The notes beneath the pieces were generated by a model, which saw only the letters and a program-made list of their open reading frames with translations, searched no databases and was not told the origin of the DNA. 38,107 bases of DNA from a virus, in IMG/VR virus record IMGVR_UViG_3300028394_003185, positions 1 through 38,107 of that record. One strand, written 5' to 3'. The position numbers and the translations under genes are program-made. Shown in pieces: positions 1-38,107 of the stretch. Within the stretch, counting starts at the first letter, position 1; the number at the start of each line of letters is the position of its first letter.

Positions 1-520
1 TAAATTTAGTAAATAGCTCTCGTTCTGTTTTACAATGAATATAAGTTACATTATCTGACTTATTTATATAAGGTTTTAAACCAAAAGTAAAATATTGCTT
101 ATTTAGAGTATCATAGCAGGTAATAACGTTAACTACATGAGTTGGATCGTCAATATTTGGAAAGCTGCCAACAGAATAAGTCTCAATGTCAATATAGGTA
201 ATTTTAAGCGGTAATTTGGTAAATTCAGGTGTTTCATTTACATTACAAAAAGTATCAATTAGATATTGCTGCTCAGCCGGGAGATTTTCATATAATCTCT
301 TAATACCTGAGCTAGTAACGAATTTATATCTATCATATGCAGTATTAAATGACTTCTTACGCACTTTAGTACCAAAGATAGACGTTTTTTCACCGCGAGG
401 ATCGTCTACGTATAAATAAGGAGTACAAGAAACGGTATTTAAAACTCTTTTACCATCTTCATCCCAGGTAAATAACTTAATAGCTTGCTCATTACTATTA
501 TAAATTGCATTTCTATACAT
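1..520 (-). CDS. 43: Family B DNA polymerase, N-terminal part (T4 gp43-like), cut by window edge
   Basis: This is the replicative DNA polymerase of the phage. Only the first 173 codons are inside the window; the frame stays open to base 1. After an N-terminal domain the protein reaches YIDIET (Asp111 and Glu113), the Exo I motif of the 3'-5' proofreading exonuclease of family B polymerases, followed by a VINVITCYD-like stretch that matches the T4 gp43 exonuclease domain (DAITHYD). The polymerase domain itself lies outside the window. The ATG at 518-520 is chosen because a clear promoter (TGAACTA-N3-TATAAT) ends 9 bases upstream. The gene therefore has its own promoter and is separated from the clamp loader gene (31545) by about 31 kb, unlike the 43-62-44-45 cluster of T4. 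Confidence 0.88.
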   Translation of the reverse strand, partial: MYRNAIYNSNEQAIKLFTWDEDGKRVLNTVSCTPYLYVDDPRGEKTSIFGTKVRKKSFNTAYDRYKFVTSSGIKRLYENLPAEQQYLIDTFCNVNETPEFTKLPLKITYIDIETYSVGSFPNIDDPTHVVNVITCYDTLNKQYFTFGLKPYINKSDNVTYIHCKTERELFTKF

Positions 521-529
521 ATATTATCT

Positions 530-557
530 ATTATAGTATAGTTCATTTGCAAAACAA
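530..557 (-). promoter_or_regulatory. Middle/early-type promoter of the DNA polymerase gene
   Basis: On the minus strand: -35-like TTGTTT (552-557), 16-base spacer, -10 TATAAT (530-535), with the phage-specific element TGAACTA (539-545) exactly 3 bases before the -10. The start codon begins 10 bases after the -10 box, so any leader is only a few bases. Confidence 0.8.
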
Positions 558-563
558 TGGTTT

Positions 564-1796
564 TTACTTATTCCATTTAGATAAAAATGGTCGGTCTGAT
601 GAACCGTAAGGCGTGTTAAGAGCTTCTAGATGACAGCCAATGTTTTCAGGATTTTCAAGAGTACGAGTAGCTCCCATTGCATTTAATTGTTCAATATTTG
701 CTTTGTATTGTTTACGATTTTTATAATTTAATATAATATCTATTTTATTTTTTAGCTCTTGAGTTGTTTTAAACCTTAAATCAGAGGGTGCAGTTGAATA
801 AGTTACAAGATCTTGACATAAACAAGGTATTCCGAGTAAAGCTGCTTCAATAAATTTAATATCAGATTTTGATTTGTTAAAGTTATTATCTTGAAGTGGT
901 GCAATCATTAATTGCGCTTGAAGACCTGCAATAAATTTAGGATAATCAATTAACGACTGCCATTGATGGAATTCAATATCGCCATTTTGAACATACGGCA
1001 ATAGAGGTGGTGGAAATGAACCGACAAACACCCATTTATATTTATGTCTTGTATCTACAACAAGCTGTACAATCTGTTCGAAATCATCCTTACCCCCTAC
1101 CTTATTATCAACATCATAATGAGCTCCTGAACCGGTATATAGAATTCGTGGACGTTTAACATTCCGTTCATAATCATCCCAAACTCGACGCTTATTATAT
1201 AAATAACCCATCCAAGTAAAGGGAACAAAGTTTGGTAATACAGTTATTTCTTTTTTACCTGTTCTTTCTTGATAAAGATTTTTCATAAAGTCACAAGTAA
1301 CAGTAACTTCATCACACATATTAATTATATCAATACAATTTTGACGTATTTCGTCAGTATCAAACGCAAATTTAAATTTGTTATAATCAGGAATGTCTTC
1401 TCTAAATACTACATCATCTACTTCATAAATAATTTTAAAATTATACGTCTTTTTAACATCAGTTAAAAATTTCATAAAATCTTTTTGAGTATTACTTGCT
1501 TGTCGTTGAACTTTTACACAAGTTAAATTTTGATACCATCTTGGATCAAGAACCATAGCAGTTAACGAAGAAGAACAACCTCTACCGGTAGCATTTATTA
1601 TTTGTTCAGGCCATAAAATTCGCCAATGACCGCATCCAGAGTAATCTGCTAAATAGTTAACGTATCTTGGAAGAGAGAGCTCAGGTGGTGCTTCCTGACG
1701 AGGTGGAGCTGGCGCTAGATTAATACCAAATTGACCTCTATTTGTATTACTAAAGGGTTGTGCAAAAGGTGTAGGAAACGGATTTACGTTATACAT
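564..1796 (-). CDS. GT-B fold glycosyltransferase (family 1/4-like)
   Basis: The 410-residue protein looks like the phage glycosyltransferases of the GT-B fold. After a Pro-rich N-terminus (residues 1-40) come LPRYVNYLADYSGCGHWRI, a YEVDDVVFRED segment and, in the C-terminal half, ILYTGSGAHYD, WVFVGS and a late block with KSDIKFIEAALLGIPCLC. That block resembles the nucleotide-sugar binding region of GT4-type enzymes, in which an E-x7-E-like pair contacts the donor. The acceptor cannot be read from the sequence; it may be a virion protein, host surface glycan or DNA base. It sits alone between DNA polymerase and a lipoprotein gene. The start codon lies in one arm of a 20-base perfect palindrome, which may control it. 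Confidence 0.75.
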   Translation of the reverse strand: MYNVNPFPTPFAQPFSNTNRGQFGINLAPAPPRQEAPPELSLPRYVNYLADYSGCGHWRILWPEQIINATGRGCSSSLTAMVLDPRWYQNLTCVKVQRQASNTQKDFMKFLTDVKKTYNFKIIYEVDDVVFREDIPDYNKFKFAFDTDEIRQNCIDIINMCDEVTVTCDFMKNLYQERTGKKEITVLPNFVPFTWMGYLYNKRRVWDDYERNVKRPRILYTGSGAHYDVDNKVGGKDDFEQIVQLVVDTRHKYKWVFVGSFPPPLLPYVQNGDIEFHQWQSLIDYPKFIAGLQAQLMIAPLQDNNFNKSKSDIKFIEAALLGIPCLCQDLVTYSTAPSDLRFKTTQELKNKIDIILNYKNRKQYKANIEQLNAMGATRTLENPENIGCHLEALNTPYGSSDRPFLSKWNK

Positions 1797-1813
1797 ACAT
1801 TATATAATGTATG
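1794..1813. repeat. 20-base perfect palindrome over the start codon of the glycosyltransferase gene
   Basis: The 20 bases read CATACATTATATAATGTATG and are their own reverse complement. The last three bases on the minus strand are the ATG of the gene ending at 1796. The palindrome also contains TATAAT. It could be an operator or an mRNA hairpin that hides the start. Confidence 0.7.
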
Positions 1814-1850
1814 CTGATACTTAAATCTACTAAATATATTTAACTATAGT

Positions 1851-2582
1851 TTACTCATGTACATTAGAGCCTTCACGTGTAACGTATTTTTTATTTACAT
1901 TTATAAGTTTATTATTCTTAACATATACTTGAGTTTTTCCGTCAACGTTTAAAAATGTAGGTACTTGCTCTACAGTACAATTTTCAACATTAGCGTTACC
2001 ATGTTTTGTTGATGTACTCTCACCTATTCTAATAGCGGTTATACCTCCTGTTATATAACAGTCTTTAACAATTGCTCCTACAGCACCGTTAACTTGACAG
2101 CTTTTATCACCTCTGGAGTTATTATAAAATTTACAATTTAAGATCTTAAAGTTATAACTTTTATCTTTAATATTGGAAACATAATCTTCGCTAATACCCG
2201 TAAACAACATATTTTCAATTGTTACATTAGGAGTTTGTACGATTATACCTCCTGGCACATCTCGTACATAACCATTCATTAAAGTACAGTCAGATATTCG
2301 TAATTTAATTGGTGTATTAGTTTCATCTTGACTATTTGATGATTTTTTTAACTTAGAACCGTCTAAACAACCTCCTTGAAGGTCAATTATATTACCTATA
2401 ATTTTTATTTTACCGTTTGTTGCTTCTGTAACATCATCAATATTATTCCAAACTGGAGTACCTGTTAGTTTAATGGTATACTTAGGTGTAAAGCTAGGTG
2501 GCTTTACACCATCTTTAGGACCTGCGCTAGCGCACGAACCTAGTAATATTGCACATAAAGCTAGTAATAATTGTTTAATCAT
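1851..2582 (-). CDS. Lipoprotein with right-handed beta-helix repeats
   Basis: The 243-residue protein starts with a type II signal peptide: Lys3, a hydrophobic run, then the lipobox LGSC with the lipidated Cys at residue 17. The mature part has short parallel beta-strand repeats such as VTIENMLFTG, FKILNCKFYNN, AIVKDCYITGG, ANVENCTVEQ and VYVKNNKLINV, the pattern of a pectate-lyase-like right-handed beta-helix. Such folds usually bind or cut polysaccharides, but no catalytic residues can be assigned. It would be anchored in a membrane of the infected host, or be a decoy at the surface. It follows another small lipoprotein gene by 6 bases. An AATAAATA box at 2597-2604 would start an mRNA about 8 bases before the ATG. 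Confidence 0.7.
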   Translation of the reverse strand: MIKQLLLALCAILLGSCASAGPKDGVKPPSFTPKYTIKLTGTPVWNNIDDVTEATNGKIKIIGNIIDLQGGCLDGSKLKKSSNSQDETNTPIKLRISDCTLMNGYVRDVPGGIIVQTPNVTIENMLFTGISEDYVSNIKDKSYNFKILNCKFYNNSRGDKSCQVNGAVGAIVKDCYITGGITAIRIGESTSTKHGNANVENCTVEQVPTFLNVDGKTQVYVKNNKLINVNKKYVTREGSNVHE

Positions 2583-2588
2583 ATTTGT

Positions 2589-2831
2589 TTAGTTTTTATT
2601 TATTTTTTCAATCTTAAATGATCCGACAATAGTTTTAGTTGTATTATCTACACTAAATCGAACATTATCCTCAATTACAACATACTCTTTAACGAAGTAA
2701 GTATTTTCTATTTTTCCATTGCCGTCATAATCAGTAATTAAATATCCTGACTGTGTGGGTGTTGTTACCTTCGGTGATGGAGTTGTACAAGAAAGAATAA
2801 AAATAAAGGGTAATAATAGAATTGTCTTCAC
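2589..2831 (-). CDS. Small lipoprotein
   Basis: The 80-residue protein has a signal peptide with lipobox ILSC (lipidated Cys15), followed by a short Thr/Pro linker and a mature domain with YLITDYDGNGKIENTYFVKE. The DYDGNG segment looks like a calcium-loop motif (DxDxN/DG), but one loop is too little to call a dockerin or EF-hand. The start is GTG at 2829-2831; no in-frame ATG gives a signal peptide. The late-type box AGTAAATA ends exactly 5 bases before the GTG, which supports this start and late expression. It is adjacent to a second lipoprotein gene. Confidence 0.65.
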   Translation of the reverse strand: MKTILLLPFIFILSCTTPSPKVTTPTQSGYLITDYDGNGKIENTYFVKEYVVIEDNVRFSVDNTTKTIVGSFKIEKINKN

Positions 2832-2836
2832 TATAT

Positions 2837-2844
2837 TATTTACT
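2837..2844 (-). promoter_or_regulatory. Late promoter box (AGTAAATA) for the small lipoprotein gene
   Basis: Minus-strand AGTAAATA with a 5-base gap to the GTG start. If the box spans -13 to -6 as in T4 late promoters, the G of GTG is base +1. Confidence 0.5.
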
Positions 2845-2857
2845 CATATAAGCTATA

Positions 2858-3499
2858 TTACTCAACTAAAGCACAGGCTACCCCGCCACGATTTAATAAC
2901 TTTTCTAAATTACTTATTTCAATATAACCGTTACCTGTCACTCCCCATTCCGTACCCCAAGAATTTCTTATCCATATTCGATTATGCAAGCCATCAAAGC
3001 GAAATGCTAAAACAGCATGATGTCCTAATAAATTACCACCTAGTGTAATTTGTCCATCTTTTTCTGGTATATTCATTTTATCATACCATGGGATACTCAT
3101 TACAATAGGGCTTATTGTATTGAGGTATAGTGATACTTCTTCTGATTTACATGTCCAGTATTTTTTCTTAATAATTTTTTTATTAATAAGATATTCTATA
3201 GCGTGATTTAGCTGACAGCCTTCAATATTATCAGGTGTGTTTCCTAGTTTACGGGCGGCGTTATATATTTCAAGCGGTTTACACGGTTCTTGAGAGATAG
3301 GTTCTGCATTAAGTAACCCCGTCAAAGCCATATCAACACAAATACCTTTATCTCCTTGATCTAAGACTTTACCTATTTTATAATTACGAAAAATAGTCTC
3401 TTTCTTAGTACTCATCGTTAATGGAAATCCTAATTGACTATCTGGTATTTTAAACGGGAGCGCGCCATAAGATTTCTTTTGAGGAGTATTATTAGACAT
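2858..3499 (-). CDS. Papain-like (C1A) cysteine protease
   Basis: The 213-residue protein has the complete catalytic layout of the papain family. The oxyanion Gln48 and nucleophile Cys54 are in DQGDKGICVDMA, the catalytic His160 or His161 in LLGHHAVLAF, and Asn179 in RNSWGTEWG, followed by the typical GYIEI strand. It has no long inhibitory propeptide and no signal peptide, so it would act in the host cytoplasm or in the virion. Targets are unknown; host defence or phage structural proteins are possible. It sits between the gp46 gene and two lipoprotein genes. The ATG lies inside a 9-base inverted repeat (3492-3517). Papain-family enzymes are uncommon in phages, so the call rests on the motifs. 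Confidence 0.82.
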   Translation of the reverse strand: MSNNTPQKKSYGALPFKIPDSQLGFPLTMSTKKETIFRNYKIGKVLDQGDKGICVDMALTGLLNAEPISQEPCKPLEIYNAARKLGNTPDNIEGCQLNHAIEYLINKKIIKKKYWTCKSEEVSLYLNTISPIVMSIPWYDKMNIPEKDGQITLGGNLLGHHAVLAFRFDGLHNRIWIRNSWGTEWGVTGNGYIEISNLEKLLNRGGVACALVE

Positions 3500-3517
3500 A
3501 TTAATAATTATGTCTAA
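3492..3517. repeat. Inverted repeat enclosing the start codon of the protease gene
   Basis: Arms TTAGACATA (3492-3500) and TATGTCTAA (3509-3517) are exact complements with an 8-base loop. On the minus strand the second arm contains the ATG. The hairpin could block translation or be a protein-binding site. Confidence 0.6.
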
Positions 3518-3531
3518 AGTACAAAAATTAC

Positions 3532-5337
3532 TTAAATTTCTGTATAAGGTATGCGAGTGGTTATACCGTTGCTTTTCTCAAGAAAAATAATTTCTCCTGT
3601 TACTTGTTTAATAGATTCTTTTCTATGTGAGATAATAATAACGCATTCGTTTAATTCATCGATTCGATTTTTTAGAACATCTGTAACTAATTCAATACCT
3701 TTCTCATCAAAAGATGAATCAAATAATTCATCATATATAGCAATATTATAACTCACTCCGCCCTGCATCCGTCGTAAATCTGAAAAAGTAAATAAGCAAG
3801 CTAGGTCGATTGTTTTTCGTTCTGCACCAGAGAAATTAAAGTACGAGCATATTTTATTCTTTTCATTTAATATCTCTTCCTCAAAGTATTCATTGAACAT
3901 ACATATAGAGTTTGAGTCGAGCTTTTTAAGATAAAATAATAATCTGTTATTAAGCATATCGAGTAGTTTATTAACTATATAAGATTTAACTCCTTCTTCA
4001 CTTACAACATACTTTACAATATCTAACTCACTAAGTCTTTTACTTAGTTCATCTTCTTTTACAGTTAGCTCATTCACAGATAAACTTTGCTCTGCAATGA
4101 TATCGGCATAGTTTGTATTATTATCTGATAAATTTGCTATATCAGAATCTAACTCAGTTAACCAACAGTCTAGCTGTTTAATACGCTCTTGTTTATGTTT
4201 TTTATCTAGAACTTTTAAACTGTTTTGATGTATATTTTCTTTAAGAGATGTAAGCTTAGTCTTAATAAGTAATTTTTTATTAGTGTATTCTTCCTGTAGT
4301 TTACTATCTTCTTTAATAGCTAACACGATGTTATCAATATTGACTTTAATAGTATCTTTTTCCGACTTAATATAATTTAAATCATGTTCTTCTATACCTC
4401 TTAAACATATAGGACAGGTTTCTTCAGCTGTACCTATTTTTTGATAGGTAGCTTTTAAATCTGTAATTCGTTGTTTATTAACAGCTACACTATCATTATA
4501 TTTTTTAATATACTCTTCACATTTGTTTAATTTTTCTTCATAAGCTACAATCGTTTGCAAAATATCTGCATCAGACACACTTTCAATACTATTGATAATT
4601 TCAAGTAGCTGATTTTTTTCATTTATATTATTAAATTTACGTGATTCGTATAAATTAAGCTTTTCTTGTTGCGCACTAGCCATTTTAATCTGTTGATCAT
4701 TGTAGCTTTTGAGTGTTTTTTCTGCTTCAGTAAGCTTAGTGAAGTTTATTTCTTTATCTCTTTTGATATCGTTATACTCTATACGAAGAGCTGCAATCAT
4801 ATCACTAAAAACTTGAAGACCAAAAATATCTTCAATAAACTTACGTTTATCTATTTTACTTTTTGCCATAAACGGGATTGCATCATTAACTGTCATAATA
4901 ACACAATTTTGAAAAATAGCGGGTGATGCACTTATTACATCACATATAAACTTATTAGTGTTACCTATACTATCTAAAGTCTTTTCTATTTCATTTTCAA
5001 ATATTTCTATCTTCGAAGGAGACAAGTTCCGAATAACTTTATATTGTTTTGTATCTGCAGAGGTAATAACTTCAAAATCTAGCTCTACATGCGTTTTACC
5101 TCCAGTTACATTATTAGGTATTAAATCCTTTTTTAGATCTCGTAATGTTTCACCAAATATAGCAAAATATATTGATTCAGCAATGGATGATTTACCAATA
5201 GCATTACGTCTATCTGGTTTATCTTTATTATTACCGGTAATAATATGAAGTCCTTTTGAAAATTCTATACTGACTGGATCTTCTCCAATAGATAGAAAGT
5301 TTTTAACAGTGATTTTTTTAAAGTTTACGTATTTCAT
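3532..5337 (-). CDS. 46: Recombination nuclease ATPase subunit (T4 gp46, Rad50/SbcC-like)
   Basis: This is the SMC-like ATPase partner of gp47, working in double-strand end resection and recombination-dependent replication. The N-terminal ATP-binding loop is spread out: GNNKDKPDRRNAIGKSS (residues about 35-51), a Rad50-type Walker A with an insertion seen in several phage homologues. A long coiled coil carries the zinc-hook motif CPIC (around residue 300). The C-terminal half has FSGAERKTIDLA (ABC signature), YNIAIYDELFD (Walker B) and IIISHRK (H-loop). At 601 residues it is slightly longer than T4 gp46. Its ATG overlaps the stop of gene 47 (ATGA), so the two are translationally coupled. Confidence 0.93.
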   Translation of the reverse strand: MKYVNFKKITVKNFLSIGEDPVSIEFSKGLHIITGNNKDKPDRRNAIGKSSIAESIYFAIFGETLRDLKKDLIPNNVTGGKTHVELDFEVITSADTKQYKVIRNLSPSKIEIFENEIEKTLDSIGNTNKFICDVISASPAIFQNCVIMTVNDAIPFMAKSKIDKRKFIEDIFGLQVFSDMIAALRIEYNDIKRDKEINFTKLTEAEKTLKSYNDQQIKMASAQQEKLNLYESRKFNNINEKNQLLEIINSIESVSDADILQTIVAYEEKLNKCEEYIKKYNDSVAVNKQRITDLKATYQKIGTAEETCPICLRGIEEHDLNYIKSEKDTIKVNIDNIVLAIKEDSKLQEEYTNKKLLIKTKLTSLKENIHQNSLKVLDKKHKQERIKQLDCWLTELDSDIANLSDNNTNYADIIAEQSLSVNELTVKEDELSKRLSELDIVKYVVSEEGVKSYIVNKLLDMLNNRLLFYLKKLDSNSICMFNEYFEEEILNEKNKICSYFNFSGAERKTIDLACLFTFSDLRRMQGGVSYNIAIYDELFDSSFDEKGIELVTDVLKNRIDELNECVIIISHRKESIKQVTGEIIFLEKSNGITTRIPYTEI

Positions 5338-6389
5338 TCTTTACATTTCCGATACAAGTCGATAGTATAGTTTATTATAGCTTCTTTATTTTTAATATCT
5401 AGTAAGTTAGTAAATTCAATAATGGCTTGTTCTATATCAATACCTGAAAGATCCTGCTTTTCTTTATTATCATCTAATATTCTATTAAAGTTAATATCGT
5501 AATCGACTGTTAATGCTTGAGGAGATAATAAGTTTAATTTTTTAATAAGAATATTCATATCATCTTGACAAATATTCTGATCAACTTTAAGTTTTACAAT
5601 ATTTTTATCAAATATTTTTTTAATTTTATCTGTAAAGCTACCTTCCTTTACTAATTCACTCAAGTATATACGCTCATATAAAGGGGATACTTTATTTTCT
5701 ATAAACTCATATTGCAGAGTATCTAGATCTAATACATGATAACCTTTAGTATTGCCAGCATCACCGAAATCCATCTGAAAAGGATTACCCGTATATAATA
5801 TTGTACCAGAATCGTATTGCTTTTCATGCCTATAATGAAAATGTCCTGATATTACTACTGGAGCTTTATATAGAAGATCTGGTATATTAAATCCTTCTTC
5901 ACAATACTTAAAAGTATTCATTTTAAAACTTACAATTTCAAAATGTCCAAATATTATATCACTTTTTGGTATATCTTCTATAGCAGTGTTCCAAGGACAA
6001 AAAGTTATAGTACGATCAAAAGCTTCTAGTGTATATACACTATCAAATATAGTAACATTCTTTCTATTTTTAAAAATAGATAAAGAATTTACATCTGTTC
6101 TATGCTTAAAATAAATATCATGATTACCAGTAATAGCAATTAAATTAAAATCTTTAAATATATCTAATATATCTGCTGATATCTGTAAAGTACTTACTGA
6201 AATCTCACTACGATTGTGATGCCAATCACCACAAAAAATAATATCAGTAATCTTTTTATTATTAAGCTCTTCTTTTAACCATTTTGCCCAGTTTATTGCT
6301 ATTTCATGCCAAAAGCTACTATTAGAATGAATACCTAGATGTAAATCAGATATAATAGCTACTTTTGATTTATTCAGCGTTATATTCAT
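5334..6389 (-). CDS. 47: Recombination endonuclease subunit (T4 gp47, Mre11/SbcD-like)
   Basis: The 351-residue metallophosphoesterase nuclease forms a complex with gp46. Metal-binding motifs appear in the expected order: ISDLHLG (residues 14-20), FCGDWHH (52-58), ITGNHD (86-91) and, later, SGHFHYRHE. The frame is open further upstream to a TTG at 6407, but the ATG at 6387-6389 gives the usual Mre11 N-terminus (short strand then SDLHLG) and is preferred. It overlaps the 3' end of gene 55 by 20 bases and the start of gene 46 by 4 bases, which indicates one transcript 55-47-46, the same order and partners as in T4. Confidence 0.93.
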   Translation of the reverse strand: MNITLNKSKVAIISDLHLGIHSNSSFWHEIAINWAKWLKEELNNKKITDIIFCGDWHHNRSEISVSTLQISADILDIFKDFNLIAITGNHDIYFKHRTDVNSLSIFKNRKNVTIFDSVYTLEAFDRTITFCPWNTAIEDIPKSDIIFGHFEIVSFKMNTFKYCEEGFNIPDLLYKAPVVISGHFHYRHEKQYDSGTILYTGNPFQMDFGDAGNTKGYHVLDLDTLQYEFIENKVSPLYERIYLSELVKEGSFTDKIKKIFDKNIVKLKVDQNICQDDMNILIKKLNLLSPQALTVDYDINFNRILDDNKEKQDLSGIDIEQAIIEFTNLLDIKNKEAIINYTIDLYRKCKE

Positions 6390-6819
6390 CGTAATTATCA
6401 GAGTCAATTGGTTTAATGTAAATATGCTGCCCGTGTGTAGTATACGGATCGTTCATAGCACTTTCATAAAACTGCTCTTTATAATTTGTTAACGCTTCGT
6501 GATGTCTTTTTTCCTTTTTAATTCTATTAATGAATGCGTGAAAGGCGATTGTAGTAAAGTAAGAGAAGGGATTAGAGTTAGCGTCGAAGCTATACTTTCT
6601 ATATTTCAAAGCTGCATACATTTTTATTAAGGCATCTCCTATCATATCATCTTTATATGTATAGTTAATAAAAGATGGATTATAACTTAATCCATAAGCT
6701 ATCTTCTTTATATTTTCTGCAAGATCGTCAGTTAATTTATCACATTCGTAATATACTCTTAATGATTCTTTAAAATCTTTTGGATCAACATAATTGTGCT
6801 TCTCTTTAACTTCCTTCAT
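6370..6819 (-). CDS. 55: Late-transcription sigma factor (T4 gp55-like)
   Basis: The 149-residue protein resembles T4 gp55, the small sigma factor that directs host RNA polymerase to TATAAATA late promoters. Shared landmarks are an N-terminal NYVDPKDF (T4: NYVNNKEL) and a central FSYFTTIAFHAFINRIKKEKR (T4: [21 protein letters not shown]), the region 2-like core. The C-terminus is acidic (SDNYDEYNAE), as expected for the tail that contacts the gp45 clamp in T4. The ATG at 6817-6819 is used; the frame extends only two codons further to a TTG. The presence of this gene fits the late boxes found throughout the window. Confidence 0.88.
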   Translation of the reverse strand: MKEVKEKHNYVDPKDFKESLRVYYECDKLTDDLAENIKKIAYGLSYNPSFINYTYKDDMIGDALIKMYAALKYRKYSFDANSNPFSYFTTIAFHAFINRIKKEKRHHEALTNYKEQFYESAMNDPYTTHGQHIYIKPIDSDNYDEYNAE

Positions 6820-6848
6820 ACACAATGATATTATGGTTATTAATTAAA

Positions 6849-8294
6849 TCAAGGCTGAGCTATATATTTTATAGTATTTTTTATTTTTTCTAGCTTATAA
6901 ATTTCTTGTCTTTTTAGATTATGCTCTTTACCATACTTTAAATTATCAGCAATATCTAAAATTATTAACTTTTCTTTATTATTATGCTTTCTTAAACCTC
7001 TGCCAATCGATTGAACTGTACGTACAAAGGATTTACCTCCTGCGGCAAAGATAATATTATGAAGATTTTTAATATTAACACCGGTTGAGAAGATAGCACT
7101 AATAGCAACACATATAATGTTGTTATTTTTTTCCATTATTTGCTTTATTTTTTCTCTTTCATCAACTTCAACCGAGCCTCTTATAAAAAAGACCTGCTTA
7201 TCAGCGAGATTTAATAATTTGTTATAAACTATCTCACCATGTTCAATAAAATTAACAAGTATTAATGTATTATTATTGAGTTTTTTACTTAAAGTTAACA
7301 ATAAGTTATTTCTAAACTCACTATTATGTAAAAACGTCAATTCATCTCTGTAACTATTGTCAGTTAGATTAGGAGGTTTGCTGTTATATGTAATATCTAG
7401 TGTTTTGATCTCAACATTTACTAAAAACTCTTCTGTTCTTAGCTCATAACTTGATTTTTCGTATATTGTTGGACCAAATTTACCTAAAATAGACCATTTA
7501 TCGATTTGTTCTTCGGGTAGAGTACCTGTAAAACCATACTTACTAAGTGTTTTTATCTTAGAAACTATCTTACTAATCTTATTATCTGCTTTAATGCCGT
7601 GTGCCTCATCTACTATAAGTAAATCTACATACTTTACCCATTCGTTTTTATCGAATTGACTCTGAAGTATACCTATATTACAAATAATAACGTTAGCTGA
7701 CATGTCTGGTGCATGAGAACCAGTCCATTTTGTAAGATTAAAGGTAATACCACAGTTAATAAACTCATCATACGTCTGTGCTACTAAGCCTAAGTCAGGT
7801 ACAATGACTAAACACTTAAATAAGTTAGGTTTAGCGCTGTTTTTATAGTGATTTTCGATAAGAGCTGCTGTTACAAACGTTTTTCCTGCACCAGTACCTA
7901 GGATACATAGCCCTCTTCCTAACTTTAAAGCTTTTAACACAACTTCTTCTTGATAATCACGTAACTTAAACGTAAAAGTATCAAGAAGTATAGGATTACT
8001 ATTAGATATTGCGTCTAATACCTCTTGTAATTTACTTGTTATAACAAGATTAACAAGTTTTTGTGTTTCTATAAGGTATTTTCGTAACTCCCAGTAGATT
8101 CCAAACTCACAAATGCCTGTTGGTGTTATTATATACTTACGTTGTGGTGCAAATCTATTAGAACGACGTGCAAAGTGTGCATTCTTAATCTTAACACTAA
8201 AAAAGTTACGGATTTCTATAAATAAATCAGTATTTTCCGTGTAAATTCGCAGTTTACCTGTAGAAACAGTGTAATCTAGTGTAATATCCGTCAT
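6849..8294 (-). CDS. uvsW: UvsW-like RNA-DNA/recombination helicase
   Basis: This 481-residue SF2 helicase matches T4 UvsW, which unwinds R-loops and branched DNA and helps shift from origin- to recombination-dependent replication. An N-terminal domain with FIEIRNFFSVK (T4: FHELRDFFSFE) precedes the helicase core: GTGAGKT (residues 133-139), VDEAHG (DEAH at 229-232), GFTGTLPEE (motif III), and the second RecA lobe with LVNFIEHGEIVYN and TVQSIGRGLRKH (motif VI). It is coupled to the upstream gene, the start codon overlapping its stop (ATGA). The uvsY-uvsW adjacency is as in T4. Confidence 0.9.
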   Translation of the reverse strand: MTDITLDYTVSTGKLRIYTENTDLFIEIRNFFSVKIKNAHFARRSNRFAPQRKYIITPTGICEFGIYWELRKYLIETQKLVNLVITSKLQEVLDAISNSNPILLDTFTFKLRDYQEEVVLKALKLGRGLCILGTGAGKTFVTAALIENHYKNSAKPNLFKCLVIVPDLGLVAQTYDEFINCGITFNLTKWTGSHAPDMSANVIICNIGILQSQFDKNEWVKYVDLLIVDEAHGIKADNKISKIVSKIKTLSKYGFTGTLPEEQIDKWSILGKFGPTIYEKSSYELRTEEFLVNVEIKTLDITYNSKPPNLTDNSYRDELTFLHNSEFRNNLLLTLSKKLNNNTLILVNFIEHGEIVYNKLLNLADKQVFFIRGSVEVDEREKIKQIMEKNNNIICVAISAIFSTGVNIKNLHNIIFAAGGKSFVRTVQSIGRGLRKHNNKEKLIILDIADNLKYGKEHNLKRQEIYKLEKIKNTIKYIAQP

Positions 8295-8686
8295 AGTTGC
8301 TCAAGTTTAGCTAGTTCAACGACGTTTTTTATCTCCCACACCATGGATCCCATGATTTTCTCGACTTTTTCGAGATATTCAATGATATAATCATATTCTT
8401 TTATCTTATCACTGTATACTTCCATGTCTTTTGTGTTATCTGCAGCATATTCTGCTGTCTGTATAGTAATTTTAACAGGACTTTCGGTTAAAATACGGTT
8501 AGCTAGCTCTTTTTTAAAGGCTTTTTTATGTTTTATAAGCTTTTCACGTTTAATCTTAGCGTCAATTAGTCTAGCTACCCAAAAATGCTTACGAGATGGT
8601 AGTTTTAACTGAATATCCTTGATATTAAAGTCAGTTACCACTAAATCTTTATTAATCTCGTCTATATATTTGGCTAATAGTTCCAC
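8291..8686 (-). CDS. uvsY: Probable UvsY-like recombination mediator
   Basis: The 131-residue, Lys/Glu-rich, helical protein is the right size for UvsY (137 residues in T4) and sits directly upstream of uvsW, its T4 neighbour. The patterns KHFWVARLIDAKIKREKL (T4: SKWLNKHSSIKKEML) and a C-terminal WEIKNVVELAKLEQ (T4: FAIKHIQDMRAFE) align by eye. UvsY loads the UvsX recombinase on gp32-covered single-stranded DNA. No signature residue proves it, so the call depends on position, length and weak similarity. The start is GTG at 8684-8686. The gene is divergent from the late gene at 8708, and the first gene of the operon uvsY-uvsW-55-47-46. Confidence 0.62.
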   Translation of the reverse strand: MELLAKYIDEINKDLVVTDFNIKDIQLKLPSRKHFWVARLIDAKIKREKLIKHKKAFKKELANRILTESPVKITIQTAEYAADNTKDMEVYSDKIKEYDYIIEYLEKVEKIMGSMVWEIKNVVELAKLEQL

Positions 8687-8694
8687 ATATACAG

Positions 8695-8702
8695 TATAAA
8701 TA
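8695..8702 (+). promoter_or_regulatory. Late promoter box TATAAATA for the gene at 8708
   Basis: Exact T4 late consensus, repeated with overlap at 8701-8708. The first copy ends 5 bases before the ATG, so base +1 coincides with the A of ATG. Confidence 0.8.
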
Positions 8703-8707
8703 TAAAT

Positions 8708-8980
8708 ATGAATAAATCAATAGGTAGATTTCAAGAAGCTTTTAATAAAGTAATAGAGGAAGACTCTTCTACTGCAGGAGCTCTTGGTGGTTCTGCTGGA
8801 GGATTTAATCCAGCTGCAGGTAAAATTACGTCAACTGACTTTTATGCTTCTGGAGATGCGCGAATCGCAACTCCTGATGGCATTATACAAAAACGAACTG
8901 GTGCAATAAAGTTAAAATCAAAACGAACACGTAAACAAACTAAAAGACGTACACAAAAACGAAGAACAACAGCACTATGA
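8708..8980 (+). CDS. Small protamine-like late protein with putative capsid-targeting N-terminus
   Basis: The 90-residue protein has three parts. Residues 1-17 (MNKSIGRFQEAFNKVIE) form a basic amphipathic peptide ending in VIE, like T4 capsid-targeting sequences that are cut after hydrophobic-x-E by the prohead protease. The middle is Gly/Ala-rich and low in complexity. The last 30 residues are extremely Lys/Arg-rich (SKRTRKQTKRRTQKRRTT) and should bind DNA like a protamine. Its late promoter and the protein's design suggest an internal virion protein packed with the genome. It overlaps the next gene by 4 bases (ATGA). No family is recognised. Confidence 0.65.
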   Translation: MNKSIGRFQEAFNKVIEEDSSTAGALGGSAGGFNPAAGKITSTDFYASGDARIATPDGIIQKRTGAIKLKSKRTRKQTKRRTQKRRTTAL

Positions 8981-9399
8981 TTGACTTAGGGCATTGGAAC
9001 TATGCTAATATATTAACAGAATCTACTGAATTACCGTTCGGATTTGTATATATTATTACAAATTGTGTTAATAATAGAAAGTATATTGGTAAAAAACAAT
9101 GTCAAACTGTTAAAAAGCGAGCACCTCTTAAGGGTAAAACAAGGAAAAGACGTGAAATAGTTGAGACAGACTGGAAAACATACACATCATCTTCAAATGA
9201 TTTAAATAAAGACATAGAATTACACGGTAAATCTAATTTTAAATTTGAAATATTACAGTGGTGTAACTCAAAATGGATGTTATCATACGTAGAAGCTAAA
9301 CTTCAATTTGAACATGAAGTACTTTTAGATAGCTCATACTATAATGGAATCATTAACTTACGAATCGGTAAAAAACCAGCAAGCTACAATAGTTTATAA
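8977..9399 (+). CDS. GIY-YIG nuclease-like protein
   Basis: The 140-residue protein contains the GIY-YIG core: GFVYIITN (residues 22-29) and KYIGKK (35-40), then a basic linker (KTRKRRE), a helix SNDLNKDIELHGKSNF and YVEAKLQFEHE, where Glu106 would be the metal-binding Glu, and NG/IN residues near 123-127. In other phages such proteins are homing endonucleases or host/competitor DNA nucleases. This one has no extra DNA-binding domain and is co-transcribed with late virion-type genes. Its N-terminus (MIDLGHWNYANILTE) ends in LTE, which fits the (L/I)-x-E prohead protease rule. It may thus be packaged. It overlaps both flanking genes. Confidence 0.75.
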   Translation: MIDLGHWNYANILTESTELPFGFVYIITNCVNNRKYIGKKQCQTVKKRAPLKGKTRKRREIVETDWKTYTSSSNDLNKDIELHGKSNFKFEILQWCNSKWMLSYVEAKLQFEHEVLLDSSYYNGIINLRIGKKPASYNSL

Positions 9400-9922
9400 T
9401 TTTAATAATAGTAAAATTAATTTACTTAATATAAATGATATCATAAGAGATGCATACTTTCAAGTAAATATAGATGCAAGTACGTATAATATACCAGATG
9501 ATTATAAAAACGGTGATATAAAAAAGTTATTTTATAACTATGTGATTTATGGCTTATGTGAAATATTAAAGGTTAAGCATAATAGTTATAAAACAATTAT
9601 ATACTTTAACACTCACTCTATATTCAATAAAGAAAGAGGTAAAGATTTTATTAAAACTGTTAATTATATCGTTAAGAATTTAATAAAAATATTACCTTTT
9701 GTTTTTATTAGCAGTAATTATACTTTTTCAACTTTTATTCAAAAAGTTCAGCAAAACGACGCAGAATGTTGTATTTTAACAGAGGATAGTATTAAAAAAG
9801 CATTTAATTTTGATATATGTAAAATAACATCAAAAAAGCTTAATTCTTTTATTAATAAGAACGATTTAACATTTTTGAGTAATGGTTATTTTAAGAATAA
9901 CCTCTACAAATTGTTATTTTAA
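9344..9922 (+). CDS. Hypothetical protein
   Basis: The 192-residue protein belongs to no family I recognise. It is rich in Asn, Lys, Ile and aromatic residues and has alternating hydrophobic strands and helices, for example KTIIYFNTHSIF, LIKILPFVFISSNYTFSTFI and DAECCILTEDSI, which suggest a small alpha/beta domain. It has no signal peptide or clear membrane segment. The ATG at 9344 overlaps the GIY-YIG gene by 56 bases; no later in-frame ATG exists in the first half, so the overlap is probably real. It lies in the late operon but lacks the N-terminal hydrophobic-x-E peptide of its neighbours. Confidence 0.55.
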   Translation: MESLTYESVKNQQATIVYNFNNSKINLLNINDIIRDAYFQVNIDASTYNIPDDYKNGDIKKLFYNYVIYGLCEILKVKHNSYKTIIYFNTHSIFNKERGKDFIKTVNYIVKNLIKILPFVFISSNYTFSTFIQKVQQNDAECCILTEDSIKKAFNFDICKITSKKLNSFINKNDLTFLSNGYFKNNLYKLLF

Positions 9923-9923
9923 G

Positions 9924-9931
9924 TATAAATA
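9924..9931 (+). promoter_or_regulatory. Late promoter box TATAAATA for the gene at 9937
   Basis: Exact late consensus directly after the previous stop codon, with a 5-base gap to the ATG; +1 equals the A of ATG. Confidence 0.8.
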
Positions 9932-9936
9932 TTGTT

Positions 9937-10347
9937 ATGAGTAAATTTTTAAGGATGATAGAATCGAGTCTTCCATCAGAAGACCAGACTAATCGTACAT
10001 TAACGTCTAATAGTGTGCTTATGGATATAACAGATAGTATACGCAATTTAAATTTAACATATTTTATTAAACCAAAAAGACCTTCTAACCCAGCGATGAC
10101 CGGAGATGTAAAAGAGACTGGTATTGTATATGTTAATGACACACCTAAATTTAAAATTACTATAACACCTATTGGATCTGAAGATGCAGAAGATGCTGAT
10201 ATTATAGGTGGTGGTATAAAAACAAGTACTAAATACGGGCCCGGCGCTCGTGTAGCTGCAGATAAACTAGCTCAAACTGCGACACGTAGATTTTCTGATG
10301 TAGAGAAAGAATTAAATTCAAGAAAACCTAAAGCAAATATAATTTAA
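9937..10347 (+). CDS. Late protein with putative capsid-targeting N-terminus
   Basis: The 136-residue protein is not recognised. It begins with MSKFLRMIE followed by SSLPSEDQ, a short basic amphipathic stretch ending in MIE that resembles the capsid-targeting peptides of T4 internal proteins. The middle includes LNLTYFIKPKRP and FKITITPIGSEDAEDADIIGGG, and the C-terminus is basic and helical (AADKLAQTATRRFSDVEKEL). Its perfect late promoter and shared N-terminal style suggest an internal virion protein. The stop codon TAA overlaps the next ATG (TAATG). Confidence 0.6.
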   Translation: MSKFLRMIESSLPSEDQTNRTLTSNSVLMDITDSIRNLNLTYFIKPKRPSNPAMTGDVKETGIVYVNDTPKFKITITPIGSEDAEDADIIGGGIKTSTKYGPGARVAADKLAQTATRRFSDVEKELNSRKPKANII

Positions 10348-10913
10348 TGAAAACTCTAAATCTAATAAACAAATATTTTAGAATTATAGAGCAAAGTAAT
10401 GAATCTCTTGATGCAACAGAGCCAACCGCTCAGCAACCTCAAGAAGGAGCACCTGCTTCTGAGCAACCTGAAAAAGAGGATAAAGGTATAGCTAGTGCTG
10501 GAGAGCAATATTTAATTGTTTTAGCTATTAAGGCGTTTGCACATACTCCTAACAGTCAAGAATTGCGGTGGCTAGATAAGATACAATCAACTTATCGTAA
10601 TACAAATCCTAAAAAAATAGCAGCACACATAGCTCCAAGGGTTGGTCTTTCACAAAAAGAATTTTCAAAGTTATATGTAGCTCCTAAGCCAGATCAAGAA
10701 GTTAATACGTTATCTGAAGAGGGTGAAAAGATGTTAATTGATATCATTATGAGAGCATTTGAACATACTCCAGATGATAATGAATTATCTATAATAGATA
10801 CAGTGCGTCGAGAATATTTTAAAACTGATCCAGAAGAAGTTACCTCAACGATACAAAAGTTACTTGATGGTGGTAAAGAAGAGCTTATAAATACTATCAA
10901 TCAATATTATTAA
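10347..10913 (+). CDS. Late protein with an internal duplicated domain and putative capsid-targeting N-terminus
   Basis: The 188-residue protein starts with MKTLNLINKYFRIIE then QS, a good fit to the (I/L)-x-E cleavage rule of T4 prohead protease. A Gln/Pro/Glu-rich linker (residues 20-50) leads to two copies of a helical unit of about 43 residues, at 52-94 and 126-169. They share the frame GE-x2-LI-x4-(K/R)AF-x-HTP-x3-EL-x-x(L/I)D-x6-Y-x(N/K)T(N/D)P. The HTP...EL pattern suggests a small helical DNA- or protein-binding module, but no known family is recognised. It is translationally coupled to the gene before and followed closely by the next. Confidence 0.62.
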   Translation: MKTLNLINKYFRIIEQSNESLDATEPTAQQPQEGAPASEQPEKEDKGIASAGEQYLIVLAIKAFAHTPNSQELRWLDKIQSTYRNTNPKKIAAHIAPRVGLSQKEFSKLYVAPKPDQEVNTLSEEGEKMLIDIIMRAFEHTPDDNELSIIDTVRREYFKTDPEEVTSTIQKLLDGGKEELINTINQYY

Positions 10914-10917
10914 AATT

Positions 10918-12288
10918 ATGAATCATAGACTTGAAGCTATATATGAAAGTATGTATACACGTGAAAGCGGTAACGTATTTAAAGCGGATCCTACTAAACG
11001 TATTACTGCGATAAATAAAAATTGGCAGCTTGAAGCGATATATGAAAAAATAAACAATCCAGATTTTAAAGGCTATAAGAGTAAAAAAGCTGTAGCTCAA
11101 GCTATTGTAGATAATAATCCTGATTTTAAAATTGGTTCCTCTAAATCTGGAATTAGAATTCAACCTGTAGATGCAGAAGCAGCTAAGGATGAAAATAATT
11201 TAAAACAATCTTTAATTGATAGCTTAGATGATATTCATTTAGTACTCACTGATACGCTAAATCCTAATGATCCAGGTAATCCATCTGGAACATTTAACGC
11301 ATATAAAGTTAAAGATACAATAACTGATAACGAATTTATTGTTGTTATTTCACGAGGCGCGGCTGGTAATAAAGGTATGACGTATGAAAGAGATATTCTT
11401 GAATCATTCAAACAATATTTTGATGCTTTAGATAGAGATGAAACAGACGAAGAGAAAAAAGAAATTGAAAAACCTTCAATGATTGAAAAGCTTGAAGATA
11501 ATTTAGATGTTGAGTTTGTAGGGGTAGATGAAGGTACATCATTTACAAGATCTGTAAAGCGTCCATTAACAATAGCTGGAGCTAATGATAGAGGTCGAGA
11601 TATTGCAGATATTACGTTAATTGATAGTAACAAAAAGTCATATTTTATATCTTTAAAGGACATTGATGGAAAGACAGTAGGTAATGCAGGAGCTGCTAAA
11701 ATGTTTAAGATTGACAAAACAGATAAAGAAATAGATTTTATAAATAAAGAACGTGATGGTATTGGAGGAGATTTAATGAAAGCAGCAGGTGTACGTATAC
11801 TTTATGTTGAAAGAGGCTTATCTGATTATGCTAAAAAGAGAGTATCATCACCTGAATTATCTAAAATAGAAGATACTACCAATAGCCCAGATTTAGATTT
11901 AACTAAACTTCATAAGTTTATTGAATCAGCTTTTGATTATGGTTATATTTATGTTAAACGAAAAAATAAGAAAGATGACTTAGAAATAGAAGATTTAAGA
12001 GATAAAAATAAGTTAATTGATTATATTGGTGATATCACCAAAGTACAAGTAAAGTACCCGTTTTATAGATCTGATGCGTGGCAGGATAGTAGAAAGAGTG
12101 TCAGTATTATAATGACAACTGAAAAGAATGTTTACAGTTTTGATATAAGAAATAAAAGCCGTAATATTATACCTTCTGAAATTAATTTAGTAAAATTAGG
12201 CTCTAAAAAAGAATTAAAAGCTACAGCAAGTAGTGCTGCTAAGACAGATACTGGAAATAAACAATTAAGTAAAATGCTTAACCGATGA
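10918..12288 (+). CDS. PD-(D/E)XK nuclease-like late protein, putative capsid cargo
   Basis: The 456-residue protein has a candidate restriction-endonuclease-like core: YERDILESF (Glu157/Glu162), then RGRDIADITLID (Asp228/Asp231) followed by a hydrophobic strand SYFISLKD (S-x-K, Lys247). This is the D...(E/S)xK spacing of the PD-(D/E)XK fold. The N-terminus MNHRLEAIYE-S fits hydrophobic-x-E cleavage, and LEAIYE is repeated at residues 38-43. It also has GNVFKADPTKRI, which is shared with the start of the next protein (GNVFKKHPTSRI). A nuclease carried in the capsid could attack host DNA or act in genome processing; this is inferred. The stop overlaps the next ATG. Confidence 0.55.
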   Translation: MNHRLEAIYESMYTRESGNVFKADPTKRITAINKNWQLEAIYEKINNPDFKGYKSKKAVAQAIVDNNPDFKIGSSKSGIRIQPVDAEAAKDENNLKQSLIDSLDDIHLVLTDTLNPNDPGNPSGTFNAYKVKDTITDNEFIVVISRGAAGNKGMTYERDILESFKQYFDALDRDETDEEKKEIEKPSMIEKLEDNLDVEFVGVDEGTSFTRSVKRPLTIAGANDRGRDIADITLIDSNKKSYFISLKDIDGKTVGNAGAAKMFKIDKTDKEIDFINKERDGIGGDLMKAAGVRILYVERGLSDYAKKRVSSPELSKIEDTTNSPDLDLTKLHKFIESAFDYGYIYVKRKNKKDDLEIEDLRDKNKLIDYIGDITKVQVKYPFYRSDAWQDSRKSVSIIMTTEKNVYSFDIRNKSRNIIPSEINLVKLGSKKELKATASSAAKTDTGNKQLSKMLNR

Positions 12289-13997
12289 TTAATTTTAAAA
12301 CGTATTATGATATAATTTGTGAGGGAGGTAATGTGTTTAAGAAGCATCCAACATCCCGTATTGATCTTGCTTATATATTACCAACTGTTCAGTTTTTATC
12401 TACACTTACAGGACAAGATTTAACTAAAACAATGTTTGGTAGCACCGGCAAGCGACCATCGTCTGGCGACTTAGATTTAGGTATTGACGAGACAAAATTA
12501 TCAAAACAAGAATTAGTAGATAAATTAACTAGATGGTGTATTGAGCGTGGATTTGATCCTAAAGAATATATAGCAAAATCAGGAATAAGTGTACATTTTA
12601 GAACACCTATTATTGGCAATGAAGAAGAAATGGTACAAACAGATTTCATGTTTGTACCTGATCCTAAATTTGCAAAATTTGCTATTGCTAACAATGAATC
12701 TATACCTTTTAAGGGTGTTCATTGGAACTTAGTGATGTCAAATTTAGCTAAAAATATAGGATTAAAATGGGGAGGTTTAAATGGGTTACGCACTCGTACT
12801 AAGCCTGAAGAAATTATTGAAAATCAAAATCCAGATAGGGTAGCACAATTATTATTAGGTGATCAGCGCGCAACTGCTAAAAATTTATATGATATAAGTA
12901 GTATTTTTAAGTTTTTACTTAAAAAATATAGAGATGTTACTGCGGTTAAGTCATTATTAAGTCAAGCACAAGAAACTATACTTAAAACAGATAATATAAA
13001 TATCTTTGAATTACTTAAAGGTGGTATCATACAAGAAAGTCAAACAAGTACCGGTGCAAGAGTAGGGGTTCAGCATCTTTATACTGAATATAAGCCTGAT
13101 CAATACTCTATGAGTTTTGATAATTTTAAAACACTTATAGATATTTTAAATTCACAAGGTGGTATTATACAACCGGCGAATTCTAGCTTATCTGAAAAAG
13201 CAGATGGTATGAGTGTAAAGTTTGGTGTTACTACTAATGACGAGTTTTTCTTACAAGGCAGCGGCAAGAATGCATTTTCAACATCAGGCGATTTTACTGG
13301 AACAATTAAGCATGATTTAACTAGAAATGCTTTTGAAAGTAACTTTCAAAGAATAAAAAAATTAGTGTTTAAGCAACTTTTAAAATATAAGAAACACTAT
13401 GAATTAAATGGTATACGCATTCAAGCTGAATGGTTATATTCACCATTTGCGTTGCATCGTGATAATCTACCAGGTGTTGTGTATTTTGTAGCAACTAATT
13501 ATGAGAAAGACAAGCTTGGAGAATGGTCAACCTTCCCAATAATTAATATTACAGACATTGAAGGTGCTGAATTACCTGCAATTATATCTTCTAGCATAGA
13601 GCATATGTTAACAAGTCTTTCTAATGACGATGTTAAGTTTTTACCTCTTAATATAGAGGTTTTTGAACCTATTAATTTATCATCTGACGTACATACAGCA
13701 GTACAACAGATAAAAATATTAACTTCACAAATACCAAATTATGTAGAAATTTTAAGTAATCCATCAAGAAAACGTGAAGATCAACAGAATAAAAAAGAGT
13801 TACTGGAAAAAATTAAACTTATGTTCTTACCTATTCAACGAGATATGCATAACAAGATTTTAAAAGCAGCTGCAGTTATTGGTGGTAAGCTCGGCGAATT
13901 TGAAGGTATAGTTGTTAAATTAAAAGATGAAAGCAACAAACCTTTCTTATTTAAGGTTATTAATACAAAATTTCACACTCAAAAAGGTAGAATATGA
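12285..13997 (+). CDS. Fusion of Pol-beta-type nucleotidyltransferase and ATP-dependent nucleic acid ligase, putative capsid cargo
   Basis: The 570-residue protein joins two enzymes. Residues 50-125 carry a Pol-beta superfamily site: FGSTGKRPSSGDLDLGID (Gly52-Ser53, Asp62, Asp64) and VQTDFMFV (Asp120, third carboxylate). Residues 300-570 carry ligase/nucleotidyltransferase motifs: EKADGMSVKFG (motif I, Lys305 as the AMP-accepting lysine), RIQAEWLY (motif III, Glu382), GEFEGIVVKL (motif IV, Glu540) and FLFKVIN (motif V, Lys557). The N-terminus (MINFKTYYDIICE-GG) ends in ICE, and GGIIQE-S (residues 246-252) between the domains is a second such site. Repair of nicked DNA or cleaved RNA is plausible; which is unknown. 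Confidence 0.78.
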   Translation: MINFKTYYDIICEGGNVFKKHPTSRIDLAYILPTVQFLSTLTGQDLTKTMFGSTGKRPSSGDLDLGIDETKLSKQELVDKLTRWCIERGFDPKEYIAKSGISVHFRTPIIGNEEEMVQTDFMFVPDPKFAKFAIANNESIPFKGVHWNLVMSNLAKNIGLKWGGLNGLRTRTKPEEIIENQNPDRVAQLLLGDQRATAKNLYDISSIFKFLLKKYRDVTAVKSLLSQAQETILKTDNINIFELLKGGIIQESQTSTGARVGVQHLYTEYKPDQYSMSFDNFKTLIDILNSQGGIIQPANSSLSEKADGMSVKFGVTTNDEFFLQGSGKNAFSTSGDFTGTIKHDLTRNAFESNFQRIKKLVFKQLLKYKKHYELNGIRIQAEWLYSPFALHRDNLPGVVYFVATNYEKDKLGEWSTFPIINITDIEGAELPAIISSSIEHMLTSLSNDDVKFLPLNIEVFEPINLSSDVHTAVQQIKILTSQIPNYVEILSNPSRKREDQQNKKELLEKIKLMFLPIQRDMHNKILKAAAVIGGKLGEFEGIVVKLKDESNKPFLFKVINTKFHTQKGRI

Positions 13998-14545
13998 AAT
14001 CTTTTAAGCAGTATTTTCAAGAACAAGTTGTAGAAGATTCTATAGCTATATTACCTGGAGGATTTAAACCACCTACAAAAGGACACTTTAACGCTTTTAA
14101 TTATTTGTTACAAGACGCTAATAGAGGTATTGTATGTATCGGTAATAAAGATAGAGAAGGTATTACTGCTGAAATGTCTAAAAAGATATGGCAAATATAT
14201 TCTAAATACTTTAATAAGCCTGTAGAAGTAATAATGTCGTCAAGTTCGCCTGTTAGATTAGTTTATGATATTGCTGTAGCAAACCCTGATAAAAAACTAT
14301 ATATAGGAGCAGGTTCTAAAGATGACAAAGATGATAGATTTACTAGTTTTACTAAAAATATAGAAAAATACCCTCTTGTAAATATTGTGCATATACCAAT
14401 GCAATCTGAAGGTATATCTGGAACATTAACAAGACAAAAGATTCAAACAAATATTGATGATGCGTTAGATTATTTTTTACCCGACTCTGTTAAATCAAAT
14501 AGAGAAGACGTTTTACAAATAAAAAATATTTTATTGAATAAATAA
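13994..14545 (+). CDS. Nucleotidylyltransferase (HxGH/ISxTxxR superfamily), putative capsid cargo
   Basis: The 183-residue protein belongs to the cytidylyltransferase-like superfamily (NMN/nicotinate-nucleotide, pantetheine-phosphate and FAD adenylyltransferases). It has the first motif GGFKPPTKGHFNAF (residues 22-35, the T/HxGH site) and the second ISGTLTRQKI (141-150, ISxTxxR). These bind the triphosphate of ATP or CTP. Substrate cannot be read; NMN adenylyltransferase (NAD synthesis) is a reasonable candidate. Its N-terminus MKSFKQYFQE-Q looks strikingly like the T4 internal-protein leader MKTYQEFIAE-A. Start overlaps the previous stop by 4 bases. A late-expressed, packaged NAD-type enzyme would be unusual. 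Confidence 0.8.
   Translation: MKSFKQYFQEQVVEDSIAILPGGFKPPTKGHFNAFNYLLQDANRGIVCIGNKDREGITAEMSKKIWQIYSKYFNKPVEVIMSSSSPVRLVYDIAVANPDKKLYIGAGSKDDKDDRFTSFTKNIEKYPLVNIVHIPMQSEGISGTLTRQKIQTNIDDALDYFLPDSVKSNREDVLQIKNILLNK
14537..14544 (+). promoter_or_regulatory. Late promoter box AATAAATA for the gene at 14550
   Basis: Late-type box overlapping the previous stop codon, 5 bases before the ATG; +1 equals the A of ATG. Confidence 0.72.
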
Positions 14546-14549
14546 ATAT

Positions 14550-14933
14550 ATGTTTACGAGTAAAGATCAGGCAAAATTATCTAATATATACACACTTATA
14601 GAGGAAATGAATCTAAGTCCTGTATTACAGGGTAATGAACTAGAAATAGCTGCTGTAATACCTACAGCAGAACATGAAGAGGAAACTGATAGTGCAGTTA
14701 CTATGGCTGCTTCTGATTTGTATAAGATAGAAAGAATAGTATCCGATTTACATACAAAGATTGAAAGTCTACCTAAAATAAAGGGTTGGGAAGCTGCTAA
14801 AATTACTTTAGCAGCTGATTATTTATCATCTGTTCATGATTCGATTACTCATGAAATGCAAGCTGATTGCGGATGTAATCATGAAGACTCTTCTGAAATG
14901 TTTTCCTTAGGATATGAAGATGAAGAAATTTAA
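14550..14933 (+). CDS. Late helical protein with putative capsid-targeting N-terminus
   Basis: The 127-residue acidic protein begins MFTSKDQAKLSNIYTLIE then EMN; LIE is a canonical (I/L)-x-E site. The body has two long helices, one containing DLYKIERIVSDLHTKIESLP and one with GWEAAKITLAADYLSSVHDSI, a pattern I associate with small late proteins of marine T4-like phages. A CGC-NH motif (residues about 114-118) near the acidic C-terminus could bind metal. Function is unknown. Its 3' end overlaps the start of the next gene. Confidence 0.6.
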   Translation: MFTSKDQAKLSNIYTLIEEMNLSPVLQGNELEIAAVIPTAEHEEETDSAVTMAASDLYKIERIVSDLHTKIESLPKIKGWEAAKITLAADYLSSVHDSITHEMQADCGCNHEDSSEMFSLGYEDEEI

Positions 14934-15357
14934 ACAATTTTTTTTAGAAAAGCAAATATTAGGTCTTATTGAATTTTTTGATATTGAGGGTATCGGTAAA
15001 ATTCCTGCTAAATTAGACTCTGGTAACGGCGCGTTTAATGTGTTACATGGAGATAATATACAGATTCAAGGTAAAAAAATATTCTTTAAAACTGTTAATA
15101 ATAAAACTGTTGTTAAAGATATTAAAGATACCATAATGATTAATATCGGATCTGGGCATACTGAAGAAAGACCAGTTGTTTATTTTAATGTAACTGTAGG
15201 TAGTAAGAACTTTAATGATGTTCCTTTTTCTATAGGTGATAGAACTACTAACATATATAAAATATTAGTAGGAAAAGACTTTATTGAAAATAATCTGGAT
15301 GCTTTAATTGATGTTGGTCAAGAAAATATTGCAGATTATAATATACAGGCTAATTAA
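14914..15357 (+). CDS. Retropepsin-like aspartic protease, putative capsid cargo
   Basis: The 147-residue protein resembles the retropepsin-like family that includes proteins annotated as RimK-associated or 'ATP-dependent zinc' proteases. GKIPAKLDSGNGAFNVLHG matches the A-K-(I/L)-D-(T/S)-G active-site loop with the catalytic Asp at residue 35. The later block DVPFSIGDRTTNIYKILVGKDFI matches the family's (T/G)DRS..YPVLLG..F pattern. A single Asp per chain implies a dimer. The ATG at 14914 or the one two codons later (14920) could be used; from the latter the N-terminus is MKKFKQFFLE-K, very like T4's MKTYQEFIAE. Convergent with, and overlapping by 4 bases, the gene on the minus strand. Confidence 0.66.
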   Translation: MKMKKFKQFFLEKQILGLIEFFDIEGIGKIPAKLDSGNGAFNVLHGDNIQIQGKKIFFKTVNNKTVVKDIKDTIMINIGSGHTEERPVVYFNVTVGSKNFNDVPFSIGDRTTNIYKILVGKDFIENNLDALIDVGQENIADYNIQAN

Positions 15358-15893
15358 GAAATAAACCAATCTGGAGATTTACGATGTGTCCAGGTAGCAA
15401 ATTTTTTATCATGTATAATATATTTGCGATATTGGTCGATAACCGATAAGGTGTTAAATTCAGGAGTTAATAATTTACACTCACTATTATCACTAATAGC
15501 TACTGCATAAGGAGTTAAATCTGTTTTAGTTATGGTGGTATTATGAATATTATCTTTGCACCACTTAATAAATTGATGAGTAAAATGTTCAGCAGCAGTT
15601 GGCCATCTAAGCATTCTTTCAGTAAACATTTCTAAGGTATGATCAACAAGCCATCGAAAATTTTCGATGGATTCTCTAGCCCAAATTGAACATTGATGTT
15701 TAGCATAACCTTTACCTGACTTACGCGGTGTACCTTTTTGTGTTCTAGGAGTTGATGGGTGATTTAATACATCCTGAGGAAAAGCATGAGCTAGCATAAT
15801 AGCTGATTCTATGATCATTTTACTTCTAACATGTTGATCGCAAAGATTATGCGCTGCAATAATAGGATTAGAATCGGTTACAAAAATATTCAT
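15354..15893 (-). CDS. Conserved phage protein of unknown function
   Basis: The 179-residue protein begins MNIFVTDSNPIIAAHNLCDQHVRSKMIIESAIMLAHAF, a pattern (D-x-D/N-P..AA..LCD.HV.KM..E.A..L) I recognise from uncharacterised proteins in many T4-like and other phages. The conserved Asp, Cys, His and Glu and a Trp-rich C-terminal half (WLVDHTLEMFTERMLRW, IKWCKD) suggest an enzyme, but I do not know its activity. It lies 11 bases after folE and is probably read from the same transcript; a TATACT box 5 bases before its ATG is also possible. It meets the cargo cluster tail to tail. Confidence 0.6.
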   Translation of the reverse strand: MNIFVTDSNPIIAAHNLCDQHVRSKMIIESAIMLAHAFPQDVLNHPSTPRTQKGTPRKSGKGYAKHQCSIWARESIENFRWLVDHTLEMFTERMLRWPTAAEHFTHQFIKWCKDNIHNTTITKTDLTPYAVAISDNSECKLLTPEFNTLSVIDQYRKYIIHDKKFATWTHRKSPDWFIS

Positions 15894-15904
15894 TATATAG
15901 TATA

Positions 15905-16579
15905 TTAATTACGGGAAGACATATCGATAAATTTATAAAATTCATTTCGAGTCTTTTCATCATTCATAAAATCACCTGATAGTTTACTTGTTACCATATA
16001 GCATCCATCATGCTTAATACCACGGTGACATGCACATGTATGTTGAGCTTTAATTACAACAGCAGCTCCTAAATTGTCTTCACAAGCAAGGTTAATGGCA
16101 TTATGTACTTGAGTTGTAAGGGCTTCTTGCAATTGTGGCCGTCTACCATAAAATTCAACAATTCGATTAAGCTTACTCAAGCCAATTACTTTACCGCTAC
16201 TTGAAGGAATATAAGCAACATGTACTACACCAGTAAAAGCAAGATGGTGATGAGAACAAAGAGATTTAAGCGGAATATTACATTGAGCAATAATACCATC
16301 ATAACCATCAGAAGGAAAAGCAGTAACAGATGGAGGCTGACTATAACAGCCTGATGCAATATCATTTACAAAAGCTTTTGCTACTCGCATAGGAGTATTA
16401 GCAGAGTTTGGATCATTACGCCAATCAAAGCCTAAAGCATCCATATATTTTTCATAAGCTGCAGCTGCACGCTTAATAATAACTTGCTTTTCTTGCTCCG
16501 TACGAGGAGAATTACCATTTGCATTAGGTAATTTAAATACTTCACCAACCTGTATTGTATTAATATCTGTTTCTTCCAT
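15905..16579 (-). CDS. folE: GTP cyclohydrolase I (FolE)
   Basis: The enzyme converts GTP to dihydroneopterin triphosphate, the first step of preQ0/7-deazaguanine (and folate) synthesis. The 224-residue product has the zinc site: Cys and His in SLCSHHHLAFTG and Cys in AQHTCACHRGI, with the family block YIPSSSGKVIGLSKLNRIVEFYGRRPQLQEALTTQ. The open frame extends upstream to 16951, but that part is antisense to the gene at 16632 and has no FolE similarity. The ATG at 16577-16579 gives a normal N-terminus and lies 6 bases after a TGAACTA-type promoter. Together with queD and queE nearby it points to modified guanine in phage DNA or host tRNA. Confidence 0.95.
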   Translation of the reverse strand: MEETDINTIQVGEVFKLPNANGNSPRTEQEKQVIIKRAAAAYEKYMDALGFDWRNDPNSANTPMRVAKAFVNDIASGCYSQPPSVTAFPSDGYDGIIAQCNIPLKSLCSHHHLAFTGVVHVAYIPSSSGKVIGLSKLNRIVEFYGRRPQLQEALTTQVHNAINLACEDNLGAAVVIKAQHTCACHRGIKHDGCYMVTSKLSGDFMNDEKTRNEFYKFIDMSSRN

Positions 16580-16585
16580 AAGAAT

Positions 16586-16613
16586 ATTATAAGGTAGTTC
16601 ATTTAAATAACAA
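16586..16613 (-). promoter_or_regulatory. Middle/early-type promoter of folE
   Basis: Minus strand: TTGTTA (16608-16613), 16-base spacer, TATAAT (16586-16591), with TGAACTA (16595-16601) 3 bases before the -10; 6 bases to the folE ATG. Confidence 0.8.
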
Positions 16614-16618
16614 TAGAG

Positions 16619-16626
16619 AATAAATA
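16619..16626 (+). promoter_or_regulatory. Late promoter box AATAAATA for the gene at 16632
   Basis: Late-type box with a 5-base gap to the ATG; +1 equals the A of ATG. It faces away from the folE promoter in a 52-base divergent intergenic region. Confidence 0.72.
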
Positions 16627-16631
16627 AAAAT

Positions 16632-17654
16632 ATGTTAAAGAGTCGTGAAGTATATTCAGAAAGTTTTGCAAGTATTGTACGTACTGCAAAAGCGGTAAAA
16701 GATTCTAGGGTTGGGCGCGTTGTCGGAGCGGTAGGATCACTTGCTGGAAGAACTTTTGCGCCGGAGTTAATGAATATTAAAGATAAATACGCTGCTAATA
16801 TTAAAAAGGTGTTTAGAGCTTTTAATGAACCTAAAGCTGCATTAAAAGATTTGTTTGAGAGCAATCCAGATAAATTTAGAAACTGTAAATTAGTAGAATT
16901 GGTAAAAGATAGTGCTGCAGGTGTAATTCCGGAAGCAGCTGCTCCATACATGGGTCCGGGAAATTTTCCAGCTCCTGGAGTTCAGCAGGGGAGGTTGCCA
17001 GTTCCTCCACCTGCGCGCCCAAAAGCGGCGATACGAACGAATACCCCTGCAGCTGTGAATACCCCTGCAGCTGTGAATACCTCCGTAGCTCTAAAAAATA
17101 AAAAATATAAAGGTTCTTATAAAGCAATTTTTGAAGGTAATGTTAAAAAAGGTAATGACGCAAATTCACCTCTACAATACAGTAAGAATTTTTCCGTTAC
17201 TATAAAGCCTAATAATCCCAGAAATGACGGAGATATAAAATATGTAGCAGATACAGTTATTTTTAAAGATGATGTAAAGTTTACTCAACTTGATGATTCA
17301 AATAGTAATACAAATGACAAAGCTTATAAAGTATTATTTACCTCTAATAAGATATTAAAAAATAAATTTAAATTAAATTCTAAACCTAATTTTAATAGTC
17401 TAGGTGATATTAAAAAAGGTGATCCATTAATGGGTTATAAGTTAAATTTTGATGGCACAGTTACGGTCGCTGGATCGTCTAACCCGGTTAAAGACGACGA
17501 ATATATTATTGTTAAAAATAATAATGGACGTCTACAAAGTACCGGTAAGCTGTATAAGGGTGGTAAAGTAATTGTCAGCAGTGTAAATATAAATTATAGT
17601 CAAAAAAATCTAATACTTGAATCAAAAAAGTTAGTTGACTTATTTTGTAAGTGA
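16632..17654 (+). CDS. Late protein, putative capsid cargo with Pro/Ala repeat linker
   Basis: The 340-residue protein is not recognised. MLKSREVYSE-SF at the N-terminus again ends in hydrophobic/aromatic-x-E. Residues 20-100 are basic, Ala-rich and helical. A Pro/Gly/Ala linker (about 100-155: MGPGNFPAPG, PVPPPARP, then NTPAAV repeats) joins a C-terminal beta-rich domain (YKAIFEGNVKK, FSVTIKPNN, GYKLNFDGTVTVAG, GRLQSTGKLYKGGKVIV). The layout suggests a packaged or structural protein. Local base composition in the N-terminal third and linker is richer in GC than its surroundings, possibly because of the Ala/Pro/Gly codons. It sits between folE and queD. Confidence 0.6.
   Translation: MLKSREVYSESFASIVRTAKAVKDSRVGRVVGAVGSLAGRTFAPELMNIKDKYAANIKKVFRAFNEPKAALKDLFESNPDKFRNCKLVELVKDSAAGVIPEAAAPYMGPGNFPAPGVQQGRLPVPPPARPKAAIRTNTPAAVNTPAAVNTSVALKNKKYKGSYKAIFEGNVKKGNDANSPLQYSKNFSVTIKPNNPRNDGDIKYVADTVIFKDDVKFTQLDDSNSNTNDKAYKVLFTSNKILKNKFKLNSKPNFNSLGDIKKGDPLMGYKLNFDGTVTVAGSSNPVKDDEYIIVKNNNGRLQSTGKLYKGGKVIVSSVNINYSQKNLILESKKLVDLFCK
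17040..17090 (+). repeat. 18-base in-frame tandem repeat
   Basis: Two exact copies of an 18-base unit starting AATACCCCTGCAGCTGTG (17040-17057, 17058-17075) and a third diverged, shorter copy to 17090. They encode NTPAAV repeats in the linker of the protein. Confidence 0.85.
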
Positions 17655-17682
17655 ATAAATAAAATAAGATATAAGAAAATAG

Positions 17683-17711
17683 TTGATATTACTATTGAAC
17701 TAAGATATAAT
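17683..17711 (+). promoter_or_regulatory. Middle/early-type promoter of queD
   Basis: TTGATA (17683-17688), 17-base spacer, TATAAT (17706-17711), with TGAACTA (17696-17702) 3 bases before the -10; 8 bases to the queD ATG. Confidence 0.85.
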
Positions 17712-17719
17712 ATTCATAT

Positions 17720-18382
17720 ATGAGTAATTATACTAGTACAAAAATTATTGAGTTAGGATCATGTGCATTTCGACAATGGAAAGCTAATCATTCTAGATGT
17801 CAATTTATTCATGGATATCAGCTTAAAGCTAAAATTTGGTTCGGTTGCAGTCATCTAGACGATAAAAACTGGGCTGTTGATTTTGGAGGACTCAAAGAAA
17901 TTAAAAAGCTACTTCAGGATCAATTTGATCATACAACTTGTGTAGCTCAAGATGATCCGGAATTACAATCTTTTATTGATCTTAATACAAAGGGTATTAT
18001 TGACTTACGTATTATGCCAGATGGTGTTGGAATTGAACGGACTGCTGAATTTGTATATAATCTTGTAGATAAACAAATTCGTGAACAAACTAATAACCGC
18101 TGCTGGGTTATTCGTACAGAGGTTTTTGAACATGAAGACAATTCTGCCATATATCAACCACCTAGTAATAAAACGACTCAGACAGTAGCTACCTGGCAAG
18201 CAGATCTTACTGATATCACTGAAAGCGCTGGGTCTCCGGAGGTTGAACAGCTTGAGTTAGATCTAACAGTGACAGCAGATTCAACTCAAGCAGAGCAAAG
18301 AGTACAAGGTCGTGGAGCTAATGTAGGTAATAATGTGTCGGAAGGAAAATCAAACTGGTTCTCTGGTACTTCGTGGGGTTAA
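17720..18382 (+). CDS. queD: 6-carboxytetrahydropterin synthase-like protein (QueD) with altered metal site
   Basis: QueD turns dihydroneopterin triphosphate into 6-carboxytetrahydropterin in the preQ0 pathway. The 220-residue protein keeps the Cys-x3-His core (SRCQFIHGYQLKAKIWF), the VDFGGLKEIKKLL segment (family: DF..LK), QFDHTTC (family: LDHxxLN) and the Glu of TEVFEHEDNSAIY. But the canonical HGH is HGY and the early FxAAH histidine is not evident (CAFRQWKANH). Two of three zinc ligands thus differ from the bacterial form. About 60 C-terminal residues (from AIYQPPSNK on) are acidic, low-complexity and unlike QueD. It has its own TGAACTA promoter and ends at a strong terminator. Confidence 0.82.
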   Translation: MSNYTSTKIIELGSCAFRQWKANHSRCQFIHGYQLKAKIWFGCSHLDDKNWAVDFGGLKEIKKLLQDQFDHTTCVAQDDPELQSFIDLNTKGIIDLRIMPDGVGIERTAEFVYNLVDKQIREQTNNRCWVIRTEVFEHEDNSAIYQPPSNKTTQTVATWQADLTDITESAGSPEVEQLELDLTVTADSTQAEQRVQGRGANVGNNVSEGKSNWFSGTSWG

Positions 18383-18391
18383 TATATTAAT

Positions 18392-18439
18392 TTACATAAA
18401 AAATGCGCAAACTATAAAATCTGCGCATTTTTTATGTAA
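18392..18439. terminator. Bidirectional terminator hairpin
   Basis: Arms 18392-18409 and 18422-18439 are perfectly complementary over 18 bases with a 12-base loop. The GC-rich core TGCGCA is flanked by six A and six T, so both strands give a stem followed by a U-run. It separates convergent queD (+) and phoH (-). Confidence 0.92.
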
Positions 18440-18444
18440 TTATA

Positions 18445-19188
18445 TTAAGCCTTTTCTAGAACATTGACAATGAATTTTAAGATTTTACTTCGAACAATCT
18501 CTGAATCACCAAATTTACATCTATAAATGTTATTTTGTACGCATTCTGGTGTATCAAATGCTGCTAATATTTTATGAATGCATGTTAGCTTGCCAATATC
18601 TGATTGAAACGGGTCTCCGCATAAGACATATCGGGTATTTTTACCAAAACGCGTTAAAATAGTAGTAATTTCACTCAAAGTTAGGTTTTGAATTTCATCA
18701 ACAATAACAAAAGTGTTATTAAATGTTAAACCTCTTACAAAATTTACAGGAATTGCTTGAATAATACCGTTAGTTTTAAGCATTTCACAGGTACTATCAC
18801 TAGTTACTTCCTTTACTTTTTCAAGAAGAGGCATTGCATATGGTGAGAATTTATCATCAACTTCACCAGGAAGTGCGCCTATACTTCGTGAAGCAGACTC
18901 AATTACAGAGCGAATATACATAACATTTTCAATCTTCTTTTCTTTAATAAGTTCCAATGCCGCTAAAACAGCTAGATAAGTCTTAGCACTACCTGCAGGA
19001 CCATCAATAAACACCATGTTTGTATCATCTTGTTTTATACGTTCGTAACATGCTAAGTGTTTTTGATTAAAATGGAAGGGTCTTTTAATGTTAAAATTAC
19101 CTTTCCAATTGTTTGCAATACACTCTTCAACGCCAGAAATGTCCTTTGGACTATCATTTTTACGCGTACGCGTAGACTTACGTGTCAT
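18445..19188 (-). CDS. phoH: PhoH-like ATPase
   Basis: The 247-residue P-loop ATPase is typical of PhoH proteins common in marine phages. After a basic N-terminus it has RPFHFNQKHLACYERI, Walker A GPAGSAKT (residues 63-70), the SIGALPGEVDDKFSPYAMPLLE block characteristic of PhoH, and Walker B VIVDEIQNL followed by RFGKNTRYVLCGDP. Its role is unsettled; RNA-related or phosphate-stress roles have been suggested for the family. It is monocistronic: a terminator follows it, and queE is divergent 102 bases upstream. The only box near the ATG is ATTAAATA, 7 bases away. Confidence 0.92.
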   Translation of the reverse strand: MTRKSTRTRKNDSPKDISGVEECIANNWKGNFNIKRPFHFNQKHLACYERIKQDDTNMVFIDGPAGSAKTYLAVLAALELIKEKKIENVMYIRSVIESASRSIGALPGEVDDKFSPYAMPLLEKVKEVTSDSTCEMLKTNGIIQAIPVNFVRGLTFNNTFVIVDEIQNLTLSEITTILTRFGKNTRYVLCGDPFQSDIGKLTCIHKILAAFDTPECVQNNIYRCKFGDSEIVRSKILKFIVNVLEKA

Positions 19189-19254
19189 ATATGGTTATTT
19201 AATTATTAAAGATACTGATTACTACAAGTGTTTTACTCTTTTATTATTTTATAC

Positions 19255-19282
19255 TTGAACATATAATGAACTAATATATAAT
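19255..19282 (+). promoter_or_regulatory. Middle/early-type promoter of queE
   Basis: TTGAAC (19255-19260), 16-base spacer, TATAAT (19277-19282), with TGAACTA (19267-19273) 3 bases before the -10; 8 bases to the queE ATG, the same as for queD. Confidence 0.85.
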
Positions 19283-19290
19283 AATATTAT

Positions 19291-20058
19291 ATGAGTAATT
19301 TAGATGAAGAATATTTGTTATTTGCTGGTGAAAATAACGAACCAGAGATTTTTTTCACTGTTGAAGGCGAAGGCGAATATATTGGTAAGCCTTCTGTTTT
19401 TATGAGATTTTTTGGATGTAACCTTACTTGCGCTGGTTTTAAATCTGAAGCATCTCCACATGGATGTGATTCTTATATTTCTTGGTCTCAAAAAAATAAA
19501 CTAAGCTTCGTAGAAACGTTTAAATTATTAGAATCACATAATTATATTCAACATCTTCAGAATGGCGCTATTTTTAAATATACAGGTGGAGAACCATTAG
19601 TTAGACAATCTCAATTGCTTAAGTTTACTAAAGAATTTGTAAATCGTTATAATTTTATTCCTAAAATTGATTTTGAAACAAACGCAACTATTTTACCTGA
19701 TGCTGGATGGAAAACCTATAATGTAACATTTACTACATCACCTAAACTACTATCAAATGGAGATGCAGAAAGTAAGACTTATAAACCTGATGTTCTTAAA
19801 TGGCATGTAGAAAACAATTCTGGATTTAAGTTTGTTATTAATAAATCTGAAGATATTGATGAAATTTGGCGTAAATATGTTACAGATAAAGAAGGTATTA
19901 ATATTCCGTTACATCGTATTTGGTTTATGCCTTGTTGTGGTTCAAGAGAAGAACATATTAAAAATGCACCCGCTGTTGCAGAATATGCTAAAGCATTAAA
20001 TGTTAATTTTTCACCTAGACTTCATTTATTGCTGTGGAATTTAGCACTTCGTGTTTGA
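19291..20058 (+). CDS. queE: 7-carboxy-7-deazaguanine synthase (QueE), radical SAM, variant cluster loop
   Basis: QueE rearranges 6-carboxytetrahydropterin to 7-carboxy-7-deazaguanine. The 255-residue protein begins with the family block FFTVEGEGEYIGKPSVFMRFFGCNLTC, where GEG..G.P..F.R..GCN is diagnostic. KYTGGEPLVR is the SAM-binding GGEP motif, and FETNATILP and TTSPK follow as in QueE. The three Fe-S cysteines are spaced C-x3-C-x11-C (GCNLTC ... HGCDS) instead of the usual C-x3-C-x2-C of radical SAM enzymes. The product of QueD feeds this enzyme; QueC is not in the window. It has its own promoter and is divergent from phoH. Confidence 0.9.
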   Translation: MSNLDEEYLLFAGENNEPEIFFTVEGEGEYIGKPSVFMRFFGCNLTCAGFKSEASPHGCDSYISWSQKNKLSFVETFKLLESHNYIQHLQNGAIFKYTGGEPLVRQSQLLKFTKEFVNRYNFIPKIDFETNATILPDAGWKTYNVTFTTSPKLLSNGDAESKTYKPDVLKWHVENNSGFKFVINKSEDIDEIWRKYVTDKEGINIPLHRIWFMPCCGSREEHIKNAPAVAEYAKALNVNFSPRLHLLLWNLALRV

Positions 20059-20074
20059 TTTTTTAAAATTAACA

Positions 20075-20082
20075 AATAAATA
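20075..20082 (+). promoter_or_regulatory. Late promoter box AATAAATA for the gene at 20089
   Basis: Late-type box with a 6-base gap to the ATG; predicted +1 is one base before the start codon. Confidence 0.65.
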
Positions 20083-20088
20083 TAGAAT

Positions 20089-20445
20089 ATGAAATTAAGC
20101 GTAGTTTTTCTAGTTTTAAATCAACTGAAAGTAGATCATTGGCAGACAAAAAAACACTCCGAACATATTGCGTTAGGAGAAGCCTATGAAGCTTTAGATG
20201 GTTTATTTGACAGGTTTGTAGAAGTATTTTATGGCAGGATGGGTGTTAACACTAATAATAAAATTACATATTCTATCAAAGTAGATTCGTATAGTTCTGA
20301 TTTAATTAAAAACTATACACAAATGAGAGATAATGTTATTATGTATTTACGTGATATTACATCTGAATATGATATGCTTAAAAATATTCAGGATGAAATA
20401 GAAGCAGAATTCGATAAACTTATTTATAAATTAAATCAGCTTTAA
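20089..20445 (+). CDS. DUF5856-type, ferritin/Dps-like helical phage protein
   Basis: The 118-residue helical protein resembles the phage family DUF5856. VDHWQTKKHSEHIALGEAYEALDGLFDRFVEVFYGRMG carries the H-W-x-T-x4-EH-x4-Y pattern of the Dps/ferritin-like fold, where His and Glu bind iron in relatives. A long second helix pair (YLRDITSEYDMLKNIQDEIEAEFDKLIYKL) follows. Function in phages is not established. A late box directly upstream suggests late expression and perhaps a virion role. The kinase gene starts 8 bases after its stop. Confidence 0.75.
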   Translation: MKLSVVFLVLNQLKVDHWQTKKHSEHIALGEAYEALDGLFDRFVEVFYGRMGVNTNNKITYSIKVDSYSSDLIKNYTQMRDNVIMYLRDITSEYDMLKNIQDEIEAEFDKLIYKLNQL

Positions 20446-20452
20446 TGCCTAT

Positions 20453-21253
20453 ATGAGAATAGCAATATCCGGAACAGCAAATACTGGTAAGACAACTTTA
20501 ATACAGCAATTCTTATCAACATGGCCTCAATACAAAACGCCTCCAAAGTCTTATCGTGACATTCTTAAAGAGAATAATCTCAATCACTCTACTAAATCAA
20601 CAGTCAAGACGCAGTTTACTATTCTTGACTTTATGGTTAAGCAATTAAAGTCATATACTAAAAATGATAAAGTAATTTATGATAGGTGCCCTCTAGATAA
20701 TCTTGTTTATAGTATTTGGTGTTATGAAAAAGGTGTAGAAGGATTTAATAAAGAGTTTATAGAAATGGCTGTATATTTGACGAGAGAGTCAATGCGAGAT
20801 TTAGATATTATCTTTTTATTAAAACACGATAATGCAATACCAATTGTAGATGATGGAGTACGAGAAGTAAATATTGAATTTATACAGGAAATTGACGCTT
20901 TATTCTGGGCAATGCATGATCAATATGCAAATAATATTCAGCTAGATAAATTTTTTCCTAAAGACGATTCACCAGCAATAATTGAACTACCTACAGATAT
21001 GAATGAACGTATCTCTCTTATTTCAGAATATGTTAATATAGATGGAAATTTACCTAGTGATGAGCAATCAATCTTTAATCCAGAAAATTTGTCTGTTCTT
21101 GAAAAACTCGTTGAACAACAAAAAGCAGCATTACAGCAAGATACTATTGAACGTGACCTATTTAACAAGTTTAGTATTAATGGTAAGCAAACTTTATCTA
21201 TTGAAGATGAAATAGTACAATTAGCTAAGATTAAAAATTTAAATAAAAAGTAA
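20453..21253 (+). CDS. P-loop kinase (AAA_28/NadR-like family)
   Basis: The 266-residue protein has an N-terminal P-loop GTANTGKTTLIQQF (residues 7-20), then KVIYDRCPLDNLVYS, the DR-x-P-x-D motif of the NadR/thymidylate-kinase-like AAA_28 group, and a lid-like region around LTRESMRDLDIIFLL. Such proteins phosphorylate nucleosides, NMN or ribosylnicotinamide; the substrate here is not clear. About 80 C-terminal residues (from NPENLSVLEKLVEQQKAALQQ) form a helical extension not seen in the simple kinases. It is probably co-transcribed with the ferritin-like gene upstream. Confidence 0.75.
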   Translation: MRIAISGTANTGKTTLIQQFLSTWPQYKTPPKSYRDILKENNLNHSTKSTVKTQFTILDFMVKQLKSYTKNDKVIYDRCPLDNLVYSIWCYEKGVEGFNKEFIEMAVYLTRESMRDLDIIFLLKHDNAIPIVDDGVREVNIEFIQEIDALFWAMHDQYANNIQLDKFFPKDDSPAIIELPTDMNERISLISEYVNIDGNLPSDEQSIFNPENLSVLEKLVEQQKAALQQDTIERDLFNKFSINGKQTLSIEDEIVQLAKIKNLNKK

Positions 21254-21265
21254 AGTTATTCACTT

Positions 21266-21979
21266 ATGAAATACTTTTTACTATCTATTCTTTTTTTGAC
21301 ATCATGTCAAACGGCTCATATGACTAGTTCTACGCCGACGTTACTTGTACCTGTATATGAATCCAAGGTCGGTGTAGAAGCAATACAAACGCATCAGAGT
21401 GCTCCTATTTGCCTGATTATAAACCCTAATTCTGGTCCAGGTTTAAAGGGTAATCCTGAATATCAAAAACTGTTTAATTCTTCTACACAACGTGTTGCAT
21501 ATATTGACTTAAAAGCATTTCCTGGAGACGGAATTATTACGGTATCTAAAGAACGCTGGAAAACTGTTGACGAGCTTCAAAGAGAACAATCTCTTTATAA
21601 ATCCATTTATAAACATAACACTGGCTGGTTTTTTGACGACGCTGCTAAAGTACCTACATCTTTGATGACTGAAATTAAACAATGGAATGGTAAACTCATC
21701 TTGAATCCGGGATATCCCTCCGATATTCCTTCGGGATTTTCTTCTATTCAGTGGGAAAATAAAGATTATCTAAAATCTAATTCTATTAAAAATCCTGAAA
21801 AGAGTGGAGTAATTGCTTTAGAGATTTCTGAAAATAATTTAAAATCTACTATTAACAAAAACAAAAATCTTGAGTATTTCTATGCTAGCGAATTGTCTGA
21901 CGATTGGCAAAAAGGGCAAACAGCGTATAACACTCTTCCTAAATATTGGAAGAAACTCGTTGAATATTTTAGTAAATAA
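21266..21979 (+). CDS. Lipoprotein with spherulin-4-like domain
   Basis: The 237-residue protein has a lipoprotein signal (lipobox LTSC, lipidated Cys14). The mature part matches the spherulation-specific family 4 pattern: ICLIINPNSGPG near the N-terminus, RVAYIDLKAFPGDG, and YKHNTGWFFDDAAKVPT, where the Asp-Asp pair lies where related TIM-barrel glycoside hydrolases keep acidic residues. It could act on polysaccharide at the cell surface or periplasm. Such a domain on a phage-encoded lipoprotein is unusual. The gene ends 5 bases before a convergent virion-type gene with a GC-rich hairpin. Confidence 0.72.
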   Translation: MKYFLLSILFLTSCQTAHMTSSTPTLLVPVYESKVGVEAIQTHQSAPICLIINPNSGPGLKGNPEYQKLFNSSTQRVAYIDLKAFPGDGIITVSKERWKTVDELQREQSLYKSIYKHNTGWFFDDAAKVPTSLMTEIKQWNGKLILNPGYPSDIPSGFSSIQWENKDYLKSNSIKNPEKSGVIALEISENNLKSTINKNKNLEYFYASELSDDWQKGQTAYNTLPKYWKKLVEYFSK

Positions 21980-21983
21980 ATTA

Positions 21984-22484
21984 CTACTCTAAGCTACTAG
22001 GCGGTGATATATTATATGTATCACCGCCTATCCATTGTATATCAATGGAAGAATTACTTACAATATTTCTATAATTATTATAGCTAAAAGCATCGATGCC
22101 AGCATTTGTAGCTATTGATACTGTACCGGTACCATTTCTTATTACTGTACATTTAAATCCTTGCTTAAGATTAGCAGGTATACTTATAATTATATTAGAA
22201 CTATTATTAGCTACAATAACTTTATTATGGTAAGTATCTGAAAGTGAAATATCACTTGATATATAAGCCACACTAGGAGTAACTAAAGTTTGTACATCAG
22301 ACTGAAGAGTATTAAACGTATACTTAAAGGTCGTATTATCGAGAGTTATTAAAAAATCTTGGAAATCAATAATACTAGTACCTACATCAGTCTCCACAAT
22401 TAAAAAATCTCCATTATTAACATCACTAATAATAGGTAACTCTTTTATGTTGACATAAAGATTATTTTTTGTTGTACTCGCCAT
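21984..22484 (-). CDS. Probable virion structural protein
   Basis: The 166-residue protein looks like a phage surface or fibre-related protein: an N-terminal stretch LPIISDVNNGDFLIVETDVGTSIIDFQDFLI, often found at the start of phage fibre or neck proteins, followed by a beta-rich domain with VAYISSDISLSDTYHNKVIVANNSSNIIISIP and GFKCTVIRNGTGTVSIATNAGIDAF, a jelly-roll/beta-prism-like pattern. Function is inferred only from this style. Late-type boxes (ATTAAATA 6 bases before the ATG, and TATAAATT further up) support late expression. Confidence 0.55.
   Translation of the reverse strand: MASTTKNNLYVNIKELPIISDVNNGDFLIVETDVGTSIIDFQDFLITLDNTTFKYTFNTLQSDVQTLVTPSVAYISSDISLSDTYHNKVIVANNSSNIIISIPANLKQGFKCTVIRNGTGTVSIATNAGIDAFSYNNYRNIVSNSSIDIQWIGGDTYNISPPSSLE
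21998..22030. terminator. GC-rich hairpin at the convergent gene ends
   Basis: Arms TAGGCGGTGATA (21998-22009) and TATCACCGCCTA (22019-22030) are perfectly complementary with a 9-base loop. It lies inside the last codons of the minus-strand gene and 19 bases after the plus-strand stop. No U-run follows on either strand, so it may be a transcript-end stabiliser rather than a classical terminator. Confidence 0.55.
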
Positions 22485-22526
22485 ATATTTTATTTAATTA
22501 TATAGATTGATTTATACAATTTATAA

Positions 22527-22534
22527 TATAAATT
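22527..22534 (+). promoter_or_regulatory. Late-type promoter box TATAAATT for the glycosyltransferase island
   Basis: TATAAATT with a 6-base gap to the ATG at 22541. The same sequence occurs inverted at 22518-22525 with one base between, so the two divergent genes share a symmetric double box. Confidence 0.5.
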
Positions 22535-22540
22535 TAACGT

Positions 22541-23371
22541 ATGAAGATTGGTGTAGGTATTATTACTTGTAATAGACAAGACTACTTAACTAATTTATTA
22601 ACGTCAATTTATCCTTGTGAAGACATTAATGAATTAGTAATTGTTAATGACGGCTCACCTATTGATAATATTGATTTTAATAAACCATATTCATATATCC
22701 TAAATGATAATAATCTTGGAATAGCTAAATCTAAAAATAAAGCTATGAAGCATTTATTAGATTCAGGGTGTGATTATATTTTTATTATTGAGGATGATAC
22801 AGTTATTAAAGATACAGATATTTTTAATGCCTACATTAATGCTTCAAAAGTGACAGGTATACAGCATTTTAATTTCGGTCCCGGTACACCTTTTAACCGA
22901 AAGCAAAAGATAACTAATTTTGATTTAAATAATAGACATTTATTAGATAATGAGTCAACTCCTAATCCAAAAATAACTATTGATTATAGTATATTAAAAA
23001 TTGATCTGTATGAACATATTGCAGGTGTTTTTAGTTTTTTTACAAAAGAAATTCTACATATTGTTGGATTAAATGATGAAAGGTTTTATAACGCCTGGGA
23101 GCATGTAGAACATACATATAGAATTATTAAAGCGAACGGTCACCCTCCGTTTTGGTGGTTTGCTGATATTCATAATAGTGTAAAGTATTTAGAAGTACCA
23201 TCAGAAGCTATTACTAATAGCTCAACATCAAATAATAAAGAAGAGTGGTATAAAAATATTCATAAGGGTAGAGAACTATATAAAGAAATTCATAATTTTT
23301 ATCCTAACATGACACCTCATACATTAAAACAAGATGTATTAATTAATTTAAAGAGTATAAAAAATGGATAA
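22541..23371 (+). CDS. Family 2 (GT-A) glycosyltransferase
   Basis: The 276-residue protein has the GT-A nucleotide-binding start IGVGIITCNRQDYLTNLL, VIVNDGSP, then NNLGIAKSKNKAM and the metal-binding FIIEDDT (DxD-like). HIAGVFSFFTKE and WEHVEHTYRI follow where the catalytic base is expected. It transfers a sugar from a nucleotide donor, acceptor unknown. It is the first gene of a plus-strand run with short overlaps to 29269, expressed from a late-type box 6 bases upstream. Confidence 0.82.
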   Translation: MKIGVGIITCNRQDYLTNLLTSIYPCEDINELVIVNDGSPIDNIDFNKPYSYILNDNNLGIAKSKNKAMKHLLDSGCDYIFIIEDDTVIKDTDIFNAYINASKVTGIQHFNFGPGTPFNRKQKITNFDLNNRHLLDNESTPNPKITIDYSILKIDLYEHIAGVFSFFTKEILHIVGLNDERFYNAWEHVEHTYRIIKANGHPPFWWFADIHNSVKYLEVPSEAITNSSTSNNKEEWYKNIHKGRELYKEIHNFYPNMTPHTLKQDVLINLKSIKNG

Positions 23372-24776
23372 TTTAACGTTAATAACATGCTCTTATAATA
23401 CGCCAGATGTAACATTAACAATGTTAAAATCTTGGATGTTAGTCCATAATAAAACGCAGAGACTAATTGTATGTGATAACTCGACTAATGACGATACAAA
23501 AAAATTGTTAGATGAACACCATATTCCCTATGTAAGCAGACCAGGTATGTCTCATGGCGATGGTGTAAATGAAGCGTTAAAATTATGTAAAACAAAATAT
23601 GCTTTACTTGTAGATACAGATGTTATATTTTTAAAAGATCATAGTAAAATTTTTAATAAGTTTAAAGATTTAAAATTAGCTATTATGGGTAAAGTTGAAG
23701 GAGATCGTGGAGGTAAATCGATTTATAATCGTATAAATCCTTGGCATTGTTTTATTGATGTTGATCAGATTAAAGAAAATAATATTACTTTTTTTGATCA
23801 AAAAAGAATGCAAGAAAGTTTTAATACTTCTAAAATATATGATATAGGATCTACGTTTTTACAAGATATTAAAGAATGTAAACTAAAAATAGGCGATATA
23901 GATTTATCAAATACATATTACATACACCTAGAAGGTATGAGTTGGTATAAAAATAAATACGATGGAACACAGCCAGATACTGGTATTGATTTTGGTGGTA
24001 CTCATAACAATATAGGTTATGTGAATGCACATAAACAAAAATATCAGAATTATAAAAATGTAGAGCAGCAATATAAAGATATAAAAATATCTAATAAGTT
24101 TATTTATGAAGAACCAAAACTACTAATAAAATTTCCTACAAGAGGTCGAGTAAAAAAATTCTTTAATACATTAGATGAGTATTATAAACTATTGTCTGGT
24201 AAAAATAATGTAAAGTTTCTTATTACATGTGATATTGATGACTTAACAATGAATAATGACATTGTTAAGAGTAGATTTGAATCATATACAAACTTAGAAG
24301 TCATATATGGTAATAATAAATCTAAAATAGAGGCTATTAACGCTGATGTTGAGCATCAGGATTTTCAAATAGTTTTACTAGCTTCAGATGATATGATACC
24401 TATTGTCGCTGGATATGATTCAATTATAATAGAAAATATGTGTAATTATTTTCCTGATTTTGACGGCGTACTTTGGTTTAATGATGGTGTACAGATGAAT
24501 AGACTTAATACACTTTGCATTTTAGGTAAAACATATTATAATAGATTTAATTATATTTATAATCCAGAATATAAGTCCTTATGGTGTGATATGGAGTTTA
24601 CATTAGTAGGAAATATACTAGGTAAACAAAAATACTTTGATAACATTATTATAAAACATGAACATCATTCTGTAACTAATGATGAAATTGATGAGATATA
24701 TATACAAAATGAGGTTTATGAAAGTGAGGATAAACAAACATTTATAAAAAGACAATATGACAAATTTAACACGTAA
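23364..24776 (+). CDS. Two-domain glycosyltransferase
   Basis: The 470-residue protein appears to join two GT-A-like domains. The first (about 1-220) has TLITCSYNTPDVTLTML, LIVCDNSTND, GVNEALKLC and ALLVDTDVIFL (DxD). The second (about 250-470) starts LLIKFPTRGRVKKFF, has LITCDIDDLTM and QIVLLASDDMIP (DD motif), and WFNDG. Similar second domains occur in phage and bacterial glycan enzymes. The two domains could make consecutive linkages. The start overlaps the previous gene by 8 bases and the end overlaps the next by 20. Confidence 0.72.
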   Translation: MDNLTLITCSYNTPDVTLTMLKSWMLVHNKTQRLIVCDNSTNDDTKKLLDEHHIPYVSRPGMSHGDGVNEALKLCKTKYALLVDTDVIFLKDHSKIFNKFKDLKLAIMGKVEGDRGGKSIYNRINPWHCFIDVDQIKENNITFFDQKRMQESFNTSKIYDIGSTFLQDIKECKLKIGDIDLSNTYYIHLEGMSWYKNKYDGTQPDTGIDFGGTHNNIGYVNAHKQKYQNYKNVEQQYKDIKISNKFIYEEPKLLIKFPTRGRVKKFFNTLDEYYKLLSGKNNVKFLITCDIDDLTMNNDIVKSRFESYTNLEVIYGNNKSKIEAINADVEHQDFQIVLLASDDMIPIVAGYDSIIIENMCNYFPDFDGVLWFNDGVQMNRLNTLCILGKTYYNRFNYIYNPEYKSLWCDMEFTLVGNILGKQKYFDNIIIKHEHHSVTNDEIDEIYIQNEVYESEDKQTFIKRQYDKFNT

Positions 24777-25521
24777 TAATATACAATTCTTTATAGTTGT
24801 TCATTCTATAAAAATTATAGAAGCATTTGAAAAAGCACAAAAATATCAGAAATTACCTAATTATACTTATTTATTGGTAGGTAATCATAGTGAAAATTAT
24901 ACATCAGATAAAATTATTCAGTGTAATACATTAGAGAATAATATTGAAGAGAAAGCTAATTTTTTAGCGTATACAGGTTGGTACGCCTTAGTTCATAATT
25001 TAAAATTATTAAAAGATATTGAATATACATGCTTGTTAGAATATGATACAGATGTAGACGAATGTTTTAATATAGACAATATATTATCAGAACTTACAAA
25101 TACTAATACTCAGGTATGGAGCATTTCAAGTATGGATGTTAAAGCAGGCATTTTAGAAAAAAATAAGTTTACAACAGGTTTATTTACCTTTTTTAAAGAA
25201 AAAAATATTAAAGAAATTACCCTTAATAATAATGTATGGATGACAACGAACAATATGTTCTTTAGAACTAATTTTTTAAAAGAATATATAACTGATAAAT
25301 TTACTACAGACTTTTTTGAACATTGTGGTAGTGATAAAATGACAGGTCATTTTTTAGAAAGATTTTTGTCAATATATTGTTTTTATAAAAATATTAAGTT
25401 TGATGTATTACCTAATTTAGGGTTAACACATCGCGGGTATGATAGTCATAATACACAAGGGTTACACTTTGGTGAAAGAGGTTACATACAATTTAAAATT
25501 AAAAATAATATTTATGAATAA
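24757..25521 (+). CDS. Putative glycosyltransferase (GT-A-like)
   Basis: The 254-residue protein is weakly recognisable. It has IQFFIVVHSIKIIEAF at the start, YLLVGNHSENY, and CLLEYDTDVDECF, an acidic stretch where GT-A enzymes keep DxD. The C-terminal part has CGSDKMTGHFLERFLSIYCF and GLTHRGYDSH. The position within a run of glycosyltransferase genes, with overlaps on both sides, supports the call; sequence motifs alone do not prove it. Confidence 0.5.
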   Translation: MTNLTRNNIQFFIVVHSIKIIEAFEKAQKYQKLPNYTYLLVGNHSENYTSDKIIQCNTLENNIEEKANFLAYTGWYALVHNLKLLKDIEYTCLLEYDTDVDECFNIDNILSELTNTNTQVWSISSMDVKAGILEKNKFTTGLFTFFKEKNIKEITLNNNVWMTTNNMFFRTNFLKEYITDKFTTDFFEHCGSDKMTGHFLERFLSIYCFYKNIKFDVLPNLGLTHRGYDSHNTQGLHFGERGYIQFKIKNNIYE

Positions 25522-26236
25522 AAAAATAATAATATCATTTGCTACTAATCCTAAATGGTATAAATCACAACAACTACTAAACAATAGTGCAAAACTAGGT
25601 GGTTTTGATGGAGCTATCAGCTATACAGATAAGAGTAGAAATTGGGAATTTGCGAAAAAATATAGCGACATTACTAGTACTAGAGGTTATGGATACTGGC
25701 AATGGAAGCCTATCATTATTTTAGATGCTTTAAATAAACTTAATGATGGTGATATAGTAGGTTATGTAGATAGCGGGAATTTAATTCTGAATAATTTAGA
25801 TTATATTTTTAAAGTATGTAATGAGCAGGAGATAGTTTTATTTGATAATAGAGATGGTAACTTTGAAAAGACTACTCATAAAAATAAAGAATGGACAAAA
25901 GGTGATTGTTTCGCTTTAATGGACTGCGACTCAGAAAAATATTACTACGCGCCTCAGGTTGATGCATCATATCAGTTTTATAAAAAAAGCCAAAAAACAG
26001 TTGATTTTTTAAATCAATATAAAGACTTTTGCAGTAACGATAATATTATTTCAGATATAGATAATATTACTAAAAATAATCTACCTACTTTTATTGATCA
26101 TAGACATGATCAATCTGTATTATCTTTAATGGCTGTAAAGTATAATATACAATTATTACCAGAACCGTCAGAGTGGGGAAATTATTTATCAAGACCTTAC
26201 CCACAACTGTTTTGGCATCATCGAGGAAAATTTTAA
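25514..26236 (+). CDS. Putative glycosyltransferase (GYWxWKP type)
   Basis: The 240-residue protein contains TRGYGYWQWKPIIILDALNKLNDGDIVGYVDSG, a signature of a GT-A-like family found in capsular polysaccharide loci and viruses; the D-x-G/DSG part likely binds the metal-nucleotide. DASYQFYKKSQKT and HDQSVLSLM follow. The frame is open upstream to 25439, but the ATG at 25514 gives the natural N-terminus MNKKIIISFATNP and overlaps the previous stop by 8 bases, so it is preferred. Confidence 0.72.
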   Translation: MNKKIIISFATNPKWYKSQQLLNNSAKLGGFDGAISYTDKSRNWEFAKKYSDITSTRGYGYWQWKPIIILDALNKLNDGDIVGYVDSGNLILNNLDYIFKVCNEQEIVLFDNRDGNFEKTTHKNKEWTKGDCFALMDCDSEKYYYAPQVDASYQFYKKSQKTVDFLNQYKDFCSNDNIISDIDNITKNNLPTFIDHRHDQSVLSLMAVKYNIQLLPEPSEWGNYLSRPYPQLFWHHRGKF

Positions 26237-26238
26237 AT

Positions 26239-27036
26239 ATGGAAAAAGAACAATATATAAATGGTGTTAATTTTAAGCAAATATCTGACGCTATTTTAGA
26301 TTATGATAGAATGGATAATTTAAGTAATTTACCTAATGAAAGTATAATTTGGTGTAAAACAGAATTTATTGATAAAGTGTTTGCAGAATTAAAAAATAGT
26401 AATAAATCCTTTAAGTTAATAACACACTGTTCTGATCATAGTATAGATGAAGAAAAATTTTTAAAAAAACCAAATTGTATTAAAAAGTGGTACGCGCAAA
26501 ATGTCAACTATAAGCATAATGATTTAATACCGTTACCAATAGGTATAGAAAATCATACAGGACCTCACAAGGGCAATTTTATAGACATAGAGTATTTATG
26601 TAATAATAAAACTGATTTTTCTTCTAAAATTTTAAATAAAATTTATTGTAATTTTAGTCTTTATACAAATGCTAATAGAGGCACCGTATTAAATAATCTT
26701 GAAACAAAACAGCTTGCTTACAGAGACGTTATTAGATCGTTTTCTGAATATTGTAATATATTAAAGCAGTTTTTATTTATAGCATCTCCGAGAGGTAATG
26801 GTATAGATTGTCACAGGACATGGGAAGCACTTTATATGGGTAGTATACCAATCGTAGAAAAACATTTTATGTATGATTCGTATAAAAATCTTCCAATTAT
26901 ACAAATAGAAGACTGGAATAAGTTGACTTTAGATCAACTTCAGATATATATTAATGATTATGAGCGCGGTGTTTTGTTTAAAAATACTGAAGAACTCAAT
27001 ATACAATTTTACTTCAATAAAATAAAACAATTTTAA
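26239..27036 (+). CDS. Putative exostosin-like glycosyltransferase
   Basis: The 265-residue protein has a C-terminal block FIASPRGNGIDCHRTWEALYMGSIPIV that resembles the exostosin/GT-B family, where S-P-x-G-x-G...R-x-WEAL-x-G-x-IPI contacts the donor sugar nucleotide. An N-terminal half with SIIWCKTEFIDKVF and LITHCSDHSID could bind the acceptor. The ATG at 26239, 2 bases after the previous stop codon, is chosen over an upstream start at 26173 that would overlap the gene before and add no similar sequence. Confidence 0.72.
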   Translation: MEKEQYINGVNFKQISDAILDYDRMDNLSNLPNESIIWCKTEFIDKVFAELKNSNKSFKLITHCSDHSIDEEKFLKKPNCIKKWYAQNVNYKHNDLIPLPIGIENHTGPHKGNFIDIEYLCNNKTDFSSKILNKIYCNFSLYTNANRGTVLNNLETKQLAYRDVIRSFSEYCNILKQFLFIASPRGNGIDCHRTWEALYMGSIPIVEKHFMYDSYKNLPIIQIEDWNKLTLDQLQIYINDYERGVLFKNTEELNIQFYFNKIKQF

Positions 27037-27037
27037 T

Positions 27038-27583
27038 ATGACATACTATAATACAAGAGTTGAATTACTATCACTACTTCCAAAAAACTGTATATTTGCT
27101 GAACTAGGTGTATTTAAGGGAGATTTTTCAAAAGAAATTATTAAAAATGTATCTTTAAAAGAATTATTTCTAGTAGATATATGGGAGGGAAATTATGGGT
27201 CTGGTGATAAAGATGGTAATAATCATATTAATATAAAAGATATGGAGACAGTATATTTAAACATTCTTCATCAAACTTTAAATAAACCTAATATACATGT
27301 AGTGAGATCAAAATCTGTGTCTTTCTTAAAAACCTGTGAACAAGATTATTTTGATTGTATATATGTAGATGGAGATCATACAGCTAAAGCAGTTTATGAA
27401 GATTTAACGAATTCGTATAGAGTTCTTAAAGAAGGTGGTATGTTAATGGGTCATGACTACCATTATACTCTAGGTGGTGATGTAGTACACGCAGTAAATT
27501 CATTTTGTGAAAATTTTAATCAGCAAGTTAATTATATCGCTAATGACGGTTGCCCTTCTTTTGTAATACAAATTAAAAAATAA
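27038..27583 (+). CDS. Class I SAM-dependent methyltransferase (Methyltransf_24 type)
   Basis: The 181-residue protein has the SAM-binding motif I FAELGVFKGDFS, an acidic strand LFLVDIWEG (motif II), FDCIYVDGDHTAKAVYEDL (motif IV-like) and GGMLMGHDYHYT. This is the layout of Methyltransf_24 proteins found in glycan and O-antigen loci. It may methylate a sugar made by the neighbouring glycosyltransferases. It begins 1 base after the previous stop codon. Confidence 0.82.
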   Translation: MTYYNTRVELLSLLPKNCIFAELGVFKGDFSKEIIKNVSLKELFLVDIWEGNYGSGDKDGNNHINIKDMETVYLNILHQTLNKPNIHVVRSKSVSFLKTCEQDYFDCIYVDGDHTAKAVYEDLTNSYRVLKEGGMLMGHDYHYTLGGDVVHAVNSFCENFNQQVNYIANDGCPSFVIQIKK

Positions 27584-27590
27584 ATTTTAT

Positions 27591-28199
27591 ATGCAGGGAC
27601 AAATAAATTTTGAAGATAATAAATTAGGTCAGCGAATAGTTGATTTAGTTAAGCTCAAAGAGATCTCCACAATTGTGGAGATAGGTACATGGAATGGACT
27701 TGGCACAACAAGATGTGTTTTACATGGTTTAAAACAATCAAATAAAGCTGACTATCTTTTTATATCCGTAGAATGTAATAAGACTATGTATATAGAGGCT
27801 CTTAAAAATAACGCAAATAATATTTGCGACAATATAATTTTTAAGTTAGGACGATTAGTAGAGGCTCAAGAAATAGATTCATGGTTTGATATTAGCACTC
27901 TTTCTCAAGAACAGCAGAGCTGGCTTGCACAAGATAAAATATGGCTTAATGAAGTACCGTGTATTTTAAATGACTTACCTGATAAAATAGATTTATTGAT
28001 ACTTGACGGTGGTGAGTTTTCAACCTATCTAGAATGGCGTTTATTAAAAGATCGAGTCAAATATGTTGCTCTTGACGATACAATGGTATTAAAGTGTTCA
28101 AGAATTAGAAATGAAGTACTTAACGATAAAAATTTTGAAATTATTGAGGATGATCCTAGCGGCTCAAGATATGGTATGATGATATTTAAAAAAATATGA
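27591..28199 (+). CDS. Putative class I methyltransferase
   Basis: The 202-residue protein has STIVEIGTWNGLGTTRCV (motif I), FISVECNK (motif II), DLLILDGGEFSTYLEW and YVALDDT, the order seen in Rossmann-fold SAM methyltransferases. It overlaps the next gene by 4 bases (ATGA). A 20-base perfect palindrome lies in its codons 25-31. Target is unknown, perhaps a sugar. Confidence 0.7.
   Translation: MQGQINFEDNKLGQRIVDLVKLKEISTIVEIGTWNGLGTTRCVLHGLKQSNKADYLFISVECNKTMYIEALKNNANNICDNIIFKLGRLVEAQEIDSWFDISTLSQEQQSWLAQDKIWLNEVPCILNDLPDKIDLLILDGGEFSTYLEWRLLKDRVKYVALDDTMVLKCSRIRNEVLNDKNFEIIEDDPSGSRYGMMIFKKI
27663..27682. repeat. 20-base perfect palindrome inside a coding region
   Basis: ATCTCCACAATTGTGGAGAT is its own reverse complement with no loop. 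It lies in the codons for EISTIVEI of the methyltransferase, and is GC-richer than its surroundings. Confidence 0.9.
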
Positions 28200-29269
28200 A
28201 GATTTGCATAATAGGCAATGATTGGAAGCAACAATTTCCGCTTTTGGGATACGGTGGTATAGAGTCAGCTGTTGAACATTTATGTTATGGACTTAGTAAT
28301 AATTTTAAAGACATAAAATTTACAGCTATTGTTCCAAAAATAATACAAAAGAATAAGACTTATAATTTTAATATTATAGAAACATCCTATATAGAATCTT
28401 CTATTTCAGGTATACATCCTAAATTATTTGCTTATGAGTCTATGCAAATTATAAGAAATTCTCCTATAAAACCAGATATTATATGGTGCTATGGTTCTTG
28501 GGCTCCAGAATCCCTTCTAGAGCTTAATATCCCCATTATATGTACTATAATGGATAGTGGAGGATGGGAAGATAATAAATTTATTTACAATCAAAACTTA
28601 TATTACAGGTTTTCCTCAGAGTTTATATATAACGAAGTATTTAAAAATACACAATATAACACATATAAAGAAAATATAAAAAATCAAAGCTTTTGGATAC
28701 ATACAGGGATGTGTTCAGAAGCTTTTATAGAGCCTATTGACAATAGAGAGAATTATATTTTGTGGGTAGCAGGGTTAAATTGGGGAATGACGAGTAAAGG
28801 TTTAGATATGTTTATAGAATTATCTAAAATGTTGCCTAATGAAAAATTTAAAGCGTACGGATCTGGTAACAAAGATCTCGAGAATGTATTAACTAATATA
28901 AGTGCAGGTCTAGATAATTTCGATTTTTGTGGTGAACTAAAACGTGGAGAAGCTCATAATAAGGTGTTTAGTAATGCAAAGTTATTTGCAATGTTTACTA
29001 AAATACCTGAAGCATTTGGTAGGACTATAGTTGAATCTCTTACAAAAGGCACACCTGTTATAGGAACTAAATACGGTGCTGTTCCAGAGCTTGTTAATGA
29101 TAGTGATTTAGGATTTTGTTCAAATGATTTAAATGAAATCTATAATTATATTAAAACTAATAAAAATATAAATCACAGACTATGTTTTGAAAAATCTAAA
29201 AAATATCATGTTTCAAGCGAAATAGTAGCTATGCTAGATAAAACTAACAATATCCTTTCTGCTCTTTAA
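28196..29269 (+). CDS. GT4-type (GT-B) glycosyltransferase
   Basis: The 357-residue protein has the GT-B layout: N-terminal ICIIGNDWKQQFPLLGYGGIESAVEHLCYGL (glycine-rich acceptor-side loop), the linker YILWVAGLNWGMTSKGLDMFIEL and the donor-binding block IPEAFGRTIVESLTKGTPVIGTKYGAVPELV with the E-x7-E pair. It is the last gene of the plus-strand run and its end overlaps the convergent DUF6165 gene by 26 bases. Confidence 0.88.
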   Translation: MKICIIGNDWKQQFPLLGYGGIESAVEHLCYGLSNNFKDIKFTAIVPKIIQKNKTYNFNIIETSYIESSISGIHPKLFAYESMQIIRNSPIKPDIIWCYGSWAPESLLELNIPIICTIMDSGGWEDNKFIYNQNLYYRFSSEFIYNEVFKNTQYNTYKENIKNQSFWIHTGMCSEAFIEPIDNRENYILWVAGLNWGMTSKGLDMFIELSKMLPNEKFKAYGSGNKDLENVLTNISAGLDNFDFCGELKRGEAHNKVFSNAKLFAMFTKIPEAFGRTIVESLTKGTPVIGTKYGAVPELVNDSDLGFCSNDLNEIYNYIKTNKNINHRLCFEKSKKYHVSSEIVAMLDKTNNILSAL

Positions 29270-29624
29270 TTTCTGAATTAGTTAGTTCATTTATTTTATT
29301 TTTATAAAAAAATCTCTGATCATTTGTTTTATAGACAGATCTTGCTACCTCTATAAATAAATTATTAAATATATTTTCACGTTCTAATTTTCTTATTTTA
29401 TCCTCTATATCCCATAATTTATTATTTGTGTACTCAAGTTTTTCATACAAATCCTTTACATCTACACTATCTAAAAAATGATAGGATTTTTCATATAGCT
29501 CACTATATTCATTTTCAACGTGAATTAATTTATCTTTATCTGTAATTTTATTTTTTTTAATATTTAGTATTGATAATTTATCGAGTATTTCACCAATACT
29601 AACTTTTACTGTTATATTATTCAT
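29244..29624 (-). CDS. DUF6165 family protein
   Basis: The 126-residue helical protein matches DUF6165: VSIGEILDKLSILNIKKNKITDKDKL at the start, then NNKLWDIEDKIRKLE and ARSVYKTNDQRFFYKNKINELTNSEIKEQKGY. This family is often next to glycosyltransferases and LPS genes; its activity is unknown. It overlaps the upstream gene (29621) by 4 bases and so is coupled to it. Confidence 0.85.
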   Translation of the reverse strand: MNNITVKVSIGEILDKLSILNIKKNKITDKDKLIHVENEYSELYEKSYHFLDSVDVKDLYEKLEYTNNKLWDIEDKIRKLERENIFNNLFIEVARSVYKTNDQRFFYKNKINELTNSEIKEQKGYC

Positions 29625-30283
29625 AATATTATATACGGATTAATGCCTTTAGTATTATTATATTCAGGATGATTTCTTACATACTGATGATAGTATAGTT
29701 TAGGTTTTTTAAAATCAAAGGAATTAACTAAACATTTTATACTTGATTCCATTAAGTGTATTTCTTCTGCATTTTCTAAAATTTTAAGTAAATCAAATAA
29801 TCCACAATCACTTGGATTTGTAATAATTTCTATATCACTTCGTATCTTTTTATAATCCACATCTCCGTGAACAAAAATATATCGATCAGATTTAACATAT
29901 TTTGTAAAAGCTTTAGCTTCAGCTTCTTCATCTCGTAAATAAAAAAATTTTGAAAAACGATAATCAAAAGGTAAACCTATACATGTATAGAAAGATATAT
30001 CGAAATTAGTTTCTGGAAAAATAAACAATTTTTCAAACCCAACTCTTATTGTTTTTGTTAATAAATTATTAGTTTCTAAAAATTTAACTACTTCTTCATC
30101 GCTTTGTAATGGTATTACCTCTATGTCTTTATCATCTCTATACATTTTACATGTATTTTTATAATCATGATGCTTACAAAACATAGCAATTTTATTGTAT
30201 TTTGATTTTATGTATCTTACAAGACCGTTACATATGATTATATCACCCATACCTAAATGATGGTAAATATATACTTCTGACAT
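29621..30283 (-). CDS. Putative GT9-like glycosyltransferase
   Basis: The 220-residue protein starts YIYHHLGMGDIIICNGLVRYI, the H-x-G-x-GD-x-I-x-x-NG pattern of heptosyltransferase-like GT-B proteins found in phages and glycan loci. YIFVHGDVDYKK and EIHLMESSIKCLVNSFDF correspond to the donor-side half. It is shorter than bacterial GT9 enzymes, so its activity is uncertain. A perfect TATAAATA late box lies 6 bases before the ATG. Confidence 0.65.
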   Translation of the reverse strand: MSEVYIYHHLGMGDIIICNGLVRYIKSKYNKIAMFCKHHDYKNTCKMYRDDKDIEVIPLQSDEEVVKFLETNNLLTKTIRVGFEKLFIFPETNFDISFYTCIGLPFDYRFSKFFYLRDEEAEAKAFTKYVKSDRYIFVHGDVDYKKIRSDIEIITNPSDCGLFDLLKILENAEEIHLMESSIKCLVNSFDFKKPKLYYHQYVRNHPEYNNTKGINPYIIL

Positions 30284-30289
30284 TTTTAT

Positions 30290-30297
30290 TATTTATA
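30290..30297 (-). promoter_or_regulatory. Late promoter box TATAAATA for the gene ending at 30283
   Basis: Exact late consensus on the minus strand with a 6-base gap to the ATG; +1 would be one base before the start. Confidence 0.75.
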
Positions 30298-30323
30298 AGC
30301 AGGATGATAGTGTGCAATATATT

Positions 30324-30331
30324 ATTAAATA
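30324..30331 (+). promoter_or_regulatory. Late-like promoter box ATTAAATA for the gene at 30339
   Basis: A near-consensus box 7 bases before the ATG, back to back with the minus-strand late box. Confidence 0.4.
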
Positions 30332-30338
30332 AAATTAT

Positions 30339-30953
30339 ATGAATAAAAAAGTTTATGTAGAAACAGGAGCTTTAGATGGTGTTTGCGGATCTAGATCTTT
30401 AAGCTTAGCTAATACTTCAGATTATTTTGGTATACTAGTTGAACCCACACCAAGTTCATATTCAAGCTGTGTAACTAATAGAAAAAATAAAAATACTAGT
30501 ATATACAATTGTGCTCTAGTACCGTTTAGCTATAAGCACGACACAGTTAAAATGTTTAGATCAGTACTGCATCCAGGTATGAATACATGTGAGTTAGCGT
30601 CCGTATCAAATTTAATAACACATACATATATAGATGAAAAAATACAAGTACCAGCTAGAACTTTACAATCAATTTTAGATGAAAATAATATCATAGTAAT
30701 TGATGATATGTTTTTAGATGTTGAAGGATCTGAAAAAAACGTAATAGACGGTATAGATTATAAAAAAACAATTATTAAAAATTTAGAGCTTGAACTACAT
30801 TACTTTCGTACAATGGGAGTAGATGGCGAAACTCAAATGCATGTTAATAACTTTAAAAAATTTAATATGTCTTTAACAAAGACAGTTGAAGAAGGAGGAG
30901 GTTACAAAATATATTTTACACACGATAGTATTATAAATAATATTGAAAAATAA
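30339..30953 (+). CDS. FkbM family methyltransferase
   Basis: The 204-residue protein has the FkbM layout: VYVETGALDGVCGSRSL (motif I; the family normally has G-x-x-DG), YFGILVEPTPSSYSSCVTNR, VPARTLQSILDENN, MFLDVEGSEKNVIDGIDY, the last being diagnostic. FkbM proteins methylate sugar or polyketide hydroxyls and are common in phage glycan loci. It is separated from the glycosyltransferase run by two minus-strand genes. Confidence 0.85.
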   Translation: MNKKVYVETGALDGVCGSRSLSLANTSDYFGILVEPTPSSYSSCVTNRKNKNTSIYNCALVPFSYKHDTVKMFRSVLHPGMNTCELASVSNLITHTYIDEKIQVPARTLQSILDENNIIVIDDMFLDVEGSEKNVIDGIDYKKTIIKNLELELHYFRTMGVDGETQMHVNNFKKFNMSLTKTVEEGGGYKIYFTHDSIINNIEK

Positions 30954-30970
30954 ACGAACTAGTATATAAT
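30943..30970 (+). promoter_or_regulatory. Middle/early-type promoter of the gene at 30976
   Basis: TTGAAA (30943-30948), 16-base spacer, TATAAT (30965-30970), with CGAACTA (30955-30961) 3 bases before the -10; 5 bases to the ATG. It also lies across the FkbM stop codon. Confidence 0.8.
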
Positions 30971-30975
30971 TAGTT

Positions 30976-31548
30976 ATGATTATTGAACAAGCGCTATACG
31001 ACGGTAAATTTATTCATGAAAGATTTGCATATAGATATTATAATAAAGCAGTATCTCCTTATGGTAATATTGTAGCTTTTAGAGCCCCAATGCTTGTGAC
31101 AGATGCGCTAATTGATCTTGAAGATTCAATGAGTCAAGACTTTATTTATAGTGATGATGCGATTAATTTTTGTTGGGAAATTCCTAATCTTGATCCTTTT
31201 GGAGCAGTAGCTTTTCAAAGACTATTCAATACTTTACTAAGTGATATTTTTTACGAATATATTTCACATTTTGGTAAAATGAAGGGTGATGATATTATGG
31301 TTAAAGTGCCTATCGATCCATATAATTTTGATAATAAAAAAGCAAGCGTCTCTATTACATATTCTAAAAATAATACTGCAATTGGTCATACTGGCATTAA
31401 CGTTAAAGCCGGAGATAAAGCTCCAACTTTTGCTTACTCGTCAAATCTAACAGATGAGGAGTGTGTGAGTTTTATGCATGAAGTTATAAAAATGTTTAAT
31501 GATACTGTTGCTGATATTTTTGTTGCTACTACTAAAGTTATTGTATGA
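30976..31548 (+). CDS. Conserved T4-like phage protein of unknown function
   Basis: The 190-residue protein has a pattern I associate with marine T4-like phages: MIIEQALYDGKFIHERFAYR, YGNIVAFRAPMLV, DFIYSDDAINFCWEIP, GAVAFQRLFNT, KGDDIMVK and KKASVSITY. It has no clear enzyme motif. A TGAACTA-type promoter drives it and the following clamp-loader gene, whose start overlaps its stop by 4 bases, so a replication role is likely. Confidence 0.65.
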   Translation: MIIEQALYDGKFIHERFAYRYYNKAVSPYGNIVAFRAPMLVTDALIDLEDSMSQDFIYSDDAINFCWEIPNLDPFGAVAFQRLFNTLLSDIFYEYISHFGKMKGDDIMVKVPIDPYNFDNKKASVSITYSKNNTAIGHTGINVKAGDKAPTFAYSSNLTDEECVSFMHEVIKMFNDTVADIFVATTKVIV

Positions 31549-31934
31549 ACATTTTTGATCTAATTCGTTTTTTATTCTTTAAAGTTAAGAATAGTCCTAA
31601 AGAAGTAACTGAAGAGATGTCACAGTGCTTTATGCCATATATGATTAATAGATGGCTCAGCTTTTACGATAGATCTCAAGCTGTACTAGTAAATGAAACT
31701 CTTAATAAGTTTGGTAATGTACTAGGAGATAAGTCTAAAATGTATAAGCTATATGATAATATCATCCCTAGATTATCATACAAAAAAATTAATTATGTTA
31801 AAAAAATTAAACAAGATAAAGATAAAGATAAAGAAAACGAAATAGAAAATATTGGAATGATTGCTTCAAATAAGAATATATCAGAAAGAGAAGTTAAACA
31901 ATACGTTGAGTTCTATAATATATACTGTAAATAA
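31545..31934 (+). CDS. 62: Probable clamp-loader small subunit (T4 gp62-like)
   Basis: The 129-residue protein resembles the phage clamp loader A subunit (gp62) of marine T4-like phages: QCFMPYMINRWLSFYDRSQAVLVNETLNKFGNVLGDKSKMYKLYDNIIPRLSYKKINYVKK fits the family's FM-x-NR-LSYF..V...NEMN...D...Q..FL...R..KRF..W.K order. The C-terminal NISEREVKQYVEFYN also fits. gp62 with gp44 loads the sliding clamp gp45 onto DNA. Partners gp44 and gp45 are not in the window. A GATAAA repeat encodes the DKDKDK linker. Confidence 0.68.
   Translation: MNIFDLIRFLFFKVKNSPKEVTEEMSQCFMPYMINRWLSFYDRSQAVLVNETLNKFGNVLGDKSKMYKLYDNIIPRLSYKKINYVKKIKQDKDKDKENEIENIGMIASNKNISEREVKQYVEFYNIYCK
31815..31832 (+). repeat. GATAAA x3 microsatellite in the clamp-loader gene
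   Basis: Three exact 6-base copies encode DKDKDK. In-frame slippage would only change linker length. Confidence 0.7.
31926..31933 (+). promoter_or_regulatory. Late-like promoter box TGTAAATA for the co-chaperonin gene
   Basis: Near-consensus box at the 3' end of gene 62, with a 5-base gap to the ATG at 31939; +1 equals the A of ATG. Confidence 0.55.
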
Positions 31935-31938
31935 AAAT

Positions 31939-32358
31939 ATGCCTGCTAACATTGATCAACTACTTACTACAAGAAGTCTTATTGACTTATCCTCTCATTC
32001 GTCTGGTGATTTCGGTCTAGATGATTATGAGCTATCTATGATCTTAGACGATATACTATTAGTAGAGTATGTTGATATTTCATCTGATGGAGACAATATC
32101 GTACGAAATGGTATTTATATTCCTACAAATGCTATTACTCAGGCATGGAGAAAAGCTAGAGTCATCCTTGTTGGACCTAACTCTAAATACGTTAAGAAAG
32201 ATGATATTGTAATCTTTCCGAATACCTTAGGTGTTGCTGTAGCTAATATTGATATTGAAGGTTATGGTAAAATTAAGAAAGGTATTTTCCTTAATGAGAG
32301 TAGAATATTTGGTATCTGTAAATTAAAAAATGAAAGTCCAGTACTCGAGTCTGAATAG
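31939..32358 (+). CDS. 31: Co-chaperonin, GroES/T4 gp31-like
   Basis: The 139-residue protein has the GroES order: MILDDILLVEYVDI (first strand), RNGIYIP followed by a loop NAITQAWRKARVILVGPNSKYVKKDDIVIFPN (mobile-loop side, then V-x-x-VG...V-x-x-GD-x-V-x-F), and FLNESRIFGIC at the end. In T4, gp31 replaces GroES so that GroEL folds the major capsid protein gp23. About 30 N-terminal residues are extra. The frame is open to 31861, but the ATG at 31939 fits the family and the late box. Confidence 0.75.
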   Translation: MPANIDQLLTTRSLIDLSSHSSGDFGLDDYELSMILDDILLVEYVDISSDGDNIVRNGIYIPTNAITQAWRKARVILVGPNSKYVKKDDIVIFPNTLGVAVANIDIEGYGKIKKGIFLNESRIFGICKLKNESPVLESE

Positions 32359-32707
32359 TGATTTATTGAACAATGTATGTGAGGTAAGATTCTTAAAAAG
32401 AACTAGTCCTCCAGATCGTCCAGAATATAGACGAATGTTATGTACAAAAAGTTATGAATTACTTTCATCTGTAAACGGTAAAATTTCTTTAAACTTTAGA
32501 GAAGCTACCCGACAGAAGGCGATAAATGAAGCAGTTAAAAATGTGTTAGTTGTCTGGGATATACTAATGCAAGATTATAGAATAATTAGTCTTGATGATT
32601 GCGATTTAGTTAAAAAGATTCCTGCAGATGAATCATTTTGGGAATACTTTAATACAAATATTTACCCAATGACAACAGATCAGAAGGTAGGTTTTATGCG
32701 ATCATAA
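32330..32707 (+). CDS. WYL_2 (DUF2693) Sm-like phage protein
   Basis: The 125-residue protein resembles the phage WYL_2/DUF2693 family: VRFLKRTSPPDRPEYRRMLCTKSYELLSSVNGKISLNFREA, then VLVVWDILMQDYRIISLDDCDLVKKIP and FWEYFN. These are small beta-barrel domains with Sm-like fold that may bind nucleic acid; function is not established. It overlaps the co-chaperonin gene by 29 bases. Confidence 0.7.
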   Translation: MKVQYSSLNSDLLNNVCEVRFLKRTSPPDRPEYRRMLCTKSYELLSSVNGKISLNFREATRQKAINEAVKNVLVVWDILMQDYRIISLDDCDLVKKIPADESFWEYFNTNIYPMTTDQKVGFMRS

Positions 32708-32720
32708 GAAAATATAAGTA

Positions 32721-32775
32721 TAACTTCATATGTAGTACTTTGTACTAACCGGTGTAATTAATACATATGAAGTTA
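32721..32775. repeat. Nested inverted repeats hiding the start codon of the gene at 32767
   Basis: Outer arms 32721-32734 and 32762-32775 are perfectly complementary over 14 bases; the second arm contains the ATG. Inside is a GTAC-TTT-GTAC hairpin (32735-32745). Folding of the mRNA would pair the start codon. Confidence 0.75.
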
Positions 32776-33108
32776 GAAGCTTATAGTGAATTTTTTAAAA
32801 ACTTAATGCTACACGAAGTTATTATAAAGTATAATAACAAGATTTTAAAAACAGGTAAAATAAAAAACTTCGATATAAAACAGTTTTATATAAAACTCTA
32901 TATCGAAAATATAAAAGGTAAAATAAAAGTTTTAGAACTACCTTATCCGTTTGATATAGTTCAAACAAAACAAAAAACAATACTTAATTACCGAATAGCA
33001 ACATTCTGCGGAGGTAATAATGAAATGTTCTTTCGTATTAAATTACTACAAAAAAGTGTAAGTAAACTTTACGATAATTTATTGGAAATAATACCAATAA
33101 AGAAATGA
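32767..33108 (+). CDS. Hypothetical protein
   Basis: The 113-residue, Lys/Ile-rich protein is not recognised. It has a beta-rich middle, EVIIKYNNKILKTGKIKNFDIKQFYIKLYIENIKGKIKVLELPYPFDIV, which suggests a small barrel. It has no membrane segment. The ATG lies within a nested hairpin, and the next gene has its own TGAACTA promoter across its stop codon. Confidence 0.6.
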   Translation: MKLEAYSEFFKNLMLHEVIIKYNNKILKTGKIKNFDIKQFYIKLYIENIKGKIKVLELPYPFDIVQTKQKTILNYRIATFCGGNNEMFFRIKLLQKSVSKLYDNLLEIIPIKK

Positions 33109-33121
33109 ACTACTCTATAAT
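33106..33121 (+). promoter_or_regulatory. Middle/early-type promoter of the DinG-like helicase
   Basis: TGAACTA (33106-33112), 3 bases, TATAAT (33116-33121), 7 bases to the ATG. No convincing -35 hexamer is present, unlike the other five copies. Confidence 0.72.
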
Positions 33122-33128
33122 ATAATAT

Positions 33129-34784
33129 ATGTCAACTACCTTACTTGAAAGTTTCCCTAAAAATTATAAAGCAAATCAATCTCAAGTAACACTACTTAAT
33201 AGTATAGAAAAGGCATTTAAAGAAGGTTATAAGTTTGTTGTATGTTGTGCGCCTACAGGTTCAGGTAAGTCATTTATCTCTAAAACTTTAAGTAATGTAT
33301 CTGTAGAACCATCTAATAAGTTTGTGCAACTTATTGATAGTTATGATGCTTATAAAGTAAAACATACTGGAGGTTATACTCATGCCGACGATTGCGAAGA
33401 AGAGAAAGCTTTCGGTACATTTGCATTAACGATTACAAAAACTCTTCAAGATCAATATAAAGACTTGTTTAAAGAAATAAGCGTATTAAAAGGCAAATCT
33501 AACTACCAATGTGAAGTAGATAATAAGTATACTACTGAAATTGCTCCGTGTCTTTTTCATAAGAGTATTAAAGATGACTGCTGGGAAAAGAATAAATGTC
33601 CATACTATAATGCACGTAATACGGCATTAAAATCGACTTTTGCGACGTTAAACTATACCATGTTCTTTGCATTACCGAGTCATGTAAAACGTAAAGAATA
33701 TATTGTATGTGATGAAGCATCTGAGTTAGAAGATCAAATTGTTAAGCAATTTACATGCACTGTAAGCTTTGATACTTTACGAAAGAGTGATATTACGATA
33801 CCTCCGTTTGAGGGTGATAACTATGATAAAGCTTTTAAATGGGTAAATAACGTATTAATTAAAGTAACAAATAAAGTTGAAGCTTTACAAGATCTACTAG
33901 TTAATAAAGCATCTACTAATAAACCTAAAGTAAAGGCTACTGTAGGTGAAGAAAATAAGAAGCTAGAGCTTCTTATACTACGTGGATTACAGTCAAAACT
34001 AACAGCTCTTCAAAATAACTGGAATGAATGTGAATATCTATTTGAAACAGATACTAAATCAATTTCGTTTATTCCACTTAAAGTAGATAAGCTAGCTACT
34101 AACTTATTTAATTATGCTGATAAAGTAGTTCTTATGTCAGCTACTATTATTGATCATAAAAATTATTGTAAGTCTTTAGGTATTACAGATTATAAGTATG
34201 TAGAAGTAGAGTCATCTTTTGATGCAAAGAATGCTCCTATCTATGTACAATCAAAAGTAAAGCTAAGCTATAATAATCTAAAGCAAGAATTACCTAAGAT
34301 TGCTAAACAGATTATTGAGATATGCAATCATCATAAAAATGATAAGGGAGTAATTCATACTCATACAAATAGTATTACGTCATATTTACATCTTATGATG
34401 AAAGGTAGTAGATATTTGTTTAGAGAGCCTGGAGTCAATAATGAGAATTTACTCAATCAACATTATAATACTGAAGAACCGACTGTTTTAATTTCACCAT
34501 CTATGGGGTATGGGGTGGATTTAAAAGACGATCTTGCGAGATTTCAAATTATTATTAAAGCACCTTACTTACCTATGAAGGAGAAAAGAGTTGAAAGGTT
34601 GATGAAAATTGATAAGGATTGGTATATAAATAAAATGTTAGGTTCGATGATTCAAGCGTGTGGCAGAGGTATTAGATCTAGTAAAGATCATTGTGTTACT
34701 TATATATTAGATGGTGCAATTATTGATAGTGTAATTAAAAATAAGAGTAAACTACCAAAGTATTTTTTAGATCGCTTTGTATAA
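33129..34784 (+). CDS. DinG/XPD-like SF2 helicase with Fe-S cluster cysteines
   Basis: The 551-residue helicase has Walker A APTGSGKS (residues 41-48), then four cysteines at 128, 141, 151 and 157 (NYQC, APC, DDC, NKCPYY) where XPD/DinG proteins bind a 4Fe-4S cluster, Walker B VCDEASEL (DEAS, 195-198), VLMSATI (motif III) and a C-terminal lobe with GVIHTHTNS and QACGRGIRSSKD (motif VI). These enzymes unwind DNA 5' to 3' and clear R-loops or D-loops. The role in this phage is probably replication or repair. Its own TGAACTA promoter groups it with DNA polymerase and preQ0 genes. Confidence 0.9.
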   Translation: MSTTLLESFPKNYKANQSQVTLLNSIEKAFKEGYKFVVCCAPTGSGKSFISKTLSNVSVEPSNKFVQLIDSYDAYKVKHTGGYTHADDCEEEKAFGTFALTITKTLQDQYKDLFKEISVLKGKSNYQCEVDNKYTTEIAPCLFHKSIKDDCWEKNKCPYYNARNTALKSTFATLNYTMFFALPSHVKRKEYIVCDEASELEDQIVKQFTCTVSFDTLRKSDITIPPFEGDNYDKAFKWVNNVLIKVTNKVEALQDLLVNKASTNKPKVKATVGEENKKLELLILRGLQSKLTALQNNWNECEYLFETDTKSISFIPLKVDKLATNLFNYADKVVLMSATIIDHKNYCKSLGITDYKYVEVESSFDAKNAPIYVQSKVKLSYNNLKQELPKIAKQIIEICNHHKNDKGVIHTHTNSITSYLHLMMKGSRYLFREPGVNNENLLNQHYNTEEPTVLISPSMGYGVDLKDDLARFQIIIKAPYLPMKEKRVERLMKIDKDWYINKMLGSMIQACGRGIRSSKDHCVTYILDGAIIDSVIKNKSKLPKYFLDRFV

Positions 34785-34787
34785 ATA
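34780..34787 (+). promoter_or_regulatory. Late promoter box TATAAATA upstream of the gp15-like gene
   Basis: Exact late consensus overlapping the helicase stop codon. Predicted +1 is 34793, giving a leader of about 44 bases, the one clear exception to the short-leader pattern. Confidence 0.65.
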
Positions 34788-34836
34788 AATATAATATAAT
34801 GTATTATTGCAGATACTAATATTAGAATTATAAATT

Positions 34837-35919
34837 ATGAAGAATTATACATATGAATGGTGCGTCAAAGATATAATTACACAATTTATAGCTGCATTTG
34901 ATGACACAATTATTAAAAGATATAATCAGAATAGAGAGCCTACGGAAGTTATTGAAGTACGATATGTGCTTGCTCCTAAACAGAGAGTAATGTATGATAT
35001 TGTTAATAAAGCTCAAAACTTAACACTTCCAGTTGTTGCTTTAAATGTAACGAGTATTTCTCGCGATGAAAAAAGAGTCTTTAATAAGCTCGATTACTTA
35101 TATAATGCTTCAACTGAAAAAAATAGCACTGCGGTTAAAATGCCGCTGCCTATCAATATAACAATTAGTATGTCTATACTAACACGTTATATGGAAGATA
35201 TGGATCAAATTATATCTAATTTTATACCATATAATAATCCATATATTATATTAGCATGGAAAGAACCAACTGGAACAACAGATGTTATCGAGATACGATC
35301 AGAGGTTCTTTGGGATGGTAATATCGCGATGTCATCCCCGATAGACTCAACATTTAGCGATAAATTTAGAATTACAGCAGATACTACATTTACTATTAAA
35401 GGTTGGATATTTAAAGATAAAAACGAAATTTCAGCACCGATATATTATATTGATACTAATTATAGAATTCCAGATAGTGAATTATATCTTCCCTATAATT
35501 CACTATCCGGATCTACTATAGTAGAAACTCAAAGCATATCAGCATACCCCACAATTACAGAAGTATTATATAATACAGTTGGAAAACAATTTCCTATGCT
35601 TTCAAGCTATAAAATAGTCAATAAAAATATTAATAGCTTTATATTAAATGGAGATAATTATCAATATACCAGCTATGTATTATTAAGTTCAAATAAATTA
35701 ACTTTAGTACCTAGTATAACATCAGTAACTACTGCAAGAATGGGAACAGTATCGGGATATATATTACCACTAAGTAGTTATAATATATTAAATAACAATA
35801 CAATATTACTCAATTTACCAACATTATCTGGTTCTGGAAATCTAGATATTGTGATTACAAATCCAGCTGGATATGCTTCAATAAATAAAAGCTTAGGTTT
35901 TTCTTTAATAGTAAATTGA
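34837..35919 (+). CDS. 15: Tail sheath stabiliser/completion protein (T4 gp15-like) with C-terminal Ig-like domain
   Basis: The first 210 residues resemble T4 gp15, which caps the tail tube and sheath: PLPINITISMSILTRYMEDMDQIISNFIPYNNPYIILAW aligns with T4 IKMIYELSIFTRYEDDMFQIVEQILPYFQPH, and TFTIKGWIF with LTFEVNGWMY. The C-terminal 130 residues (from PTITEVLYN) look like an IPT/TIG-type Ig domain, with FILNGDNYQYTSYVLLSS and LPTLSGSGNLDIVITNPAG; T4 gp15 lacks this. Such domains often decorate tails and bind surfaces. The portal gene follows 30 bases later. Confidence 0.78.
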   Translation: MKNYTYEWCVKDIITQFIAAFDDTIIKRYNQNREPTEVIEVRYVLAPKQRVMYDIVNKAQNLTLPVVALNVTSISRDEKRVFNKLDYLYNASTEKNSTAVKMPLPINITISMSILTRYMEDMDQIISNFIPYNNPYIILAWKEPTGTTDVIEIRSEVLWDGNIAMSSPIDSTFSDKFRITADTTFTIKGWIFKDKNEISAPIYYIDTNYRIPDSELYLPYNSLSGSTIVETQSISAYPTITEVLYNTVGKQFPMLSSYKIVNKNINSFILNGDNYQYTSYVLLSSNKLTLVPSITSVTTARMGTVSGYILPLSSYNILNNNTILLNLPTLSGSGNLDIVITNPAGYASINKSLGFSLIVN

Positions 35920-35934
35920 TTACTTAATAGTATA

Positions 35935-35942
35935 GATAAATA
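35935..35942 (+). promoter_or_regulatory. Late promoter box GATAAATA for the portal gene
   Basis: Late-type box with a 7-base gap to the ATG; predicted +1 is 2 bases before the start. Confidence 0.65.
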
Positions 35943-35949
35943 ATTAATA

Positions 35950-37761
35950 ATGTCAGATACATCTACTACTCCTAATTCTAATCAGTCATATACACAAAAT
36001 GATGGTAGATCTTCTACGTTTGGTAGAAATTTAACTAATTTTATTCAGAATAAATTACCATACTCAAATATATCGCAAGATAATGACGCTTTAAATCCAA
36101 AATATAAATTCTTTAAAAAGCTACAGATGAATAGATCCGAAGCTCTTATAAGAAATTCAGTGTCATCAGTTACTTCAAATAATTCACTTATAGGTGAGTT
36201 TAGTAAAGACACATCTTTTGGAGATGTGATGTATGCAAATATACAGCAGGATAAAGGTGCAAGAGTAAGAGACTATAGAGTAATTGCTGCTGCTGCTGAA
36301 GTAGTAGATGCGTTAGATGAAATATGTGATGAAACGATTAATGTAGATGAAAACTCTAATATAGTTAATTTATCTATTAAGGCTCATGATTTAACAGTTA
36401 GAGAAAGAGAGATTATAAATGATGAATTTGAGAAATATATTGAATATTTTGATCTTAAAAATAGAGGTTGGCAATTTTTTAGACAATTATTAATAGAAGG
36501 TGAGTTATTTTTTGAGCTTATAATTCATCAAGATTATTTAAAAGAGGGTATCTTAGGAGTTATTAATTTACCTTGTGAATTAATTGACCCAGTATACACT
36601 AATTTACAAAATATGCTAATTAAGGGGTATGTATATAGAAAACCTGTATACAGCGCGACTACTCCTAATAAGATTGAAAGAGTTGATTTTGTTCCTATGG
36701 AGGAAAATCAAATTATATATACTAATTCAGGTGTGTTTAATGAGTCTAAGACCTTTGTTATACCGTTTTTAGAAAATGCTCGACGACCTTATAGACAACT
36801 TTCTTTAATTGAAGACTCTATTGTTATATACAGACTTGTTCGTGCACCAGAGCGGTTAGTATTTAACGTTGATACTGGTAATATGCCACCTCCTAAGGCT
36901 GAAGCATATATGCGTAAATTGATTCAAAACTACTGGTCTAAGAAGACTTTTGATATGGATCAAAACGATGTAGTTAAAAAGTTTAACCCACAATCAATGC
37001 TGGACGCTTTTTGGTTTGCAAAAAGACAAGGGTCTGAAGGTACTTCTGTTTCTCAATTAGCTGGCGGAGCAAATCTAGGTGAATTAGCTGACTTAATGTA
37101 CTTTGTCAAGAAGCTATACCGTTCTCTTAAAGTACCTTCACAAAGACTAGATCCAGAAGAATCGTTTAAAGATGGTACAGAAATATTAAGAGAAGAATTA
37201 AAATTTGCTAAGTTTGTTATTAGGCAGCAGCAAAGATTTGCAGCAAGTCTTAAGAAAGGCTTTATTATACATCTTAAGTTAAAGGGATTGTGGGAACAGT
37301 ATGATTTAGATCAAAATAATTTAGAAATTGAATTTAATGTACCTACTAACTTTTACGAGATGCGTGAAAGTCAAAGACTAGAGCTTAAACAAAAGACATA
37401 TTCCGCTTTTGCAATGGATGAATTTATATCAGCAACATTTGCACAGAAAAAATATCTTGGCTGGAAAGATCATGATATTCTTGCAAATAGAGAATTCTTA
37501 CGTAAAGATGCAGAATTCGAATGGGAATTAGCGCAAATCTCAACATCAGGTCCTGCTTGGAAAGAAGTTATGGTAGCTGGTGATCTTGGTGCCGGAGAAG
37601 GAGCTGAACCAGGTATGCCAGGAGGCGCTGGAGCAACACCTGGCATACCGCCTGACTTTGGAGGTGGTCCTGCAGATACATCTGGTGCTGGTGCCGGAGC
37701 AGGAACAGTACCTGAAGCTCCTCCTGAGCCTGCAGAAACTTCTGAAGCTCCTCCAGCTTGA
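35950..37761 (+). CDS. 20: Portal vertex protein (T4 gp20-like)
   Basis: The 603-residue protein is the dodecameric portal through which DNA enters and leaves the capsid. Recognisable T4-like blocks are RDYRVIAAAAEVVDALDEICDE, GWQFFRQLLIEGELFFELII, YRQLSLIEDSIVIYRLVRAPERLVFNVDTGNMPPPKAEAYM, FWFAKRQGSEGTSVSQLAGGANLGELADLMYFVKKLYRSLKVP and EILREELKFAKFV. The last 50 residues are a Gly/Pro/Ala-rich tail (GAGEGAEPGMPGGAG) without similarity. In T4 the terminase, sheath and tube genes (16-19) lie between 15 and 20; here 15 and 20 are adjacent. Confidence 0.95.
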   Translation: MSDTSTTPNSNQSYTQNDGRSSTFGRNLTNFIQNKLPYSNISQDNDALNPKYKFFKKLQMNRSEALIRNSVSSVTSNNSLIGEFSKDTSFGDVMYANIQQDKGARVRDYRVIAAAAEVVDALDEICDETINVDENSNIVNLSIKAHDLTVREREIINDEFEKYIEYFDLKNRGWQFFRQLLIEGELFFELIIHQDYLKEGILGVINLPCELIDPVYTNLQNMLIKGYVYRKPVYSATTPNKIERVDFVPMEENQIIYTNSGVFNESKTFVIPFLENARRPYRQLSLIEDSIVIYRLVRAPERLVFNVDTGNMPPPKAEAYMRKLIQNYWSKKTFDMDQNDVVKKFNPQSMLDAFWFAKRQGSEGTSVSQLAGGANLGELADLMYFVKKLYRSLKVPSQRLDPEESFKDGTEILREELKFAKFVIRQQQRFAASLKKGFIIHLKLKGLWEQYDLDQNNLEIEFNVPTNFYEMRESQRLELKQKTYSAFAMDEFISATFAQKKYLGWKDHDILANREFLRKDAEFEWELAQISTSGPAWKEVMVAGDLGAGEGAEPGMPGGAGATPGIPPDFGGGPADTSGAGAGAGTVPEAPPEPAETSEAPPA

Positions 37762-37774
37762 TAGTGGTGTGAGC

Positions 37775-37782
37775 TATAAATA
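37775..37782 (+). promoter_or_regulatory. Late promoter box TATAAATA for the gene at 37788
   Basis: Exact late consensus with a 5-base gap to the ATG; +1 equals the A of ATG. Confidence 0.8.
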
Positions 37783-37787
37783 CTTAC

Positions 37788-38107
37788 ATGGCATTAGTAT
37801 GTGAAGTAAAACCTGTATCTGCTTTCTTATCTACGAATTTAAGTAATAAGATTGAATCGTTTCAGCAGTTAGGTGATAGAATAAAGAGATCTTTAGGCTG
37901 GCCCTTAATCTCTCTCGAAATACATCAAGATCAACTATTTGAGAATATTCAAATAGCTATTGAAATGTTCTCTAAGTACGCGGGATATACTCAAGAGTTT
38001 TTAATTTTTGATTCGCAGTTATACGAAAAAAATAAAGGGATTCGACTTGATCATTTATTTACAATTTCAAATTCATCTTATACTCAAGCACAAAAACTAG
38101 CACAGTC
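37788..38107 (+). CDS. Virion structural protein, N-terminal part, cut by window edge
   Basis: The frame from the ATG at 37788 is open to the end (106 codons plus 2 bases). The peptide includes SLGWPLISLEIHQDQLFENIQIAIEMFSKYAGYTQEFLIFDSQLYEKNKGIRLDHLF, with the pattern LG-x-P..IE-x..IEMF-x-KYAGYT-E-x-L-FDS-x-LY...GI-LD-LF that I know from large structural proteins of marine T4-like phages, usually near the neck or tail. It follows the portal gene and has its own late box. Confidence 0.68.
   Translation, partial: MALVCEVKPVSAFLSTNLSNKIESFQQLGDRIKRSLGWPLISLEIHQDQLFENIQIAIEMFSKYAGYTQEFLIFDSQLYEKNKGIRLDHLFTISNSSYTQAQKLAQ

Follow-up and report, generated by a model that had tools for sequence, protein, structure and literature searches.

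The window analysed here is the whole stretch of 38,107 nucleotides (positions 1 to 38,107 of IMG/VR virus record IMGVR_UViG_3300028394_003185). Between positions 8708 and 17654 it carries a cluster of 11 genes, which are referred to by their start positions and listed below with the N-terminal hydrophobic-x-E motif of each, where there is one. Start codons of the called ORFs are approximate.

8708 to 8980, plus strand: putative packaged capsid-arm mimic (VIE), with a leader up to E16/E17, a copy of about 37 residues of the mature N-terminal arm of the clade's major capsid protein (MCP) and a Lys/Arg-rich tail; TATAAATA lies just upstream.
8977 to 9399, plus strand: SegE-type GIY-YIG protein (LTE; PF19835, E 3.6e-32).
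9344 to 9922, plus strand: leaderless protein with no motif and no family match above cut-off.
9937 to 10347, plus strand: leader protein, MSKFLRMIE (MIE); TATAAATA upstream.
10347 to 10913, plus strand: leader protein, leader MKTLNLINKYFRIIE (IIE); orthologues at 20-95% identity retain the Glu.
10918 to 12288, plus strand: phrog_8438 protein (a PHROG of unknown function) with a second-type leader, MNHRLEAIYE (IYE).
12285 to 13997, plus strand: two-part protein, leader MINFKTYYDIICE (ICE), with a nucleotidyltransferase-like N-terminal part and a C-terminal part with ligase-like motifs.
13994 to 14545, plus strand: NMNAT/CoaD-like adenylyltransferase, leader MKSFKQYFQE (FQE; CoaD PDB 4f3r, E 1e-4).
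14550 to 14933, plus strand: protein (LIE) with a leader of the ..KDxxxLxxxY type; AATAAATA upstream.
14914 to 15357, plus strand: RloA-type retropepsin-like aspartic protease with a leader (FLE, from 14914 or 14920; PDB 9g58, E 3.9e-7, and 2pma; RloA3, E 6.9e-8).
16632 to 17654, plus strand: protein with leader MLKSREVYSE (YSE); AATAAATA upstream.

All ten motifs are present in the window sequence at these starts. The preliminary description had spoken of nine or ten leader proteins in a row, which the motifs bear out except that the leaderless 9344-9922 lies among them and that 16632 is set off from the other leader genes by two minus-strand genes (15354-16531). It had also called the leaders basic; a charge-filtered motif is found in nine of the 11 cluster genes, and the leader of 8977 is not basic. 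The late-promoter motif (T/A)ATAAATA, looked for in the 30 bases ahead of each gene, precedes 4/11 genes of the cluster and 3/36 of the rest, a marginal difference (p=0.04), and it shows no enrichment over the window as a whole.

Equal frequency of the motif in other genes had been named beforehand as evidence against capsid targeting, and the frequencies differ. A hydrophobic-x-E with its Glu at residues 6-20 is found in 10/11 cluster genes and in 14/39 other genes of the window (Fisher p=0.0014), and when the charge filter is added, the counts become 9/11 and 5/39 (p=3e-5). Since the loose motif also occurs in 33% of internal 22-mers, it is only mildly informative, and we discarded it as evidence on its own. 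When a scoring matrix was built solely from the internal proteins of T4 and the virion proteins of S-CREM2, the four top-scoring ORFs among the 49 in the window were 14914, 8977, 13994, and 12285. Across the clade, a leader regular expression matched 16/60 cluster ORFs, 6/433 ORFs elsewhere, and 0.4% of internal Met positions, the orthologues in these counts being non-independent.

The leaders also differ among themselves in conservation. Seven of the ten families have a leader Glu that almost every diverged orthologue retains, followed by a linker that varies: the Glu is present in essentially every orthologue of 8708, 10347, 12285, 13994, 14914, and 16632, and in most of those of 9937 (where the MSKFL start is followed by a Glu at 9-10). 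For 16632, the positional counterparts in relatives read LLSE, LLDE, LLQE, LLNE, and LLEE. In the families of 12285 (E13-GGNVF invariant, n=10 orthologues), 13994 (E10), and 14914 (E12), the Glu is invariant and the linker after it variable, in length for 13994. The Glu is only partly kept in 10918 and 14550, which form a second leader type (..LxxxYE / ..LxxAY) seen in few families, leader length and register varying across the cluster; in 10918, IYES is retained in the related records L015 and G004 and absent from L002 and L007. A PD-(D/E)XK-like fold, earlier proposed for 10918, was not confirmed, with no Pfam family above cut-off and a low-confidence structural model (pLDDT 51). In 8977, the leader position is Asp in G004 and L002 and missing in G001, and the N-terminus resembles that of leaderless relatives; the proposed GIY-YIG domain is confirmed, its leader is not supported, and the protein was rejected as cargo.

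In T4, the first 10 residues of IPIII are a sufficient capsid-targeting sequence (CTS), with residues 4 and 7 acting in targeting and 8 and 10 in processing, and gp21 cleaves after L/I-x-E (PMC9026906). This register is matched exactly by 13994 (MKSF4KQY7F8QE10) and 14914 (MKKF4KQF7F8LE10, in the version starting at 14920); 12285 has F4 and Y7, and the remaining leaders are shifted or of the second type. Within T4 itself, the register pattern is found only in the two MKTYQEFIAE internal proteins and gp61.1. Over all genomes, it occurs at 28/5220 N-terminal Met positions vs 7/10027 internal ones, and the non-virion gene uvsY matches it by chance (MELLAKYIDE). A gp21-type prohead protease is encoded in seven related records, including the nearest relatives G003 and G006 (portal 97% identical); the window ends before its expected place.

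The first protein of the cluster, 8708, differs from the others. Compared with the MCP arm of G003, 8708 scores z 11.2, the best in the window (next best z<=3.2), and its alignments to the MCPs of the nearest relatives score 74-94 against a shuffle maximum of 47-53. The alignment begins at the leader Glu, which is paired with the Glu of the clade's MCP cleavage site, as deduced from T4 (compare SFLTE|A in T4, SFLAE|A in S-SCSM1, and AFLSE|A in Melnitz). Because the MCP-arm copy stands behind a leader and is followed by a basic tail, we predict that 8708 is probably located on the inner capsid wall, in contact with DNA. Altogether, the T4-like capsid-targeting leaders of the preliminary description are well supported from sequence for most of the set, by the IPIII register, the alignment to the MCP site and the virion enzymes described below; 8977 and 9344 are not supported as members.

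The cluster could also be a mixed operon, in which 8708, 12285, 13994, and 14914, and probably 9937, 10347, and 16632, are packaged, and the rest (8977 and 9344, perhaps with 10918 and 14550) would be late genes of the usual kind or passengers. We regard the odds of this as about even; it is a narrower version of the prohead-cargo explanation developed below and is compatible with it. The conservation pattern, taken family by family, argues for such a division. Against it, the counterpart of 8708 in G001 carries a second-type leader (KLYESIYVE) ahead of its MCP-arm copy, so the second type may itself be a working tag.

The strongest support, and an independent one, comes from the virion proteome of cyanophage S-CREM2 (PMC10665884, Table 3). 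Among its non-structural ORFs, six of the seven with a T4-type leader were detected by mass spectrometry (MS) in purified virions, vs 23/206 without one (p=2.5e-5), under a relaxed tag pattern that was defined after the S-CREM2 sequences had been seen. All five ORFs whose tag has its Glu no further in than residue 12 were detected (p=4e-4), as were all three ORFs, just three matches in total, that fit the purely T4-derived pattern (p=0.009). The leader of the S-CREM2 NMNAT reads MKNFSSFLTE and that of its kinase MKRFDAFLTE. Other cyanophages agree: the virion NMNAT of S-SCSM1 starts with MKSFLQFLKE and the virion kinase of S-CRM01 with MISFDQFLSE, and the cytidylyltransferase cluster T4-GC190, found in S-SM1 virions (PMC3037559), has members in S-SM2 and P-SSM7 with leaders MKSFFQFLSE and MKKFSAFLTE. 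In the literature searched, with subscription journals outside its scope, we found no earlier link between the leader tag and cyanophage virion enzymes.

Abundant late intracellular enzymes might instead co-purify with virions, which the cyanophage authors left possible, and the common N-terminus might be a translation-start habit, given that Lys/Phe-rich starts would be expected in AT-rich phages and that the loose motif is frequent inside proteins. We consider this explanation improbable, as it leaves unexplained the invariant Glu with its variable linker, the T4 register, the alignment to the MCP site, and the scarcity of the leader outside the cluster (6/433).

Our preferred reading, to which we assign a probability of roughly 0.77, is that most of the genes between 8708 and 17654 specify cargo for the prohead of a T4-like phage, tagged by a CTS like that of T4 IPI-III. 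Specifically, the N-terminal 9-17 residues would serve as the capsid-targeting sequence, their aromatic residues would bind the scaffold core, and a gp21-type protease would cut behind (hydrophobic)-x-E. The mature cargo (the NMNAT/CoaD-like adenylyltransferase, the ligase-like two-part protein, the RloA-type retropepsin, and proteins without assigned function) would remain with the DNA inside the head and is expected to reach the host at infection, where it may act in NAD/cofactor repair, counter-defence or takeover.

Alternatively, the leaders could be true core-binding tags on proteins that work in the prohead, in assembly, maturation or DNA condensation, rather than in the next host. A basic protein that copies the MCP arm (8708) and a protease-like one (14914) would suit such a role, and T4 IPIII affects head morphogenesis (PMC9026906). 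We find this rather unlikely, since the NMNAT, kinase, SAM hydrolase, and nuclease of cyanophage virions (PMC10665884) have no obvious assembly function and close relatives exchange cargo, the tag staying constant while the cargo differs.

As for the putative prohead cargo itself, the adenylyltransferase-type enzyme and the retropepsin-like protease proposed earlier, each with a leader, were both recovered. In 13994, GGFKPPTKGH corresponds to the N-terminal nucleotide-binding superfamily motif GGFxPPTxGH, with scores below NCBIfam cut-offs, and position 1 of the CoaD model aligns with residue 17, which places the leader outside the domain. The enzyme and its cyanophage virion counterpart are related only at the level of the superfamily (phrog_395, E 0.0016), and the homologues in the RaK2-type jumbo phages RaK2 and GAP32 (n=2) have no leader and begin directly at the domain. 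In 14914, D35 and G37 of the DSG motif are invariant, profile scores lying under curated cut-offs; unlike the RloA-type retropepsins that it matches, it has a phage leader. In 12285, the N-terminal part contains GSTGKRPSSGDLDLG and the C-terminal part the ligase-like motifs SEKADG...EGIVVK; KADG fits the KxDG motif of polynucleotide ligases, and Foldseek hits to T4 RNA ligase 2 (Rnl2) are weak and non-significant (E 0.04, model pLDDT 65). At the same locus, L015 has a leader-bearing DUF6267 protein instead, to which homology was undetected (hhalign probability 2%), and no direct relatives of 12285 or 8708 were found among 50,697 phage records.

The internal proteins of T4 that bear this tag are known to be ejected, one of them, IPI, serving in counter-defence. 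With enzymes also reported in cyanophage virions, "undescribed", as the takeover or counter-defence system had been called, is too strong. The likeness to T4 IPI, IPII, IPIII, and Alt extends to a 10-19-residue N-terminal tag (residues 4, 7, 8, 10), hydrophobic-x-E, diverse cargo, and a gp21-type protease in close relatives; the putative cargo of the window consists of different proteins and forms a cluster that includes enzyme-like ones. Cyanophages S-CREM2, S-SCSM1, S-SM1, and S-CRM01 share clustered cargo genes and an NMNAT-like adenylyltransferase whose leader is of this type; their virion enzymes were shown by MS, whereas the phage studied here belongs to another clade, and their kinase, SAM hydrolase, and nuclease are absent from the window fragment. 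The giant phages phiKZ and SPN3US have ejected head proteins, and in them a gp21-like protease cleaves many packaged proteins behind a Glu (PMC9026906, PMC10052503). If our reading is true, a ten-residue tag readable from sequence would forecast the head-carried proteins of T4-like phages, and several marine phage genes now labelled hypothetical or "auxiliary metabolic" would become testable injected effectors. It would also explain the recurrent NMNAT-like enzymes and kinases of cyanophage virions, and the few enzymes so far proposed as candidates for delivery by virions would be joined by a protease and a ligase-like protein.

The scheme may extend to T4-like phages broadly, a generalization to which we give about even odds: exchangeable enzymes with CTS leaders would be packaged and injected, and a charged-tail copy of the MCP arm, tracking the MCP of its own lineage (T4 gp61.1, S-CREM2 ORF160, Syn9, S-SCSM1, and 8708 with its relatives), would dock inside the capsid as an MCP arm does and hold DNA or cargo. 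A search for such copies gave none that was clear in P-SSM2 and Immuto, and weaker candidates in phiM12 (z 6.6), Melnitz (z 5.7), and HTVC008M (z 4.0). Apart from likeness to their own MCPs, gp61.1 and ORF160 are unrelated to 8708; gp61.1 has a CTS-like leader, and ORF160 is longer (297 aa) and has no aromatic leader. With gp61.1 among them, the copies are testable in the best-studied phage. As a separate observation, 8708, gp61.1, and the cyanophage proteins each reproduce the start of the mature MCP of their own phage, followed by a charged tail.

The window spans an entire virus record of 38,107 bases and derives from a T4-like phage, laid out as follows; some of the gene names, including those in 22541-30953, are read from sequence only.

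Ahead of the cluster, minus strand: uvsY, uvsW, gp55 and gp46/47 genes
2858-3499, minus strand: peptidase-like protein (phrog_16701, E 8.5e-27)
8708-17654, plus strand: the cluster of leader-bearing genes
After the cluster: queuosine-type and PhoH-like genes, a glycosyltransferase region, a gp3-like tail protein and the gp20 portal
22541-30953: glycosyltransferase-like and methyltransferase-like gene run, its content varying among relatives

All ten leader peptides listed in the preliminary description, which end in hydrophobic-x-E like the T4 capsid-targeting sequence (CTS), were found at their positions. The ten proteins are not strictly "in a row", however, because no leader is present at 9344-9922 and 16632 follows two minus-strand genes (genes are named by start position). 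The loose motif is cheap (33% of internal 22-mers); it occurs in 10/11 cluster genes versus 14/39 others (p=0.0014). Three more discriminating tests were applied. A leader regex, run on the window together with six related records (G001-G006), matches 16/60 cluster ORFs versus 6/433 others and 0.4% at internal Met, with a p-value that is optimistic because orthologues are counted repeatedly. When window ORFs are scored with a matrix built solely from T4 internal proteins and virion proteins of S-CREM2, the top four of 49 are 14914, 8977, 13994 and 12285. In addition, a pattern fixed at residues 4, 7, 8 and 10, the tag positions in a published analysis of T4 IPIII (PMC9026906), matches 28/5220 N-terminal Met candidates versus 7/10027 internal Met. 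Within T4 it matches only gp61.1 and two internal proteins starting MKTYQEFIAE; uvsY is one clear false match.

The leader Glu is retained in orthologues of 8708, 10347, 12285, 13994, 14914 and 16632, and mostly of 9937, down to 20-60% identity, while the segment between it and the domain varies in length and sequence. Tagless homologous enzymes start at the domain itself, among them the RaK2 and GAP32 adenylyltransferases; in 13994, position 1 of the CoaD model aligns at residue 17, and the retropepsin match of 14914 starts at position 10. The GIY-YIG protein at 8977 drops out as a leader protein: the Glu is replaced by Asp or absent in three relatives (G004, L002, G001), and leaderless relatives share its N-terminus. 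The leaders of 10918 and 14550 form, less certainly, a second type.

Among the cargo, 13994 is a predicted NMNAT/CoaD-type adenylyltransferase and 14914 a predicted RloA-type retropepsin. The 12285 protein has KADG and EGIVVK motifs with a nucleotidyltransferase-like motif ahead of them; it also weakly resembles T4 RNA ligase 2. At this locus a close relative (L015:13552-14853) instead encodes a DUF6267 protein (ligase-like motif KFDGSPAI; own leader MLKFNQYF) with no detectable homology to 12285, and G002 lacks 10918, 12285 and 13994. Therefore, the tag persists while its cargo is exchanged. Melnitz has DUF6267 and adenylyltransferase genes as near neighbours, each with a leader-like start. 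The two DUF6267 proteins match phrog_455 and the Melnitz adenylyltransferase matches the C-terminal part of this family, which suggests that fused forms exist.

The leaders FSSFLTE, FLQFLKE and FKTFLSE of cyanophage and Melnitz proteins closely resemble the major capsid protein (MCP) cleavage sites aligned with T4 gp23 (T4 SFLTE|A, S-SCSM1 SFLAE|A, Melnitz AFLSE|A, HTVC008M AFLGE|I). For the window clade, alignment places the probable site at YCFE|Q, WCNE|A or CLTE|A. A gp21-type protease gene is found in close relatives; the window ends short of its place. From its leader Glu onward, 8708 aligns with clade MCPs from that probable site (score 74-94 for G002-G005; shuffle maximum 47-53), and in T4 gp61.1 a leader resembling the CTS lines up with the cleavage site of gp23. 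Such copies of the mature MCP arm, with charged tails, include:

Window 8708-8980: the first leader gene
T4 NC_000866 18966-19130: gp61.1
L071:14342-15235: S-CREM2 ORF160

A non-MCP protein is the genome's best MCP-arm match in T4, S-SCSM1, S-CREM2, Syn9, G001, G002, G004, G005 and the window (z 9-18 versus <=5 for the next best); most of these proteins have 54-174 aa, the S-CREM2 one 297 aa. Each resembles the MCP of its own lineage: gp61.1 scores marginally at most against window-clade MCPs, and 8708 gives no match to T4 gp23 on alignment. Arm copying is not mentioned in the literature searched, for gp61.1 or otherwise.

Virion proteomes of related phages bear on packaging. S-CREM2 has 52 virion proteins, ORF160 among them with 7 unique peptides (Table 3, PMC10665884). 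With a relaxed N-terminal pattern, [FYL]xxF[ILFMV]xE, loosened after the S-CREM2 sequences had been seen, 7 of 8 matching ORFs were detected and, among non-structural ORFs, 6/7 tagged versus 23/206 untagged (p=2.5e-5). With the Glu restricted to residue 12 or earlier, 5/5 are detected (p=4e-4); the T4-only pattern yields 3/3 (p=0.009). The six are a SAM hydrolase, a nuclease annotated as Cas9-like, ORF13, an APH/ChoK-like kinase, ORF136 and a cytidylyltransferase. Five of the detected proteins, four of them with clear leaders, are encoded near each other (OR473000 3837-13331, minus strand): the SAM hydrolase, the nuclease, ORF13, the kinase and ORF15. They form a second cargo cluster. Elsewhere, the S-SCSM1 virion NMNAT matches an ORF starting MKSFLQFLKE, the S-CRM01 kinase reported from virions starts MISFDQFLSE, and cytidylyltransferase T4-GC190 occurs in S-SM1 virions (Sullivan et al., PMC3037559), its S-SM2 and P-SSM7 members bearing the tag. 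Co-purification was not excluded by the authors of the cyanophage proteomes; the tag on virion-detected enzymes argues for true packaging.

Most likely, then, the cargo would be made late in infection, its leader would bind the prohead core and be cleaved by a gp21-type protease, and the cleaved protein would be retained in the head and, as for T4 Alt and IPI (PMC9026906, PMC3012670), enter the host with the DNA. By the same analogy, the cargo might serve NAD repair, counter-defence or takeover.

More leader ORFs lie outside the cluster in G001 (6085-7875, 58201-60333, 68616-68951, 80729-80968), with leaders including MTNFGFDYFLE (596 aa), MKSFEEYFMTE (288 aa) and MLNFKQFFFERAFHGSPNEV, the last on a short ORF with weak ADP-ribosyltransferase similarity (PF18760, E 0.0036). 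In the Flavobacterium phage Immuto (NC_055915), four ORFs (1803, 103806, 117631, 118632), including an annotated cob(I)alamin adenosyltransferase, all begin with (M)xNF(D/N)L(K/R)xFL(V/T)EN(K/R)LT, perhaps another tag family.
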